DNA of 50,060 bases from Haloarcula marismortui ATCC 43049 (GTDB lineage Archaea > Halobacteriota > Halobacteria > Halobacteriales > Haloarculaceae): the NCBI RefSeq assembly GCF_000011085.1, contig NC_006392.1, forward strand, positions 1-50,060, read 5' to 3'. The notes below the pieces were generated by a model, which was not told the DNA's origin, made no database searches, and was given only the letters and a program-made list of their open reading frames with translations. How positions within the stretch are numbered: the stretch's first letter is position 1; every line of letters starts with the position of its first letter. Position numbers and translations under genes: made by a program. This document shows, piece after piece, positions 1 to 50,060 of the stretch.

Positions 1-1003
1 ACGCTCTTGCGTAGGAGATTGTTGATACTGGAGAGCAGTAGCTGCGGAGTCGAAGAGGACAAGAGCACCGCGCCAGCGGTGCCCGACACGAATGATTCCG
101 CTAGATGTGTTTGGGTCGGAATCGGTCGCAGCGGACCTGTTGGAGCAGGTTCGCTGGCGTGATGGTGTTACCTGTCCTCGCTGCCGTTCTGACCGGACGG
201 TCAGAAACGGCAGCTACAGAGAGTTTCAACGGTATCTCTGTAAGAATTGCGACCGCACGTTCAACGATAAGACTGGCACAATCTTCGCTCATTCGAAGAT
301 TGCGCTCCGACGGTGGCTGTTTTCAATTTACGCGTTTCTCCGGTTTAATACGAGTCTCCGCCAACTACAGTGCGAAATCGAGGTGACACACAAAACGATG
401 CACCGGCGCATCGAGCGCTTTGCCAGAGCGCTCGATGCGCCTTCCCTCAATCTCGTCGGCCCGGTCGAAATCGACGAAGTGTACGTCTCTGCCGGGAAGA
501 AAGGCCGCGAGCGCGACCGGGAGTCGCGCTCGCGTGGCCTGTCTACGCGCGGGCGTGGTTCGTATAGCAGCGACAAGCCACCGATCTTCATCATCGCCGA
601 CCGTGGCACCGAACAGCGGTACGTGATTCCAGCGAAAGCCGCAGACGAATCGACGATTCGACTCCTGCTGGCCGACCGCCAGCAGGAGTCGCTCACTGTC
701 TATACCGACGGCTTTCGAGCGTACGAACCGCTCGAAGATGACGACGCATTCGACCGCGAATACGTCGTCCATGGCGACGGTGAATACGCCGACGATGAGG
801 TGCACGTCAACACCTGCGAGAGCCACGCGTCGCAGGTGCGACGGTGGCTCTCGCCCCACCGAGGTATCTCCAAAGACAAGCTGACACAGTATCTTAGAGC
901 GTTTCAGCTACGCCGAGAGCTGTTTCGGAAACCCGGCCGAGATGCTCTCAAACACGCTGTTCAAGCAACGCTGTGAAATCAACAATGTGCTACGGATGAG
1001 CGT
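1..1003 (+). mobile_element. IS1595-family (ISH4-like) insertion sequence, inserted in a CRISPR spacer
   Basis: The terminal inverted repeats match at 21 of 25 positions: left ACGCTCTTGCGTAGGAG (from base 1) against the complement of the right end, ACGCTCATCCGTAGCAC. The element is about 1.0 kb with one transposase gene, the usual size for haloarchaeal IS1595 elements, which make 8-bp target duplications. TACTGTGA at 1003-1010 is such a duplication; its partner is the last 8 bases of the window (50053-50060), so the two ends are contiguous. The exact boundary is ambiguous by one base because of the flanking A/T. The target is a spacer of CRISPR array 2. Confidence 0.88.
92..976 (+). CDS. IS1595-family transposase
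   Basis: This 294-aa DDE transposase moves the surrounding IS. An N-terminal zinc ribbon lies at about residues 28-53 (CPRC, then CKNC), as in IS1595 proteins, followed by a helical DNA-binding part. The catalytic core shows EIDEVYVS (first Asp, about residue 128), YTDGFRAY (second Asp, about residue 206) and VNTCESHASQVRRWL near residues 241-255, where the third catalytic residue lies. The ATG at 92 gives the family's usual length. The gene is complete, so the element may still be active. It interrupts only a spacer, which should still be transcribed as an abnormally long insert between two repeats. Confidence 0.9.
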   Translation: MIPLDVFGSESVAADLLEQVRWRDGVTCPRCRSDRTVRNGSYREFQRYLCKNCDRTFNDKTGTIFAHSKIALRRWLFSIYAFLRFNTSLRQLQCEIEVTHKTMHRRIERFARALDAPSLNLVGPVEIDEVYVSAGKKGRERDRESRSRGLSTRGRGSYSSDKPPIFIIADRGTEQRYVIPAKAADESTIRLLLADRQQESLTVYTDGFRAYEPLEDDDAFDREYVVHGDGEYADDEVHVNTCESHASQVRRWLSPHRGISKDKLTQYLRAFQLRRELFRKPGRDALKHAVQATL

Positions 1004-1010
1004 ACTGTGA

Positions 1011-1324
1011 AATACTGGATGGACAAATATGGTTACAGACGGACCCTCGTGGGGTTGAAGCCCCGCCCACTTGTTGCTCATGTAGACCTTTCCTGACGTT
1101 ACAGACGGACCCTCGTGGGGTTGAAGCCCGTCCCCTCAAAGTCCAGTCCTTGCACACGACGGAGTTACAGACGGACCCTCGTGGGGTTGAAGCTCCCACA
1201 CGTTGTGGTTGTGGCCGTGGACATACAGGTTACAGACGGACCCTCGTGGGGTTGAAGCTGGCGGGACCAGCACAAAACGCTGAAAGAAAACTCTGTTACA
1301 GACGGACCCATGGGCGGTTGAAGC
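1011..1324 (+). CRISPR. Distal (trailer) end of CRISPR array 2, beyond the IS
   Basis: The remaining 21 nt of the interrupted spacer (1011-1031) are followed by five 30-nt repeats starting at 1032, 1098, 1164, 1229 and 1295. Four repeats are perfect copies of the array 2 repeat (start GTTACAGACGGACCC, end GGGGTTGAAGC). The last is degenerate (GGACCCATGGGCGGTTGAAGC at its 3' side), as expected for the oldest repeat. The four spacers are 35-36 nt. The spacer at 1062-1097 is identical to the one at 49257-49292. There is no leader on this side, because this is the tail of the array that begins at 46654. Confidence 0.95.
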
Positions 1325-1483
1325 AATTCGCCCGCATCACAGTTATCGAAGGTTATCGTTACCACCGACCTCGTCTACGGCGACCGACACAAACGGCTTA
1401 GTATTTGATCTGGTGTGATACGGATTAGTGTAGATTATTTTCGGATTACACCGGCTCCGAGGTGGGTGGACACCGGTAAATTG
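1325..1483. other. Gene-free junction between CRISPR trailer and truncated R-M gene
   Basis: No credible open frame and no further repeat is visible. The stretch is moderately AT-rich (around 1400-1450) and ends at the broken 3' end of the restriction-methylase remnant, so it probably contains the rearrangement breakpoint that removed most of that gene. Confidence 0.5.
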
Positions 1484-1945
1484 CTACACAACTCCGTATG
1501 AGGCATCGCGATAGAAGCGCTGTTCGCTAAACCGCTCGGTGAAATCGGCGTCCCACTGCTTGGCCTCAAGCACGGCCGCCGACAGCCCGTACATGCCCTC
1601 GGTGTTGCCGTCGCGTTTCTGTCGCGCCGCATCTCGCCGGGCGTCAGCAGACTCGAAGAGCAAGCGGTCGTTGTACCCGCCGCTGTCCGGGAGTGTCGTC
1701 TCCTGCAGCGTGTCGAAGCCGAGGATATCGAGTACTTCGTCGATCCATGCACCCAGCAGTTCGTCTTCGTTGTACGACGGCAGCAGGTCGCCTTCGCCTT
1801 CCCAGAGCGCTTGGAGATCCTCGAAGGCTTGCGCCGCGTCGTCGTCACATTCCCAGTCGTCCAGGTCGGCGACCCGTTCGTCGAGATAGTAGCCCGCAAA
1901 GAGGTCAGAATTCCGGTAGGGGGACCCGAGTGTGGCCTGACTCAT
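1484..1945 (-). pseudogene. N-terminal fragment of Eco57I-type (type IIG) restriction-methylase-like protein
   Basis: The 153-aa frame begins MSQATLGSPYRNSDLF and includes AVLEAKQWDADFTERFSEQR. I recognise this as the opening segment of the roughly 1300-aa haloarchaeal Eco57I-like fused restriction/methylase proteins. It stops after about 150 residues, before any methylase motif (no NPPY), so it cannot encode an active enzyme. The ATG at 1945 is preferred over a frame extending to 1969, because those extra codons lie in the inserted ISH1-like element, whose edge is 17 nt upstream of the ATG. The original promoter is therefore displaced. The fragment suggests the CRISPR locus once sat beside a restriction system. 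The family call comes from remembered sequence similarity. Confidence 0.6.
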
Positions 1946-1962
1946 AGGTGAATACTCTAGAC

Positions 1963-2897
1963 GGCTCAATTGAATCCGGCGAATTTCGGCGTTTCAGCGT
2001 TCAATTGCCTGCTCCACGTTATAAACGCCGGCTATGAGCGTTATCTCCCGGAACTGGCGGAACCAGTCACGCGCTCGGACGGCGGAGCCGTGCGAGCGCT
2101 TGATTGAGGAGTTGACGGACTCAGTCTGTGATCGCTGACCATAGAGCTCGTCGTCTATTCGGGCGTTGTGTGCGTGATCGTAAGGAGCGAAAACACGGTG
2201 CTTGATCAGCGGACAAATCCCGGCGTTTCGAAGCTCCTCACGGAAGCTCATGTCATCATAGCCTTTGTCAGCGGCCAAGCTTCGAAGGTCGCCCGCGTTC
2301 CGCAGGGCGACCTTCGGGCCGATCTTGGTTTCGTCAGGCCACTTCGTGCTGCAGTGTAAGTCAAGAATTGCTCCCTCAGCTGTATCTACGAGAAACGTCG
2401 TCTGGATCGTTTTGACGGAACGATCAATCCGTCGCAAGTAGTGAGACGATGCCTGCTGACGGTCGAAGTAGGTGGCATCAATTGCGGCGTGACCATTCTG
2501 GTCCAGCAGCTCCGCCGACCGGCGGAGCAGCTGTCGCCAGACAGTTATCGATGCCCGTTTGAACGCCTTACACAGCGTCGAAGGCGCGGGAAACTCCCCG
2601 CGTTGAAGATTCAATACCGCTCGAACACGTTCCATCTCTTCGGCCCAGTCGATGATTTCCTCGTACTCCGCGCTCATGTGTTCGCGCAGATAGAGCAAGA
2701 CTGCGTGCTTCCAGCCGGCAAACCCGTTGCCGGCTGGATCACTCAGTTCCATCAGCGCAGCGTCAGTAAGCTTTTGAGCGAGTGAAGCCACTTGCTTCAC
2801 GAAGCGGAAGAGGGTGTTGTGCATAACATTACTCTCCCGCTTCATACCGGTGATTCTAACGACCTATCCCGGCGCCATCTGTGGATTCAACTGAGCC
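1963..2897 (-). mobile_element. ISH1-like insertion sequence (IS5 family)
   Basis: The 15-bp terminal inverted repeats GGCTCAATTGAATCC (1963-1977) and GGATTCAACTGAGCC (2883-2897) match at 14 of 15 positions. The element is flanked by a perfect 8-bp duplication, CTCTAGAC, at 1955-1962 and 2898-2905, so insertion was clean and recent. Length is 935 bp with one transposase gene. It landed just upstream of the start of the truncated R-M gene. Confidence 0.93.
1994..2845 (-). CDS. IS5-family (ISH1 group) transposase
   Basis: This 283-aa transposase fills most of the ISH1-like element. The catalytic pattern is AIDATYFDR (first Asp, about residue 122), LAADKGYDDMSF (second Asp, about residue 192) and QTESVNSSIKRSHG (Glu, about residue 241) followed by R, the DDE signature of IS5 proteins. 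Haloarchaeal ISH1 transposases are about 270 aa; starting at the internal ATG (MHNTLF, near 2824) would give 276 aa, so the first seven codons are uncertain. The frame is intact. Confidence 0.9.
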   Translation of the reverse strand: MKRESNVMHNTLFRFVKQVASLAQKLTDAALMELSDPAGNGFAGWKHAVLLYLREHMSAEYEEIIDWAEEMERVRAVLNLQRGEFPAPSTLCKAFKRASITVWRQLLRRSAELLDQNGHAAIDATYFDRQQASSHYLRRIDRSVKTIQTTFLVDTAEGAILDLHCSTKWPDETKIGPKVALRNAGDLRSLAADKGYDDMSFREELRNAGICPLIKHRVFAPYDHAHNARIDDELYGQRSQTESVNSSIKRSHGSAVRARDWFRQFREITLIAGVYNVEQAIER

Positions 2898-3023
2898 CTC
2901 TAGACGGTAGCAGGTACGCTAAAGAACCTAGGGGAAACCAATAGGCCGCCCTCCGGCAATAACTGACAATCAAACGAGGGAAACAGTGGTAAAAAGTCGA
3001 CGCTATCGGACAGGTGTCGATGG

Positions 3024-3064
3024 CTAACCAACAACGGTCCGATATTTCACGAAATGTTGGTTAG
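3024..3064. repeat. 10-bp perfect inverted repeat (CTAACCAACA / TGTTGGTTAG)
   Basis: CTAACCAACA at 3024-3033 is the exact complement of TGTTGGTTAG at 3055-3064, with a 21-nt loop. It lies at the start of the radical-SAM remnant and may be the scar or hairpin end of a lost mobile element. No element can be assigned. Confidence 0.6.
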
Positions 3065-3602
3065 CTCTGCTTTGTCGATATCTTCGTCGACGATGACTCG
3101 CTGGCAGGCGTTAGACGAACTCCAGCAGGCCGGTGTGTCGGTGTTCGTCTCGATGTCACCCACATACCCGACGATGGGCGAAGACGACTTTCACGAGCTA
3201 CTCAGCTACTTTAGAGCGCTCGGCGAGGTTGTCGTCTTCCACGAACCAATCAATCCCCGTGGCGCGAATTTCCAGCAGTGTCTCACCGCCGCCAAAGAAG
3301 CCGGCTACGACGACGTTGTCACCGAACTCCAGCAGATGCAGGACAGCCACCAGTACTGGGTCGAGTACGCCCTCGAACAACTCAACACGGTTCAGCAAGT
3401 CGCAACGCGCTTTGACGGGCTCGAAATCCATTCCTGGCCAGACGATGAGTTGGTGCGCTCGACGAGCGGCCAGCTGCGGTCGAAGCTCACAGCAATGCAA
3501 CAGGCCGTCTCACCGGAGTCGTTCTCCGGGAAGCAAACAGGTACGTCAGCGGCACAGTCCGGACTGACTGGACAAAAAGGCGCGTTAGACCAGTTGCTCT
3601 AA
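3054..3602 (+). pseudogene. C-terminal remnant of a radical-SAM (SPL-like) protein
   Basis: From the ATG at 3093 the frame reads RWQALDELQQAGVSVFVSMS, then TYPTMGEDDFHELLSYF and VVFHEPINPRGANF. These resemble the last strands of a radical-SAM barrel in SPL-like haloarchaeal proteins. The N-terminal half with the CxxxCxxC iron-sulfur motif is absent, so the product cannot be a working radical-SAM enzyme. The first 13 codons look unrelated and overlap the inverted repeat, which fits a deletion or rearrangement breakpoint. The C-terminal 40 residues are low in complexity. The family assignment is tentative. Confidence 0.45.
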
Positions 3603-3645
3603 CAGGAGTACAAAAAATACTCCACTGCTACCCGCAGAAGGGCGA

Positions 3646-4101
3646 TTACAGCAACTTCGGCGTGTCGCTCGGTCCACAAACGACGATATTTGCTGTCGCC
3701 GCGTCGGTGTACTCCTCAATGAACTGTATCCCATCATCCACGACAGAGTCAGGTACAACAAGGGCCCGTGTATAACCGGGTTTCGAGAAGTCTTCGAGTT
3801 GGTCAAGCGCGTCACCGTTGAGTGAATCTCCAGTTTCGACTTCAACGACGATGCTATTGTCCGCAAAGCCCGTCAGAACAAGGTCCGGAACGTGATCGGT
3901 CCCTGGCGTCGCTGACCGTGGATTACCTGCTGCGTCCACGTCGATATGATCGACGTAGAGTGAGGAGTCCGCGGCGGCTGCCTGAGATACCGCTTGATAG
4001 GTGTCTTTGAGAACATCGTCGTGATCTTTGTTTGACTGACTCAACTGATCCAGGACGTATCCTGCTGCAATCGTACCGACAATCGCTAATCCAGTACTCA
4101 T
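3646..4101 (-). CDS. Hypothetical protein with hydrophobic N-terminus
   Basis: This 151-aa acidic protein starts with a hydrophobic segment (STGLAIVGTIAAGYVLDQL, residues 2-20) that could be an uncleaved membrane anchor. A soluble alpha/beta domain follows, with PDLVLTGFADNSIVVEVETGD and later TRALVVPDSVVDDG and ANIVVCGPSD. The pattern D-x-V-L then V-x-V-E-x-E recalls the core of PD-(D/E)xK-like folds, but a lysine is missing, so I do not call a nuclease. The frame is open to 4668, but those extra codons overlap a plus-strand gene and look non-coding, so the ATG at 4101 is chosen. Function is unknown. Confidence 0.6.
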   Translation of the reverse strand: MSTGLAIVGTIAAGYVLDQLSQSNKDHDDVLKDTYQAVSQAAAADSSLYVDHIDVDAAGNPRSATPGTDHVPDLVLTGFADNSIVVEVETGDSLNGDALDQLEDFSKPGYTRALVVPDSVVDDGIQFIEEYTDAATANIVVCGPSDTPKLL

Positions 4102-4209
4102 TGTGTTTCTGTCTCCTATCTTTTTCACTGGGAGACAACTTTCCGATGAGGTGGAAACAATATAAACACTCGCCCACCGGAGTGAAAGTAATAGCCAGAG
4201 TCGCAGTAG

Positions 4210-4557
4210 GTGGAGACGATCCACCCCGCCCAGGTCGACCTCGAGTCGTTCGCAGCGGCACACCACAACGCCGACCCATGGATGGGTTGGTTCCGAGCGA
4301 GCGACGGCCCGATCGATAGCGGTGCAGCCTATGGCGACATCGACAGCGAGCCCGATCTGGCGGAGTTCATCCACAGCAACGAGAACAGTCAGCTGGGCCT
4401 GACGAATCTGAAGTACGACGGCCGACTGCTGAAGCTCGTCCTCTCGGAGAGTGGTTGGCTCGCTATCTACGATCCCAAAGATATGGACACGATCGAGTTC
4501 ACGCGGTTCATCCACGACGAGGTGCTGCCGCACACATCGCCGAAGCTGATGAGCTGA
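4210..4557 (+). CDS. Hypothetical protein
   Basis: This 115-aa acidic protein (METIHPAQVDLESFAAAHHN at the N-terminus) is rich in D, E and H. It has a central YDGRLLKLVLSESGWLAIYDP that looks like a beta-hairpin domain. No cysteines, membrane helix or recognised motif are present. It is divergent from the preceding minus-strand gene, so the 108 bp between them probably hold both promoters. Composition fits a real haloarchaeal protein. Confidence 0.6.
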   Translation: METIHPAQVDLESFAAAHHNADPWMGWFRASDGPIDSGAAYGDIDSEPDLAEFIHSNENSQLGLTNLKYDGRLLKLVLSESGWLAIYDPKDMDTIEFTRFIHDEVLPHTSPKLMS

Positions 4558-4651
4558 ATAAAAGCTGGGCTCTGCTATCCCCGCAAGCGTCGATGCAAAC
4601 GGTAGCTGCACCCCCAAGGTATTTTCTACAGGACTCTCGATACAGCACCTG

Positions 4652-5065
4652 ATGTTCTGGATGTGCACGCGGTGTGAGACGGTTCATACACAGAATCCCG
4701 ATGAATGCCGTGAGTGCACTGCAACCACCTTCGAACCTGTCGCTGAATCCGATCTCCAGTCCAGTTCATCGACAGGCCCGGATGCACTGGACGATACAGA
4801 CACCCAGACCTACGGAACAACGCCTGATCCCGGGTTCGAGTCCAGCCCCGACGTGGCCGTCGATGGCTCGGTCGAGGCCAGCCAGCACGATACACTGCCG
4901 GCCCACAAGGAGGCGAGTGGATCTGGACTTACCGCAACGGCACGGCGTGCCTATCACACACTTCGGGCGACGATCCTCGCACCGGTTGCCCTGGTCCGCC
5001 AGTACCTGCTTCCGATTCTCGCTTTCGCGATCGTCGTGGTCGTCGTGCTCTGGTTACTGAGCTGA
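4652..5065 (+). CDS. Zinc-ribbon protein with C-terminal membrane anchor
   Basis: The 137-aa protein begins with a zinc ribbon (CTRC and CREC, residues 5-22). An acidic Ser/Thr/Asp-rich linker spans about residues 30-95. It ends in a strongly hydrophobic helix (YLLPILAFAIVVVVVLWLLS), so it should be tail-anchored with the ribbon in the cytoplasm. It follows the 4210 gene on the same strand after 94 bp. Function is unknown; a membrane-tethered adaptor or sensor is a guess. Confidence 0.65.
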   Translation: MFWMCTRCETVHTQNPDECRECTATTFEPVAESDLQSSSSTGPDALDDTDTQTYGTTPDPGFESSPDVAVDGSVEASQHDTLPAHKEASGSGLTATARRAYHTLRATILAPVALVRQYLLPILAFAIVVVVVLWLLS

Positions 5066-5077
5066 CCCTGCGGTAGC

Positions 5078-6334
5078 TTACTCAGACACGATCGCTTCGA
5101 GTGCGTTCTGCCAGCACGGTAGATAATTGAGAGATTTCGAATCTGCAACCTGATTTGACCGAGAGAACGGCATTACGTACTCTTGATAGTCTGACTCCAG
5201 ACGGTCAAGTGAGTCGGTAAGCGACTCTGATTCAACCTGGCGTATCTGTCGCCAGCGTATCCGGAGGTGATGCTTTTTCATCGGCGTCTGTATGTTTTCG
5301 TCATCGTCGTTCTCCAAGGCTGCTAAATCCTGCCATGAATCAAACTGCCGCTCACAGACATCACACTCACACATCTCAGCTCCGACCCGCTGTTGGACGT
5401 CCACCACAGCAGGAATCTTGACAAAGTCAGAGACCTCATCGAGATAGTATCGAGTGATTACTCCGCCACCACCGCGTTGTTCACGCCGTTCCGCATCTTC
5501 TTCACCATACATCGAACCGTAGATAGTTCCATCAAGGCCAAGATGAGATAGGAGCGTGGCAAAGTAGTCACCATAGTAGAAGTGTGGCGATACACCAGCA
5601 TCGGCAAGATCGGACACGAACCGGGCAATATGCTCGTAATCGTGCTGGCCAGTTTCGTGTTTATCAAGATTTTCCACCCAGATGAAGCACTGCTCAATAT
5701 TGTGCTCAGAAAGTAGCGAAAGAAGTTCGTCAAGATGTGTACTGCTCCGCAGGATGTCTTTCGTTATGAACAAACAGGGTTTCAGCGGGAGCGATGCAGC
5801 GTCTCGTGCAGCGGTGAGTATCGTGTCGTTGACCTCAATGTCGCTTGGCGTGCGGATCTTGTGATACCATGGAATGACTGCCGTAGGGCGATATGAATCT
5901 GGATCGGAGAGCGAATCGTACTTGCCAACCTCTTCTTCGAGCTGTGTGACCACAAAGCCTTCCTGAAAGGCAACAGACGCCTTCGTCAGTGTCTCAACGT
6001 GAGAATCAGGCAGTTGTGATGCATCGAGGTTCTCTTGCTTTGTCAGGAGTTCTTCAAGAAGCGGGTCAACCTGCTCGGCATACTCCCAGTGCCATCGGCG
6101 GACACTACCCGAGTCATCTCGAAAATCATCACCAACCCTGAAATCCGTTAGAGACGGGTCAATATAGTAGCTCACTCCGGCGTCATCTGCGTAGTTTTGG
6201 AGATTCGATGGAAGCGCTTTCGCGTTGGCTGCAAGCATCCGGGCAGGAACGAGAACCGAATCCAGATATTCCAAAGATGTTCCGACAGGGTGCTTGTCGC
6301 TATTGCTGTTGTATCGGAGGGTCGCCTCGAACAT
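5078..6334 (-). CDS. TGT-superfamily-like TIM-barrel protein with zinc site
   Basis: This 418-aa protein shows alternating hydrophobic strands and helices like a TIM barrel (SYYIDPSL, AVIPWYHK, PCLFITKD, QCFIWVENLD, SPHFYYGDYF). Near residues 325-355 it carries C-E-C-D-V-C followed by a His-His about 30 residues later. That is the CxCx2C...H zinc motif of tRNA-guanine transglycosylases and their DNA-modifying relatives (DpdA). It differs from the cellular archaeal TGT, which is longer and has a PUA domain. The ATG at 6334 is preferred to an upstream TTG. It overlaps the start of the PD-(D/E)xK gene's stop region by 35 bp in a three-gene minus-strand cluster. A base-exchange role in DNA modification or defence is inferred. 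Confidence 0.5.
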   Translation of the reverse strand: MFEATLRYNSNSDKHPVGTSLEYLDSVLVPARMLAANAKALPSNLQNYADDAGVSYYIDPSLTDFRVGDDFRDDSGSVRRWHWEYAEQVDPLLEELLTKQENLDASQLPDSHVETLTKASVAFQEGFVVTQLEEEVGKYDSLSDPDSYRPTAVIPWYHKIRTPSDIEVNDTILTAARDAASLPLKPCLFITKDILRSSTHLDELLSLLSEHNIEQCFIWVENLDKHETGQHDYEHIARFVSDLADAGVSPHFYYGDYFATLLSHLGLDGTIYGSMYGEEDAERREQRGGGGVITRYYLDEVSDFVKIPAVVDVQQRVGAEMCECDVCERQFDSWQDLAALENDDDENIQTPMKKHHLRIRWRQIRQVESESLTDSLDRLESDYQEYVMPFSRSNQVADSKSLNYLPCWQNALEAIVSE

Positions 6335-6794
6335 CGTCAAGTATCGTTTCTATTACGCTACTTCTCTTACATAATTCTTGACCTGTTTGTGAAGGGCCAG
6401 AGTATACCGTCACTGTTTCTCCAACGCCAAGGAGACCGATGTTCAGGTCACTAACCCGGCTGAGGAGTTCATCGGTAATGTCGTCGTCCCAAAGTGAGAG
6501 GAATGAATAGTCGACATAGTCAGTATTTCGTTGCGCTTGCTCAATACCTGCCCCGACATTTCGTGATTTCAGTTCGATAGCGATGGTTGACCCTCGCTTG
6601 ACCGCAAGAATATCAATGGGATAGCAGAAGACCTCTCCCTCAGTCGTATAGGTGATATCATGTCTAGATAAGTAGTTGGCGACGATGCCGAGCTGGTATT
6701 TTTCTGGGATATAGTACGACTCATCCCGGTCAAGTGTTTCCTGCCACTTTTTCGCATATCGGCGAGACGCCGGATCGTGATCTACCTTACTCAT
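6300..6794 (-). CDS. PD-(D/E)xK nuclease-like protein
   Basis: The 164-aa protein contains IDILAVKRGSTIAIELKSRN at about residues 63-82: an Asp, then E-x-K twelve residues later, the catalytic layout of the PD-(D/E)xK (restriction endonuclease-like) fold. An upstream helix carries a Glu (YTTEGEVFCYP) that could complete the site. It overlaps the downstream TGT-like gene by 35 bp and is separated from the upstream gene by 7 bp, so the three are probably co-transcribed. It may be the nuclease component of a defence or modification cluster, or a Holliday-junction resolvase-like protein. Biochemical function is inferred from the motif only. Confidence 0.65.
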   Translation of the reverse strand: MSKVDHDPASRRYAKKWQETLDRDESYYIPEKYQLGIVANYLSRHDITYTTEGEVFCYPIDILAVKRGSTIAIELKSRNVGAGIEQAQRNTDYVDYSFLSLWDDDITDELLSRVSDLNIGLLGVGETVTVYSGPSQTGQELCKRSSVIETILDDVRGDPPIQQQ

Positions 6795-6801
6795 ACGTGG
6801 C

Positions 6802-7314
6802 TTACACCGGCCCTGACTCTACATCCAGTTCGTCAAGAATCTCTGATTCAGCAGCAAAGCTCGGATATTCCCGATAGACATATTCAAGAAGTCTGGTCAG
6901 TGCCATTCGATTATAGGTGTCAACTACTGTCCGAAGTTCCTGACGATATTTAGCTTCAAGTTGCTTCTCCAGTTCACTCGCAATTTTCTGTCCTTTCGGT
7001 GTAATTGAGAACCGCTTCTCAGCAAGAGTCGCGTTATTGTCGTTCGAGATCGCTCGATCAAGTGGTTCTGACTCGATAGCATTCAATGAGAGAAGGAACT
7101 CTATCTCTTCGTAGACGTACTCAGAAAACGGCCCCATTTTGTACGGTGCGAATTCGAACGCGATGTCTTCCTGATACGCCTCAAAAAATTCAGTCTCTTG
7201 CTCAATGAGGAACAGTAGCTTCTGTAGTTTGGTGACCCCCTCGATCGTCTCGGCGTATTGAAAGAGAAGGAAGGCAACATCCGTTCGCCGGTCAATAGAG
7301 TCGATTGGGGGCAC
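6802..7314 (-). CDS. Panacea/SocA-like (DUF4065-type) protein
   Basis: This 170-aa protein has TKLQKLLFLIEQ (about residues 29-40) followed by FAPYKMGPFSEYVYEEIEFL. The K-L-x-K-L-x-F and Y-x-x-G-P-x-S pattern is typical of Panacea (DUF4065, SocA-like) domains, which act as antitoxins or phage-defence partners. The C-terminal part is helical and charged. The start is a GTG at 7314; no better ATG keeps the conserved N-terminus. It is first in the minus-strand trio, with 7 bp to the nuclease-like gene. A toxin-neutralising or regulatory role for the downstream pair is plausible but unproven. Confidence 0.5.
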   Translation of the reverse strand: MPPIDSIDRRTDVAFLLFQYAETIEGVTKLQKLLFLIEQETEFFEAYQEDIAFEFAPYKMGPFSEYVYEEIEFLLSLNAIESEPLDRAISNDNNATLAEKRFSITPKGQKIASELEKQLEAKYRQELRTVVDTYNRMALTRLLEYVYREYPSFAAESEILDELDVESGPV

Positions 7315-7500
7315 GTAAGATACCTACCGTGTCCGACTAGCCCTAAGGTAATGAAATTTTCTGGACCGTACAGAGCGGTCCAACGTCGGTGGAATGTCAC
7401 AATTAGCTATTCTAGCAACCGACTCTGTTGTACAGAAACTGCGGTTGGTTCCATGCCACTCTGAACTTATTGGAACGGGTGTGCGTCTGACGCATATATT

Positions 7501-7539
7501 TGTATCACCGATATGTATACAGTATCTGTATATGAAATC
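7501..7539. repeat. Upstream iteron-like repeats, 13-bp period (TGTAT family)
   Basis: Three consecutive 13-mers start at 7501 (TGTATCACCGATA), 7514 (TGTATACAGTATC) and 7527 (TGTATATGAAATC). They share TGTAT at exactly 13-bp spacing and run into the start codon of the HNH gene. The same family recurs at 9619-9656 beyond the ParA operon; GTATCTGTATA occurs identically at 7522 and 9620. This is a candidate partition centromere or replication iteron block and may autoregulate the operon. Confidence 0.65.
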
Positions 7540-8287
7540 TGGGGAAGAATGCCCAACCTGTGGTGAGATTTATGCCGATGACCACGGGATGAAAGTCCAT
7601 CATAAGCTGACTCACGGCGAGTCTTTGGCGAAAGAGACACTGGCTTGTGAGCAGTGCGGCGAAGAGTTCAGCGAGTTCCAATCGAGAATAGAGCGTGGAA
7701 AAGGGGTGTATTGTTCTAAGGAATGCAAGTACAGTCAGGGACAAATCAAGACTGAATGCGACTGGTGTGGCGAGTCAGTTACTAAAAACAAAAACAGAGC
7801 AGAACGGTATTCGAATCACTACTGCTCAAAGAGCTGCTACCAGAAACACTATACTGAGAGGGTTAGCGAGACATCTGAACATCCATCATATCAGGGCGGG
7901 CCAGAAACAGTAGAATGCGATAACTGCAGCAAAGAGTTGGAATTGTACTGCCACCGATTCACAGACCACAATTTCTGCTCAATCGAGTGCCGAACTGAAC
8001 TATTCCAAGGAGAGACACACCCAGATTTCGAACACGGTGGTAGTAGATACTACGGCTCAGATTGGGCATCCTACCGGATAGATGCATTACTGGAATGGGA
8101 AGGGCGCTGCGCCAGTTGCGGGCTCACTGAACCAACTCATATCAGAACATACGGAAAGAGTCTCGACATCCATCATGAGCCACCAGTAGAGGAATTTGAT
8201 GATATAGAGACAGCGCACGAAGAGGCTGAACTACAACCTGTTTGTGTTAAATGCCACAGTAAGGTAGAAAACAGAGAGGTGGCATGA
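7532..8287 (+). CDS. HNH-endonuclease-domain protein with zinc-finger repeats
   Basis: The 251-aa protein opens with a C2H2-type finger (CPTCGEIYADDHGMKVHHKL). Several treble-clef-like CxxC...C pairs follow (CEQC, CDWC, CDNC with CSKEC, CSKSC and CSIEC). It ends in an HNH domain: CASCGLTEP, LDIHHEPP, then PVCVKCHSKVE. HNH with paired CxxC suggests a DNA-cutting or DNA-binding enzyme. The ATG at 7532 is chosen because upstream codons cross the repeat block. It overlaps parA by 4 bp (ATGA), so it belongs to the same operon, unusual for a partition locus. It may be a homing-type nuclease or a partition/replication accessory. Confidence 0.75.
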   Translation: MKSGEECPTCGEIYADDHGMKVHHKLTHGESLAKETLACEQCGEEFSEFQSRIERGKGVYCSKECKYSQGQIKTECDWCGESVTKNKNRAERYSNHYCSKSCYQKHYTERVSETSEHPSYQGGPETVECDNCSKELELYCHRFTDHNFCSIECRTELFQGETHPDFEHGGSRYYGSDWASYRIDALLEWEGRCASCGLTEPTHIRTYGKSLDIHHEPPVEEFDDIETAHEEAELQPVCVKCHSKVENREVA

Positions 8288-9147
8288 TGACCAGCTCAGA
8301 AATCAAGAGGATAGCTACTTATGTCGAAAAGGGAGGCGTCGGGAAGACAACCAGCGCCGCCCACATCGCTGTCGCTGCACACAACAGGGGTCACGAGGTG
8401 CTCTTGGTCGACCTCGCCGGAACGCAGAACGACCTCGCGACACACTTCGGGCTCTCCATCGTCGACGAAGAGGCAACCGACGACGGGGTCTCAATCGACG
8501 CTCCGATTTCAGCTGTCTTCGGTGATGACTGGGCGTTCCTCCGAGACAACATCGATGACCTGCTGGACCGGATGACATTCCCGACCGACGAGGGCCCGGA
8601 CCTCATCCCAGCTGACCCGGGTCTGGGTGGCGCGGACAACAACCTCGCGAACGTCCCACTCGAAGAGCGCTACCAGAAACTCGATGGGTTCGTCGAGGAT
8701 CTCGTCGCCGACAAGTACGACCTCGTCATCTTCGACCTCCCGGGCAAAGAGGACAACATCGCACTCAACGGTCTCTTCGCTGCCCGGAATGTCGTCGCCC
8801 CACTGAAGCCTGGTGCCTTCGAGCGTGACCAGCTACAGAAGCTGGATGCGACGCTGGAGGAAATCAGTGCTGACCTTGATGTCGACCTCGGCCTGGCGTT
8901 GATCATCCCGACGATAATCAGTAGCCAGGAGACCCTCTCAGAGTCGTTCGTCGAGTATGTGACAGAGGAGTATCCGGAAATCGTCGGCGAACCAGTCACG
9001 AAGACCGCCGACATAGGGAATAACCAGAACGCGGGCCGGACGCTCTTCGCCGTCCCTGACGACGAACTCTATGCGACCGGGAAGCGAGCCCGTGAGGCGT
9101 ACAGTGCGAACACTGAGCAACTGCTGAGCAGACTCACAGACCGATGA
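8284..9147 (+). CDS. ParA-family partition ATPase
   Basis: This 287-aa P-loop ATPase segregates plasmid copies by ATP-dependent DNA binding. It has the deviant Walker A KGGVGKTT (about residues 17-24) with the signature lysine, switch I LLVDLAGTQND where the family usually has DxDPQ, and Walker B-like DLVIFDLPG. The second methionine (8287) is an equally likely start. It overlaps HNH upstream and the small partner gene downstream by 4 bp each. No canonical ParB follows, so the 138-aa partner or another DNA-binding protein must recognise the centromere, probably the TGTATC repeats on either side. Confidence 0.9.
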   Translation: MMTSSEIKRIATYVEKGGVGKTTSAAHIAVAAHNRGHEVLLVDLAGTQNDLATHFGLSIVDEEATDDGVSIDAPISAVFGDDWAFLRDNIDDLLDRMTFPTDEGPDLIPADPGLGGADNNLANVPLEERYQKLDGFVEDLVADKYDLVIFDLPGKEDNIALNGLFAARNVVAPLKPGAFERDQLQKLDATLEEISADLDVDLGLALIIPTIISSQETLSESFVEYVTEEYPEIVGEPVTKTADIGNNQNAGRTLFAVPDDELYATGKRAREAYSANTEQLLSRLTDR

Positions 9148-9560
9148 GCGACACCACAGACGACCGCGACCCAGAGGAACTACTCGAACAGTCGAAAGAA
9201 CAGAAACGGCACCAGAGCGAGCCACAGCAACAAGACACTGAGCCCGACGCGCCGTCGTTGGAGGAGTACATCGCCGACGTCTACGAAGAACTCGATGCTG
9301 GCGAAGTCCCGACAAACCTCACCATGCGAGATCGGAACCTCGCAGCGTTGATCCGTGGCCTCGACGAGGCTGGGCAACTCGATGCTGTCGGGGCCGATGT
9401 TCGCGAGTATCTCGACAGAGATGCCACCGACTCGGAGAGTCGCGGTTCAGTACTTGGGCTGCTTGTCCGGGCAGGACTTGCGGAGGTCCGACCAGATCTT
9501 ATTGAGGCCGGCGAAGACGGCTACGAGACCTTCACCGAACGGCAAGAGACACAGTTCTGA
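9144..9560 (+). CDS. Small acidic ParA-partner candidate
   Basis: This 138-aa acidic protein is translationally coupled to parA (ATGA overlap). The first 45 residues are charged and Q-rich, probably disordered. The rest is helical (SLEEYIADVYEELDAGEV, RDRNLAALIRGLDEAGQL, then SVLGLLVRAGLAEV). No ribbon-helix-helix or ParB motif is obvious. By position it should be the centromere-binding adaptor or a ParA stimulator. The 13-bp repeats begin 58 bp past its stop codon. Function is inferred from context. Confidence 0.6.
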   Translation: MSDTTDDRDPEELLEQSKEQKRHQSEPQQQDTEPDAPSLEEYIADVYEELDAGEVPTNLTMRDRNLAALIRGLDEAGQLDAVGADVREYLDRDATDSESRGSVLGLLVRAGLAEVRPDLIEAGEDGYETFTERQETQF

Positions 9561-9618
9561 GTCGCCGTTTCTGCATCACGGATCGGTCATTTGTATGTGC
9601 GTGCAGGCCCACATATCG

Positions 9619-9656
9619 TGTATCTGTATATTGTATCTAGATTTTGTATCCAGATA
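9619..9656. repeat. Downstream iteron-like repeats, 13-bp period (TGTATC)
   Basis: TGTATCTGTATA (9619), TGTATCTAGATT (9632) and TGTATCCAGATA (9645) are spaced exactly 13 bp apart in a markedly AT-rich stretch (about 9590-9710), with a weaker copy near 9658. No gene occupies 9561-9742. The pattern is that of iterons or a par centromere, and the flanking AT-richness would suit DNA unwinding. Confidence 0.7.
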
Positions 9657-9742
9657 TGCAATCTGTCTCTAGTCTACAGATATTCGATATAGCAATATAG
9701 AGTTTACCGGCTCAACGGCTGTGCGTCAGCAGTCACCGTGGG

Positions 9743-10453
9743 TCACGTCGTCGGATCGTCCACGCCGGCGAAGCCGCTGGCCACATCGACATTGATCACG
9801 CCGTCGAAGTCACAGTGTGGGCACGTGATCGACAGCCCGTCGACGGCCCCCACCGCACTGCCTCGAAGAATGCCGTGACAGATCGACCGTGAACAGGACG
9901 GACAGGTGACGTGGTCGAGTGCGACGGGTTTCTCGCGGCGCAGACAATCTTTGCAGCCAGCGTATGTAGGCCGAACAGTATTCGAGCGGACGATACGATA
10001 TGTCGCGCTCTGATTGCCACCGCCACAAGCCGGTCGCGCTTCACCGAACGCAGCTGCCTGTGGGTCCGGGAAGTGGTACTTGTCTGCGCCACCAGTCACG
10101 ACCACCCACGGGATGTCCTGCGAGAGGATGGTGACATCGTGGACATCGAACGACTGGCTCTCTTCAGTCCAGTCCTCAACCGCAGGAGCGTGTAACGACG
10201 CTGTGTAGTGGTCCGGATACGCAACAAGCTCCAAGCCCAACACCGACTCGCCACAGGACAGTCGGCACACGCGCTTGGACTCACGAGCGTCGTTCGGGCC
10301 CTCAATGGTGTGGTTAGCGACATCCGTGACATCCCAAGTTCGTGACGTACCGTTGACGACGAGAAGATCACCCTCCTCGATGTTCTTGATCGTGTCGACA
10401 AGCGACGGCTCCACACCAGCGTCGACGGTCGCAGCTGTGTCGGTCGCGCCCAT
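9743..10453 (-). CDS. Hypothetical protein with two C-terminal zinc ribbons
   Basis: The 236-aa protein has a beta-rich N-terminal half (LLVVNGTSRTWDVTDVANHT) and a C-terminal half with paired cysteines: CKDC (about residue 167), CPSC...C (about residues 183-191) and CPHC (about residue 217). It overlaps the upstream HTH gene by one base (TAATG-type junction), so the two form an operon. The fold suggests nucleic-acid binding; nothing more specific is supported. Confidence 0.65.
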   Translation of the reverse strand: MGATDTAATVDAGVEPSLVDTIKNIEEGDLLVVNGTSRTWDVTDVANHTIEGPNDARESKRVCRLSCGESVLGLELVAYPDHYTASLHAPAVEDWTEESQSFDVHDVTILSQDIPWVVVTGGADKYHFPDPQAAAFGEARPACGGGNQSATYRIVRSNTVRPTYAGCKDCLRREKPVALDHVTCPSCSRSICHGILRGSAVGAVDGLSITCPHCDFDGVINVDVASGFAGVDDPTT

Positions 10454-10743
10454 CAGTCATCACCGGGCACCGAATCGGGATGGGCGTTCCAGAGCCGGCG
10501 GGCAGGGCCGTTTTTGGGTGGCGTTTCGTAGTCGATGTCGTGGCGGTCCAGCACGCGGTAGATGGAGCGCTTCGAGACATCGTGGGCGGTGGCGAGATCG
10601 ACAACGGTGACGCCAGCCTCGAGGGCCGCTTCGAGATACGATGCCGACGTATAGGCGTCCGGCGAGAAGTCATCTAGGTCGAGTGCGACGACGAGATCGG
10701 CTTGGCACTCGTGCATCGGGGTCTGTGAATCGGGATCAGTCAT
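10453..10743 (-). CDS. Helix-turn-helix DNA-binding protein
   Basis: The 96-aa protein carries a homeodomain-like HTH at about residues 38-70: SYLEAALEAGVTVVDLATAH then DVSKRSIYRVLDRHDI, resembling the resolvase/transposase-type HTH. The ATG at 10743 is preferred; an in-frame TTG at 10758 would add five residues. It is coupled to the zinc-ribbon gene downstream and probably regulates this two-gene operon or a nearby promoter. Confidence 0.65.
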   Translation of the reverse strand: MTDPDSQTPMHECQADLVVALDLDDFSPDAYTSASYLEAALEAGVTVVDLATAHDVSKRSIYRVLDRHDIDYETPPKNGPARRLWNAHPDSVPGDD

Positions 10744-10989
10744 AGCCGTATATGTCAAGATGACTAGCCGGATTTCCTAGAGTGTTTCGGCGAAAAGCTG
10801 AGCGATCAATAGAGCAGTCTATTCAATAAGCCATAGATTTCCACACCATCATATTTGCCCACCGCTTTGCGCTGAGTAGCAGTCGGCGAGTTAATCGACT
10901 GTATCGCCCTCATTACGTTTGGTTAGATCACAGCAGAGAACGTATAGATAAGTTTATTTCTGACTCGAAGTGAATTATACCCTACCCGA
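10744..10989. other. AT-rich divergent intergenic region
   Basis: No gene is seen. The stretch separates the divergent HTH operon and the DUF7504-like gene. AGATAAGTTTATTTC near 10945 has a TATA-like TTTATT and probably belongs to the promoter of the plus-strand gene. Confidence 0.4.
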
Positions 10990-11811
10990 ATGGTCCATCA
11001 GTGGCAGTGTCGGGAGTGTAAGTTCACAGTCTGGTCGTCGAAGCAGTCAGAACTCGTAGATGCAGTAAAATCCCACTTACTCTCCCATTACAAACACACC
11101 GTTGAATCGGACGAGTTCAGCCTCAGGTGGGACTGCCCGTACTGCAACCAGACCAGTCAGAGCTACGACGCCGACGAGGGGCTTGCCAAATTCAAAAATC
11201 ACCTGTTCAAACACGTCTCCGCACTCATCGACTCTGGTGTTCATGTGGCCGACCGGATTGATCGGGTCGGTAATATCCTGATTCTCTCACCACTAGAAAC
11301 TGCAGGCGCCGACAACGCCCGCGTGCATTTCACATCGCCGGCAGACGTCGCAGTTTTTGTCACTAATAACCCAGCAGAGCGCGTTCGATTTCTTGACAAC
11401 GCGCTTCAATCCTGGCCAGCCTGGACGACGATCCTCACGACCAAAGCACAGCCGTTTGCCGATGTTACGGATATTGATCTGGAGGCGGCTCCACTTGACA
11501 TCGCTATCTTGGATAAGGGAGTAAGCATGACCGAACTTGGTGAGACGCTCGTTCGTGTCTTGGACGAACAACAAACAAGCAACTCGCGACTAACCGTTGG
11601 ATTTGATATTCTCAGCGAACTACTTCGTTTATTCGACACTGAGACGGCATTCAAGTTCGTTCACGTCTTAAACTCTCGGCTGGCAAACATGGATGCGCTC
11701 ACCCACTATTACCTGAATCCGAACGCACAGCCCGAATCAGAAATCAACGTACTCAAGGAACTGTTCGACCTGCAGATTCGGGCAAAGGGTTCACGGTTTA
11801 GGACCGTATAA
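10990..11811 (+). CDS. Zinc-finger / DUF7504-like RecA-fold protein
   Basis: The 273-aa protein has two N-terminal zinc knuckles (CRECKFTVWSS with HLLSHYKH, and CPYC with HLFKH, residues 7-76), each CxxC...H-x3-4-H. A RecA-like domain without a Walker A motif follows (GNILILSPLETAGADNARV, VFVTNNPAERVRFLD, LDIAILDKGVSMTELGETLV). This matches the haloarchaeal DUF7504 group, KaiC-like proteins thought to take part in signalling. It converges on the HEAT-repeat gene with a 9-bp gap. Enzymatic ATP use is doubtful without the P-loop. Confidence 0.6.
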   Translation: MVHQWQCRECKFTVWSSKQSELVDAVKSHLLSHYKHTVESDEFSLRWDCPYCNQTSQSYDADEGLAKFKNHLFKHVSALIDSGVHVADRIDRVGNILILSPLETAGADNARVHFTSPADVAVFVTNNPAERVRFLDNALQSWPAWTTILTTKAQPFADVTDIDLEAAPLDIAILDKGVSMTELGETLVRVLDEQQTSNSRLTVGFDILSELLRLFDTETAFKFVHVLNSRLANMDALTHYYLNPNAQPESEINVLKELFDLQIRAKGSRFRTV

Positions 11812-11820
11812 GAGGTGCAG

Positions 11821-13074
11821 TCAGTCACGCGAACTGTGCTGGTTCGTGTAGTCGGCCGGACTGTCGACATATGTATAGTCGACACCCGTTGTCACAAGTT
11901 CTCCCGAGGAGCCGTCGCATATCTCATCAAGAACTGCTTGAGCGCGGCTCCGTGCCTCTTCGGATCCACGTTCACGGCTAAGATACACCCGAAGGCGCTT
12001 CTCTAACTCGGGACTCCGTAGCTCTGGGAGCACTGCTTCGGCTAGCTGTGCGGTTTCCTCGTCGGGCTTGTCTAGAGTCGAGAGCAGGCAGTCAATCACT
12101 TCGGATCGATATCGGTCACCAGTAATGCGGCTCAACAACCAAATCGCTGTCTGCCGGTACCGCCGCCGTGTCCCGTCTGCAGCGATATCAAGTAGCGCCG
12201 GCACTGTTGCCTGGACATCTGCTCGAGCCAGTTCGTCGACAACGGTCCCGCGAATGAGTTCGAGTTCCTCTGTGGAGGCCGTCGTGAGTAACTCCAACAG
12301 GGAGAGCATCGCTGCCCGCTGGACCGTCGTTGAGTCGTCATCAAGGGCATCAACAAGGACCACGACAGGTTTTACCGACCCAAACTGTCCGAGTTCATCG
12401 ACCGCAATGAGCCGAAGCCCCTCCTCGTCTGCCTGGGTTACGGGAACCAACTCTGCAAGCGCGCGGTCCGTGCCGATGGCCCCCAGTGCGTTAGCGGCAG
12501 CTTCCCGCACTTGCTGTCGACCATCTGAAAGGCGCTCACTTAGTGGTGGGACGACTCGCGGATCTGACAGTCGCCCACACGCCTGCGCAGCCCGGGTTCG
12601 AACGCGAGGGGCCGGGTCAGTTAACGCCCTAACCAGGTCCGGGACAGCCGCCGTCGCACCACGTTCGCCAAGTGCCGTCGCCGCGACCATCCGGAACTCA
12701 AGGTGGTCAGCTGAGAGCCACTCGGTTAGCAGTGTTGTCGCGGTTCGCTCAGTTGCCTCTGAGCCTCCCATCTCAGCGAGTTCTGCGACCAGATAGTCGA
12801 ACGCGTCCTCGCCACGCTGATACAACGCGTCGGTCGCAGCCGCGCGAACGCTGTCGTCCTCATCCGATTTAACAGCGCTGACCAGTGCTTTGACAGCCTG
12901 CCGTCGCTCGTTGGGGTTCGAGATTTCTGCAATGTTCCCCAGCATTGTGGCCGCTCGTCGTCGAACGTAGTTCTTCCTACTCCGTTTTAGGTGTGCGATA
13001 AGCTTCTGAACTTCTGATTCCCGTTCGAGTTTATATAGGAACGTCTCGTTATCACCCGGTTCGTCGTTGAACAC
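11821..13074 (-). CDS. HEAT-repeat protein (PBS-lyase type)
   Basis: This 417-aa acidic protein is made almost wholly of HEAT/PBS-lyase-type helical repeats of about 31 residues (for example VRAAATDALYQRGEDAFDYL, FRMVAATALGERGATAAVPD, VREAAANALGAIGTDRALAE). Such solenoids are protein-interaction scaffolds, often in haloarchaeal chemotaxis or regulatory complexes. The start is a GTG (13074). It lies near a receiver-domain gene and the DUF7504-like gene, so a local signalling module is possible. No catalytic motif is seen. Confidence 0.8.
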   Translation of the reverse strand: MFNDEPGDNETFLYKLERESEVQKLIAHLKRSRKNYVRRRAATMLGNIAEISNPNERRQAVKALVSAVKSDEDDSVRAAATDALYQRGEDAFDYLVAELAEMGGSEATERTATTLLTEWLSADHLEFRMVAATALGERGATAAVPDLVRALTDPAPRVRTRAAQACGRLSDPRVVPPLSERLSDGRQQVREAAANALGAIGTDRALAELVPVTQADEEGLRLIAVDELGQFGSVKPVVVLVDALDDDSTTVQRAAMLSLLELLTTASTEELELIRGTVVDELARADVQATVPALLDIAADGTRRRYRQTAIWLLSRITGDRYRSEVIDCLLSTLDKPDEETAQLAEAVLPELRSPELEKRLRVYLSRERGSEEARSRAQAVLDEICDGSSGELVTTGVDYTYVDSPADYTNQHSSRD

Positions 13075-13256
13075 CCATGCAGCCTCCGGTTGGTGTTAGT
13101 AACTTCGTCATGGTTCTGTTTAGTCTTAAACATATTGTCGCAATACTGGTCCGGCATGACCGCTGGTCGATCCAGCGTCACTATCCGACAACCTGCCGAT
13201 GATTGACGCCGTCGAAACAGGGTCAAACGAGCAGATTTATCTCTGGAAGGAAGGTG

Positions 13257-13529
13257 ATGAGTAAAGACAGTATGAGGTACGAAAAGATTGTTGTGAGGGA
13301 AGCTGGCAGCCTCGGTTCAACCACTGATTCGGAACCGCCGGACATCCGCGATGAGAGCGACCACGGTCAGAAAATGGACCTCAAGACACCAGCATGGGAC
13401 GCAGTGCGAGCAAATATCAATCCAGGCGAATATGAGCCAAAGACTCACGTCGCAACGATTCACTATGATCTCGACGAGTGGGATTTTGTTATTGAATATT
13501 TGGTTGAGGTAGATAGAGAGCGCGCGTAA
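13257..13529 (+). CDS. Hypothetical small protein
   Basis: The 90-aa protein (MSKDSMRYEKIVVREAG) has an acidic middle and a C-terminal beta segment (HVATIHYDLDEWDFVIEYLV). The ATG at 13257 is chosen for its purine-rich upstream GGAAGGTG and haloarchaeal composition; in-frame codons back to 13203 look non-coding. No motif is recognised. Confidence 0.5.
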   Translation: MSKDSMRYEKIVVREAGSLGSTTDSEPPDIRDESDHGQKMDLKTPAWDAVRANINPGEYEPKTHVATIHYDLDEWDFVIEYLVEVDRERA

Positions 13530-13637
13530 CTTATTCACTTTTCGAGGCGTGTTACGGCGTCCAACGAACGTCGTGGTTAATTCCAAATCCCGACGTTAGC
13601 GTAATTACGACTTGTCCGATAAGTCGCGGTTTGGTCA

Positions 13638-14027
13638 CTACATCGTACTGCGAATCTGTTCGGCTAGAAATTCGTACTGTTCAGCAGTTGCCTCCTTTTT
13701 TACATAGCCTGTGGGACCGACGGCGATAGCACTACCAATAATCGTCTCACGGTCCTGCGAAGTGAAGAAAACAACCGGGAGTTGTGGATACTTTATCCGA
13801 ATCATCCGTAGAAATTCAAGTCCATCTACTCTGGGCATATCGAAGTCTGAAATGACACAGTCTGGCTTGTCGTTGTCGATTATTTCTAGAGCCTCGGTGG
13901 CACCAGAAGCTACGACGACACTGAACTGCTCGTCTTCGCGTTCAAGAAATTCCACAGTGAGGTCCTGAAAGTCCGGTTCATCATCAACATGGAGGACTTG
14001 GATTGCCTCTTGAACACTACTCGACAT
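13638..14027 (-). CDS. Receiver-domain response regulator (CheY-like)
   Basis: The 129-aa protein is a stand-alone receiver domain. It has the acidic pair in VLHVDDEPDF (about residues 15-17), the phospho-acceptor Asp in DCVISDFDMPRVDG (about residue 61), the Ser/Thr in VVFFTSQD and the Lys in GYVKKEA. No output domain is present, so it works through partners. It would be phosphorylated by a histidine kinase, none of which is encoded here. It stands alone between two gene-poor stretches. Confidence 0.9.
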   Translation of the reverse strand: MSSSVQEAIQVLHVDDEPDFQDLTVEFLEREDEQFSVVVASGATEALEIIDNDKPDCVISDFDMPRVDGLEFLRMIRIKYPQLPVVFFTSQDRETIIGSAIAVGPTGYVKKEATAEQYEFLAEQIRSTM

Positions 14028-14370
14028 ATTTAGCTATTTTATGACATTTGCAAAAACGACATGGGCACGATTATCATATTTGATAGCTAGTGCGGACTTT
14101 GCGCCGTGCGCGGCCCACGGATGTCACTGCCAGTAAGGTGTCACAGAACAGTTCGCAAGGTGATTATTTTCAGAACTGCCAAAAAGAACCGCCTATTCAA
14201 TACGTAGACATACCGAGCGGCCATATCTCAAAGACACGCCTAAGATAATGAGTAACGACTTGTCATATTAGTCGTAACAGACTATCCTATTTTCACTCGG
14301 TACACGGGGTGTCCCACCCCGTTCCTACCAGTCGCTAGATACTTTAGTGACGGAAGCTAAAGGAATCGTA
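14028..14370. other. Gene-free region upstream of recombinase gene, with two palindromes
   Basis: No open frame is convincing. Two symmetric sites are visible: an imperfect Xer/dif-like site at 14250-14280 and a GC-rich hairpin ACGGGGTG-TCC-CACCCCGT at 14304-14322. The remainder is AT-rich. Confidence 0.5.
14250..14280. promoter_or_regulatory. Candidate recombinase (dif/res-like) site
   Basis: ACGACT (14255-14260) and AGTCGT (14270-14275) are inverted around a 9-nt core TGTCATATT. Extending each arm to 11 bp gives 8 of 11 matches. It lies about 95 bp upstream of the tyrosine recombinase gene, the position expected for its own target, for example for multimer resolution. Archaeal dif cores are usually shorter, so this is tentative. 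Confidence 0.35.
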
Positions 14371-14970
14371 ATGCGAATTGAAGCGACCGAGGGCAACGAG
14401 TACAAAGTATGGTTGAACGACGCTGAAATCGAGGACCTCCGGCGGGCCACTAACAGTCAGCGTGACGACCTCATTATTCAGATCGGTGCGTTCGTTGGCC
14501 TGCGTGCCTTCGAGATACCACAGGTTCGGCCCGTCGACGTCAAGCAGACCGAGAGTGGACAGTACCGGCTCCGTATCCAGGCCGGGAAAGATACCAGCGG
14601 CAACGGTGGGAAGCCTCGCGATGCCTTCCTCCCCGCCGACGTCGAGCGCGACCTCCAGCGCTTCCAGAACGAGCACAACATCGCGCCGAAAGACCCCTTT
14701 ATCGATCTGAAGCAACCGGGTGTCCGTGCTGTGGTTCGACGGACAGCTGCACGGGCGGCTGAGGCGACCGGCGACGACGACTTTGAGAAGGTGAGTACGC
14801 ACGATCTCCGTCGACGGTTCGCCCAACGACTTCTCGTCGACGAGCAGATGAACCCGCGTGTGGTGATGGCCGTCGGTGGCTGGGATTCCTTCGCTGCGAT
14901 TGAACCATATCTGAACGCCCCCAGCGAGGACGTCATCGACGAAGCCTTCCAGGAGGTCGAGTCTCTATGA
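14371..14970 (+). CDS. Small tyrosine recombinase (XerC/D-like integrase)
   Basis: This 199-aa protein is essentially a catalytic domain of a tyrosine recombinase: first Arg in AFVGLRAFEIPQ, STHDLRRRFAQ with the H-x-x-R pair, GGWDSFAAIEPYL with a Gly-Trp in place of the usual Gly-His and the Tyr nucleophile. The N-terminal core-binding domain is absent or minimal, as in several haloarchaeal plasmid recombinases. The ATG at 14371 is preferred to an upstream GTG. It overlaps the next gene by 4 bp. Likely role: dimer resolution or integration of the plasmid. Confidence 0.8.
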   Translation: MRIEATEGNEYKVWLNDAEIEDLRRATNSQRDDLIIQIGAFVGLRAFEIPQVRPVDVKQTESGQYRLRIQAGKDTSGNGGKPRDAFLPADVERDLQRFQNEHNIAPKDPFIDLKQPGVRAVVRRTAARAAEATGDDDFEKVSTHDLRRRFAQRLLVDEQMNPRVVMAVGGWDSFAAIEPYLNAPSEDVIDEAFQEVESL

Positions 14971-15386
14971 CCGACGACGATATCGATCCCGAGGACCCGC
15001 GACCGACGGGCCACTACCCACGGTTTGCCGACAACGAATGGCACTACGTTTCGGACGAGTTGGCACAGACGATCTCCCTAGGCCCGGCCGGCGATGGTGA
15101 GGAAGGCCAGGACTGGGTGCTCACGTACACACCAGAGAGGCGGGACGACGACGACCGCGAGAAGGTGCTGGTCCGGCTCACGCCGAGGGCGTTGCACGAG
15201 CTCCATATCGAGACAAAGGACCTCTCGGTTGAACAGCGACAAATGGGCCACCGCGCCGAGTGTGACCTCTGTGGTGAGATGGTCGACCTTGACCGCGCGA
15301 TACCGAATGCCCGAGGAGAGCCGTGCCACAAGCGCTGCTGGGCCGAGTACACCGGCGCTCCGGATTGGTTCTCAGACTACCTGTGA
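14967..15386 (+). CDS. Zinc-finger hypothetical protein coupled to recombinase
   Basis: This 139-aa acidic protein is coupled to the recombinase by an ATGA overlap. The C-terminal third has a treble-clef-like zinc site (CDLCGEMV, then CHKRCW). The N-terminal part is beta-rich (WHYVSDELAQTISLG, WVLTYTPERRDD). Such small partners often sit beside haloarchaeal integrase genes. It may help the recombinase bind DNA; no direct evidence. Confidence 0.6.
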   Translation: MTDDDIDPEDPRPTGHYPRFADNEWHYVSDELAQTISLGPAGDGEEGQDWVLTYTPERRDDDDREKVLVRLTPRALHELHIETKDLSVEQRQMGHRAECDLCGEMVDLDRAIPNARGEPCHKRCWAEYTGAPDWFSDYL

Positions 15387-15472
15387 ACGCTTGCCACCAC
15401 GAGCGATGACCACTTAGAAGATTCACCGAGAACCCAGAGGATACAGCTACGAAGGAGAGCCCAGATTGGTTG

Positions 15473-15787
15473 TTACGACCAGTGGTGATCGTCGATACCC
15501 TCGTAGTGTTTCAGGCGACTCTCAATCTCCCAGGCTTCCCAGCCACACTCGTGGTACAAGACATCGGCGAGGCTATCGAAGTTGCTCTTGTCGAGTTCGA
15601 TACCACGATTGCCGCGATAGATGATATACGGCTCACTCCGGAGGTCTGCGTAGACCTCGCGCGCTGTTGGATAGTCGTCGCCAATAGCCGAGAGATTCAG
15701 CAGAGCGTCCTCTGTAATCGGTGTGCCCCATTTGTGTTTGGCAATCATCGTAGCCAAGAGGGCACATTTCACCGACGGCTTCTCCAT
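15473..15787 (-). CDS. Hypothetical protein
   Basis: The 104-aa protein has a helical N-terminus (KCALLATMIAKHKWGTPITE) and an ILYRGNRG-like beta turn (PYIIYRGNRGIELDKSNFDS), the layout of a winged-helix-like domain, and ends in acidic/aromatic residues. It is divergent from the HTH gene at 15880; the palindrome at 15822-15837 lies between them and could control both. Confidence 0.55.
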   Translation of the reverse strand: MEKPSVKCALLATMIAKHKWGTPITEDALLNLSAIGDDYPTAREVYADLRSEPYIIYRGNRGIELDKSNFDSLADVLYHECGWEAWEIESRLKHYEGIDDHHWS

Positions 15788-15821
15788 AATCGAGCGATGA
15801 AGCCACTCGTATATAACACCT

Positions 15822-15837
15822 GTTAATGGTGATTAAC
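15822..15837. promoter_or_regulatory. Palindromic operator candidate GTTAAT-GGTG-ATTAAC
   Basis: A perfect 6-bp inverted repeat with a 4-nt centre lies between two divergent genes, one of them an HTH regulator 42 bp away. The size fits a dimeric winged-helix binding site, so autoregulation is likely. Confidence 0.55.
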
Positions 15838-15879
15838 GCTAGTGGAAATCCTTATACACGCGTAGAGCAGTTATCCCGT

Positions 15880-16221
15880 ATGAGCAGTATGGACCACGCA
15901 GCCGACCGCGGGGAAAAGAAAGAACTCCGGAAGGAACACCCCAGCGGATGGCTCTACCTCACGCAGCACGATGCCATCCCGATTCTCGTCGACGCGTTGC
16001 TTGATCTCCCGCCGAACCGTGAGTTCAACAAAACCGAACTCGCAGAGCATGCAGGCGTTACGCGCCAGACGGTCGGCAACTATACCGACCTCTTACTCGA
16101 GGTCGAACTCATCGAAGTGGTTCCAGACACGTCCCCACGTCGATACCGAGTTGCGGACAGCGATGTCGTTCGAGAACTCTTCGAGCTGAACAGCGCGCTC
16201 AACAACGTCGGGAGCGAGTAA
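15880..16221 (+). CDS. Winged-helix transcriptional regulator
   Basis: This 113-aa protein has the winged-helix sequence FNKTELAEHAGVTRQTVGNY (about residues 51-70) and a following wing (LIEVVPDTSPRRYRVADSD). The ATG at 15880 lies behind a TATA-like CCTTATACAC (15850-15859), about 21-30 bp upstream, so the transcript may be nearly leaderless. It probably acts at the palindrome in its own promoter. Confidence 0.7.
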   Translation: MSSMDHAADRGEKKELRKEHPSGWLYLTQHDAIPILVDALLDLPPNREFNKTELAEHAGVTRQTVGNYTDLLLEVELIEVVPDTSPRRYRVADSDVVRELFELNSALNNVGSE

Positions 16222-16324
16222 GACACCTCCGTTGCTGTCATGTCTGGATATTCGACACTCCTCCCGTAAAGGGTGAACTACTGGCTCAAATCGACCTGTG
16301 ACCGACGGAGACACCAGCGGAGTG

Positions 16325-16759
16325 CTATGGCGCAGCAGTACTAGTGGTTCCGTTCGAACCAGTAAACGGGATATCGACCTCAAGGCCATCGTAGACCAAT
16401 TTTGGCGTCTTCGCCTTCCCCGATCCGCCGCCTTCGAACTCGAGGACACCAATATCTGCCAGTTCGGAGAGATTCCGGTGAACTTGCTTGTAGTCGCAGT
16501 CTACCAGATCAGCGGCCTCGCGAATACTCGCGGGTTCGTGTTCAGAGATTGCCTCTAACAATTCCAGGTTCTTCGGGCTGAGGAGGCGATTGAGTTGGTC
16601 GTATGATTCGAAATTCAGTCTCGGTTGGACGTCCTCGAAGTTGTCGCCTTCCTGTGCGGCTTTGATACGACTGCGGGTTCGCCGATCGAGACGGTCGCGT
16701 TCGCCGATGGTGACTTTGAGCGTGGGCATAGTATGGTCCTCCGTCTGCCGGATGGTCAC
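16325..16759 (-). CDS. HVO_A0114-type HTH protein (antitoxin-like)
   Basis: The 144-aa frame (or 134 aa from the ATG at 16729) carries a winged helix: SIREAADLVDCDYKQVHRNL, then LADIGVLEFEGGGSGKAKTP. The sequence from MPTLKVTIGERD onward resembles the haloarchaeal HVO_A0114 family, often antitoxins paired with a small toxin gene upstream. Here the GTG at 16759 overlaps the stop of a 20-codon frame by 2 nt (GTGA), so the normal partner is missing or reduced to that stub. Confidence 0.6.
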   Translation of the reverse strand: MTIRQTEDHTMPTLKVTIGERDRLDRRTRSRIKAAQEGDNFEDVQPRLNFESYDQLNRLLSPKNLELLEAISEHEPASIREAADLVDCDYKQVHRNLSELADIGVLEFEGGGSGKAKTPKLVYDGLEVDIPFTGSNGTTSTAAP

Positions 16760-16818
16760 AGCAACACATAGCCGTCTTTGACATCCCGCCAGTCTTCGAT
16801 GGTGGTGTAGGACGACAT
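16756..16818 (-). CDS. 20-aa micro-ORF coupled to HTH gene
   Basis: A short frame (MSSYTTIEDWRDVKDGYVLL) ends in a TGA overlapping the GTG start of the HTH gene. It could be a leader peptide, the stub of a deleted toxin gene, or chance. Only the coupling geometry supports it. Confidence 0.25.
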   Translation of the reverse strand: MSSYTTIEDWRDVKDGYVLL

Positions 16819-16906
16819 CCGCTACCCTATGGTATCAACTCCATAAGAATAAGCCTATGAACCTCTCTACATAGGAAGCGGGTGACGCGAGCTTGGTCGG
16901 TGCAAA

Positions 16907-17275
16907 CTACTCCCGACGCTCACTCAGCAGTTCATCCGGGAGTTCGTCGACAGCTGCTGTCAGCTCTGCATGGCCTGCCTCAAGCACATCTCGCCCAGTT
17001 GGCGTGAGTGCGTATCGGCTCGTCCGCTTGTCCGGTATCAAATCGACCAGCCACCCCCGGTCAACCAGCTTGCTAAGGACGCGATACACCTGTTTGTCTG
17101 ACACCGAGAGGTGCTGTTCGCCCACCGCATCAATCACTGCTCCGCCCCACATCGCCCAGTCCTCCTGTTCCATCTTACTGATCTCGGCGAGGATACGTCG
17201 CTCAGTTGCCGTCAGTGCGACCCACTCCTCCAGCGCCCCAGCGCCCTCGCCGTCGCTCAGTCGTGACTCACTCAT
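16907..17275 (-). CDS. PadR-like winged-helix regulator
   Basis: The 122-aa protein (from the ATG at 17275) contains a PadR/phage-PhiH1-type winged helix: ALTATERRILAEISKMEQED, SVSDKQVYRVLSKLVDRGWL, then SRYALTPTGRDVLEAGHAEL. The C-terminal helix would mediate dimerisation. It stands alone, with gene-poor DNA on its 5' side, so it likely regulates its own promoter or that of the ATPase gene. Confidence 0.75.
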   Translation of the reverse strand: MSESRLSDGEGAGALEEWVALTATERRILAEISKMEQEDWAMWGGAVIDAVGEQHLSVSDKQVYRVLSKLVDRGWLVDLIPDKRTSRYALTPTGRDVLEAGHAELTAAVDELPDELLSERRE

Positions 17276-17960
17276 CAATACTCTCTCCAACACGATTGCG
17301 ACGCGTGCGTTCCCAGCATTGTGAGTGGCCGACAGACTGTGGCATCAACACGAACATCAGTACCAGCTGATAGCAGTTGAACATCCTAGTAGATTCCGGC
17401 ACCGCATGACTGGGACTGATGACATCCCAAACAGAACTATACTCTAGTTCTGATATGTTGTACTCGCGGAAGATACTATGAGTGGACGCAGCAGGTCAGT
17501 CAATATGCACAGACTGGGCGGTTGGGGGGTCCCCCCTTCCGTTCCAGTTCCGGAAACGCGCGCGTACCGCTCACCGCAAAAACGTCACAACAATGTCGTC
17601 AGTGTCACTACCCAGCCAATATCTCCCCTTTCTGCCACCATCGACCGTACCTGACAGGGTTCGTATATATCCAGTACTGACTACTGCTCACAGTCGAGTC
17701 AGCGGGCTGTGGCAGCGGGCAGATCCACACGGGTCGTTACCGAAGGTATGCTGGTGAGGTCCACGGCGTACGCGCTCGAGTTCATCACACAGACGAGCGC
17801 GTGTATGAGAGCCCACGGATTTATTCTAGTCGCCTGTCAACTATTCTGCGATGACCACTGTGGCTCTCAGCACTGCAGTCGCTGGTGACAGGAACAAGCC
17901 GGCAGCTAGCTTCGACCACCACTGCAAGGCACTCGCCGATGAGAGAGGGCCCGCAATAGA
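17276..17960. other. Gene-poor region with operator-like palindrome
   Basis: No convincing gene. Short frames of 50-90 codons (17478-17657, 17851-18012) lack haloarchaeal composition. AGAACT-N7-AGTTCT at 17433-17451 is a perfect 6-bp inverted repeat, and a run GGGGGG-T-CCCCCC lies near 17523-17536. The promoter of the P-loop ATPase gene should lie here. Confidence 0.45.
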
Positions 17961-19499
17961 ATGCCACGAGGCAACTATCGGTACCAGCCAGCCACAGCTG
18001 CACACCCACTGATGTTGATAGGCGAAGATCCTGACGGCGACGGCTACACTGTTCGAACACAGCAAGGCCAGCCCATCGTCATCGGTCGACCGGCGCCGAG
18101 TCAATACCCCTCTGATGCCCACGAAATCCGTCAGCGCTTCAATATTCCCGCCTTCGATCCCGAAGCCTTCTATCGACGAACGGGGGCAGCCCTTTCTGGT
18201 GTCTATCCGGATATGCTCATCCATATCGAAGATGCAGCTGACGGGCCAGATACCGTCACCAGTCCGAAAGCCAGTCTCACGCTCATTGAGGCCCCGAAAG
18301 GCTCCGGGAAGTCCACTGCTATCGACCAGTTTGCCACGTACCAGATGGAACACAACGGCGAGCGAATTGTCCGCAACGGTCGTCAGCAGAGTTCAGACTG
18401 GCGTCGACTCCGCGACTGGACAACGCTCTGGTTACCAGAGGGGATTGATGTCAACGGCCGCTGGATGGAGGCTGTCGACCGCGACGCGCCCACTCCAGAG
18501 GAGCTGGTCCGGGCGGTGCGCTACTACACTGACGTGTTCGATCTCATCGAGCAGCTCCAGGACCATCCGAAAGGGACGTTCAATGTCGTCTATCCCGATC
18601 CGTTGTTCCGGGGCTGTGAAAGAGCAATGGCCATTCCGGATACGACGACCGAACAGCCGAAGTTCACGCCGCAGGGCGAAGACAAGCCGACTCCGGTTGT
18701 ACACTGGTGGTTTGGGTTTCTCGCCGCCCGGACATTCCGCGGAACGCGGGTTGACAGCGATGGTGACCGGAATTGGATGACCGTCTATATCGATGAATTC
18801 GGAATGCTCGCCCCGGAATCCACGAGTGGTGGCGAGGCAGGCCATTGGACCTACGAGTGTGTCGAGATCATGTCAGACACCGCGAAGGAAATGCGGTCAG
18901 CCGGAGTGTCGCTCGTCGGCGCAGCCCATCACGAGGAAGATGTCCACAATCACTGGCTCAAGGAATTTGATTACTGGGTCGAGCTGAGTAACCGCGAGCG
19001 CCCGAATCGAACGACGAAGGCAGAAACACCCAAGCCCTTCCGAGGCCTCAAGCAAGATCAGAATCTCTTCGCGTCCCGGCCACCGGGCTATGGCCTCTGC
19101 TATACCGAAAGCCGGTTTTCCGAGTTCCAGTTCACTGACCTGGGCTATCCACATGAGACACCGGAGTTCCAGTTCCGGCTGAGTGTTCCTGAGTCTGCTG
19201 CTGAAGATGAGAGCGATGATGCCGTCCAGGTCGCGACCGATGAGGCTGGGCAGCCCACGATCGTCGAAGAGTATACCGCAGTCGATGGCGCCGTCCATGA
19301 GCTGCGTGTCCTCGCACCCGGAAGCGGGCTGATCGATATCGGTGGCGATGAACCGGAGATTGTCGAGTCGCCGTCGAGCCCATATCCGGACGGATCGTTC
19401 CCAGACAGCCCGCTGCGAGAGACGGCTGAGGGGTATGAACTCCTCTTTGAGCGGGCAGCGGGCGAGATCATCGTCGCTGCACGCGTCTCTCATCACTGA
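17961..19499 (+). CDS. HerA/VirD4-like plasmid P-loop ATPase
   Basis: The 512-aa protein has Walker A IEAPKGSGKSTAIDQFATYQ (about residues 108-127) and Walker B MTVYIDEFGMLAP (about residues 273-285). Next comes a motif-III-like VSLVGAAHHEEDVHNH, the arrangement of HerA/FtsK/TraG-type DNA-pumping ATPases. The last 110 residues are acidic and probably disordered or regulatory. No membrane helix is visible, so it is not a classical coupling protein. It may handle plasmid transfer, packaging or segregation. A zinc-ribbon gene converges 57 bp downstream. Confidence 0.7.
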   Translation: MPRGNYRYQPATAAHPLMLIGEDPDGDGYTVRTQQGQPIVIGRPAPSQYPSDAHEIRQRFNIPAFDPEAFYRRTGAALSGVYPDMLIHIEDAADGPDTVTSPKASLTLIEAPKGSGKSTAIDQFATYQMEHNGERIVRNGRQQSSDWRRLRDWTTLWLPEGIDVNGRWMEAVDRDAPTPEELVRAVRYYTDVFDLIEQLQDHPKGTFNVVYPDPLFRGCERAMAIPDTTTEQPKFTPQGEDKPTPVVHWWFGFLAARTFRGTRVDSDGDRNWMTVYIDEFGMLAPESTSGGEAGHWTYECVEIMSDTAKEMRSAGVSLVGAAHHEEDVHNHWLKEFDYWVELSNRERPNRTTKAETPKPFRGLKQDQNLFASRPPGYGLCYTESRFSEFQFTDLGYPHETPEFQFRLSVPESAAEDESDDAVQVATDEAGQPTIVEEYTAVDGAVHELRVLAPGSGLIDIGGDEPEIVESPSSPYPDGSFPDSPLRETAEGYELLFERAAGEIIVAARVSHH

Positions 19500-19556
19500 A
19501 ACGATGCGACAGTGGACCGCAATCTGTCGAGGGCCCGGTTCGAGGCGAGTTGAAGG

Positions 19557-19904
19557 CTATTCAGCGATCAGGGCAGCAAACGCCTCGTCGTCGTGATGGT
19601 CGGTGCTTGACCCAGTCTGTGTGGTGGTCGGCTGTTCGCGGAGTTCCTCGAGCGTGACGTAGTCCTCGGAGTCTTCCTCGGATTCTGCCTCGTGGAAGAC
19701 AGCCTCAACGGGCTCGTCGACGTCGGGACGGTGCACCAGCGGCGTCCCATCTCGATCGGCGTCGACGGCGGCGCCGTTCGCGATAGCGCCTTGCGTCGCA
19801 CAGTTCCGGCAGGCATGGACCTCGTCATCATCGTTCCCAAACACACGTGCGTACTGTGCATCAACCGGTTCGCCACAATTCAGGCAGGAGACGGAGGTCA
19901 CCAT
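19557..19904 (-). CDS. Zinc-ribbon hypothetical protein
   Basis: The 115-aa protein starts MVTSVSCLNCGEPVDAQYAR and has CLNC and CRNC (residues 7-34), a single zinc ribbon, followed by a long acidic, low-complexity tail. The ATG at 19904 is chosen because upstream codons would run across the inverted repeat at 19942-19981. It is divergent from the AbrB-like gene. Function is unknown. Confidence 0.6.
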   Translation of the reverse strand: MVTSVSCLNCGEPVDAQYARVFGNDDDEVHACRNCATQGAIANGAAVDADRDGTPLVHRPDVDEPVEAVFHEAESEEDSEDYVTLEELREQPTTTQTGSSTDHHDDEAFAALIAE

Positions 19905-19941
19905 AGCACGGTATCGGCTGGCACGCCTAGTAAAGCACCAG

Positions 19942-19981
19942 CCCATTTTGACAGGTGTCAACGAATTGGTGTCAAAATGGG
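19942..19981. promoter_or_regulatory. 12-bp perfect inverted repeat, operator candidate
   Basis: CCCATTTTGACA (19942-19953) and TGTCAAAATGGG (19970-19981) are exact complements 16 nt apart. A second palindrome, TTGACAGGTGTCAA (19948-19961), overlaps the left arm, giving three copies of TGTCAA. It lies between the divergent zinc-ribbon and AbrB-like genes and probably binds a multimeric repressor controlling both. Confidence 0.65.
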
Positions 19982-20052
19982 AGTGGTTTTTACGCTCGTC
20001 TTCACCGAACAGCAGGAGTGTGGCCATTCACTGGCGATGGTCGTGAAATATA

Positions 20053-20310
20053 ATGCCAAGCATTAACAAACTCAATGTTCGCGGCAACTCCGGCATGGTA
20101 ACGATTCCAAAAGACGAACTCGATATGTGTGGGCTGCTGGATGAAGATGGGACCCCCGATACCGAGATTCAATTCCTCGTCAAAATGGAACAGCCCGGCG
20201 AGTGGCGGATTTCTGTGCTCGACGAGTCGTGTGTCGACGATTCCTGGTACACTGGCGACACCCCCGAGACCGGTGTGCAGGTCGGTGCCGGTGGCGGAAG
20301 CCGGGGGTAG
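20053..20310 (+). CDS. AbrB/SpoVT-like swapped-hairpin protein
   Basis: The 85-aa protein begins NKLNVRGNSGMVTIPKDELD, the shape of an AbrB/SpoVT swapped-hairpin domain (beta strand, S-G-M-V-T-I-P-K, then a helix). The C-terminus is acidic and Gly-rich. Such proteins bind DNA as dimers, and the inverted repeats 70-110 bp upstream would be its natural operator. Confidence 0.65.
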   Translation: MPSINKLNVRGNSGMVTIPKDELDMCGLLDEDGTPDTEIQFLVKMEQPGEWRISVLDESCVDDSWYTGDTPETGVQVGAGGGSRG

Positions 20311-20370
20311 GATATTACATCTGATTTCGGTCGAATAGTTCACAGGCGACCGGAGGTCGCTACCGCAGAC

Positions 20371-20890
20371 TTACTCAGCGTCCGGCCCAAAGAACGGCAG
20401 TGCGTCAAACACGCCGCGTTTGTCTGGCTCATCCTGTATTCGGACTTTGTAATCTGCCCACAGCGTGTTGAGAGCACCAATCATTGAACCACCGACAACC
20501 TGCAGTGTTGGGATGGCTGGCGTGCCAGCTTCCATTGTTACTGGATTGAAGTAGACACCCTGTTCAGCCATCTGTATCCCCATGATAACGAGCAGGGCCA
20601 TCGAGACAAGAGTACCCTTCGCGAATCGGCGCGGTCGTACAATCTTAAGCTCACAGTCATCAGGCAGATACTCTGCTTTCTCTTTCTGAAGACGAGCTTT
20701 CGTCAGAGCACCAATAGCAACCGAGCACCATCCCAGAACGCTCGCAGCAGTCGTATGTGCAAACGTCTGCAGCGATGTCTGGCCTGTCGGGCCACGGTCG
20801 GGATCGACGTCGATATTGCCCAATTCATCAGCTGGTGTGATCTCCGCCGGGAAGGCTGCCTCCAGCGTCGGCCGCATATATCTGATGAAT
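20371..20890 (-). pseudogene. C-terminal part of IS-split integrase (membrane segments)
   Basis: This fragment continues the integrase frame after the ISH8-like insertion. Removing the IS and one 11-bp duplicate gives a single open frame of 556 residues, and the join reads FIR-Y-MRPTLEAAFP. It encodes two hydrophobic segments (LGWCSVAIGAL and LVSMALLVIMGIQMAEQGVY, with a third near VVGGSMIGALNTLW). This predicts a recombinase with a membrane-associated C-terminal domain, unusual for tyrosine recombinases. Translated alone from the ATG at 20877, the 168 residues would be a small membrane protein. Confidence 0.7.
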
Positions 20891-22293
20891 CATTCGTCTT
20901 TAGCTAAGACTCACACCTCGGTTGTGTAGCGGTAGCGAGCGTCTCTTGTAAGATCGGTCGTTGTTGGTGGATCTTCTGAGCATCCTCGATCAGCCGCTCC
21001 AGCAACGGCGGTGGCGAGTAGCCGAGGTACTCACCGAGTTCGTGGAGGATGAGCTGGGCGTGCGACCGGAAGGTCGCCGCCCAGCGTTCCGGCGGAAACA
21101 CGATCTCATCGTCGGCCTGCTCGGTGACCAGATCCAACAACTCTCGGCTCACCAGCAGTGACAGCAACGCAGCGTATAGTAGAATTTTCACGACATCAGG
21201 GTTGTTCGTGTCGAATTCGTCCAGTTCGTACTGCGTTTTCAACTCACGGAACAACGTTTCTACCTCCCATCGACACCGATACAGCGTCGCTAGATCCGCC
21301 GGGAGAAACTCCTCTCTCGGCAGATTCGTGATGTACAGGTGGTAGTCGTCGGCGTCCTCGTTGCGGACGCCGACGACGCGAAACCGCTTCGTGTCCAGCG
21401 ACCGAGTTCCCTCGTACTGGCCGCGCTTGAATTCTGCTTCCACCTCTACGTCGATGTACTTCCGCGAGAGATCATTGACCACGTCGTGGATCTGCTTGCC
21501 CTCCAAGGGAATGGCGCGGCCGCGCCATTCCCGTAATTCCGCCGTTATCACCGGATTTGCGTTCTGCTTCAGCCGACTCACAAAGTAGCCGTCGTTCTCG
21601 TCGATCAACGCAAAGCGGCGGTATTTGAAGTACGCCCGATCAAATAGAACCAGTCGTCCTTGCAGCCACGATCCCGTCTTGAACAGCGCGCTGTCGTGCG
21701 TTTTCTCATCAGTCACATCGATCCGTTCAATCGTCTGGTCGGTGGCGTTGTGGAGCAGGTGGAGCTTCGCTCCAGCCTGCTCCTCGTGGCGGGCTTGAAA
21801 CTCATCAGAGAGGAACTCGTGCAACCGCAACACGGTTCCATCAGCGATCATCACGTCCCTGAATCGGTCGATATCAGCGTCAACAGCATCAGGGACAGCG
21901 ACCTCGTCGAGCGCGGCCTCGACGAGGTCGCGGAGATACTCTGCAAGAGTAGGCGTCAACCGGTGATAGAAACCGCCAGAAGAGATCGGTTCGTCAGCTG
22001 TAGCGTTGTAGCAGCGTCTAAACCCAGCGAGTGTTCGGCTCTCGCCTGCGGCGAAGCCGAACACGAGCGCCCACACGAGGACAGGAATCTGAAGCTTGCC
22101 CTCTCGCTCGACCACGCCGAGTTCCTCGGCGTGCTCTTCGAGGAACTCGGAGGGAAACAGTGTAGTGAGCCGACGCATGATTCTCGACGAGGAGGTGTCA
22201 GTGTGCACAGCGGACTCCTCCTCATTCCTCTCGAAAAGTAGCCTCGATAAGCCGCTGCTGTCACGTGGTTCGTCTCTTAGCTAAAGACAGATG
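20891..22293 (-). mobile_element. ISH8-like insertion sequence (IS4 family)
   Basis: The 1403-bp element has similar ends: CATTCGTCTTTAGCTAAGA on the left and CATCTGTCTTTAGCTAAGA on the complement of the right. It is flanked by an exact 11-bp duplication ATCTGATGAAT at 20880-20890 and 22294-22304. Size and end sequence fit the ISH8 group. It splits the integrase gene. Confidence 0.92.
20904..22208 (-). CDS. IS4-family (ISH8 group) transposase
   Basis: The 434-aa transposase spans nearly all of the element. Catalytic residues are visible in DVMIADGTVLRLHEFL (first Asp), RLVLFDRAYFKYRRF (second Asp) and YRCRWEVETLFRELKTQYEL (Y-x2-R-x3-E-x6-K, the IS4 YREK box). The frame is intact. The first ten codons are uncertain, since an internal ATG (MRRLTTLFPSEF) is an alternative start. 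Confidence 0.92.
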   Translation of the reverse strand: MHTDTSSSRIMRRLTTLFPSEFLEEHAEELGVVEREGKLQIPVLVWALVFGFAAGESRTLAGFRRCYNATADEPISSGGFYHRLTPTLAEYLRDLVEAALDEVAVPDAVDADIDRFRDVMIADGTVLRLHEFLSDEFQARHEEQAGAKLHLLHNATDQTIERIDVTDEKTHDSALFKTGSWLQGRLVLFDRAYFKYRRFALIDENDGYFVSRLKQNANPVITAELREWRGRAIPLEGKQIHDVVNDLSRKYIDVEVEAEFKRGQYEGTRSLDTKRFRVVGVRNEDADDYHLYITNLPREEFLPADLATLYRCRWEVETLFRELKTQYELDEFDTNNPDVVKILLYAALLSLLVSRELLDLVTEQADDEIVFPPERWAATFRSHAQLILHELGEYLGYSPPPLLERLIEDAQKIHQQRPILQETLATATQPRCES

Positions 22294-23455
22294 ATCTGAT
22301 GAATTGTTTGAACCACGGACTGTCACCGGCATAGGCCTCTGCGGCCACTTGGCCCGAGGAAGCCCCGCGCATTGAGGCAACATCGTCGGCTCGATCGAGC
22401 CACTCACTGTACGTTTCGATAAAACGAGTATACCAGAACTGCCGGAAGTGCTTCGGTGTCGGCTTATTTCCGTTTGGCAGCGTTGCGTCTGTCCGCTCGC
22501 CGATGGCTGCGATCTTGTCTCGTACCCACTGCGCTGACCGGGCACCATCGGCAGACCGGTCACTCGGGAGGATCGTACCGTCATACGATGGGTCCTGCTC
22601 CAGTGTCTCGAAGTACGACCGGACGAAATCGACACCGATGACCAGTGGCATCTGTCCCGGACCGTTCTTGCGGGCATCCGAGAAGGTCATGTGCGGTACC
22701 TCGGCATCGAGCACGAAGGCATCGCGATCTTCGTCCCCACAGATCGAACTTGGTCGGACGCCGTATCCCGCCAGCGCGAGTATCAGGAATTTCTCGACAC
22801 GGGTTTCACAGGCCTCAAAATACGCTTTCACGAGATCAGTTGTCGCGGCGAATCCCGGTCCGTTGGTCGTTTCAGTCCAGCCGGATCGGTCGACCAGCGC
22901 TGTAATCGGCTCATGCTCAACGTACCCATCTTTGTACGAATCGTGCAGAAAGTCCCGAAACGTGGTGATGTAGTTAGATCGTGTCTGGCTATTCTCGAAC
23001 TCGGTTTTCAGAGCTCGCATCAGGTGTTTTGCCCGCCGGACACAGACCGTCTGTTCACCACGGCCATACTTCAGCAGATTTCCGGTTCCGATGCACTGTT
23101 CAGACAGTTCCATGATGCGCCGGAGATGGGTTCGGGCGTCGCCGATGGATGTGCTATTGAGACGTTCACCCACGTCCTCGTGGTAGGCTAGCCAGTCCTC
23201 CAGACGCCTGATCAGCTCCCCATCAGAGCAAGGCCACTCTTTGTGCCGTTCATCGAATCCACACTCCTCAAGGAGGAACGTATCGGGTGTGTACCCGAGC
23301 TCACGAGCCCGGCGAAGAAACTGCCGATAGCCGTTCTCTCGGAGCCACTCGTGTGTGGGTTTTTGTGTGGGATCTAACCCCTGCTCAAGTCGTTTTTCAC
23401 GAACCTCGGCAGGAAACCGCTCCCGCATATATTGTTCTGTCCACCTGCGTGGCAT
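22294..23455 (-). pseudogene. N-terminal part of IS-split tyrosine-recombinase-like integrase
   Basis: The first 387 residues of the interrupted gene look like a phage-type integrase. An N-terminal SAM-like domain lies around SDGELIRRLEDWLAYHED and TRSNYITTFRDFLHDSYKDG. The catalytic domain has the first Arg in ALAGYGVRPSSICG, then KHFRQFWYTRFIETYSEWLD (H-x-x-R) and a candidate Tyr in VAAEAYAGDSPWFKQ. It remains translatable with a few IS-encoded residues added (SSVFS), so the catalytic domain could still be made without its C-terminal extension. Confidence 0.75.
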
Positions 23456-23895
23456 TACGAGAGACTCTAGCTGCTGGCTTACAAATGTCTACGGGAGGTT
23501 TCAGTCGTTGGCCAGTCCAAACCCATCGCAGTGGTGTCTCTGCGTCGTTGTGTTCTTCCCAAGAGAGAATCCGGAGACGGCAACACAATGGGGCATCTGT
23601 CTAGTTTGTCAGCCCCAATCCAAAGATAGCGCACAATCGGCAGACAGCGATAGGTTCAGCAGTGAGCGAGGCTGGTGTGGATTCCTCGTCCGGCGAGAAC
23701 AACCAAGGCTACCCAAGGGGCGAGCCAACGGTCGACAGACGGAGCTTCAAAATAGCAGAAATGTGCTGGTATATCAGTTGGTATGAATGCAGCGAATCTA
23801 TTCCTGAGCGCAGTGGTCCGGACTGGGATTGGTCAGCCATCATCGAAATCAAAAGTAGAATAAGGTATTTTCGGGCAGATCCAATAACCCCGAAT
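23456..23895. other. Gene-free stretch
   Basis: No frame with convincing composition. A plus-strand frame joins the zinc-ribbon gene from 23662, but its first 78 codons lack homology-like features and have unusual codon use. The promoter of the zinc-ribbon gene is probably near the A/T-rich 23855-23895. Confidence 0.4.
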
Positions 23896-24105
23896 ATGGT
23901 AACGGTTAGGAAATACAAATGTCCTGACTGTGGATACACACGAACTGGGACTGTACACACTTCCGACGACTGTTATGGTGACATAATCAAGGTCGGGGAC
24001 ACGTGGCGGTGTGAGGTCTGCGGAACCGCTCCTACCGGGACTCTTAGTTGCGTCAAATGTGGGACAACGATCCCAGCAAGTAACAAATACGAAGTTGAAC
24101 AGTAG
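23896..24105 (+). CDS. Small zinc-ribbon protein
   Basis: The 69-aa protein MVTVRKYKCPDCGYTRTG has three CxxC knuckles (CPDC, CEVC, CVKC) plus a fourth cysteine region near TSDDCYG, forming one or two ribbons. Such tiny ribbons are common regulators or adaptors in haloarchaea. The ATG at 23896 is selected because all the cysteine structure lies after it. Confidence 0.6.
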   Translation: MVTVRKYKCPDCGYTRTGTVHTSDDCYGDIIKVGDTWRCEVCGTAPTGTLSCVKCGTTIPASNKYEVEQ

Positions 24106-24328
24106 GCAAGCCTATCGCTCACCTATTCCACCGTCTCTGGTAGATAAAAACCAGACGCACAACAACTGGTAAGAGGTCTCAACGTCTGACTTAGATATTA
24201 TATCTACTAGTACGCTGTCAAATAGAGTCGATATTCTAAATGCCGTAAATATACAATTTCAGAGTATCTAACAGCTATTGACTGATTCGGTCGATACGTT
24301 TATCCTAGTTACTCGGTAAGTATCTGGC
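24106..24328. other. AT-rich intergenic region
   Basis: No gene is seen. The AT-rich track around 24190-24310 probably holds the promoter for the next gene. Confidence 0.4.
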
Positions 24329-24712
24329 ATGGCCAACACTATGGCTGCGGGCCGGAGTGTGATCAAGCGCGGCGGGACGTCTCTGTACCTGGGCATCAAG
24401 AGAGAGTGGCTGGCTGCGGCCGGGACTGAACCTGAGGGGGTCTTCCGGCTCGGCCTCCGTGATATCGAGAATTCGTCGATGACGGTGCGACTCCACATCG
24501 ACCAGGACTATTGTGAAACGACACTGGGGCCGGGCGCATACGATATCGATATCGTCGACATCCAGACCGGCCTCCAGTGGTGCTTACCAGCCGATATCAG
24601 AAACAAGTACGGCATCACCAACCAATTCGTCTGGAACGCTGAGTTCACCGGTGAGCATATTGATTACGAGCTGGTCTCGCCGACGATTCAAGAGCAATAT
24701 CAGCTTAGCTGA
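24329..24712 (+). CDS. Hypothetical protein, AbrB-like N-terminus possible
   Basis: The 127-aa protein starts with AGRSVIKRGGTSLYLGIKRE, reminiscent of an AbrB/SpoVT hairpin. A second similar beta-rich half follows (YDIDIVDIQTGLQWCLPADI with P-A-D-I-R). Tandem degenerate hairpin domains are plausible. The C-terminus is acidic. It lies 93 bp before the pilin gene. No family is certain. Confidence 0.5.
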   Translation: MANTMAAGRSVIKRGGTSLYLGIKREWLAAAGTEPEGVFRLGLRDIENSSMTVRLHIDQDYCETTLGPGAYDIDIVDIQTGLQWCLPADIRNKYGITNQFVWNAEFTGEHIDYELVSPTIQEQYQLS

Positions 24713-24805
24713 ATCTGGCGGCACCCTTAACAGCAGCTACCAATGGCAGGCTGAACAGGGAAGGTGAACGCGCAGATGGTGCAAAAGAGGAGGCAGTGAT
24801 TTATT

Positions 24806-25390
24806 TTGAGAGGGAACAACAGTGAGCCTGTGGAAGAAAAGCGAGCTGTTTCACCCGTTATTTCCGTTATTCTGATGGTCGCAATTGCAGTCATACTAGC
24901 CGCAACGATTGCCACGTTCGTACTTGGATTCGCAGAGGATGTCGATAATCCTGCGCCATCGGTCGGTCAGACAAGTGGTGAATTTGTTGCTGGCGGCGAT
25001 CGTGACCAGCAGGTTGTTCGGATCACACACGTTGCCGGTGACAGCGTGGCCGTCGAGAACATCGAGATCATTGTTCGTGCGTCTGGCCCTGGTGTGGATA
25101 CCGAGGCGCGGTTAGTGGATCTGCCGAGTACAGCTTCATCCAAGCTGTTGAATGAGAATATCGATGGAAACGATGACTTGATCGATCAGAGGTCGGGATC
25201 AACCAAGCTCATCGCTGATGATGGGACGGATGTCTGGTCGGCAGGAGAAACGATTGAATTCCGGGTGAATAGCGGGACAGCTGATTTCCGTGACGGTGAG
25301 ACACCAGCAGCCAACGAGCTTGAAGTCGATATCGTCTATGTAGATAGCGAATCAAGCGCCACTCTGTTTGAGGAAACGTTTCGCCCATAA
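24806..25390 (+). CDS. Type IV pilin (PilA-like)
   Basis: The protein carries the haloarchaeal pilin signature: a short basic leader ending KR, then AVSPVISVILMVAIAVILAA, the hydrophobic assembly helix cut by prepilin peptidase PibD just before AVSP. The mature part (about 180 aa) is an acidic beta-rich head domain exported to the cell surface. The start is unclear: TTG at 24806 (194 aa) lies behind GAGGAGG, and GTG at 24830 would give a five-residue leader. No pilus ATPase is encoded here, so it would rely on host machinery. Adhesion or uptake are possible roles. Confidence 0.85.
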   Translation: MRGNNSEPVEEKRAVSPVISVILMVAIAVILAATIATFVLGFAEDVDNPAPSVGQTSGEFVAGGDRDQQVVRITHVAGDSVAVENIEIIVRASGPGVDTEARLVDLPSTASSKLLNENIDGNDDLIDQRSGSTKLIADDGTDVWSAGETIEFRVNSGTADFRDGETPAANELEVDIVYVDSESSATLFEETFRP

Positions 25391-25510
25391 TTAAGATATG
25401 TTGACGCATAAAGCCGGCAGCCGATGGAGACACGTGCTGCCCCCAGCATGATCGCTGACACGTCTCACTGCTTGTGGAAGTCATATACGCATTCAACGGA
25501 CAGTCGTCAA

Positions 25511-28500
25511 TTAGTCGTCTGCGACAGTCTGAGTAATCGATACCTGAGCGGTGTCGTAAGTCACCGACGGCGGCCCGATTCGAACCCCTGAGTGGTCCGA
25601 GTAAGATAGCTCTGAGTCCACAGCATGCGATGTAGTAGTTGCCTCGTGGCAATCGCTACAGAACGCCTCCAGGATGGGCCGCCATCGCGAGAGTCCCAGC
25701 TCGTCGAGAAGCTCCTTGTAGTCGAGATATCCGAGCTCGGCGTATTCGTCCGGCGGGATGTCCAGCAGCCCAGAGTCATAGACTGGGCCCAGCAGGATGT
25801 GCGACGGATGGCCGGCCGGTGATCCCGGGTACGGAGTGTCCTCGTGATATGGCTCGCTCACCGATGACGTCGACGACCACCACGGCTCCAGGTGTGCGAC
25901 GAAGCCCTCGCCGGTATCTTCCACGAGGAAGAACGCCCGCAGCGTCTTGTGATGGCGGTTATAGGAACTCTCTGAAGTAATCTCGATGAGGTCCTGCCGG
26001 TCGAGTGGCTCGGTGCTCGCGAACAGTGCCGAGAGCATCCGTCGGGCTGCCGGCGGCAACGTTGGGAAGATCGCCTCGCTGGGGAGCGTGGCCAGCGCGG
26101 CCTCAACGGCGTCGACGTCGAGGCGGTCGGACACGCTATCACGCGATTCGAGGCTGTCGAGGGCATCTGCCACGAGGCAGGGGTCGGGGCCACGGTCGGC
26201 CGCCGCGAGCGCTGCTTCCAGACAGCGGGTGAGTCGGTCGAGATCCGCGCGATTGCCGTCATAGAACCCCTTGCGGTCGGCAATCTCCCGGACGAGCCCC
26301 CGGATGTGGCCGTGGGAATTGGCTTCCACCATCGGGATATCGAGGATGGCGGCGTCTTCGACGCCGGCGTCGACGCGCTCGCGAAGGCGAGTCGCTTCCT
26401 CGTCGACGGCCTCCTGGACGTCGGGCAAGAGGTCGGAGACGCCAGGGCCCGTGAAGACCCACGACGCCAGTAGGTCAGCAACGGGATCGGTGTCGTCGAT
26501 ATCGTATTCGGACCGCGCCCGGAGTTTCTGTGGGCGGTCCTCGATGCACATCCGATACCAGCTGTGGACGCCGTAGTCATCGCGATAGCCGGCCTGTTTG
26601 GTGATCGTGTAGCGAGCAAAATCGAGGAACTTCTCGTATTGATTCTCGTTACGCCGGAGCGCATCGGGATCGGGCAGTCGGATGTTGATGGTTACGTCGA
26701 GGCCGGCGGCGTCGTAGACGTTCATCGCGCTACAGAGCAGCCCGTGGAGGTCTCGCATCAGCTGGGCCTGCAGGCCGGAGTCGAGGTCGTCGAAGTCCCC
26801 AACTTGCGAGAGGAGCATGGACCGCACTGCGCCGATCCGTTCGCGCCAGTTGTCCAGATCTTCGAGTTCGTCACTGGAAAGCCAGCCGATTTGTTTGGCC
26901 TGAATGAGGACATCGTGGAGGTCGTTTTCGAACGTTTCGACGCCGTCGTGGGCCCGGTTCCACTGTTTCCCCAGTGCATCCGTATTTAATGCCTTACTGA
27001 GCATCCGATTGCTGAATAAGGCACCACACAGACGTCCCAGTGTTACGACGGGCCCGCCCCACTGCAGGATGACGAGCGCTTCGTCATCAAACGTCGAGAT
27101 GTAGGACACGCGACCGTCGCCGTCGGGTGCGTCATCGTCGTCCGTCCAGTCGAGGATGTCCCCGTCGGCGAAGGTGACGCCGTCAACGCGTTTCGCGGCG
27201 GAAAACCGGCGGTGAAGAACCGGCGGTTCGACCTCGCGAGAGCCAGTGCGGTCGCCGAGCCACTGGACATAGCCAGACTCAGATGCGGAGCCGGTCGCGG
27301 CAAGCCACCGTTCGGCGGGGGGGTACCGGTCGCGCTTCTGGGCGGATACACTACACTTACGAGACCGTGAGGGGTGTCCGTAAGACGCCCCCGACAGCCG
27401 GGATTGGGACGGGTGGACAGGGTTACCCTCTCGGTCGACATACTGCTGTGCTGCTTCGCCGAGAGCGGTCAGCGAGACCTGATTCGAGGCGTGTGAGCGA
27501 TCCACCGTGATGATGTCCTCGGCTTCGAGGAACGACACGTAGCGGTCGATGCTGCCGTCTGCATAGGCGATTGCGTCGTCTCGCTTGATAGCGCGAACGG
27601 AGCGCTCACCGTCAGTATCGAGATGTGCCAGCACAGTCAGCGGGCCTGTCTGGGACCGGTTGGTATCGACCCAGCCCCAGGCTTCCTCGTCCAGCTGGCC
27701 CTCGTCTGAGTCCTCGTCGACGTCCCCACCACGCCGGGAGGAGTATCCGGCCTCAGTAAGGAACGAGAAGCGCTCAGCCCATGCCGGGATGTCCGCTTCG
27801 TCATCGGCGTCGAGCGCCCGCAGCGTCAGCCGACGCACTCGCTGCCGGACTCCAGGCGACATCTGGAGGCGCACATCCAGAGCGTCGGCAAGGACATCCA
27901 ACACCCGAAGGGCGCGTTTCACAGTCTCTCGGTCGGCTGCCGTCCAGGCCTCTCCGTCGAGAACGAACGTGACTGGCAGTGGCGTCTCGCGTTCAGCGTG
28001 CAGGGCGACTAACGAGTGTCGGAGTGCGTCGACGCCAGCGTTGAACGGCCCACGACTCGTGCCAGTAGTGGTGAGCGTTCGTTGAATCCGCTCGAATTGC
28101 TCGGTGCCTTTGAACCCGCGCTGGGCCCGATAACACTCGTTGTCCCACAGGAGCGCGTAGCGGGCCGCCGCGTCGAGGTAGGCGCGTGCCTCCTCGATAG
28201 CCCCGACAGAAGCGTCGGCCGCCTCGAGGCCAGCGACCTCTCCGGCGAGAACCTCTTGGACGAAGCGGGGCACCTCGTAGTTCGTCTGGCGCGGGTCCGA
28301 GGGGTCGGGTCCCTCTTCATGGAGAACTGCGAGGTCTTGGACACAGCGTGCCGTCATCGGGATGAGGTCCGCAAGGAGATCACCGAGCCACTCGGAGCTT
28401 TGTGGCGCCACATCATGGTAGGTGAGTCCGGTGATCGAGAGCTGACCCCGAAGGTCCAGTAGAGCAATTCCCGGTTCCTCCGCGGCGTCTGGATAGGCAG

Positions 28501-28915
28501 ACCCGCGGAGCTGTGGTTTGTTCGCCACGTCGACGTCTACGTCGGGCCCGGAGTCCGGACGGGTTGTCGATGAATCAGACGTCGTCGACGTTGACGAAGA
28601 CTCACCGCAGAGGTTATCGACGAGATCGTCGTCAAGACCCATCCCGTCGAGATACTCTCGATCGTCGATGACTGGATCGTCAGTAGCCTGGTCCCAGTAC
28701 GCACGTAGGTCAGCATCCGACTCATCGCGGCGTGATGCAAGGATAGCCGACCGTCGCTGCGCTGCGACCTCCCTGTCAGCAGCCGACGCGAGTGAACGGA
28801 GGTGCTCCCGGCTGTGAGTCCGGCCACAGGTTGGACAGCAGGCTTTCGAGTCCCTTGACTCGTCGATGATCCAGAGTGCCGAACAGTCTGAACAGCCGAC
28901 GACGTGGAACGTCAT
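25511..28915 (-). CDS. Large zinc-ribbon (DUF5817-like) plasmid protein, possible RepH-type replication protein
   Basis: The 1134-aa acidic protein begins with a zinc ribbon (VVGCSDCSALWIIDE, then CCPTCGRTH), as in haloarchaeal DUF5817 proteins. It contains several winged-helix-like stretches, such as RSVRAIKRDDAIAYADGSID and QVSLTALGEAAQQYVDREGN near residues 440-500. Its size matches the roughly 110-kDa RepH proteins of haloarchaeal plasmids, and no other replication initiator is seen, so a replication role is plausible but not shown. The last residues converge with the pilin gene after 120 bp. It could instead be a large regulatory protein. Confidence 0.5.
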   Translation of the reverse strand: MTFHVVGCSDCSALWIIDESRDSKACCPTCGRTHSREHLRSLASAADREVAAQRRSAILASRRDESDADLRAYWDQATDDPVIDDREYLDGMGLDDDLVDNLCGESSSTSTTSDSSTTRPDSGPDVDVDVANKPQLRGSAYPDAAEEPGIALLDLRGQLSITGLTYHDVAPQSSEWLGDLLADLIPMTARCVQDLAVLHEEGPDPSDPRQTNYEVPRFVQEVLAGEVAGLEAADASVGAIEEARAYLDAAARYALLWDNECYRAQRGFKGTEQFERIQRTLTTTGTSRGPFNAGVDALRHSLVALHAERETPLPVTFVLDGEAWTAADRETVKRALRVLDVLADALDVRLQMSPGVRQRVRRLTLRALDADDEADIPAWAERFSFLTEAGYSSRRGGDVDEDSDEGQLDEEAWGWVDTNRSQTGPLTVLAHLDTDGERSVRAIKRDDAIAYADGSIDRYVSFLEAEDIITVDRSHASNQVSLTALGEAAQQYVDREGNPVHPSQSRLSGASYGHPSRSRKCSVSAQKRDRYPPAERWLAATGSASESGYVQWLGDRTGSREVEPPVLHRRFSAAKRVDGVTFADGDILDWTDDDDAPDGDGRVSYISTFDDEALVILQWGGPVVTLGRLCGALFSNRMLSKALNTDALGKQWNRAHDGVETFENDLHDVLIQAKQIGWLSSDELEDLDNWRERIGAVRSMLLSQVGDFDDLDSGLQAQLMRDLHGLLCSAMNVYDAAGLDVTINIRLPDPDALRRNENQYEKFLDFARYTITKQAGYRDDYGVHSWYRMCIEDRPQKLRARSEYDIDDTDPVADLLASWVFTGPGVSDLLPDVQEAVDEEATRLRERVDAGVEDAAILDIPMVEANSHGHIRGLVREIADRKGFYDGNRADLDRLTRCLEAALAAADRGPDPCLVADALDSLESRDSVSDRLDVDAVEAALATLPSEAIFPTLPPAARRMLSALFASTEPLDRQDLIEITSESSYNRHHKTLRAFFLVEDTGEGFVAHLEPWWSSTSSVSEPYHEDTPYPGSPAGHPSHILLGPVYDSGLLDIPPDEYAELGYLDYKELLDELGLSRWRPILEAFCSDCHEATTTSHAVDSELSYSDHSGVRIGPPSVTYDTAQVSITQTVADD

Positions 28916-29351
28916 GGCATCCCTCCTGGGAACCCTCTCTGGGTGGAGTTTCGCCCAGTGGAGAGCGACAGCTCTCCCCGTGGCGCTCCCGAGAGGGGCT
29001 GAAGCGTACCGGTCAGTGTGTAGTCTGCGGCTTGCATCTTCGTATCAGCGGCTCACGACGGTCTAGCGGCTCTCTGGCGACACGAGAGGCCCAAACAAGA
29101 GCGCAGAGATAGCTCTCGCTGTTCGGGCACAACGTTTATTCTATCTCGGTCAGAAACAGTAGGTGAGAACTGTTGGTTCGTCACCTTCTCAGCCGAGGTC
29201 GGTGGCACGACCCCGGCATCCCGTTCCTCACCGATTAGCGGTGAGTGTCTTCTCTGTGCTTGATGTTGAATCGGTTTGGTCGGCTGTGTGTTAAATACGT
29301 CGGCTATTGCAACAGGTCGCGTCAGACGCGCGTCTGACGGGTTATAGGCCC
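28916..29351. other. Gene-free region with several hairpins upstream of the large gene
   Basis: No gene is seen. Hairpins include GGAGAGC-GACA-GCTCTCC (about 28961-28978), CTCACCG-ATTAG-CGGTGAG (29227-29245) and a 20-bp palindrome at 29320-29339. Being directly upstream of a possible replication gene, it is a candidate for an origin or promoter region, though it lacks the usual AT-rich stretch. Confidence 0.4.
29320..29339. repeat. Perfect 20-bp palindrome
   Basis: CGTCAGACGCGCGTCTGACG is fully self-complementary and lies 12 bp beyond the stop codon of the last gene of the minus-strand operon. It could be a transcription-end hairpin or a protein-binding site. Confidence 0.7.
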
Positions 29352-29642
29352 TCATTGGGCCACCTCCGCGCTGGCCTGCATCCGCAGGCGTTCAGTCGCA
29401 CTCTCGCTGCGGGCGTGTTCCTCAAGGACGATCACGTCGCCCGATCGAGGCCACACCTCCACGACAGCGACGAGATCGCCGTCGACGATGGTCGACCGGT
29501 TGACGGCGCCGAGATCACAGATGAGTGCCCATGGCGATGCAAGTGCCTCTTTGCCGTTGCCTTCGTCATCAGGGTGCCATTCAAGTATCGAGCCCTGCTG
29601 GTTGCGACGAGCACGAACCCGGAGGCGAACTGGCTCAGTCAT
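29352..29642 (-). CDS. Hypothetical protein, last gene of minus-strand operon
   Basis: The 96-aa protein begins MTEPVRLRVRARRNQQGSIL. A beta-rich central part follows (ALICDLGAVNRSTIVDGDLV, VVEVWPRSGDVIVLEEH). The ATG at 29642 overlaps the predicted stop (29635-29637) of the preceding gene. Composition is haloarchaeal. No motif is recognised. Confidence 0.55.
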   Translation of the reverse strand: MTEPVRLRVRARRNQQGSILEWHPDDEGNGKEALASPWALICDLGAVNRSTIVDGDLVAVVEVWPRSGDVIVLEEHARSESATERLRMQASAEVAQ

Positions 29643-29840
29643 CCATCTCTTCATCTTGGGCCTCATCCTCGTCGAAGACGATCCGCTCACGCCGGGCGAA
29701 GCGCTGCTCGATATCGGGCCATCCTCAGTCTTAGGCTTACGAGCTGGCTCACCCACGGCGGCGACCGCGTCGGCGTCGAGCCAGCGGTTCTCGAGTGATC
29801 GGCGACCGTCGACACCGTCGTGAGTGCCACGCCCCGTCAT
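29635..29840 (-). pseudogene. Small gene with probable frameshift
   Basis: Reading from the ATG at 29840 gives MTGRGTHDGVDGRRSLENRW and, by about residue 40, GEPARKPKTED. From there the frame becomes Ser/Pro-rich and unlike a haloarchaeal protein. Another frame then reads WPDIEQRFARRERIVFDEDE and ends acidic (AQDEEMDD) at a stop overlapping the next start. That second frame is closed by a TGA directly upstream, so the two halves look like one protein broken by a 1- or 2-nt indel near 29718-29725. Sequencing error is also possible. Confidence 0.5.
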
Positions 29841-30049
29841 CGTTCGACCACCGCCCGGCGCTCGATGACAACGTCATGCGCGTAGTCACCGCGGCGGTAC
29901 TGGTCGTAGTAGTTCTCGATGGTGGGGAACTCGGTCGTCCACTCGGTGTAGTGTTCAAGATCACCGACCATGTAGCGGAGCCGCCACTGATCGGTTTCTG
30001 TCGACGTTGTCTCGGTCGCAGTACCCGGCGAGGGGTCAGCGCGGGCCAT
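29837..30049 (-). CDS. Hypothetical small protein
   Basis: The 70-aa protein has a disordered N-terminus and an aromatic, charged core (WRLRYMVGDLEHYTEWTTEF, NYYDQYRRGDYAHDVVIERR). It overlaps both neighbours by 1-4 nt within the minus-strand operon. No family is recognised. Confidence 0.6.
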   Translation of the reverse strand: MARADPSPGTATETTSTETDQWRLRYMVGDLEHYTEWTTEFPTIENYYDQYRRGDYAHDVVIERRAVVER

Positions 30050-30348
30050 TAGGCATCCCCTCCTTCGAAGGGGTCGGGACGGCTGCTATCGCGTTCAACT
30101 AGCGCACACTCTGTGAGCGGAACGGTGAACGACAGCAGCTCGTTAGTCCGGCCGATGGCCTGCGCCAGTTGCTGGCGTGTAGCCGTGTCGGGTTCGGACG
30201 CCCGCAACCGCTGGAGTGTTTCTGTTGCGAGGTCGGCCAGCAAGATGCCCGTGACGTGCTCGTCAGTCTGTCGACAGACCAGCAACAGCGGTTCACTGTC
30301 GGTGGTCGTGATGGCGACGATCTCGCCAGCAGTTGGGCGAGTAGTCAT
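30049..30348 (-). CDS. Hypothetical small protein
   Basis: The 99-aa protein reads like a compact alpha/beta domain: GEIVAITTTDSEPLLLVCRQ, HVTGILLADLATETLQRLRA and LSFTVPLTECALVERD. The ATG overlaps the stop of the 730-codon frame upstream (ATGA), and its own stop overlaps the next start. Function is unknown. Confidence 0.65.
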   Translation of the reverse strand: MTTRPTAGEIVAITTTDSEPLLLVCRQTDEHVTGILLADLATETLQRLRASEPDTATRQQLAQAIGRTNELLSFTVPLTECALVERDSSRPDPFEGGDA

Positions 30349-32537
30349 TGGCCGACCTCCGGCTGAGATGGGTGCCCGATGTGTTGCTGGCAGCGTCGTC
30401 CCGACCCGCGGTGTGATAATTGTCGGCCAAAATGACTTTTACAGATTGTGACCAATCGAGCGGATAGGTTCCGAAGTCCAGCTTGCTGGTCAGTACGCCT
30501 TCTCGATGGGCTTGGCCGGACTAGGTTCGGAACCAGTCGGTGCAGGCGACGACGCCGAATGGTGGCCGACGCGCTCGCTACACTGAACGTCCCCCCTGGC
30601 CGGCCACCATTCCGCCGCCGACCGAATACTGTCGTTGCTGTTGGATTTCTTGCTGTGTCTGTGCGACTGTTGGCACATAGCGTGTCCAGCGTGTGTGTTT
30701 GGAGCTGGACAATCTGGAATGTATCCGATGACATAGCGTAAGTGTTTTGTCTGGTGAATGTCTTTCTATACAATGGGTTCTGGTCCCCGCTACGGATCCC
30801 CCTGATAGCCAGTTGCGCTACCGCGAGCTTCGGGTTCAGAACCCGTCGTCGTGGATGACGACTTCGAATGGTGCACACGCCACTTCCCCCCACACACCCA
30901 CTTCCTTCCGGCTGCCCACCATTCTCGTTCCGTGGCTGTCCTTGATGGCGAGACGACAGTCTACGGGACGGCGACATCGCTGATCGCTGCCACCAGGCTC
31001 GAATGTACTGAGTTCTATCACGTTGCTGGCGTGCGATTGTGCGACTATCGGAAGCGTTTTGACTGGGACTCGTCGCATGTCCTGATGGGCTCTGGGTCCC
31101 ACGCAGTATTCCCAAACGACTCAATCGGTCACCCAAGTAGTCCGGGTCCAGAGCCCGTCGCCGATTTCGGCGATCCTGGATGGGTTGCGACACGCCATTT
31201 GCCCATGGCTGTCGCCCATTCTGTTGTCGGATCACCTGCCAGCGGCTTCGAACACGCCCGCCAGCGGCGTCTGCGATTCCATAAAAACTATCAACTACAG
31301 CACTGCTATCAGACGACAGGTTCTGCCCCGCGCTCCATGTTTCCCCGATAGCCGCTTGACGAAGCGAATGTGTTGGGTGCAGGACCTGTCGCCGGGAACG
31401 GCGATGTTGGGTGGTGCGAGGCACGCCGGGGTCTCCCGGCTGCCCACCATTCTGCGGTGCACAGTTCGAGACCCCTGTCGCCGTCAGGCGATGCTGGTCG
31501 GTGTGCTTATTCCGAGAACAATATTGTAGCAAACCGACAGACACCGCGGGGATATCGCAGCCGTTTTTACCAGCACCCGTGTCAGCGGCAGGTGGGTCTT
31601 GGCCCCTGTCCACTCGCGTTGGATGTGTCCATCCCCCTGATTGTAGCAGGGTCGGAGCTCGTTGCCGATCTCGGATGGTGGCTTCCACCCCACTTCCCAC
31701 ACCCCCAGGATACCCACCATTCCGTTGCTGTAGACAGGAAAGTCGTCGCACCCGCTGGTGGCTATCTGCGTGACGGTCACGGTCCAGCGCCGCGTTGGAA
31801 CCTGACTGTCCGAAGAGTCGGGCGGCCAGAAGTGTGTCGCTGTGTCGCAGGGCTGAAATAGAATTATTACTGGGCAGTTCATACGAGAAAAACGGGTTCT
31901 GATTGCCGCCACAGGCTGGGCCACATCGCGGCGTCACTCTGGCCGGGCCGTGTGCGGGGCAAAGAACCCGCTTGTGCCTCTGACATTTGGGTGGCACAGC
32001 AGGTGCCCAGTGCCACCCGGCCTCCGCTTTCCGGCAGCCAAATAAAAACTGCGTGGTATGTTTCTCGGCTTGTCTGCCCGGAACGAACGTCACTGCCGTC
32101 CCTCCCCAGCAACGGGTCGGGGGTAGATCACACGGGCGTGTCTCCGATATTACCACCCATCCTATCGGTTGGTTCAGTCCCAGAAATCGCTTCTCTGGAC
32201 GCTGCTGGATGTGTTCTGCTCCAAAAGTGAATCGTAAATTACATTTGTCATTGCCACTTACACGAGAAGTGCCAGCACAAAGTTGTCCACTTTGTCCTGG
32301 ATACTTGTCAGAGGCACGAGAGCTGGTCCGTCGTCGCGGGCGGCGGCGGACTACCTTCCAACTCGGACTTTGAGGGAGTCCCTGCGAGTAACTGTTTTGT
32401 GTGAGATGTCCGTATATTCCAGTAGGGTACCAGTCGGTCATCACCTGCCCAGTGATTGTGTGCCTCTGACAACACCGACCGACTGGGTCCCCGTCTTTGC
32501 CCGCTGAGCGACGGCGTTGCGTGAGTTGTTGGGGCAT
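30345..32537 (-). CDS. 730-codon Arg/Gln/Gly-rich repeat ORF overlying hairpin modules
   Basis: The frame is open for 730 codons. At this base composition roughly 25 stops would be expected by chance, and it joins both neighbours by overlaps (stop TGA within the next ATGA; ATG on the upstream TAA). This argues for real translation. The product, however, is basic and rich in R, Q, N, G, S and C, quite unlike the acidic neighbours. It contains five or six diverged units of about 75-105 residues recognised by N-G-G-[QRY]-P-[GE] (QQRNGGYPGG, APQNGGQPGD, QQNGRQPWANG, NENGGQPEG, RRRNGGRPGG), each followed by an I-R-x-R...RR-x-L-x-P segment. No known family is recognised. Alternatives: an unusual secreted or nucleic-acid-binding repeat protein, or a reading frame riding on a structured RNA. 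Confidence 0.5.
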   Translation of the reverse strand: MPQQLTQRRRSAGKDGDPVGRCCQRHTITGQVMTDWYPTGIYGHLTQNSYSQGLPQSPSWKVVRRRPRRRTSSRASDKYPGQSGQLCAGTSRVSGNDKCNLRFTFGAEHIQQRPEKRFLGLNQPIGWVVISETRPCDLPPTRCWGGTAVTFVPGRQAEKHTTQFLFGCRKAEAGWHWAPAVPPKCQRHKRVLCPAHGPARVTPRCGPACGGNQNPFFSYELPSNNSISALRHSDTLLAARLFGQSGSNAALDRDRHADSHQRVRRLSCLQQRNGGYPGGVGSGVEATIRDRQRAPTLLQSGGWTHPTRVDRGQDPPAADTGAGKNGCDIPAVSVGLLQYCSRNKHTDQHRLTATGVSNCAPQNGGQPGDPGVPRTTQHRRSRRQVLHPTHSLRQAAIGETWSAGQNLSSDSSAVVDSFYGIADAAGGRVRSRWQVIRQQNGRQPWANGVSQPIQDRRNRRRALDPDYLGDRLSRLGILRGTQSPSGHATSPSQNASDSRTIARQQRDRTQYIRAWWQRSAMSPSRRLSSRHQGQPRNENGGQPEGSGCVGGSGVCTIRSRHPRRRVLNPKLAVAQLAIRGIRSGDQNPLYRKTFTRQNTYAMSSDTFQIVQLQTHTLDTLCANSRTDTARNPTATTVFGRRRNGGRPGGTFSVASASATIRRRRLHRLVPNLVRPSPSRRRTDQQAGLRNLSARLVTICKSHFGRQLSHRGSGRRCQQHIGHPSQPEVGQ
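30467..32018 (+). repeat. Six hairpin-forming modules (covarying stems), candidate structured RNA
   Basis: Modules start at 30467, 30775, 31087, 31318, 31594 and 31893. In each, a long-range stem closes a 67-78-nt loop: GGTTCCGAA/TTCGGAACC, GGGTTCTG/CAGAACCC, GGGCTCTGG/CCAGAGCCC, AGGTTCTGC/GCAGGACCT, GGGTCTTGGCCC/GGGTCGGAGCTC, CGGGTTCT/AGAACCCG. A short GC hairpin follows in most copies (TCGCCG-ATTT-CGGCGA, TCGCCG-GGAA-CGGCGA, GTCGTC...GACGAC). A second long stem comes next (GAATGGTGG.../...CCACCATTC; in the sixth, GGGTGGCA/TGCCACCC). Stem sequences change together between modules, and wobble pairs (module 4 stem 1, module 3 stem 2, several in module 5) are G-U only if the plus strand is transcribed. 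That strand is antisense to the 730-codon frame. Confidence 0.7.
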
Positions 32538-32851
32538 TACTGCGCACCTCCAGTGACGGGTCGAGGCAGTTCACACAGGCCGGCGAGTGTTTCGGCCTGT
32601 CGGTAGAGCGTGTCTTGGCCGGCGTCAGTCAGCGTATACACGTTGGTGCGGGCGTCGAGCTCGTCGCGGCTGACGAGGCCACTGTCGACGAGCTGGTCGA
32701 GATTCTGGTAGAGACGGCTGTGGTTGATCGGGCCGGCGTAGCGCTCGTCGAGGTAGTCCTTGAGCGCGAGGCCATACGGATCGTCCTCAACGGCGGCAAT
32801 GGCCTCCAGGAGATCGCGCTGGAAACCGGTGAGGTCGTGGTAGGTCGTCAT
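32537..32851 (-). CDS. PadR-like winged-helix protein
   Basis: The 104-aa protein matches the PadR/PhiH1-like fold: LTGFQRDLLEAIAAVEDDPY, HSRLYQNLDQLVDSGLVSRD, then NVYTLTDAGQDTLYRQAETL. The stop overlaps the ATG of the 730-codon frame and its start overlaps the upstream gene (ATGA). As one of two wHTH genes opening the operon it is likely an autoregulator. Confidence 0.75.
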   Translation of the reverse strand: MTTYHDLTGFQRDLLEAIAAVEDDPYGLALKDYLDERYAGPINHSRLYQNLDQLVDSGLVSRDELDARTNVYTLTDAGQDTLYRQAETLAGLCELPRPVTGGAQ

Positions 32852-33528
32852 CGGTCGCCTCCCGGCTCGTCGGCGTCGGTGTCGACCCGCCGCAGCGTCG
32901 CTGGCTCGGGCTGGTAGCAGTCACCTTGCACCAGTAGATCCAGTAAGGCTGTCAGCGCCCGCTTGGCCCCGTACTCCCGGGCGAGCGTGTCCAGTACGTT
33001 GCCGGCAGACGCGCCGTGGCTGTCTTCGCTGGTGGCGATTACATCGAGCGCGTGGCTGCGGATTGCGGGCTCGGCGTGGGTCTCGACAACGAAGCCGTCC
33101 GTGTTCCGGAGGTACGTACTGACGGCGGCCAGCCGTTCGAGTTCGTCGTCGGCGAGGGCGGGTTCGGCGGCCTGCAGGACGGTGTCGAGTCGGGTGGCCG
33201 CCGCTGTGTGCGAGGGGATGGTGGTGCCGCCGTCGGTGACGACCAGATCGTGGCCGGTGACGATAGCCAGTGACCGGGCGGCCTGGGTGATGGCGTCCTG
33301 GCCGCGGTCAGTCAGGGCGTAGGTCCCGTCGGTGGTGGTGACCAGCTCGTCGCCTTCGAGCTCGGCGAGGGCGTCCGTGACGCGGGCGTCGTCGAGGGTG
33401 GCTTCGCGTCGGGTTTCGACGGCGATCTGGAGGGCGTCGGCGGTGGCCGCGCGGTCGTAGTGGTCGTGGTCGGCAATCGCTTTCAGGAGGTCCCGCTGGA
33501 GGGCGGTGCAGGTGTGCCAGGCGGTCAT
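32848..33528 (-). CDS. Winged-helix protein, first gene of minus-strand operon
   Basis: The 226-aa protein opens with MTAWHTCTALQRDLLKAIAD, like its 104-aa neighbour. A winged helix follows (DARVTDALAELEGDELVTTT, TYALTDRGQDAITQ), then a helical C-terminal domain with acidic stretches. The ATG at 33528 follows a strong purine-rich ribosome site (GGAGGGAGAGC) and is preferred to a frame extending to 33591. The shared N-terminal sequence indicates the two operon regulators arose by duplication. Confidence 0.75.
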   Translation of the reverse strand: MTAWHTCTALQRDLLKAIADHDHYDRAATADALQIAVETRREATLDDARVTDALAELEGDELVTTTDGTYALTDRGQDAITQAARSLAIVTGHDLVVTDGGTTIPSHTAAATRLDTVLQAAEPALADDELERLAAVSTYLRNTDGFVVETHAEPAIRSHALDVIATSEDSHGASAGNVLDTLAREYGAKRALTALLDLLVQGDCYQPEPATLRRVDTDADEPGGDR

Positions 33529-33751
33529 GCTCTCCCTCCGGCGAGGGGCGTGGTTGGCGAGCGATGCGACTCTTCGTGGGTGGGCTTGCAAACGGTCATG
33601 GGTTCGATGGGACGCTGTGTGCGAGAGTAGGCGTCGCCTATCTCAGACTGTTACACCGGACTGCCAAATAAGTTTCTGCGCATAATCTAATTCATTGGTA
33701 TGTATTTTTAAGCCGGTGATTACTTTGCCAAGACAGTGCCATTGAAGAGCA

Positions 33752-33991
33752 ATGGCTGGTCGTCCGAAGGACGTCTCCGACGACGAAATCCTACAAGAAG
33801 TCGCACTTGCCCCTGGACCAATAGTGACTGCGCCGGAACTAGCAGACCGGCTAGACATGTCTGGAACGGGTGTAAACAAGCGCTTGGATCAGTTGGTCGA
33901 CGATGGGTACCTTCATGAGCGCCAGGTGGGTGCAAATGCTATTGTCTACTGGCTCACTGACGAAGGTCGCGTTCGGGTAGCAGAAGCTTAG
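33752..33991 (+). CDS. Small winged-helix protein
   Basis: The 79-aa protein MAGRPKDVSDDEILQEVALA has a complete winged helix (VTAPELADRLDMSGTGVNKR, LDQLVDDGYLHERQVGANAI). It is tail-to-tail with a related 70-aa gene, their ends overlapping by 4 bp. It is probably a DNA-binding regulator. Confidence 0.7.
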   Translation: MAGRPKDVSDDEILQEVALAPGPIVTAPELADRLDMSGTGVNKRLDQLVDDGYLHERQVGANAIVYWLTDEGRVRVAEA

Positions 33992-34200
33992 CCGGCAACC
34001 CACCAGACCTTTGCACAGGCACCCACGTCTTTTGTTTCCACTTTTTCCTGGTCCCTCATCTCGTGAAGCCTGTCCAGAATCGCACCATTTGATACTCCGA
34101 ACTCGTCTGCTATCTCCTTAGCGGTGCAGAAGGGCCGATCATGCGATTTCATGTAAGAGAGTACTTCTTGATTCGAGAACGTTCTTGGACGAGGGGACAT
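33988..34200 (-). CDS. Small winged-helix protein, paralogue of convergent neighbour
   Basis: The 70-aa protein MSPRPRTFSNQEVLSYMKSH carries KEIADEFGVSNGAILDRLHE and a short wing (VETKDVGACAKVWWVAG). Layout and N-terminal pattern (RP-x-x-x-S-x-x-E-x-L) parallel the 79-aa convergent gene, so the pair may act as competing regulators and their transcripts overlap at the 3' ends. Confidence 0.65.
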   Translation of the reverse strand: MSPRPRTFSNQEVLSYMKSHDRPFCTAKEIADEFGVSNGAILDRLHEMRDQEKVETKDVGACAKVWWVAG

Positions 34201-34352
34201 GTCTTATAACCGTATTTAGTTTCTTCGTATGTAAAAATTTATGTCCGACGAGATACACAGTTTAGAATAGGAACACACGCGCTGCTGGTCGATTTCTCAC
34301 GAAATCGCCCCGGTGCTTGGAACACCGAGGCGCGTGGTTCCGTGGAGAACCA

Positions 34353-34649
34353 ATGGCAACTACGCAATCCAATCCACAAGAACGTACCGCACGCGAACTA
34401 CTCACCCAAGGCCGCCCGCTCTTCCTTGGCGTCGACGGCGAGGATACTGCCCACTACTGGGATAGCTACGAGTTCGCCGTGGCTGTTGTGATGGCTGACG
34501 GTGAGGCAGAGAAGGTTGTGCTCGCCGAGACGCCCTTCGAGACGCTTGCAGAGTGGTGTGAATATACTCGTAGCGAGCGCGGGTGGGATATCGGCCCGCA
34601 CGTCGGTGGGTCGCTCGTCGGCGATCTCGTTCGAGGTGTTGAGGCGTGA
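34353..34649 (+). CDS. Hypothetical protein next to CRISPR leader 1
   Basis: The 98-aa acidic protein MATTQSNPQERTARELLTQG includes FLGVDGEDTAHYWDSYEFAV and VVLAETPFETLAEWCEYTRS. The ATG at 34353 is chosen over the upstream codon at 34317. It overlaps the next gene by 4 bp. No homology is recognised. Confidence 0.6.
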   Translation: MATTQSNPQERTARELLTQGRPLFLGVDGEDTAHYWDSYEFAVAVVMADGEAEKVVLAETPFETLAEWCEYTRSERGWDIGPHVGGSLVGDLVRGVEA

Positions 34650-34897
34650 GCTGCACTGTCGAAGAGCGCAAGCGGGTGCGACGGGCTGCGAGGGCGATTC
34701 AAGAGGAAGTGGCGACTGAGTCCGTGGATGTGCTTGCGCCGAGTGCGAGTCAGTATGGTGAATGGACGCTTGATGCCGTGCTTCGGGATGCTGAGGGTGT
34801 GCCGCCAGAGGTGTTACGTGAGCTGGCGCTGGCTGGGTTGACGCTGCAGCCGACGCCGTCGCAGGCTGAGTTTCAGCACGTGGCAGCGACGGTGTAG
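34646..34897 (+). CDS. Hypothetical small helical protein
   Basis: The 83-aa protein MSCTVEERKRVRRAARAIQE is helical, with YGEWTLDAVLRDAEGVPPEV in the middle. It is coupled to the gene upstream (ATGA) and ends 12 bp before the CRISPR leader 1 inverted repeat. It is not a known Cas protein. Confidence 0.55.
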   Translation: MSCTVEERKRVRRAARAIQEEVATESVDVLAPSASQYGEWTLDAVLRDAEGVPPEVLRELALAGLTLQPTPSQAEFQHVAATV

Positions 34898-34909
34898 GAC
34901 GGTGATGGC

Positions 34910-35012
34910 TATTTTCATCGACCCCCCGGGGGTTGCGGGGGTATTGGCGGTCGACGAAAATAGTGAAGTGAAACCAGGCTAGAAATAGGCTGTGTCCCGG
35001 GAATCGGGCATG
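34910..35012 (+). promoter_or_regulatory. CRISPR leader 1
   Basis: About 103 nt before the first repeat of array 1. It holds an inverted repeat TATTTTCATCGACC (34910-34923) / GGTCGACGAAAATA (34949-34962; one mismatch) around a G/C-rich centre, then GTGAAGTGAAACCAGG and a CCCGGGAATCGGGC-type hairpin next to the repeat. It is nearly identical to leader 2 although the two arrays have different repeats. It should contain the array promoter and adaptation signals. Confidence 0.85.
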
Positions 35013-36696
35013 GTTTCAGACGGACCCTTGGGCGGTTGAAGTCTGTTCGGTGTCTTCGTGGGCGCGTGCGTCGGGATCGGTTTCAGACGGACCCTTGGGC
35101 GGTTGAAGTAAATCCTTCGCCGCACTCTTTGCATAGATGCACTCGTTTCAGACGGACCCTTGGGCGGTTGAAGTGAGGGAGACGCCGACGACCAGGAGGC
35201 TATCCTGCCGTTTCAGACGGACCCTTGGGCGGTTGAAGTCGAGCTCTTGCATGGTCAGAACAGAAAGTCGCGAACGGTTTCAGACGGACCCTTGGGCGGT
35301 TGAAGTGACCCCCGCACTTTCGCAAGGGGCCGCTTAGTGTAAGGTTTCAGACGGACCCTTGGGCGGTTGAAGTTCAGACAGGAGTACCTCGCCGAGTTCC
35401 TCGACGACACGGGTTTCAGACGGACCCTTGGGCGGTTGAAGTCGCGGGTCTGGCTCGATGGCGACGACATCGACATCATGTTTCAGACGGACCCTTGGGC
35501 GGTTGAAGTAGTCGGAATGTGCGTCTTGCTCCCGTCGTCGTTGATGGTTTCAGACGGACCCTTGGGCGGTTGAAGTGGCCAAGACCTCGCGGCGGAACTC
35601 ACACAGTACGTCGTTTCAGACGGACCCTTGGGCGGTTGAAGTGAAGTCCACCGTATCACTGGACCGCGAAGTTCGGAAAGTTTCAGACGGACCCTTGGGC
35701 GGTTGAAGTCGACTGAAAGAGTTGTGCGTGTCGAATCATGAGCGTTTCAGACGGACCCTTGGGCGGTTGAAGTCCCCGCCGGTACTGCGGGGGCTCCAGC
35801 GAGTCGTCTAGTTTCAGACGGACCCTTGGGCGGTTGAAGTCCCCGCCGGTACTGCGGGGGCTCCAGCGAGTCGTCTAGTTTCAGACGGACCCTTGGGCGG
35901 TTGAAGTGGCCCACCGAGTGCTTGTGACCAGCTGCGGCCACCGCGTTTCAGACGGACCCTTGGGCGGTTGAAGTCATGCACGACGGCGACGTGTCGGTGC
36001 TCAACTGCCTGTTTCAGACGGACCCTTGGGCGGTTGAAGTGCCAACACTAGTCACGTCAACAACAGTCCCAAACTGGTTTCAGACGGACCCTTGGGCGGT
36101 TGAAGTCGACTGTCCACGGTATCGTTTATCCGCGCGTCAACGAGTTTCAGACGGACCCTTGGGCGGTTGAAGTGATAGTCACATCAACACTGGTTGTGCC
36201 GTTATTGGTTAGTTTCAGACGGACCCTTGGGCGGTTGAAGTCTGCCGTTGAAGGTCACTCGTATGTCGTCCACCAGAGTTTCAGACGGACCCTTGGGCGG
36301 TTGAAGTCCGGTCGACCTGATTTACAACGTGACTGGCCACGAGGTTTCAGACGGACCCTTGGGCGGTTGAAGTAGCCAAGCCATCAGGGGATCGTCCGCC
36401 GAACCCGTGTTTCAGACGGACCCTTGGGCGGTTGAAGTCCGACGAACGGCCCGATTTGGCCGATCTCCCTGGTTTCAGACGGACCCTTGGGCGGTTGAAG
36501 TATCATCTGGGGGCCGGAAGTGTGGCTGACCGGCGGTTTCAGACGGACCCTTGGGCGGTTGAAGCGACATCCTCGACCACGAAGTCTGGGAGGAAGTCCA
36601 GTTACAGACGGACCCTCGGGTCGTTGAAGCGAGAACGAGGACGGAGACCTCATCCGACTGTTTTGGGTTACAGACGGTCCTTTGAGTGGTTTATCG
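35013..36696 (+). CRISPR. CRISPR array 1, 26 repeats
   Basis: Thirty-nt repeats (start GTTTCAGACGGACCC, end GGGCGGTTGAAGT) recur every 64-68 nt from 35013 to 36565 (24 copies, the last ending in C instead of T), with two decayed copies at 36601 and 36667. The 36601 repeat has the GTTACAG start and GAAGC end of array 2, suggesting the older repeat form. There are 25 spacers of about 34-38 nt. Two adjacent spacers (35774-35810 and 35841-35877) are identical, from a tandem repeat-spacer duplication. Leader-to-trailer direction matches the cas operon that follows. Confidence 0.97.
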
Positions 36697-36738
36697 GGTC
36701 TGACCAGCGAGACCGATGACCGCTATCGAAGAAACACA

Positions 36739-36776
36739 TTCAGCTAGCCGTGCTAGAAGTATATGTGCATGGAGCC
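36739..36776 (+). promoter_or_regulatory. Candidate PcreT: TATA region with CreA target site and TTC PAM
   Basis: TTC (36739-36741), the established PAM of haloarchaeal I-B systems, is followed by AGCTAGCCGTGCTAG. This matches the first 14 nt of the CreA pseudo-spacer (AGCTACCCGTGTTA) except at positions 6 and 12, exactly those flipped out in type I guide-target pairing. The remaining positions match poorly, as expected for a site that is bound but not cut. A TATA-like GTATATGT (36759-36766) lies inside the protospacer, so Cascade binding would block transcription. Confidence 0.7.
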
Positions 36777-36784
36777 ATCTAGTC

Positions 36785-37048
36785 AGAACACAGTCCGGTC
36801 CAACCGGGCTCAGTCAGCAAGCCTGCAACCTGGCGGGAGGAGGCTTGCTGACGCAGCAAATGCCACCAGCCAGACATCGAAATCTGGCCGTGCCAGCAGC
36901 CGCTGCTTTGGCACGGACGGATTTACGATTTGTGGTGGGTGGCAAGGAGATCGCTATGAGATACGAACATACGACCCACCCCACGATGAATTGGCTCAAG
37001 AGAGGGCACATCCGTGCCGATCCTGAAGTGACGGAGACTACAGAGTAG
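36785..37048 (+). ncRNA. creT: CreT-like toxin RNA (candidate)
   Basis: Downstream of the presumed PcreT lies a run of strong stems: CCGGT-CCA-ACCGG (36795-36807), GTCAGCAAGCC/GGCTTGCTGAC (36813-36852), GCCAGA/TCTGGC (36869-36888) and CCGTGCCA/TGGCACGG (36888-36916). AAGGAG (36944-36949) follows, 6 nt before a 30-codon mini-ORF starting ATG-AGA (36956-37048). Known CreT RNAs combine structure, a strong ribosome site and rare AGA codons after the ATG; only one AGA is present here. The exact toxin product is unresolved; a longer in-frame start at 36859 is an alternative. The 5' end is inferred from the TATA position. Confidence 0.5.
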
Positions 37049-37113
37049 TCCCGGACAACACAACCAATTTAGCATCGCCAGTGAATACCGTAACTGTCCC
37101 TACAAAATAGGTA

Positions 37114-37210
37114 CTTACAGATGGCGCAGAATGCTGTTGAAGCAGCTACCCGTGTTACTCGGGAACTCGTAGGGACCTGTTATCAGCTGGCCCCCTGTGG
37201 GGCCGATTAC
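37114..37210 (+). ncRNA. creA: CreA-like antitoxin crRNA (pseudo-repeat, pseudo-spacer, pseudo-repeat)
   Basis: A 30-nt pseudo-repeat (37114-37143) matches the array 2 repeat at 20 of 30 positions, with both ends kept (TTACAGA and GTTGAAGC). It is followed by a 35-nt pseudo-spacer (37144-37178), the normal spacer length, and a second pseudo-repeat (37179-37210: GTTATCAGCTGGCCCCCTGT, then GGGG) with the repeat's G/C stem. Cas6 should process this into one crRNA-like guide. Its seed matches the presumed creT promoter beside a TTC PAM. This is the CreTA organisation described in Haloarcula hispanica, here upstream of cas6 rather than between cas6 and cas8b. Confidence 0.75.
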
Positions 37211-37231
37211 TTTCACTGCGCTAGACGTGGC

Positions 37232-37237
37232 TTTATA
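37232..37237 (+). promoter_or_regulatory. TATA box of the cas operon
   Basis: TTTATA in the context GGCTTTATACACATG, 65-70 bp before the cas6 start, with no other TATA-like element nearby. Transcription should begin around 37260 and run through cas2. Confidence 0.45.
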
Positions 37238-37301
37238 CACATGCCAAGTAACAACCATCTTGTTATGACGACTAGACAGACAGTCGAGGTGATGTAATCG
37301 G

Positions 37302-38114
37302 ATGCGGATCCTCGCACGACTCTCTGCACGAACAGACGCCGCCTACGACAATACGTACCACAACAAGCTGCAGGGCCGCATCTGGCAGGCCCTCGAGGAC
37401 AGCAAGTACGACGCCCTCCACGACAAAAACCAGCCAAAACCGTTCGTATACAGCAATCCCTTCCCCCCGCAGGACATGGACGAGGGTGACGAACGAACGC
37501 TCCTGGTTGCCTCGCCCGAGGAATCGCTGCTCGCCCACATCGCCGAGGACCTCACGCACGACCGGGAGCTAAATATCGGCGAGATGCCCTTCCACGTCGA
37601 CAAGGTTTCGCCGCTCGCCCCCGATGTCGGCGAGCCCGGCACCAGCGGCACCATCGAAACTGGGACTGGTCTCCTAGTTCGAATTCCGCCATGGCGCTTC
37701 GACGATTACGGGATGGACGTCAACCACGACCAAGCCGAATTCTGGCGGCCGGAACATACCCTAGAACCGTTTCGGACCCAACTCGAAGCGAACTTGGATA
37801 AGAAGCATCGGCTCTACATGCCTGACTATCTGGCGGGCCCCTCAGATGTTGATGGCGACCTCTTCGACAGCTACGAGCTGATCAAGACTTTCGCCATTCC
37901 CGTGACGCCAACGACTGGTCGGACAGAAGAGTGGGTGCTCAGTAAGTGGCGCTTCGACTACACCGTCCGGGACGACGACCACCGACGGCATCTTAATCTC
38001 GCGCTGGATGTCGGCCTCGGCGAGCGCAACTCGCTGGGCTTCGGGTTCATCAACATCACCGATCAAACGCGCCCTGACGAGACGGAACTGGAGGGGGAGA
38101 ATGCTTTCCCCTGA
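37302..38114 (+). CDS. cas6: Cas6 crRNA-processing endoribonuclease (type I-B)
   Basis: The 270-aa protein cuts pre-crRNA within repeats and leaves the 8-nt 5' handle ending GAAGC or GAAGT. It shows the ferredoxin-like start MRILARLSARTDAAYDNTYH with a catalytic-type His in YHNKLQG. Near the C-terminus it has the Gly-rich loop of Cas6 (DVGLGERNSLGFGF). Size is usual for the family. It is the first cas gene and its end overlaps cas8b by 14 nt, so unlike in some haloarchaea there is no room between cas6 and cas8b for a CreTA module. Confidence 0.92.
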   Translation: MRILARLSARTDAAYDNTYHNKLQGRIWQALEDSKYDALHDKNQPKPFVYSNPFPPQDMDEGDERTLLVASPEESLLAHIAEDLTHDRELNIGEMPFHVDKVSPLAPDVGEPGTSGTIETGTGLLVRIPPWRFDDYGMDVNHDQAEFWRPEHTLEPFRTQLEANLDKKHRLYMPDYLAGPSDVDGDLFDSYELIKTFAIPVTPTTGRTEEWVLSKWRFDYTVRDDDHRRHLNLALDVGLGERNSLGFGFINITDQTRPDETELEGENAFP

Positions 38115-40233
38115 GCAGTTCCGCGAGCGGTACGCGGACACGCTGGCTGATGAACTACCGGACGGCCCGGTCACATCGCTGCGCTCGCTCCAGTATCTCT
38201 ACGGCAAACTGTATACGCTGGCGACAGCAGGCGGTGGCGACTACGCCGCATATCTCACACCCGATGAGGCAGGCGACCTCGTCGATAGCGAAGACAGCCT
38301 CATCGTTGTCCGTGTGGATCTTTCAGGTAATGAACCGCAGCTGGCGACCGACGATCGAGGCCCGGTCTGGGTAACAAAATACACTGACGACCGCGTCGAG
38401 AAGGTAGCTCACTGCAAGTACCCAGCAGCACGCGGTATTGACCATAGCGTCACGCATCAGGCTGGCCGTAACAGTGGTCCCGAGAAGCTTGCCCGCTACG
38501 CGAAGGAGCGGCTAACAAAATGGGCAAAAGACGAGGTTGTGCAGGAGGCAGCAACTGAACACGAGGACGGCTATATCGTCGAAGCACTCGCCGAACTCAG
38601 CGAGGACGAGGCCACCCTGGATGCCATCGAGGAGGCGGTCAAGCGAGAACTGGCCGGCGAGTCGACAACGGCGCTACTCACGGTGCAGGTGAAAGTTGAC
38701 CCAGACGGTGACTACCTCTGGCCTGCAGAGCGTGACGTGTTCCTGGCCGCGATGCGCCGCCGTAAGCTCTCGAAACTGGTCACGAAGAACAAGGCCGACG
38801 ACTCCTCGGGACAGGCCACCGATATCGTCACCGGGGCTTCGACTCGGACCGTCGGAACCTCTGAGGACCCTCAGAACTACTACCTCGGCAAACAACTGGA
38901 GAAATTCCCCGGCCTAGACATCGAGGAGGCGTGGCGAACCCATCCGATCTCCGAAGACGCGGCAGTGACGGTGATGAATGCCGGCACGTTCGTCGAGGCA
39001 TGTACGTACCGCACGTTTGGGACGAAGGTGTATTGTCTTCCGTACGTCTGGGGGACCATCTCAACGTCAGATGCGTTCGACCTATACAAACTACTCTACG
39101 ATGCGACGACAGAAGACGACGGCATGACACCTATCGAACGTCAGTACGAGAACCGGAATACGCTGTTTGGTGACGCCCAACTCCGGTTCTACGTCTCCGC
39201 TGTCATGCCACACCAAATGTCGCGGTACGATGTCTTCGGTGAGACGCTGAACGGCCGGTTGCTCTATCCCAAAGAGCTCGCAACCAAGCACAACCAGTTG
39301 GTGCAGCAGTCAGCCGCGTTCCACTCCGGGGCGGAATGGACACCGCCGATGCCGACACACCCGAACTGGGATCTGCTTGCGGGCAGTGACGAGCAACTCC
39401 ATGCCGTCTCGACGGGGTGGTACTTCGCTCAGACGTTCGCACAGCGCGACGACGACGATGCCGACGCAGATGATCCCCGTATTGAGGCGCTCGTCAGCGT
39501 CCTCAGCGGCGATGCTATTTCGGTCGAAACGCTGCTCGAAGAATATGTTGCACGCATTATAACCGAACAGACCGACGACGACGTCGAAGGCTTCCCGTCG
39601 TTCCGCGTCGCCAGTCAGTTCGCCCAGTTATGTGCACTCGCGACAGACAAACTCGACCTACTGACATCCGACGACGCGGCCAAAGAACCGATCACGCGCG
39701 AACCGACCTACGATACACAGACGATGGAACCACCAACAGACATACTCGCCGCCGACGGCGGCCATCCCGCGGCGGCAAAGCTCGAATCGTTCATCGAAGA
39801 TACGCCGGCACTCGCTCCTGACGAAGACGCACCTCACAACGACCAGCGACGCGGTGCGTTCCTGCTCGGTGCGCTGGTTGGCGAGATCGGGAGCTATCAG
39901 GAGTACGACCAAGACCGGTCTACGACACTTGTTGATCAGTTCCCAGTCAAATCAATCACCAAGTCGCGAATCAAGAAGGTGACACAGGAGACCATCGGCA
40001 AGACGCTCACATACACCCGCCAAGAAAAGAAAGCGGGTCAGAGCTACCCGGGAACAAAGGCCGAGCACGTCGTCGAGCGGCTCCGCGAGACGATCCTCAA
40101 ACCTGATCCCGACGAATGGGATCTCGATACCGACGACCTCCGCTTCTACTATGCGCTGGGGGTCACCTATGGGATGAACGACCATCCGGAGTGGGATAGC
40201 ACGGCAATTGACGACACTGAGGAGGACATCTGA
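38101..40233 (+). CDS. cas8b: Cas8b large subunit of Cascade
   Basis: The 710-aa protein is the large subunit that recognises the PAM and recruits Cas3. The start MLSPEQFRERYADTLADELP at 38101 is preferred to a frame opening at 38008 inside cas6. Haloarchaeal Cas8b proteins are about 700 aa and diverge strongly; identification rests on length, the position between cas6 and cas7, and family-like stretches such as SLRSLQYLYGKLYTLATAGG. No HD or nuclease motif is visible. cas7 starts one base after its stop codon. Confidence 0.85.
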   Translation: MLSPEQFRERYADTLADELPDGPVTSLRSLQYLYGKLYTLATAGGGDYAAYLTPDEAGDLVDSEDSLIVVRVDLSGNEPQLATDDRGPVWVTKYTDDRVEKVAHCKYPAARGIDHSVTHQAGRNSGPEKLARYAKERLTKWAKDEVVQEAATEHEDGYIVEALAELSEDEATLDAIEEAVKRELAGESTTALLTVQVKVDPDGDYLWPAERDVFLAAMRRRKLSKLVTKNKADDSSGQATDIVTGASTRTVGTSEDPQNYYLGKQLEKFPGLDIEEAWRTHPISEDAAVTVMNAGTFVEACTYRTFGTKVYCLPYVWGTISTSDAFDLYKLLYDATTEDDGMTPIERQYENRNTLFGDAQLRFYVSAVMPHQMSRYDVFGETLNGRLLYPKELATKHNQLVQQSAAFHSGAEWTPPMPTHPNWDLLAGSDEQLHAVSTGWYFAQTFAQRDDDDADADDPRIEALVSVLSGDAISVETLLEEYVARIITEQTDDDVEGFPSFRVASQFAQLCALATDKLDLLTSDDAAKEPITREPTYDTQTMEPPTDILAADGGHPAAAKLESFIEDTPALAPDEDAPHNDQRRGAFLLGALVGEIGSYQEYDQDRSTTLVDQFPVKSITKSRIKKVTQETIGKTLTYTRQEKKAGQSYPGTKAEHVVERLRETILKPDPDEWDLDTDDLRFYYALGVTYGMNDHPEWDSTAIDDTEEDI

Positions 40234-40234
40234 T

Positions 40235-41308
40235 ATGACAGACACCACCGACATCGCCCAGCATCGCTCCGAAATCGTCTTTCTGTACGACGCCGTCGAC
40301 GCGAACCCGAATGGCAACCCGCTGAGCAGCGCGAACCGGCCACGCATCGACCCACAGACTCAGCAGGCAATCGTCACTGATGTCCGGTTGAAACGATATC
40401 TCAGGGACCAACTGGACGACGACGGGCACGGAGTCTATATCCGGAACGTCCAAGAGGAGGGTGAGCAGTACACTCGGGCCGACCTGCTCGAAGATCGTCT
40501 CAAATCCGTCGATTACGACAGCTACGACCTCGACGACGACGAGGAAGCTGAACAGTTCCGTGAGGATGTCTTCGGAGAGTACTTACGGAAAAGTGCCGAT
40601 GTCCGGTATTTCGGGGCAACGATGTCCGTCGATACGGATGACGTGTACGCCAAGCATCTCCCGGATCACTTTACCGGGCCGGTTCAGTTCTCGCCCGGCA
40701 AAACGATGCACGCAGTCAATGAAAACGAGGAGTACGACAGTCTGACCAGCGTCATCGCAACTCAAGAAGGTAAAGAGCAGGGAGGATTCGATCTCGACGA
40801 CCACCGTATCCAGTACGGACTCATCCGATTCCACGGATTAGTCGACGAACACGGCGCAGCCGACACAAGACTCACTCAAGAAGACGTCGAACGGCTTGAT
40901 ACACTCTGTTGGCGCGCCATCAAGAATCAGACCATCAGCCGGAGTAAGGTCGGACAGGAACCACGCCTCTACTGCCGCGTGGAGTACGCTGACGAGAGTT
41001 TCCACCTCGGTGGGTTGGACAAGGACCTTCGACTCGACGAGGAAGCGTCGAAGGACGACGAGGATCTCCGGAACGTTCGGGATCTCGCTGTCGAGATTGA
41101 CGACTTCGTCGACCGACTCGACGGAGCGGGTGCTCAAGTCGAACGCATCCGCGTAGTCGCAAGTGACGTGTTGCAATTCACGCATGAGGGTGAGCCGGGC
41201 GGGCCGGAACTGTTATACAACGCGCTCCGGGATGCCGTCGGGGCTGACCGCGTTGAGATCATCGACGTGTACGACGAACACCTCGAGACGCTGCCGGCGG
41301 CGGAGTGA
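40235..41308 (+). CDS. cas7: Cas7 (Csh2-type) Cascade backbone subunit
   Basis: The 357-aa protein forms the Cascade filament along the crRNA. The N-terminus HRSEIVFLYDAVDANPNGNP followed by RPRIDPQTQQAIVTDVRLKR is a hallmark of I-B Cas7 (Csh2). YFGATMSVD and SPGKTMHAVN fit the family core. The ATG at 40235 is chosen; nine upstream in-frame codons lie inside cas8b. The stop overlaps the GTG just before cas5. Confidence 0.95.
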   Translation: MTDTTDIAQHRSEIVFLYDAVDANPNGNPLSSANRPRIDPQTQQAIVTDVRLKRYLRDQLDDDGHGVYIRNVQEEGEQYTRADLLEDRLKSVDYDSYDLDDDEEAEQFREDVFGEYLRKSADVRYFGATMSVDTDDVYAKHLPDHFTGPVQFSPGKTMHAVNENEEYDSLTSVIATQEGKEQGGFDLDDHRIQYGLIRFHGLVDEHGAADTRLTQEDVERLDTLCWRAIKNQTISRSKVGQEPRLYCRVEYADESFHLGGLDKDLRLDEEASKDDEDLRNVRDLAVEIDDFVDRLDGAGAQVERIRVVASDVLQFTHEGEPGGPELLYNALRDAVGADRVEIIDVYDEHLETLPAAE

Positions 41309-41310
41309 CG

Positions 41311-42108
41311 ATGTCGCAGGAATCGCTCGACGAGTGGTCGGAGACGGACTCCGACTGGTCTCCGGAGCGGTGCCTCTCGCTGACAGTCCGTGGACCGTGG
41401 GGGCACTTCCGGCGCGTCGAGGGTAACGTGGTCAAGCAGACGTATCGGGTGATGCCCAGAACGACTGTTGCTGGCCTCATCGCGGCTGTTCTTGGAATCG
41501 AGCGAGATGGCTACTACGATCTGTTCGCGCCCGGCCGATCGGCTATCGCCATCGAACCGGTTCGAGGACTGCGAACGCTCAACATGCCGGTAAATGCTCT
41601 TTCGACCGCAGCGGATAACCTCAAATCCCTCAACAGCCGCGGGAAACTCAGCGTGAAGCTTCCGGACCCGATGGATCTCAGACAGCAGCACAATTACGAA
41701 GTGCTCGTTGACCCGGCGTACCGAATCGACGTTGCGCTCGCCGACAGCGAAACGTACCGAGAGCTTCGGCAGACCCTAGAGGCCGGTCGGTCCCACTACG
41801 TCCCAAGCCTCGGCCTCTCGGAACACCTCGCGAATATATCATTCCACGGCGAGTTTACCATCGAAGAGGGTCCAGATGACACTGTCGTCTCAGTCGACTC
41901 CACACTCCCCAACGCTGTTGACGATGTCGTCCTTGACTCGGATACCCGCTGTGGCATCGAGGAGTCACCGGCATTCATGACGACTGATGCGGGCGGTCGG
42001 ACGACCACAGCATTCACTACATACGCATACAACCCGGATGCAGAACCCCTCAGGGTGCGAAATATGCAACCGTCCCGAGTCGACGGACGGACTGTGGTGT
42101 TCGTCTGA
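41311..42108 (+). CDS. cas5: Cas5 Cascade subunit (type I-B)
   Basis: This 265-aa RAMP protein caps the crRNA 5' handle. It has the Cas5 start SLTVRGPWGHFRRVEGNVVK followed by YRVMPRTTVAGLIAAVLGIE, the typical Cas5 N-terminal pattern. The ATG at 41311 is 2 nt past the cas7 stop; an overlapping GTG (41305) is an alternative. The length is normal. Confidence 0.95.
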   Translation: MSQESLDEWSETDSDWSPERCLSLTVRGPWGHFRRVEGNVVKQTYRVMPRTTVAGLIAAVLGIERDGYYDLFAPGRSAIAIEPVRGLRTLNMPVNALSTAADNLKSLNSRGKLSVKLPDPMDLRQQHNYEVLVDPAYRIDVALADSETYRELRQTLEAGRSHYVPSLGLSEHLANISFHGEFTIEEGPDDTVVSVDSTLPNAVDDVVLDSDTRCGIEESPAFMTTDAGGRTTTAFTTYAYNPDAEPLRVRNMQPSRVDGRTVVFV

Positions 42109-42109
42109 G

Positions 42110-44719
42110 ATGACCACTATCTACTCACATCCGCCGGAGAACGGATCTGAGGGAGTGGTGCTCGATGACCACCTGAATGACGTGGCTGCACGTGTCGAGT
42201 ACGTGGTCCCGCCGGGCGCGCGGACACCCGCCGGGGAACCGCTTCGACCAGTAGTCAAGACGCTCGGGTACGTCCACGACCTCGGGAAGGCGACGACGTT
42301 TTTTCAGGACTACCTTCTCGATGACCGGCAGCCAGACAATGAACTATTGCGCCACCACGCGCCGCTGGGTGCGTTCGCCGCGTACTTCGCACTCGATGCC
42401 CGCGGGTTCGACACCGAGACGTGCCTGGCGGGGTTCGTCGCGGTTGCAAAACACCACGGGAGCCTCCCAGATATCACGGACTACATCCACACCCGAGCAC
42501 ACCGCCGTGAGGGTGTCGAGCCGAGGGAACGGAACTCGGCGGAGCGGCGGCAGAACGCTGTCGCCAAGCAAATAAAGAATATCGACGACAATGCCCGAGA
42601 GCTGGTCAGCACCGTCTTCGAGGCGGCGACCGCCGGTGCAGAGGAGTGGGCGTCGTTTCGTGACGGGTTCGGCGAACTCCTTGATGACATCGCAGACACG
42701 GTTGCCGCGACCGGCACCACCACTGGTATCAATCGAGACGCCCTCTCTTCGTCCTGTTACGGACTCGTTATCCAGTGCTGGGGGTCACTAGTTCTCGCAG
42801 ACAAGACCAGCGCTGCTGGTGCGCGAAACGTCGCTGAGACATACACAGAAGACCAGCCGTCGCTCGACCGCCTCAACGATCATATCGCGGACATTGAGGC
42901 TTCTGTGAGTGCCGACCCCGATGGGAGTCAGTCAGAACGGCTCAACCATTTGCGGTCGATGGCTCGCGAGGACGTTCTCGATAATGCAGCCGACCTCGCC
43001 AAAGCGGGTGGCGGTGTGGCGACGCTGACGCTCCCGACGGGAATGGGAAAGACCCTCACTGGGTTGTCGGCGGCACTGGATATCCGAGATAACCTCGGTG
43101 GCAAGCGGGTTATCTATGCGCTGCCGTTCACGAGCGTTATCGACCAAGTCGTCGACGATGTTTCGGGCATATACGATACCGATGACCATCCGCACCTACT
43201 TACGGCCCACCACCACCTCGCCGACGCCAGCATTGAGGACAACGCCGACGCGGATGAGGCGGACCGCTCAGACGATGTCGCAGGGATGCTCGGCGAGAGT
43301 TGGCGCGCCGGGCTGACCGTGACGACGTTCGTTCAGTTGTTCGAAAGCCTCGCGGGACCCGGAAACCGTCAGTCGATGAAGCTGCCAGCGCTACGGAACA
43401 GTGTTGTCGTGCTGGACGAGCCACAGAGTCTCCCGCTTGACTGGTGGAAGATCGTCCCGCGCCTCGTCAAGATGTTGACCGAGCAGTTCGGGGCGACCGT
43501 CATTGCCATGACAGCGACCCAACCGAAGCTGTTCCCCGAATCACCGGAACTTGTCGAGGGCCCGGAACAGTACTTCGAGGAAGTCTCACGGGTATCGTAC
43601 CACCTCGACGCGTCAACCGACCGCTACATTGAGGCACGGAATGAGGGAGACCCGAAATCTTACCAAGACGCCGCTACGAACCTGTCCGAGCAACTGACAG
43701 CGGGTACCTCAGCACTAGCAGTCTGTAACACCATCGACAGCGCTCGGCATCTCACCGAGAGGCTTGTCGAGAACGCCCCAGACGCGGTCGATGTCGCCGA
43801 GCAGTACGACGATGTACTCCGCAAGAAGGAACTTACCACCGGTGAGGATGTCGCGAAAAGAGTACAATCTGTCGGCGACCGCGCCATCCTTCATCTTTCC
43901 ACGCGGCTGCGGCCGGCTGATCGGTTGACCCTCGTTGACGCCGCAAAAGAACTTACAGAGGCTGGACACCCGGTCGCCGTCGTCTCGACACAGCTCATCG
44001 AAGCAGGCGTCGACATCAGCTTTGATCGTGTGTACCGGGACCTGGCACCCATCGACAGCGTCGTGCAGGCTGCCGGACGTTGCAACCGCTCGTTCGAGCG
44101 TGACCGTGGCCACGTCACCGTCTGGTGGCTAGCAGCACCGCCCGACGTCGAAAAGACGCCTGCAGAAGCCGTCTACAATCGTGGCACGTCGTTGCTCCCT
44201 GTTGCTGCCGACACCTTGGCGTCGGTTCGCTCCGACGACGGCGAACTGACGGAACGAGCGGTTGCTAGGGACGCCGTCGAACGGTATTATGACCGGCTCC
44301 ACGACGACAAGTGCGTCGGGAAACAGGCCTACGCCGACTACGTCGATAACGCACGGGCCGACAAACTTTCAGACCTATCGCTCATCGACCAACGGCCATC
44401 CGTCGATGTAGTGATTTGCCGGACAGATGCAGACCACGAAATCGTTGAATCAGTACGAAACGCCGCCAATGCATACGATTTCGATGCATTCAGTGATGCG
44501 ATCGACGAGACGAAGTCGCTCCGTATCTCTGTGCCGGTGTATCCCGGCGATGACGAGACGAAAGAAGCACTCAACAGCCTCGTCCCGCTGGTCAAGAACG
44601 AACGATTCAATCGGGCAACTGGCGTCCGCGTGCTCGACGTCCGCCGATTCGAGAACCATTTCGATCAACGAACGGGGTTCATCGTTCCCGATAGCACCGT
44701 AGCACATCAGTTCATATGA
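42110..44719 (+). CDS. cas3: Cas3 HD-nuclease/helicase
   Basis: The 869-aa effector unwinds and degrades targets marked by Cascade. The N-terminal HD domain shows YVHDLGKATTFFQDYL (His56-Asp57), LRHHAPLGAFAAYF and KHHGSLPD. The helicase has TLPTGMGKTLTGL (Walker A, about residue 311), VLDEPQSLPLDWW (DExx-box variant DEPQ), MTATQPKL (motif III), and STQLIEAGVDISFD with QAAGRCNR (motifs V and VI). HD and helicase are fused, as in most type I systems. The start at 42110 is one base beyond the cas5 stop, and the end overlaps cas4 by 4 bp. Confidence 0.96.
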   Translation: MTTIYSHPPENGSEGVVLDDHLNDVAARVEYVVPPGARTPAGEPLRPVVKTLGYVHDLGKATTFFQDYLLDDRQPDNELLRHHAPLGAFAAYFALDARGFDTETCLAGFVAVAKHHGSLPDITDYIHTRAHRREGVEPRERNSAERRQNAVAKQIKNIDDNARELVSTVFEAATAGAEEWASFRDGFGELLDDIADTVAATGTTTGINRDALSSSCYGLVIQCWGSLVLADKTSAAGARNVAETYTEDQPSLDRLNDHIADIEASVSADPDGSQSERLNHLRSMAREDVLDNAADLAKAGGGVATLTLPTGMGKTLTGLSAALDIRDNLGGKRVIYALPFTSVIDQVVDDVSGIYDTDDHPHLLTAHHHLADASIEDNADADEADRSDDVAGMLGESWRAGLTVTTFVQLFESLAGPGNRQSMKLPALRNSVVVLDEPQSLPLDWWKIVPRLVKMLTEQFGATVIAMTATQPKLFPESPELVEGPEQYFEEVSRVSYHLDASTDRYIEARNEGDPKSYQDAATNLSEQLTAGTSALAVCNTIDSARHLTERLVENAPDAVDVAEQYDDVLRKKELTTGEDVAKRVQSVGDRAILHLSTRLRPADRLTLVDAAKELTEAGHPVAVVSTQLIEAGVDISFDRVYRDLAPIDSVVQAAGRCNRSFERDRGHVTVWWLAAPPDVEKTPAEAVYNRGTSLLPVAADTLASVRSDDGELTERAVARDAVERYYDRLHDDKCVGKQAYADYVDNARADKLSDLSLIDQRPSVDVVICRTDADHEIVESVRNAANAYDFDAFSDAIDETKSLRISVPVYPGDDETKEALNSLVPLVKNERFNRATGVRVLDVRRFENHFDQRTGFIVPDSTVAHQFI

Positions 44720-45288
44720 CTGAATCGAGGACAGACAATAGTGAGGATCCAGTTGAGAAACTGCTCCGTTCAGCTCGTGATGAGGCCGTCAACGACCCAT
44801 TTCACGTTACCGGCGTGATGATGCAGTACTATGAGGTCTGTGAACGGGAGCTCTGGTTCGCCTCGCGGCATCTCGAAATCGACCGAGACAACACTGCAGT
44901 CGTCCGCGGTACACAGGTCGACGAGAGTGCATACGACGACAAGCGTCGTAACGTATCCATCGACGGAACCATCGCTATCGATGTCTTGGACGACGGCCGA
45001 GTGATGGAGGTGAAGCCCTCCTCATCACTCATCAAACCAGCAAAACTCCAGTTACTCTATTATCTTTGGTATCTTGATCAGGTCGTCGGCGTCGAACGGG
45101 AGGGCGTACTTGCCCATCCGACGGAGCGCAAACGCGAGACTGTGGCACTCACCGATGAGAACACCAGGTGGGTCGAAGAGGCAATCCGCGGCATCTACGA
45201 CGTCACCACCAGTGACTCGCCACCGCCTGCGGAAGAAAAGCCGTTCTGTGAATCCTGTGCATACCACGACTTTTGTTGGAGTTGTTAG
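44716..45288 (+). CDS. cas4: Cas4 adaptation nuclease
   Basis: This 190-aa RecB-like nuclease trims prespacers and defines their PAM side. It has a cysteine in YYEVCERELWFASRHLE, the catalytic GTQVDE, then TIAIDVLDDGRVMEVKPSSS (D...E-x-K) and three C-terminal cysteines (CESCAYHDFCWSC) that with the first hold a 4Fe-4S cluster. It is coupled to cas3 by ATGA overlap. cas1 starts three bases after the stop. Confidence 0.95.
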   Translation: MTESRTDNSEDPVEKLLRSARDEAVNDPFHVTGVMMQYYEVCERELWFASRHLEIDRDNTAVVRGTQVDESAYDDKRRNVSIDGTIAIDVLDDGRVMEVKPSSSLIKPAKLQLLYYLWYLDQVVGVEREGVLAHPTERKRETVALTDENTRWVEEAIRGIYDVTTSDSPPPAEEKPFCESCAYHDFCWSC

Positions 45289-45290
45289 TC

Positions 45291-46283
45291 ATGAACGATA
45301 ACTATCACGTATTCACCGACGGCCGTCTTGAACGACACAACGACACGATCCGCCTCGTCACTGAGGACGGCGAAAAAAAGTACCTGCCAATCGAGAACGC
45401 CGAAGCGCTGTTCTTACACGGGCAGATTGACTATAATACTCGGCTCGTCTCGTTTCTCAACGACGTCGGCGTTGCGATACACGTCTTTGGCTGGAATGAC
45501 TACTACGCAGGTTCGATCATGCCTGAGCGGGGGCAGACATCTGGACAGACGCTGGTCGAACAAGTCAGAGCTTATGACGATTCGACCCGGCGACGTGCCA
45601 TCGCCCGTCAGTTCATCGAGGGAAGCATCCACAACATGCGAGCGAACGTCAAGTACTACGACGACCGTGGTTACGATTTCGATGCCATCATCGACCGTTT
45701 AGAAGCCCAAGCTGAATCGCTCTCCGACGAGATGGATACAAACGAGTTGATGGGGGTTGAGGCAACTGCTAGAAAGGCGTACTACTCAATCTTCGACGAT
45801 GTACTCCCAGATGGGTTCGATTTCGGCGGTCGGCAATACAACCCGCCAGACAATGAAGTAAACAGTCTAATCTCGTTCGGTAACTCATTAGTCTACGCCA
45901 ACGTCGTTTCGGCAATCCGAGCGACCGCGCTTGACCCCGCTGTGAGCTTTCTTCACGAACCCGGCGAGCGGCGGTACTCGCTCGCTCTCGACATCGCAGA
46001 TCTGTTCAAGCCACTCTTGGCCGACCGAATCATCTTTCGCGTCGTCAACCGCAATCAGCTACAACTCGACGATTTCGAGTCGGATCTCAACGGCTGTCTA
46101 CTCAACGAAAACGGACGGAAAACCTTCTCAAAAGCGTTCGAAGAAAGCCTAGAGCAGACCGTTGATCATCCGAGATTGAACAGGAAGGTGAGCTACCAGT
46201 ACTTGCTCCGAGTCGAGGTGTACAAACTAAAAAAGCACCTGCTCACTGGTGAGGAGTATGTCCCGTTCAAGCGGTGGTGGTAA
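45291..46283 (+). CDS. cas1: Cas1 integrase (type I-B)
   Basis: The 330-aa integrase joins new spacers to the array. The N-terminal beta domain contains RLVTEDGEKKYLPIENAEAL and FLHGQIDYNTRLVSFLNDVG. The catalytic helical domain has the expected Glu, His and Asp region (LISFGNSLVYANVVSAIRAT, VSFLHEPGERRYSLALDIAD). The ATG at 45291 is selected. Its C-terminus ends 2 bp before cas2. Confidence 0.96.
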   Translation: MNDNYHVFTDGRLERHNDTIRLVTEDGEKKYLPIENAEALFLHGQIDYNTRLVSFLNDVGVAIHVFGWNDYYAGSIMPERGQTSGQTLVEQVRAYDDSTRRRAIARQFIEGSIHNMRANVKYYDDRGYDFDAIIDRLEAQAESLSDEMDTNELMGVEATARKAYYSIFDDVLPDGFDFGGRQYNPPDNEVNSLISFGNSLVYANVVSAIRATALDPAVSFLHEPGERRYSLALDIADLFKPLLADRIIFRVVNRNQLQLDDFESDLNGCLLNENGRKTFSKAFEESLEQTVDHPRLNRKVSYQYLLRVEVYKLKKHLLTGEEYVPFKRWW

Positions 46284-46285
46284 CC

Positions 46286-46549
46286 ATGGTGTACGCGATA
46301 ATCGTCTACGACGTACAGGCCGATCGGACACCGAAATTTCTCAAATATCTCCGGCGGTATCTCACGCACGTACAGAACTCTGTATTCGAGGGCGAGCTCA
46401 CAGAGGGGACGCTCGTTGAAGTCAAAGAGACCCTCCAATCAATGCTTGAGGAAGAGGAATCCGTGATGGTTTATCGGATGGACTCGGGGAGTTATGTCGA
46501 GCGATCCGTGTACGGTGACGATCCAATGGACGACCAACAATTCCTCTAG
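46286..46549 (+). CDS. cas2: Cas2 adaptation protein
   Basis: The 87-aa protein MVYAIIVYDVQADRTPKFLK has the conserved first-strand Asp (YDV), the helix with YLRRYLTHVQNSVFEGEL and a final beta strand (ESVMVYRMDSGSYVERSVYG), matching Cas2 in length and motifs. It acts as a dimer scaffold for Cas1. Leader 2 begins directly after the stop. Confidence 0.96.
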   Translation: MVYAIIVYDVQADRTPKFLKYLRRYLTHVQNSVFEGELTEGTLVEVKETLQSMLEEEESVMVYRMDSGSYVERSVYGDDPMDDQQFL

Positions 46550-46550
46550 G

Positions 46551-46653
46551 TATTTTCGTCGACCCCCGGGGGGTTGCGGGGGTATTGGCGGTCGACGAAA
46601 ATAGTGAAGTGAAACCAGGCTAGAAATAGGCTGTGTCCCGGAAATCGGGCATG
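46551..46653 (+). promoter_or_regulatory. CRISPR leader 2
   Basis: About 103 nt, almost identical to leader 1 with only a few substitutions. It has a perfect inverted repeat TATTTTCGTCGACC (46551-46564) / GGTCGACGAAAATA (46590-46603), and CCCGGAAATCGGGC next to the first repeat. It begins at the cas2 stop, so the adaptation genes abut the array they extend. It should carry the promoter for pre-crRNA. Confidence 0.85.
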
Positions 46654-49600
46654 GTTACAGACGGACCCTCGTGGGGTTGAAGCGTGGCACCGGTTGAGTC
46701 GCTGACCGCCGGCGCGTACGCGTTACAGACGGACCCTCGTGGGGTTGAAGCCTGTAGGCCGCCAGCACGAGCACGGCCCAGAGCGGGTTACAGACGGACC
46801 CTCGTGGGGTTGAAGCAGACCCTCCCCTCGTGGATGCACTCGGCACAGTAGCGTTACAGACGGACCCTCGTGGGGTTGAAGCCGGCTCTGAGTATGAGGG
46901 AGTCCTGTTCAGCCAAGAGTTACAGACGGACCCTCGTGGGGTTGAAGCGTGGTGAAGTCGCCCGCAGCGTATTCGAGCTTGTCCTGTTACAGACGGACCC
47001 TCGTGGGGTTGAAGCCTGCGGCGGCTGTTTGAGTTGTACCTTTCGCTGGTCGTTACAGACGGACCCTCGTGGGGTTGAAGCGACTGCCGGAACCAGAATA
47101 CCGGCACAAAGTACGAGGTTACAGACGGACCCTCGTGGGGTTGAAGCATCGACTGCCCGAGAGACCCATGATTGCGAATAGTGTTACAGACGGACCCTCG
47201 TGGGGTTGAAGCGCCGCAACGAAGCCCGGCAGGAACTGGGGCGTGACGAGTTACAGACGGACCCTCGTGGGGTTGAAGCTCGAAGAGCGCGATCGGGGCG
47301 AGAGGTTTGACGTGCGTTACAGACGGACCCTCGTGGGGTTGAAGCGCGTTGGTCGAGTTTGACCGTGCCGTAGATTGTCGCGGTTACAGACGGACCCTCG
47401 TGGGGTTGAAGCTCCGAGACGATGCACGCGCTTGCCCAGCAGTTGTGGTTACAGACGGACCCTCGTGGGGTTGAAGCGACCCACAGGAAACACTTTTCGC
47501 CTCACCAACTCTGGTTACAGACGGACCCTCGTGGGGTTGAAGCAACCCACTCACGGCGGCGAAGGACGCGCTGACGATCGTTACAGACGGACCCTCGTGG
47601 GGTTGAAGCGGCCGGCACGGCGTCACGCGAGAGATGTGTCCTTGCGTTACAGACGGACCCTCGTGGGGTTGAAGCGGATCACGGTACAGATGCGGCGACA
47701 ACTACGCGAAGTTACAGACGGACCCTCGTGGGGTTGAAGCGGAAACATCTACGCGCGCACCAGCCTGCTCGGAAACTGTTACAGACGGACCCTCGTGGGG
47801 TTGAAGCTGGTACTCCTCGCGCGTGGTGGGGTACGAGGCCGTCGGTTACAGACGGACCCTCGTGGGGTTGAAGCCCCGACGGCGGCGACGGTATCCCGGA
47901 GGACAAGACCGTTACAGACGGACCCTCGTGGGGTTGAAGCTGCCATATCCACGAGCCCTTTGACATCGCCGTCCTGGTTACAGACGGACCCTCGTGGGGT
48001 TGAAGCGAGCAAGACGAGTGGCTCCAGTTCCCGACCGCCGCGTTACAGACGGACCCTCGTGGGGTTGAAGCAAACAGCGCGAGGATATTGTTCAGGCCGT
48101 CGAACAGGGTTACAGACGGACCCTCGTGGGGTTGAAGCTTCGACCGCTTCGGCGGCTGGGAATGGTCGTCGACTGTTACAGACGGACCCTCGTGGGGTTG
48201 AAGCCTGATATGTACTGCTAAGAGGTCATCTCGGATACCGTTACAGACGGACCCTCGTGGGGTTGAAGCGTACTCGTCACACCACGGGCACACGCCGTCG
48301 TCAATCGTTACAGACGGACCCTCGTGGGGTTGAAGCCAGTGGGACGTGTTCGGCCATGCCGTAGATAGACAGGTTACAGACGGACCCTCGTGGGGTTGAA
48401 GCTCTACTACCCTATCGACGACGCCGAAATTTCGCCCAGTTACAGACGGACCCTCGTGGGGTTGAAGCTGGACGGCCTCCGCACTGTCCTCACCATCGTC
48501 CTCGTTACAGACGGACCCTCGTGGGGTTGAAGCTTGATTGAACTATCCACGTCGCGTTTGTGTGCCTCGTTACAGACGGACCCTCGTGGGGTTGAAGCAT
48601 GAGGTTGTTTGGGACACTGCTATTCGGCCGCGGTTACAGACGGACCCTCGTGGGGTTGAAGCATCGCCACACTCCCCAGCGCGGTCAGCAGCCCGACGGT
48701 TACAGACGGACCCTCGTGGGGTTGAAGCAACGACCGGTACATGATTGAGTGGCGCGAGGGTCCGGTTACAGACGGACCCTCGTGGGGTTGAAGCGACGGC
48801 GTCGACTGTGGGTCACTGTTACCGTCGCGTTACAGACGGACCCTCGTGGGGTTGAAGCATCCGCAGTGGGCCCGATGACATCTACGTGTATCCGGGTTAC
48901 AGACGGACCCTCGTGGGGTTGAAGCAAGAACGATATGGGTGTTAGGTCGCACCATTCGCAGAGTTACAGACGGACCCTCGTGGGGTTGAAGCGACTACGT
49001 CTACCCCGAGGAGGAGGTGCGCGACTGGGTTACAGACGGACCCTCGTGGGGTTGAAGCACCATAGTACCATCATGGCACTCTGGACTTATAGTGTTACAG
49101 ACGGACCCTCGTGGGGTTGAAGCCTGGAGCGCATCGTAGTGCACGCCGCGGTCGTTCGCTCGTTACAGACGGACCCTCGTGGGGTTGAAGCTCGACACCA
49201 TCAACGGGTTGCTCGGCGACGGGACGGTTACAGACGGACCCTCGTGGGGTTGAAGCCCCGCCCACTTGTTGCTCATGTAGACCTTTCCTGACGTTACAGA
49301 CGGACCCTCGTGGGGTTGAAGCACACTCTCGCACTCGATCCCGGACCTGCTGGGATCGTTACAGACGGACCCTCGTGGGGTTGAAGCCCGTCGAAGGACC
49401 GCCTTGGGTGGTGTACTCGGCGGGTTACAGACGGACCCTCGTGGGGTTGAAGCTTGCGGACCCGGCGGCGATGGACGACGATGTCGGCGTTACAGACGGA
49501 CCCTCGTGGGGTTGAAGCCATTAGCGAGATTAGCGGTATGGGTTCCATCATCCCAGTTACAGACGGACCCTCGTGGGGTTGAAGCGAGGACAGCGTCTTT

Positions 49601-50060
49601 GTGGTCCGCCAGTTTGGACGGGTGTTACAGACGGACCCTCGTGGGGTTGAAGCTGGACGAGCGCCCAGCCGTCCTTGTTGCTACGGAATAGTTACAGACG
49701 GACCCTCGTGGGGTTGAAGCGAATTTGTTGACGACCCACGGGAGACCGACGATGCGTTACAGACGGACCCTCGTGGGGTTGAAGCCACTTGCTCAATCAG
49801 GGACTGCGTTGGTATGGCCTGTTACAGACGGACCCTCGTGGGGTTGAAGCAGCACATAGTCGATGCTCGGGTCGTGCCAGTGGCCGGTTACAGACGGACC
49901 CTCGTGGGGTTGAAGCGTCGCCGACGACGACCCGTTCGTCCTTCCCGAAAGCGTTACAGACGGACCCTCGTGGGGTTGAAGCACCGCTATAACAATGAAC
50001 ATCCAATACTACGTTAGTTACAGACGGACCCTCGTGGGGTTGAAGCCGATAATACTGTGA
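46654..50060 (+). CRISPR. CRISPR array 2, leader-proximal part (52 repeats, continues at base 1)
   Basis: Fifty-two near-perfect 30-nt repeats (start GTTACAGACGGACCC, end GTGGGGTTGAAGC) run from 46654 to 50046 at 64-68-nt intervals, with 51 complete spacers. The last 14 nt (50047-50060) begin a spacer that resumes at 1011 after the IS. Across the circular junction the array totals 57 repeats and 56 spacers, larger than array 1. The repeat differs from array 1 at five positions (4, 17, 19, 21 and 30). The spacer at 49257-49292 recurs at 1062-1097. Confidence 0.97.

Follow-up and report, generated by a model that had tools for sequence, protein, structure and literature searches.

In Haloarcula marismortui ATCC 43049, the space between the gene of a PadR-like regulator and a 99-codon gene (here called the slot) is filled by a minus-strand open frame of 730 codons. 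This frame probably acts as a translational relay, which would carry ribosomes past a row of small RNA genes on the opposite strand. The window, that is the whole stretch of DNA that was analysed, consists of 50,060 nt of contig NC_006392.1, and all coordinates refer to it. The pattern of substitutions suggests that the frame is selected for readability and not for content, an option that the initial annotation of this DNA did not list. The slot belongs to a cassette at 29837-34897, which comprises genes for proteins of 70 and 99 aa, the slot, the PadR-like gene, and divergent genes for proteins of 98 and 83 aa. The genes and signals of this region are as follows:

29837..30049, minus strand: 70-codon gene, the next cassette member, located by tblastn with the L003 homologue and by the annotation of L001
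30049..30348, minus strand: 99-codon gene, whose start overlaps the relay stop (ATGA)
30345..32537, minus strand: relay frame, a 730-codon open reading frame filling the slot, stop-free and in phase, with no amino-acid constraint
30355..30360, minus strand: Shine-Dalgarno motif GGAGGT ahead of the 99-codon gene, where the relay frame ends
32537..32851, minus strand: gene of a PadR-like winged-helix regulator (Pfam PF03551, 3e-13), whose stop overlaps the relay start (TAATG)
32545..32551, minus strand: Shine-Dalgarno motif GGAGGTG within the end of the PadR gene, preceding the relay start codon
32848..33591, minus strand: another regulator-like gene, the most upstream of the operon, with no confident family
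34353..34649, plus strand: 98-codon gene, a divergent cassette member
34646..34897, plus strand: 83-codon gene, a divergent cassette member

The data showed that the minus-strand frame contains no stop codon, while each of the other five frames of the region contains 13-25. Dinucleotide shuffles of the slot had 19.6 stops on average, with a minimum of 10, and the comparison with shuffles and with the other frames rules out a chance open frame. The initial annotation had judged the frame to be far beyond chance and coupled by overlaps to the genes on both sides, and both judgements are borne out, the latter by the TAATG shared with the stop of the PadR-like gene and the ATGA shared with the start of the 99-codon gene. 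The predicted product is rich in arginine and glutamine, with 15.3% lysine plus arginine and 5.7% aspartate plus glutamate, and the GC content at third codon positions (GC3) is 0.54. The neighbouring and other plasmid genes, in contrast, are acidic in composition and have GC3 values of 0.63-0.84, which agrees with the earlier description of a basic product unlike the rest of the plasmid. The best Pfam match of this product was below threshold (17.3 bits, with a cut-off of 28.3), and hence no recognisable protein family was found there. The closest plasmid records are from Haloarcula, among which pHsi55 of H. sinaiiensis is 97.9% identical over the whole slot; the public plasmid annotation has nothing annotated in the slot.

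The cassette recurs on many Haloarcula replicons, with several per genome, and a gene for a 293-aa coiled-coil protein is often close to it. A search with the 99-aa protein found 39 places in 20 of the 146 genomes of the family (Haloarculaceae), and most of these have a PadR-like gene upstream in the same orientation. An AlphaFold2 model of the 99-aa protein had a mean pLDDT of 80, and a Foldseek comparison of this model with the PDB gave nothing below an E value of 0.36; a weak resemblance to small-barrel (KOW) folds was set aside. The cassette proteins had no convincing match in a library of defence systems. Elsewhere in the window there are three CRISPR repeat arrays (Rfam CRISPR-DR24; 1032-1324, 35013-36565 and 46654-50046), and the frames at 37302-46283 form a putative cas gene cluster, as judged from their order and sequence.

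The distance from the PadR-like gene to the 99-codon gene ranges from -4 nt, where the two genes overlap directly through ATGA in the slot-free cassettes L064, L065 and L067, to 2188 nt in the window, so that the frame between them has from 0 to 730 codons. No stop occurs in the phase linked to the 99-codon gene in the slots of the window (L001), L003, L005, L006, L037, L039, L043, L049, L050, L052-L056, L059, L060 and L069, for which dinucleotide shuffles predict 4-20 stops each, and the slots of L148 and L149 agree with an open linked frame. These intact slots form 14 groups at 85% identity, which partly share ancestry and are not all independent. The phase from the PadR stop to the 99-codon start is preserved in them, their frames end in ATGA, and in the main clade they start at a TAATG, ATGA or GTGA junction. 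A clear Shine-Dalgarno motif is present ahead of the 99-codon start in nearly all slots and ahead of the relay start in most. Other slots are broken, either by insertion sequences (L002 and L045) or otherwise (L047/L048, L051, L057, L068 and L071). Relative to the window, the slot DNA left in L002 has acquired an in-frame stop and four small indels (1-2 nt each), which fits a relaxation of selection once the frame is broken. The 99-codon gene is recognisable and without interior stop in all broken-slot cassettes, which suggests that the coupling may not be essential everywhere, or that the breaks are recent.

Some slots hold other contents. The L043 slot has no stop in the linked frame, yet it does not match the RNA model described below; a TTTTATTA box is followed there by GGGTCCTG...CAGGACCC, and a TGTCAGAGGCA segment is also present, so that this slot may hold a distant form of these RNAs. 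The slots of L069, L070 and L071, which are from other species, carry different inserts with one conserved stretch, in which a tRNA T-arm-like CCCGGTTCGATTCCGGG lies inside a GCCCGCG/CGCGGGC stem; ARAGORN called no tRNA in this stretch.

The DNA of the slot in the window also encodes structured elements on the plus strand, which are arranged as follows:

30467..30615, plus strand: RNA module A, with three stems, found with the covariance model; a promoter-like TATA lies near 30437-30443
30775..30927, plus strand: RNA module B, found with the covariance model
31087..31224, plus strand: RNA module C, found with the covariance model
31318..31455, plus strand: RNA module D, found with the covariance model
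31594..31725, plus strand: RNA module E, found with the covariance model
31894..32021, plus strand: RNA module F, a variant read by eye, which retains the first stem, has another stem in place of the third and carries GTGCCTCTGACA
32270..32493, plus strand: second structured RNA element, adjoining PadR, with a conserved hairpin, a covarying hairpin and a 13-bp long-range helix TTGTCAGAGGCAC/GTGCCTCTGACA

The modules are about 140 nt long and have three covarying stems: P1 (GGGTTCTGG...CCAGAACCC), P2 (GTCGTCG...CGACGAC) and P3 (AATGGTG...CACCATT, with a C-rich loop). The modules noted in the initial annotation are confirmed: the covariance model, which was built from nine modules, recovers five full copies, and besides these there are the variant F and the different element near 32270-32493. 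A homologous variant of module F in H. hispanica (L004:5517-5650) scored 30.9 bits with the model. The 13-bp complementarity between TTGTCAGAGGCAC and GTGCCTCTGACA in the second element is invariant, and this element is also present in L003, L005, L059, L060 and L148. Because GTGCCTCTGACA is common to the second element and module F, pairing between different RNAs is possible. The C-rich P3 loop is conserved (ACUCCCCCC in many copies), and Shine-Dalgarno regions or other G-rich sites are possible pairing partners for it.

Of 32 Haloarcula genomes, 19 contained matches to the covariance model, about 140 in total with a few weak ones among them, and a search of 243 genomes of the order yielded a single weak match beyond this genus. 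The majority of copies are located away from the cassette, either alone or in rows of two to four, and several of these sites are shared in synteny by different genomes (groups of 13 and 12 loci), which indicates that the RNA is an established genomic gene family. One syntenic site carries two to four copies in about a dozen genomes (L004, L111, L113, L121-L125, L130, L135 and L136); on pHH400 of H. hispanica it is flanked by an alpha/beta hydrolase gene and an ABC transporter substrate-binding gene. In the 78 distinct non-slot copies, 94.3% of pair cells were paired and 22 of the 29 pairs changed on both sides, in an alignment that was fitted to the model and is therefore biased in favour of pairing; none of 500 shuffles reached these values. 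Among the pair cells, G:U pairs (450) were in excess over A:C mismatches (83), which argues that the structure belongs to the plus strand. Both the covariation of the stems and the strand preference had been noted in the initial annotation, and they hold well beyond the shuffle controls and in the counts of wobble pairs, respectively. The 107 upstream sequences share a BRE-like CACAA at -38 to -33 and a T-rich TATA box at -29 to -26 before P1, which is the position expected of an archaeal promoter, and each RNA thus has its own predicted promoter. The RNAs may be expressed as discrete transcripts. Rfam gave no match at E<=1 in 30300-32600, and at the gathering threshold it identified only the CRISPR repeats in the window, outside the slot. 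The open-access papers searched gave no description of such an RNA family in Haloarcula.

The copies outside the slot served as a control for the openness of the frame. In the slot copies the antisense stops were distributed over the three phases as 39, 22 and 1, while 67 distinct non-slot copies, including a few spurious matches, had 52, 47 and 51. Similarly, the RNA length left one common remainder modulo 3 in 26 of the 28 copies in intact slots, while outside the slot the remainders were divided as 16/25/21. Since non-slot copies have stops in all phases and any length remainder, the open frame is a property of the slot, and an open frame imposed by the RNA itself is ruled out. The same data bear on the idea that the frame is a mechanical by-product, with modules that happen to be stop-free in one antisense phase and were kept so by tandem duplication. 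All five modules of the window are indeed in the same phase. However, this idea leaves unexplained why the non-slot copies have stops equally in all phases, why their lengths take every remainder, and why the spacers, which make up about half of the slot, are open as well; it is refuted by the non-slot stop counts and lengths, and we give it almost no chance of being correct.

The selection acting on the slot was assessed from substitutions in homologous slot pairs that were 2-37% apart. In the pooled slots the rates at codon positions 1, 2 and 3 were uniform (0.139/0.155/0.147), whereas an excess at third positions was observed in the same pairs for the PadR-like gene (0.088/0.095/0.254) and for the 99-codon gene (0.145/0.105/0.271). 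Random placement of the observed substitutions predicted about 0.7-9 stops per slot pair, and none was seen in the nine pairs. Nearly all gaps between intact slots are divisible by three, the exceptions being one pair with gaps of 22 and 2 (sum 24) and alignment-end effects. The uniform rates, together with the absence of family matches, led us to reject the novel repeat protein family that the initial annotation had offered as one reading; the apparent repeats of the protein come from the antisense reading of the RNA copies. Its other reading, a new structured RNA overlapping a coding frame, stands for the RNA, with plus-strand modules that have no Rfam match at E<=1, and is not supported for the protein, on account of the uniform rates. 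It had also been proposed that frequent stops in homologues would refute coding; this test had the opposite outcome, with homologues of the same slot being open as well and RNA copies outside it not.

A functional basic protein under low sequence constraint, for example a disordered RNA-binding chain selected for charge and length class, would fit the arginine-rich product with few acidic residues, as well as the real translation signals at the start of the frame. We nevertheless regard it as improbable, given that the length varies from 0 to 730 codons between cassettes and that substitutions show no codon-position bias even in slots that have diverged by about 37%. Moreover, an antisense reading of conserved RNA structures accounts for the composition, and the frame is without the acidic shift or the GC3 bias typical of the neighbouring genes. 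In the preferred reading, the relay frame would be translated and its peptide would be unimportant.

The proposed relay would operate within an operon read on the minus strand in the order regulator, PadR-like protein, relay frame, 99-aa protein and 70-aa protein, with the antisense row of RNA genes and their predicted archaeal promoters placed between the PadR-like and 99-codon genes. Ribosomes ending the PadR-like gene would restart at once on the relay frame through the stop/start overlap and the Shine-Dalgarno motif, traverse the slot to its end, and begin again on the 99-codon gene at the second overlap junction, which likewise has a Shine-Dalgarno motif. Stops and frame-shifting indels would be purged from the antisense strand, amino acids would be ignored by selection, and RNA genes between the pair would persist only while the antisense frame stays open. 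Strict coupling of this kind has been described in Haloferax volcanii: when the upstream gene carried a premature stop, translation of the downstream gene was lost in 9 of 9 overlapping pairs, and Shine-Dalgarno motifs did not attract ribosomes de novo (Huber et al. 2019, PMC6728339). In haloarchaea, reinitiation nearly disappears with gaps of about 20 nt (Huber et al. 2023, PMC10666635). Because such coupling needs upstream ribosomes, an RNA insert would silence the 99-codon gene unless a continuous frame overlapped both ends, and a continuous frame with overlaps at both ends was found in the intact slots.

Alternatively, the frame could be open because ribosomes shield a long message from premature termination or decay. 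This explanation likewise predicts openness without amino-acid constraint. However, long untranslated parts of messages were reported to be stable in H. volcanii (PMC6728339), and shielding does not by itself need exact overlaps and Shine-Dalgarno motifs at both ends, which makes it a rather unlikely explanation. In a third arrangement, the plus-strand RNAs would pair with the relay message and block ribosomes, so that the relay frame would be the regulatory target of an antisense-controlled gate. Each of the RNAs shows perfect complementarity to the relay message, and a separate promoter is predicted for each. A published precedent (Blomberg et al. 1992) comes from plasmid R1, in which the CopA RNA reportedly controls repA by way of the tap leader frame. 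On the other hand, the RNAs occur more widely than the slot and stand alone at syntenic sites without such an operon opposite, which suggests that their general function may lie elsewhere. We consider the gate a possibility somewhat on the doubtful side; it is compatible with the relay explanation and adds to it, as a further layer in which the antisense RNAs may tune relay translation.

Coupling, antisense RNAs and leader frames are already known. The tap frame has about 24 codons and one antisense RNA and is bacterial, and leader frames with antisense RNA are also present in IncI/IncB-type plasmids. The R1 system would resemble the slot in having a plasmid frame, beside a protein gene, that needs to be translated, with antisense RNA on the opposite strand; it differs in that the slot has up to 730 codons and about seven RNA elements, is archaeal, and holds an RNA family that also occurs elsewhere in the genome. 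Rickettsia palindromic elements are inserted in frame into protein genes, with the host protein conserved around the insert. They are likewise structured repeats tolerated within an open frame, but no protein is conserved in the slot, its elements come with promoters, and their RNA is on the opposite strand. The CreT small RNA toxins are also small RNA genes of Haloarcula, but CreTA is tied to CRISPR-cas loci and a CRISPR-like antitoxin (PMC8501985). With haloarchaeal termination-reinitiation the slot shares overlaps of the ATGA and TAATG type, Shine-Dalgarno motifs at the junctions, and a downstream gene expected to depend on upstream translation (PMC6728339, PMC10666635), but its middle cistron is antisense to RNA genes and without conservation at the protein level. 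Unlike in ordinary coupled genes, the only conserved property of the relay frame is that it is open and in phase. The open-access papers searched contain no kilobase-scale cistron that hosts several antisense RNA genes and in which openness and phase alone are conserved, which is weak evidence of absence.

The recurrence of the arrangement in many replicons and the occurrence of the RNA family elsewhere both go beyond what the initial annotation could see. The frame has a very strong coding signature, with no stops, indels in threes and start and stop signals, yet it has no signature at the protein level. It separates selection for openness from selection for protein, which are normally taken as one, and it gives a warning that an open frame with frame-preserving indels need not imply a functional protein. 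As a tentative suggestion, the slot RNAs and their copies elsewhere might control relay translation and in this way set the output of a plasmid-borne regulatory cassette, in which case a kilobase-long cistron kept for openness only, leading ribosomes through a growing array of antisense RNA genes, would represent a new genome organisation. For Haloarcula, the analysis brings to light a widespread family of structured RNAs that Rfam does not contain, and through the proposed relay the strict translational coupling of archaea would become visible in evolution.

What the first reader, a model, noticed from the sequence alone, without database searches (positions are those of the whole stretch)
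36739..37210. CreTA-like RNA toxin-antitoxin module guarding a plasmid I-B CRISPR-Cas system
Between array 1 and cas6 lies a CRISPR-like unit: pseudo-repeat (20/30 matches, both ends conserved), a 35-nt pseudo-spacer and a second pseudo-repeat. The pseudo-spacer start AGCTACCCGTGTTA matches AGCTAGCCGTGCTA at 36742, directly after TTC (the haloarchaeal I-B PAM). The only mismatches are positions 6 and 12, which type I guides do not pair. The target overlaps a TATA-like element ahead of a highly structured region with AAGGAG and an ATG-AGA mini-ORF. This is the CreTA logic known from Haloarcula hispanica: Cascade with CreA represses CreT, and loss of cas genes releases the toxin. Here it sits upstream of cas6 on a probable plasmid, so it could also work as a plasmid addiction system. 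The toxin itself is not identified.
Basis: partly seen in the sequence, partly recalled or inferred. Interest (0 to 1): 0.93.

Follow-up and report, generated by a model that had tools for sequence, protein, structure and literature searches.

The report
CRISPR-guarding toxin module with hidden microprotein
This is a known RNA-controlled toxin module that punishes cells for losing their CRISPR immune system, and it appears to encode a previously unnoticed tiny conserved protein that may be the still unidentified toxin.

Summary
A degenerate mini-CRISPR (creA) lies upstream of cas6, and its spacer matches a TTC-flanked, promoter-like site at exactly positions 1-5 and 7-11, the published CreTA signature. 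New here: creT carries a 30-codon ORF (36956-37048, MRYEHTTHPTMNWLKRGHIRADPEVTETTE) of a conserved microprotein family, P[TF]x[NSD]W[ILR]xx[GS]H. A profile built only from five loci found by creA, blind to protein, ranks seven further creTA loci first among 11,265 ORFs, including H. mukohataei and H. mediterranei, two more published toxic creT genes without a known mechanism. A search of 392 genomes showed no convincing copy away from a creA. Codons change largely synonymously, and the tandem rare codons of tRNA-sequestering CreT are missing. Most likely Cascade-CreA represses a structured mRNA for a microprotein toxin; translation and toxicity of the peptide are inferred, not shown. Plasmid addiction is not supported.

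The parts
36739..36741 (+). TTC PAM
36742..36755 (+). CreA target (pairs 1-5, 7-11, 13-14)
   Evidence: TTC plus seed unique in the genome
36760..36765 (+). TATA-like element of the presumed creT promoter (GAAG just upstream)
   Evidence: function inferred
36786..36943 (+). highly structured creT leader; its start is inferred from the TATA distance
   Evidence: z -6.86 for 36786-36955
36813..36852 (+). stem-loop I, 12-bp perfect stem
36944..36949 (+). Shine-Dalgarno-like AAGGAG
36956..37048 (+). conserved microprotein ORF, 30 aa, candidate toxin
37114..37143 (+). creA psiR1 (degenerate repeat, intact 5' handle)
37144..37179 (+). creA pseudo-spacer psiS
37180..37209 (+). creA psiR2 (17 of 30 to the array repeats)
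37232..37239 (+). TATA-like TTTATACA, presumed separate cas promoter
   Evidence: function inferred
37302..38114 (+). cas6
   Evidence: TIGR01877
38101..40233 (+). cas8b/csh1
   Evidence: TIGR02591
40235..41308 (+). cas7/csh2
   Evidence: TIGR02590
41305..42108 (+). cas5b
   Evidence: TIGR02592
42110..44719 (+). cas3
   Evidence: TIGR01587 and TIGR01596
44716..45288 (+). cas4
   Evidence: TIGR00372
45291..46283 (+). cas1
   Evidence: TIGR03641 cas1_HMARI
46274..46549 (+). cas2
   Evidence: TIGR01573

Best explanation
This is the published CreTA module of Haloarcula marismortui pNG400. The creA transcript is cut by Cas6 at psiR1 and psiR2 and loaded into the type I-B Cascade; its 10-nt seed binds the TTC-flanked site at the creT promoter and keeps creT silent. 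If Cascade is lost or inhibited, a long structured creT mRNA is made. My proposal for the missing step: this mRNA is translated into a 30-aa microprotein (PTxNWxxxGH type), and that peptide, not rare-tRNA sequestration, arrests the cell. Shown elsewhere: processed creA RNA of H. marismortui and toxicity of its creT in H. hispanica (papers). Shown here: the seed match, the conserved ORF, its association with creA, and the largely synonymous codon changes. Inferred: promoter, transcript start, translation, and toxicity of the peptide.
For: Seed and PAM. Genome identity: contig lengths equal the replicon sizes that I recall; GC 57.3% equals the value given for pNG400 in PMC3402447. Protein-blind start: TTC-flanked 10/10 targets marked nine loci of 107; four are of hispanica or hubeiense type, and the other five (window, L039, L040, L077, L078) all carry the motif. 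A profile from these five alone ranks the other seven members first among non-seed ORFs (E 1.1e-9 to 0.0082; next 0.16) of 11,265 ORFs in 110 loci, six ending 220-261 nt before cas6 on its strand, the seventh (G049) beside its own creA. H. mediterranei was read because its creTA is published, not because of the motif. All 12 members have a creA-like unit: seed 10/10 in 9 of 12, 9/10 in 3 of 12. The 9-row profile in 392 genomes gave 10 hits at E 6.3e-10 or better, all upstream of cas6 (positions; nine of the ten are the profile's own rows, G217 is new), then G049 at 5.9e-6, then 0.002 and weaker. Selection: in 55 of 66 pairs amino-acid identity beats random placement of the same substitutions; differences by codon position 386/329/638; window versus G101, 7 of 10 changed codons synonymous. 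Among the five protein-blind loci the motif frame is the best frame pair in 9 of 10 comparisons. No tandem rare codons in the window, found in both controls. creT of H. mukohataei (L049, named through) and H. mediterranei (L172) was toxic in H. hispanica (PMC9458426) and carries the ORF.
Against: In the CreT toxins dissected in the papers that I saw, the ORF matters as RNA; in Acinetobacter the mini-ORF is conserved, yet synonymous changes abolished toxicity (PMC10097628). The window's leader is strongly structured and long hairpins occur in most relatives' leaders, so an RNA toxin or RNA part is possible. Of three surveyed loci with a non-TTC seed match that looked like creA, L108 carries the motif but L123 and L026 do not (L026 is weak). 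G217 has ATA at the aligned start codon and a 9/10 seed; the 9/10 site of G285 is next to GTC, not an accepted PAM. By eye several members lack a clear SD. No family matches: best are one member to a Pfam family at 0.046, one to a PHROG at 0.39, PDB at 0.1 or weaker, none in NCBIfam and PADLOC, so no target is suggested. Several of the 12 members were found or recognised by motif or profile, which inflates identity.
Confidence: 0.6

Rival explanations
1. CreT is an RNA toxin. The structured leader, or translation start on it, ties up ribosomes or another RNA, and the ORF is a passenger or only drives translation.
For: The dissected CreT toxins are RNAs (PMC8501985, PMC10097628). The leader folds with z -6.86, and stems of 9-13 bp of different sequence occur in 10 of 12 leaders (no shuffle control for these).
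Against: The peptide is conserved while codons drift synonymously. No tandem rare codons in the window. Loop pairing to 16S rRNA is no better than shuffles (23 of 200 reach the sum); pairing to the anti-SD is only a weak, uncorrected trend (6 of 200).
Confidence: 0.25
2. The microprotein is not the toxin but a Cascade-linked accessory, for example a regulator of Cas proteins, whose level is set by CreA feedback.
For: The members found lie beside creA, 11 of 12 directly upstream of cas6.
Against: creT of three organisms that carry it was toxic in H. hispanica (PMC9458426), and I identified no other candidate ORF in them.
Confidence: 0.1
3. creA is a CreR-like autorepressor of the cas operon rather than an antitoxin.
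For: creA lies right upstream of cas6, and its target is upstream of the operon.
Against: The target is 561 nt from cas6, with another TATA-like element at 37232-37239 nearer to cas6. creT toxicity, and its repression once psiR1 was replaced by the H. hispanica repeat, are published (PMC9458426).
Confidence: 0.03

Closest known systems
creTA of H. marismortui, H. mediterranei, H. mukohataei and Natrinema J7-2 (PMC8501985, PMC9458426)
   Same: The window is the H. marismortui member; H. mediterranei and H. mukohataei carry the same microprotein.
   Different: In the parts that I read, these papers name no toxin ORF for them; PMC8501985 says that no longer ORF starting with minor codons was found in another four haloarchaeal creTA (I take these to be the four) and suggests distinct mechanisms. 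Natrinema J7-2 was not available here.
H. hispanica and H. hubeiense CreTA
   Same: Seed 1-5 and 7-11, TTC PAM, degenerate repeats, linkage to type I-B cas genes.
   Different: Their toxin is a mini-ORF with AGA AGA or ATA ATA (recovered); here there is none, and a conserved peptide instead.
CrePA (protein toxin CreP, KilA-N; review PMC12737573, passages)
   Same: A protein toxin whose promoter is repressed by the CRISPR effector with a crRNA-like guide.
   Different: 30-60 aa, no KilA-N or other family found, archaeal, long structured leader.
Type I toxin-antitoxin modules such as hok (recalled)
   Same: A small peptide from a structured, silenced mRNA.
   Different: Silencing is by Cascade at the promoter, not by antisense RNA.

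Membership tests
CreTA | creA with one or two degenerate repeats and an intact 5' handle | tested here: met
CreTA | Seed complementarity 1-5 and 7-11 to a PAM-flanked site upstream of creT | tested here: met
   that the site is the promoter is inferred from the TATA-like element
CreTA | Location inside or next to a type I cas locus | tested here: met
CreTA | creT is toxic and repressed by Cascade-CreA | not testable with these tools
   published for H. marismortui in H. hispanica, repression there only after psiR1 replacement (PMC9458426)
CreTA as defined in PMC12737573 (type VIII) | The toxin is an RNA | not testable with these tools
   the conserved ORF argues for a peptide here; needs the bench test
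tRNA-sequestering CreT (hispanica and hubeiense groups) | Tandem AGA, AGG or AUA codons at the start of a mini-ORF | tested here: not met
   both positive controls found
CrePA | CreP protein, typically with a KilA-N domain | tested here: not met
CreR | Guide targets the cas promoter, no toxin | tested here: inconclusive
   target 561 nt from cas6; a TATA-like element nearer to cas6 is not the site matched

The most novel reading that the evidence does not exclude
A whole group of haloarchaeal CreTA modules does not use an RNA toxin: its CreT is an mRNA for a conserved 30-60 aa microprotein, a new toxin family that explains the published but unexplained toxicity of the H. marismortui, H. mediterranei and H. 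mukohataei creT genes. It would be an archaeal CRISPR-repressed peptide toxin, distinct from KilA-N CreP.
Probability: 0.55. Interest if true: 0.85.

Novelty: new variant of a known kind. Interest (0 to 1): 0.72.

Why it matters
Four haloarchaeal creT genes were reported to cut transformation about 10,000-fold without a known mechanism (PMC9458426, PMC8501985). A conserved microprotein in three of them (the fourth was not available here) gives a direct, cheap test, stop codon versus synonymous recoding, in an existing H. hispanica assay. It would also change the description of CreTA, now called an RNA toxin with an RNA antitoxin (type VIII in PMC12737573), and it provides a profile for finding modules that DNA similarity misses: the creTA region itself found no homologue in plasmids and only short chance-level matches in 97 other genomes.

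Tried and rejected
DNA similarity with the creTA region: no match in plasmids; in 98 genomes only itself and short matches at E 0.0125 or weaker. A local blastn over cas6 loci gave G101 at 70% over 108 nt (E 0.002), which led to the alignment. Rfam: CRISPR-DR24 repeats, otherwise two matches far below their gathering scores. Stem-loop I loops against 16S rRNA: not above shuffles; against the anti-SD: 6 of 200 shuffles reach the sum, too weak to use. AlphaFold of the peptide alone: one model at pLDDT 86.5 (two strands), four at 63-68, pTM 0.30, not usable. The H. mediterranei peptide in plasmids: itself, plus two matches at E 4 in unrelated bacteria. Plasmid addiction was rejected on mechanism only.

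Rows left out of counts: the many non-TTC hits, most of them with a target that is itself an array repeat (L114, L115, L122) or in the array loci L131 and L102, are not counted; one search uses a single-copy filter instead. L025 was left out as a duplicate of L023; two duplicates fell out before the 107 (109 oriented). L172 and L166 were added by hand for after I had seen their peptide; without them it is 12 of 107 loci with a 10/10 seed upstream of cas6, of which 8 carry the peptide, 3 are hubeiense-like (L060; L087 and L088 by their near-identical creA) and 1 (L123) is neither. H. hispanica lies in the cas6-cas8 gap, outside the region. The motif search also listed many chance ORFs; only those supported by the profiles are counted. 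Of the cas6 places listed I took 60 further regions besides the loci already held; weaker and contig-edge ones were not fetched. In one search at most 20 first-look candidates per genome were scored, and the 392 genomes are a sample of the order.

Full report
Where the window comes from. The genome has 4,274,642 bases in nine contigs. Their lengths are 50,060 (the window) and 33,303, 33,452, 39,521, 132,678, 155,300, 410,554, 3,131,724 and 288,050. These equal the replicons of Haloarcula marismortui ATCC 43049 as I recall them; the window is then plasmid pNG400. PMC3402447 (passages) gives pNG400 57.3% GC and a CRISPR/Cas locus; the window has 57.3%. Its Cas1 hits the model cas1_HMARI.

The observation. 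psiR1 (37114-37143), a pseudo-spacer and psiR2 (about 37180-37209) are there. Spacer positions 1-5 and 7-11 match 36742-36752 behind TTC, and TTC plus seed is unique in the genome. A first scan of 107 distinct cas6 loci gave nine TTC-flanked 10/10 targets, among them H. hispanica (L031) and H. hubeiense (L060), the two experimentally dissected haloarchaeal modules. A stricter scan of these loci plus two added by hand found 23 single-copy pseudo-repeats upstream of cas6, 13 with a full 10-nt target next to TTC (10), TAC (2) or TAG (1). Shuffled spacers gave one hit in 20 rounds.

The module is known. PMC8501985 (parts 1-5 of 6 and passages) sequenced small RNAs of H. marismortui ATCC 43049 and describes a two-repeat creA with an extra one-handle form. 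PMC9458426 (parts 2-3 of 5 and passages) reports that creT of H. mediterranei, H. mukohataei, H. marismortui and Natrinema J7-2 each cut transformation of H. hispanica about 10,000-fold, and that replacing psiR1 lets H. hispanica repress the H. marismortui toxin. [quoted passage not shown] The 2021 Science paper and the figures were not seen.

What is new: an ORF in creT. Aligning the window with two loci flagged by creA alone (G101, G032) showed a shared short ORF between target and creA. Motif search, profiles and later loci give 12 members: the window, G101, G032, H. mukohataei (G119, named by its plasmid), G285, G217, G297, G222, Natribaculum breve (G322), G360, H. mediterranei and G049. 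The core is P[TF]x[NSD]W[ILR]xx[GS]H.

Removing circularity. Most members were found by looking upstream of cas6, so linkage to cas6 is partly built in. Two results are freer of that. First, a profile from only the five loci flagged by creA (window, G101, G032, G297, G222), run over 11,265 ORFs of 110 loci, ranks the other seven members directly after its own five (E 1.1e-9 to 0.0082), with the next ORF at 0.16; six of the seven end 220-261 nt before cas6 on its strand and G049 lies beside its own creA. Second, the 9-row profile A1 over 392 whole genomes gave 10 hits at E 6.3e-10 or better, nine of them its own rows and one new (G217, also before cas6), then G049 at 5.9e-6, then 0.002 and weaker. 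No strong copy lies away from a creA. Repeats over 146 genomes of the family and 125 of the family of G360 gave no further member at 0.001. All 12 have a creA-like unit, 9 with seed 10/10 and 3 (G285, G217, G049) with 9/10; in G285 the site is beside GTC, so its creA may be decaying.

It looks coding. In the 15-codon core, differences over 66 pairs fall 386/329/638 on codon positions 1/2/3, and in 55 of 66 pairs amino-acid identity exceeds random placement of the same substitutions (P below 0.05, 400 rounds each). The window and G101 differ in 10 of 15 codons, 7 of them synonymously. Because members chosen by motif inflate this, I compared reading frames in the five creA-flagged loci only: the motif frame is the best frame pair in 9 of 10 comparisons, the exception being G297-G222. 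Against: G217 has ATA at the aligned start codon, and by eye SD elements vary. The H. mediterranei ORF has no annotated gene in the plasmid table, which is incomplete.

It is not the known toxin. A scan for two identical AGA, AGG or ATA codons within codons 2-8 of any ATG/GTG recovers the published kinds of ORF in H. hispanica (ATG AGA AGA) and H. hubeiense (ATG AAG CCA ATA ATA), and finds nothing in 11 of the 12 loci on either strand; G360 has one GTG case inside its first hairpin.

RNA part. The window's leader folds at -92.5 kcal/mol with z -6.86. In 10 of 12 leaders the longest uninterrupted stem is 9-13 bp with differing sequence, starting 52-78 nt after the target in eight of these; G285 (107), G297 (26), G217 (8 bp) and G032 (8 bp, elsewhere) deviate. 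I made no shuffle control for these relatives and no covariation test; a loose alignment of hairpins that I cut by hand keeps one loop C in 12 of 12. The leader may control translation or stability, or the RNA itself may act; this cannot be separated here.

Literature. Five searches of the open PMC library listed no report of a peptide toxin from a haloarchaeal creT; I judged by titles, starts of abstracts and the papers named above. The 2025 review (PMC12737573, passages) describes CreT as an RNA toxin and CrePA, with a KilA-N protein, as separate. Most subscription papers are missing there, so this is not proof of absence.

Judgement. Module: known, near certain. Microprotein as toxin: about 0.6, because Acinetobacter shows that a conserved mini-ORF can be an RNA toxin (PMC10097628, passages); there, however, synonymous changes destroyed toxicity, whereas here evolution has made such changes freely. 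Plasmid addiction: not supported, because toxin gene and repressor are lost together.

Noticed in passing
L123 (G104:C5, equal to Halocatena salina NZ_CP096023.1 by length and coordinates): A creA with 10/10 seed beside TAG, and between target and creA an unrelated 85-aa ORF without a convincing Pfam family; possibly a second protein-type CreT.
   Followed up: partly
L023 about 3310-3430 (Haloarcula mannanilytica): Cas6 is 90% identical, but no creT is seen: the array runs up to cas6 and ends in a degenerate repeat-spacer-repeat with a psiR2-like end ACTTTCACTG (by eye).
   Followed up: partly
L174 (Natrinema thermotolerans plasmid CP031304.1): No creA match upstream of cas6; an IS6 family transposase is annotated there, so creTA may have been lost by insertion.
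   Followed up: partly
window 34910-35041 and 46551-46682: Two 132-nt stretches, 95% alike, at the start of the two arrays (leader plus first repeat), although the arrays' repeats differ.
   Followed up: no
window 35774-35810 and 35841-35877; 36601; 36667: The same spacer occurs twice in a row in array 1, and the array ends in decayed repeats at 36601 and about 36667.
   Followed up: no
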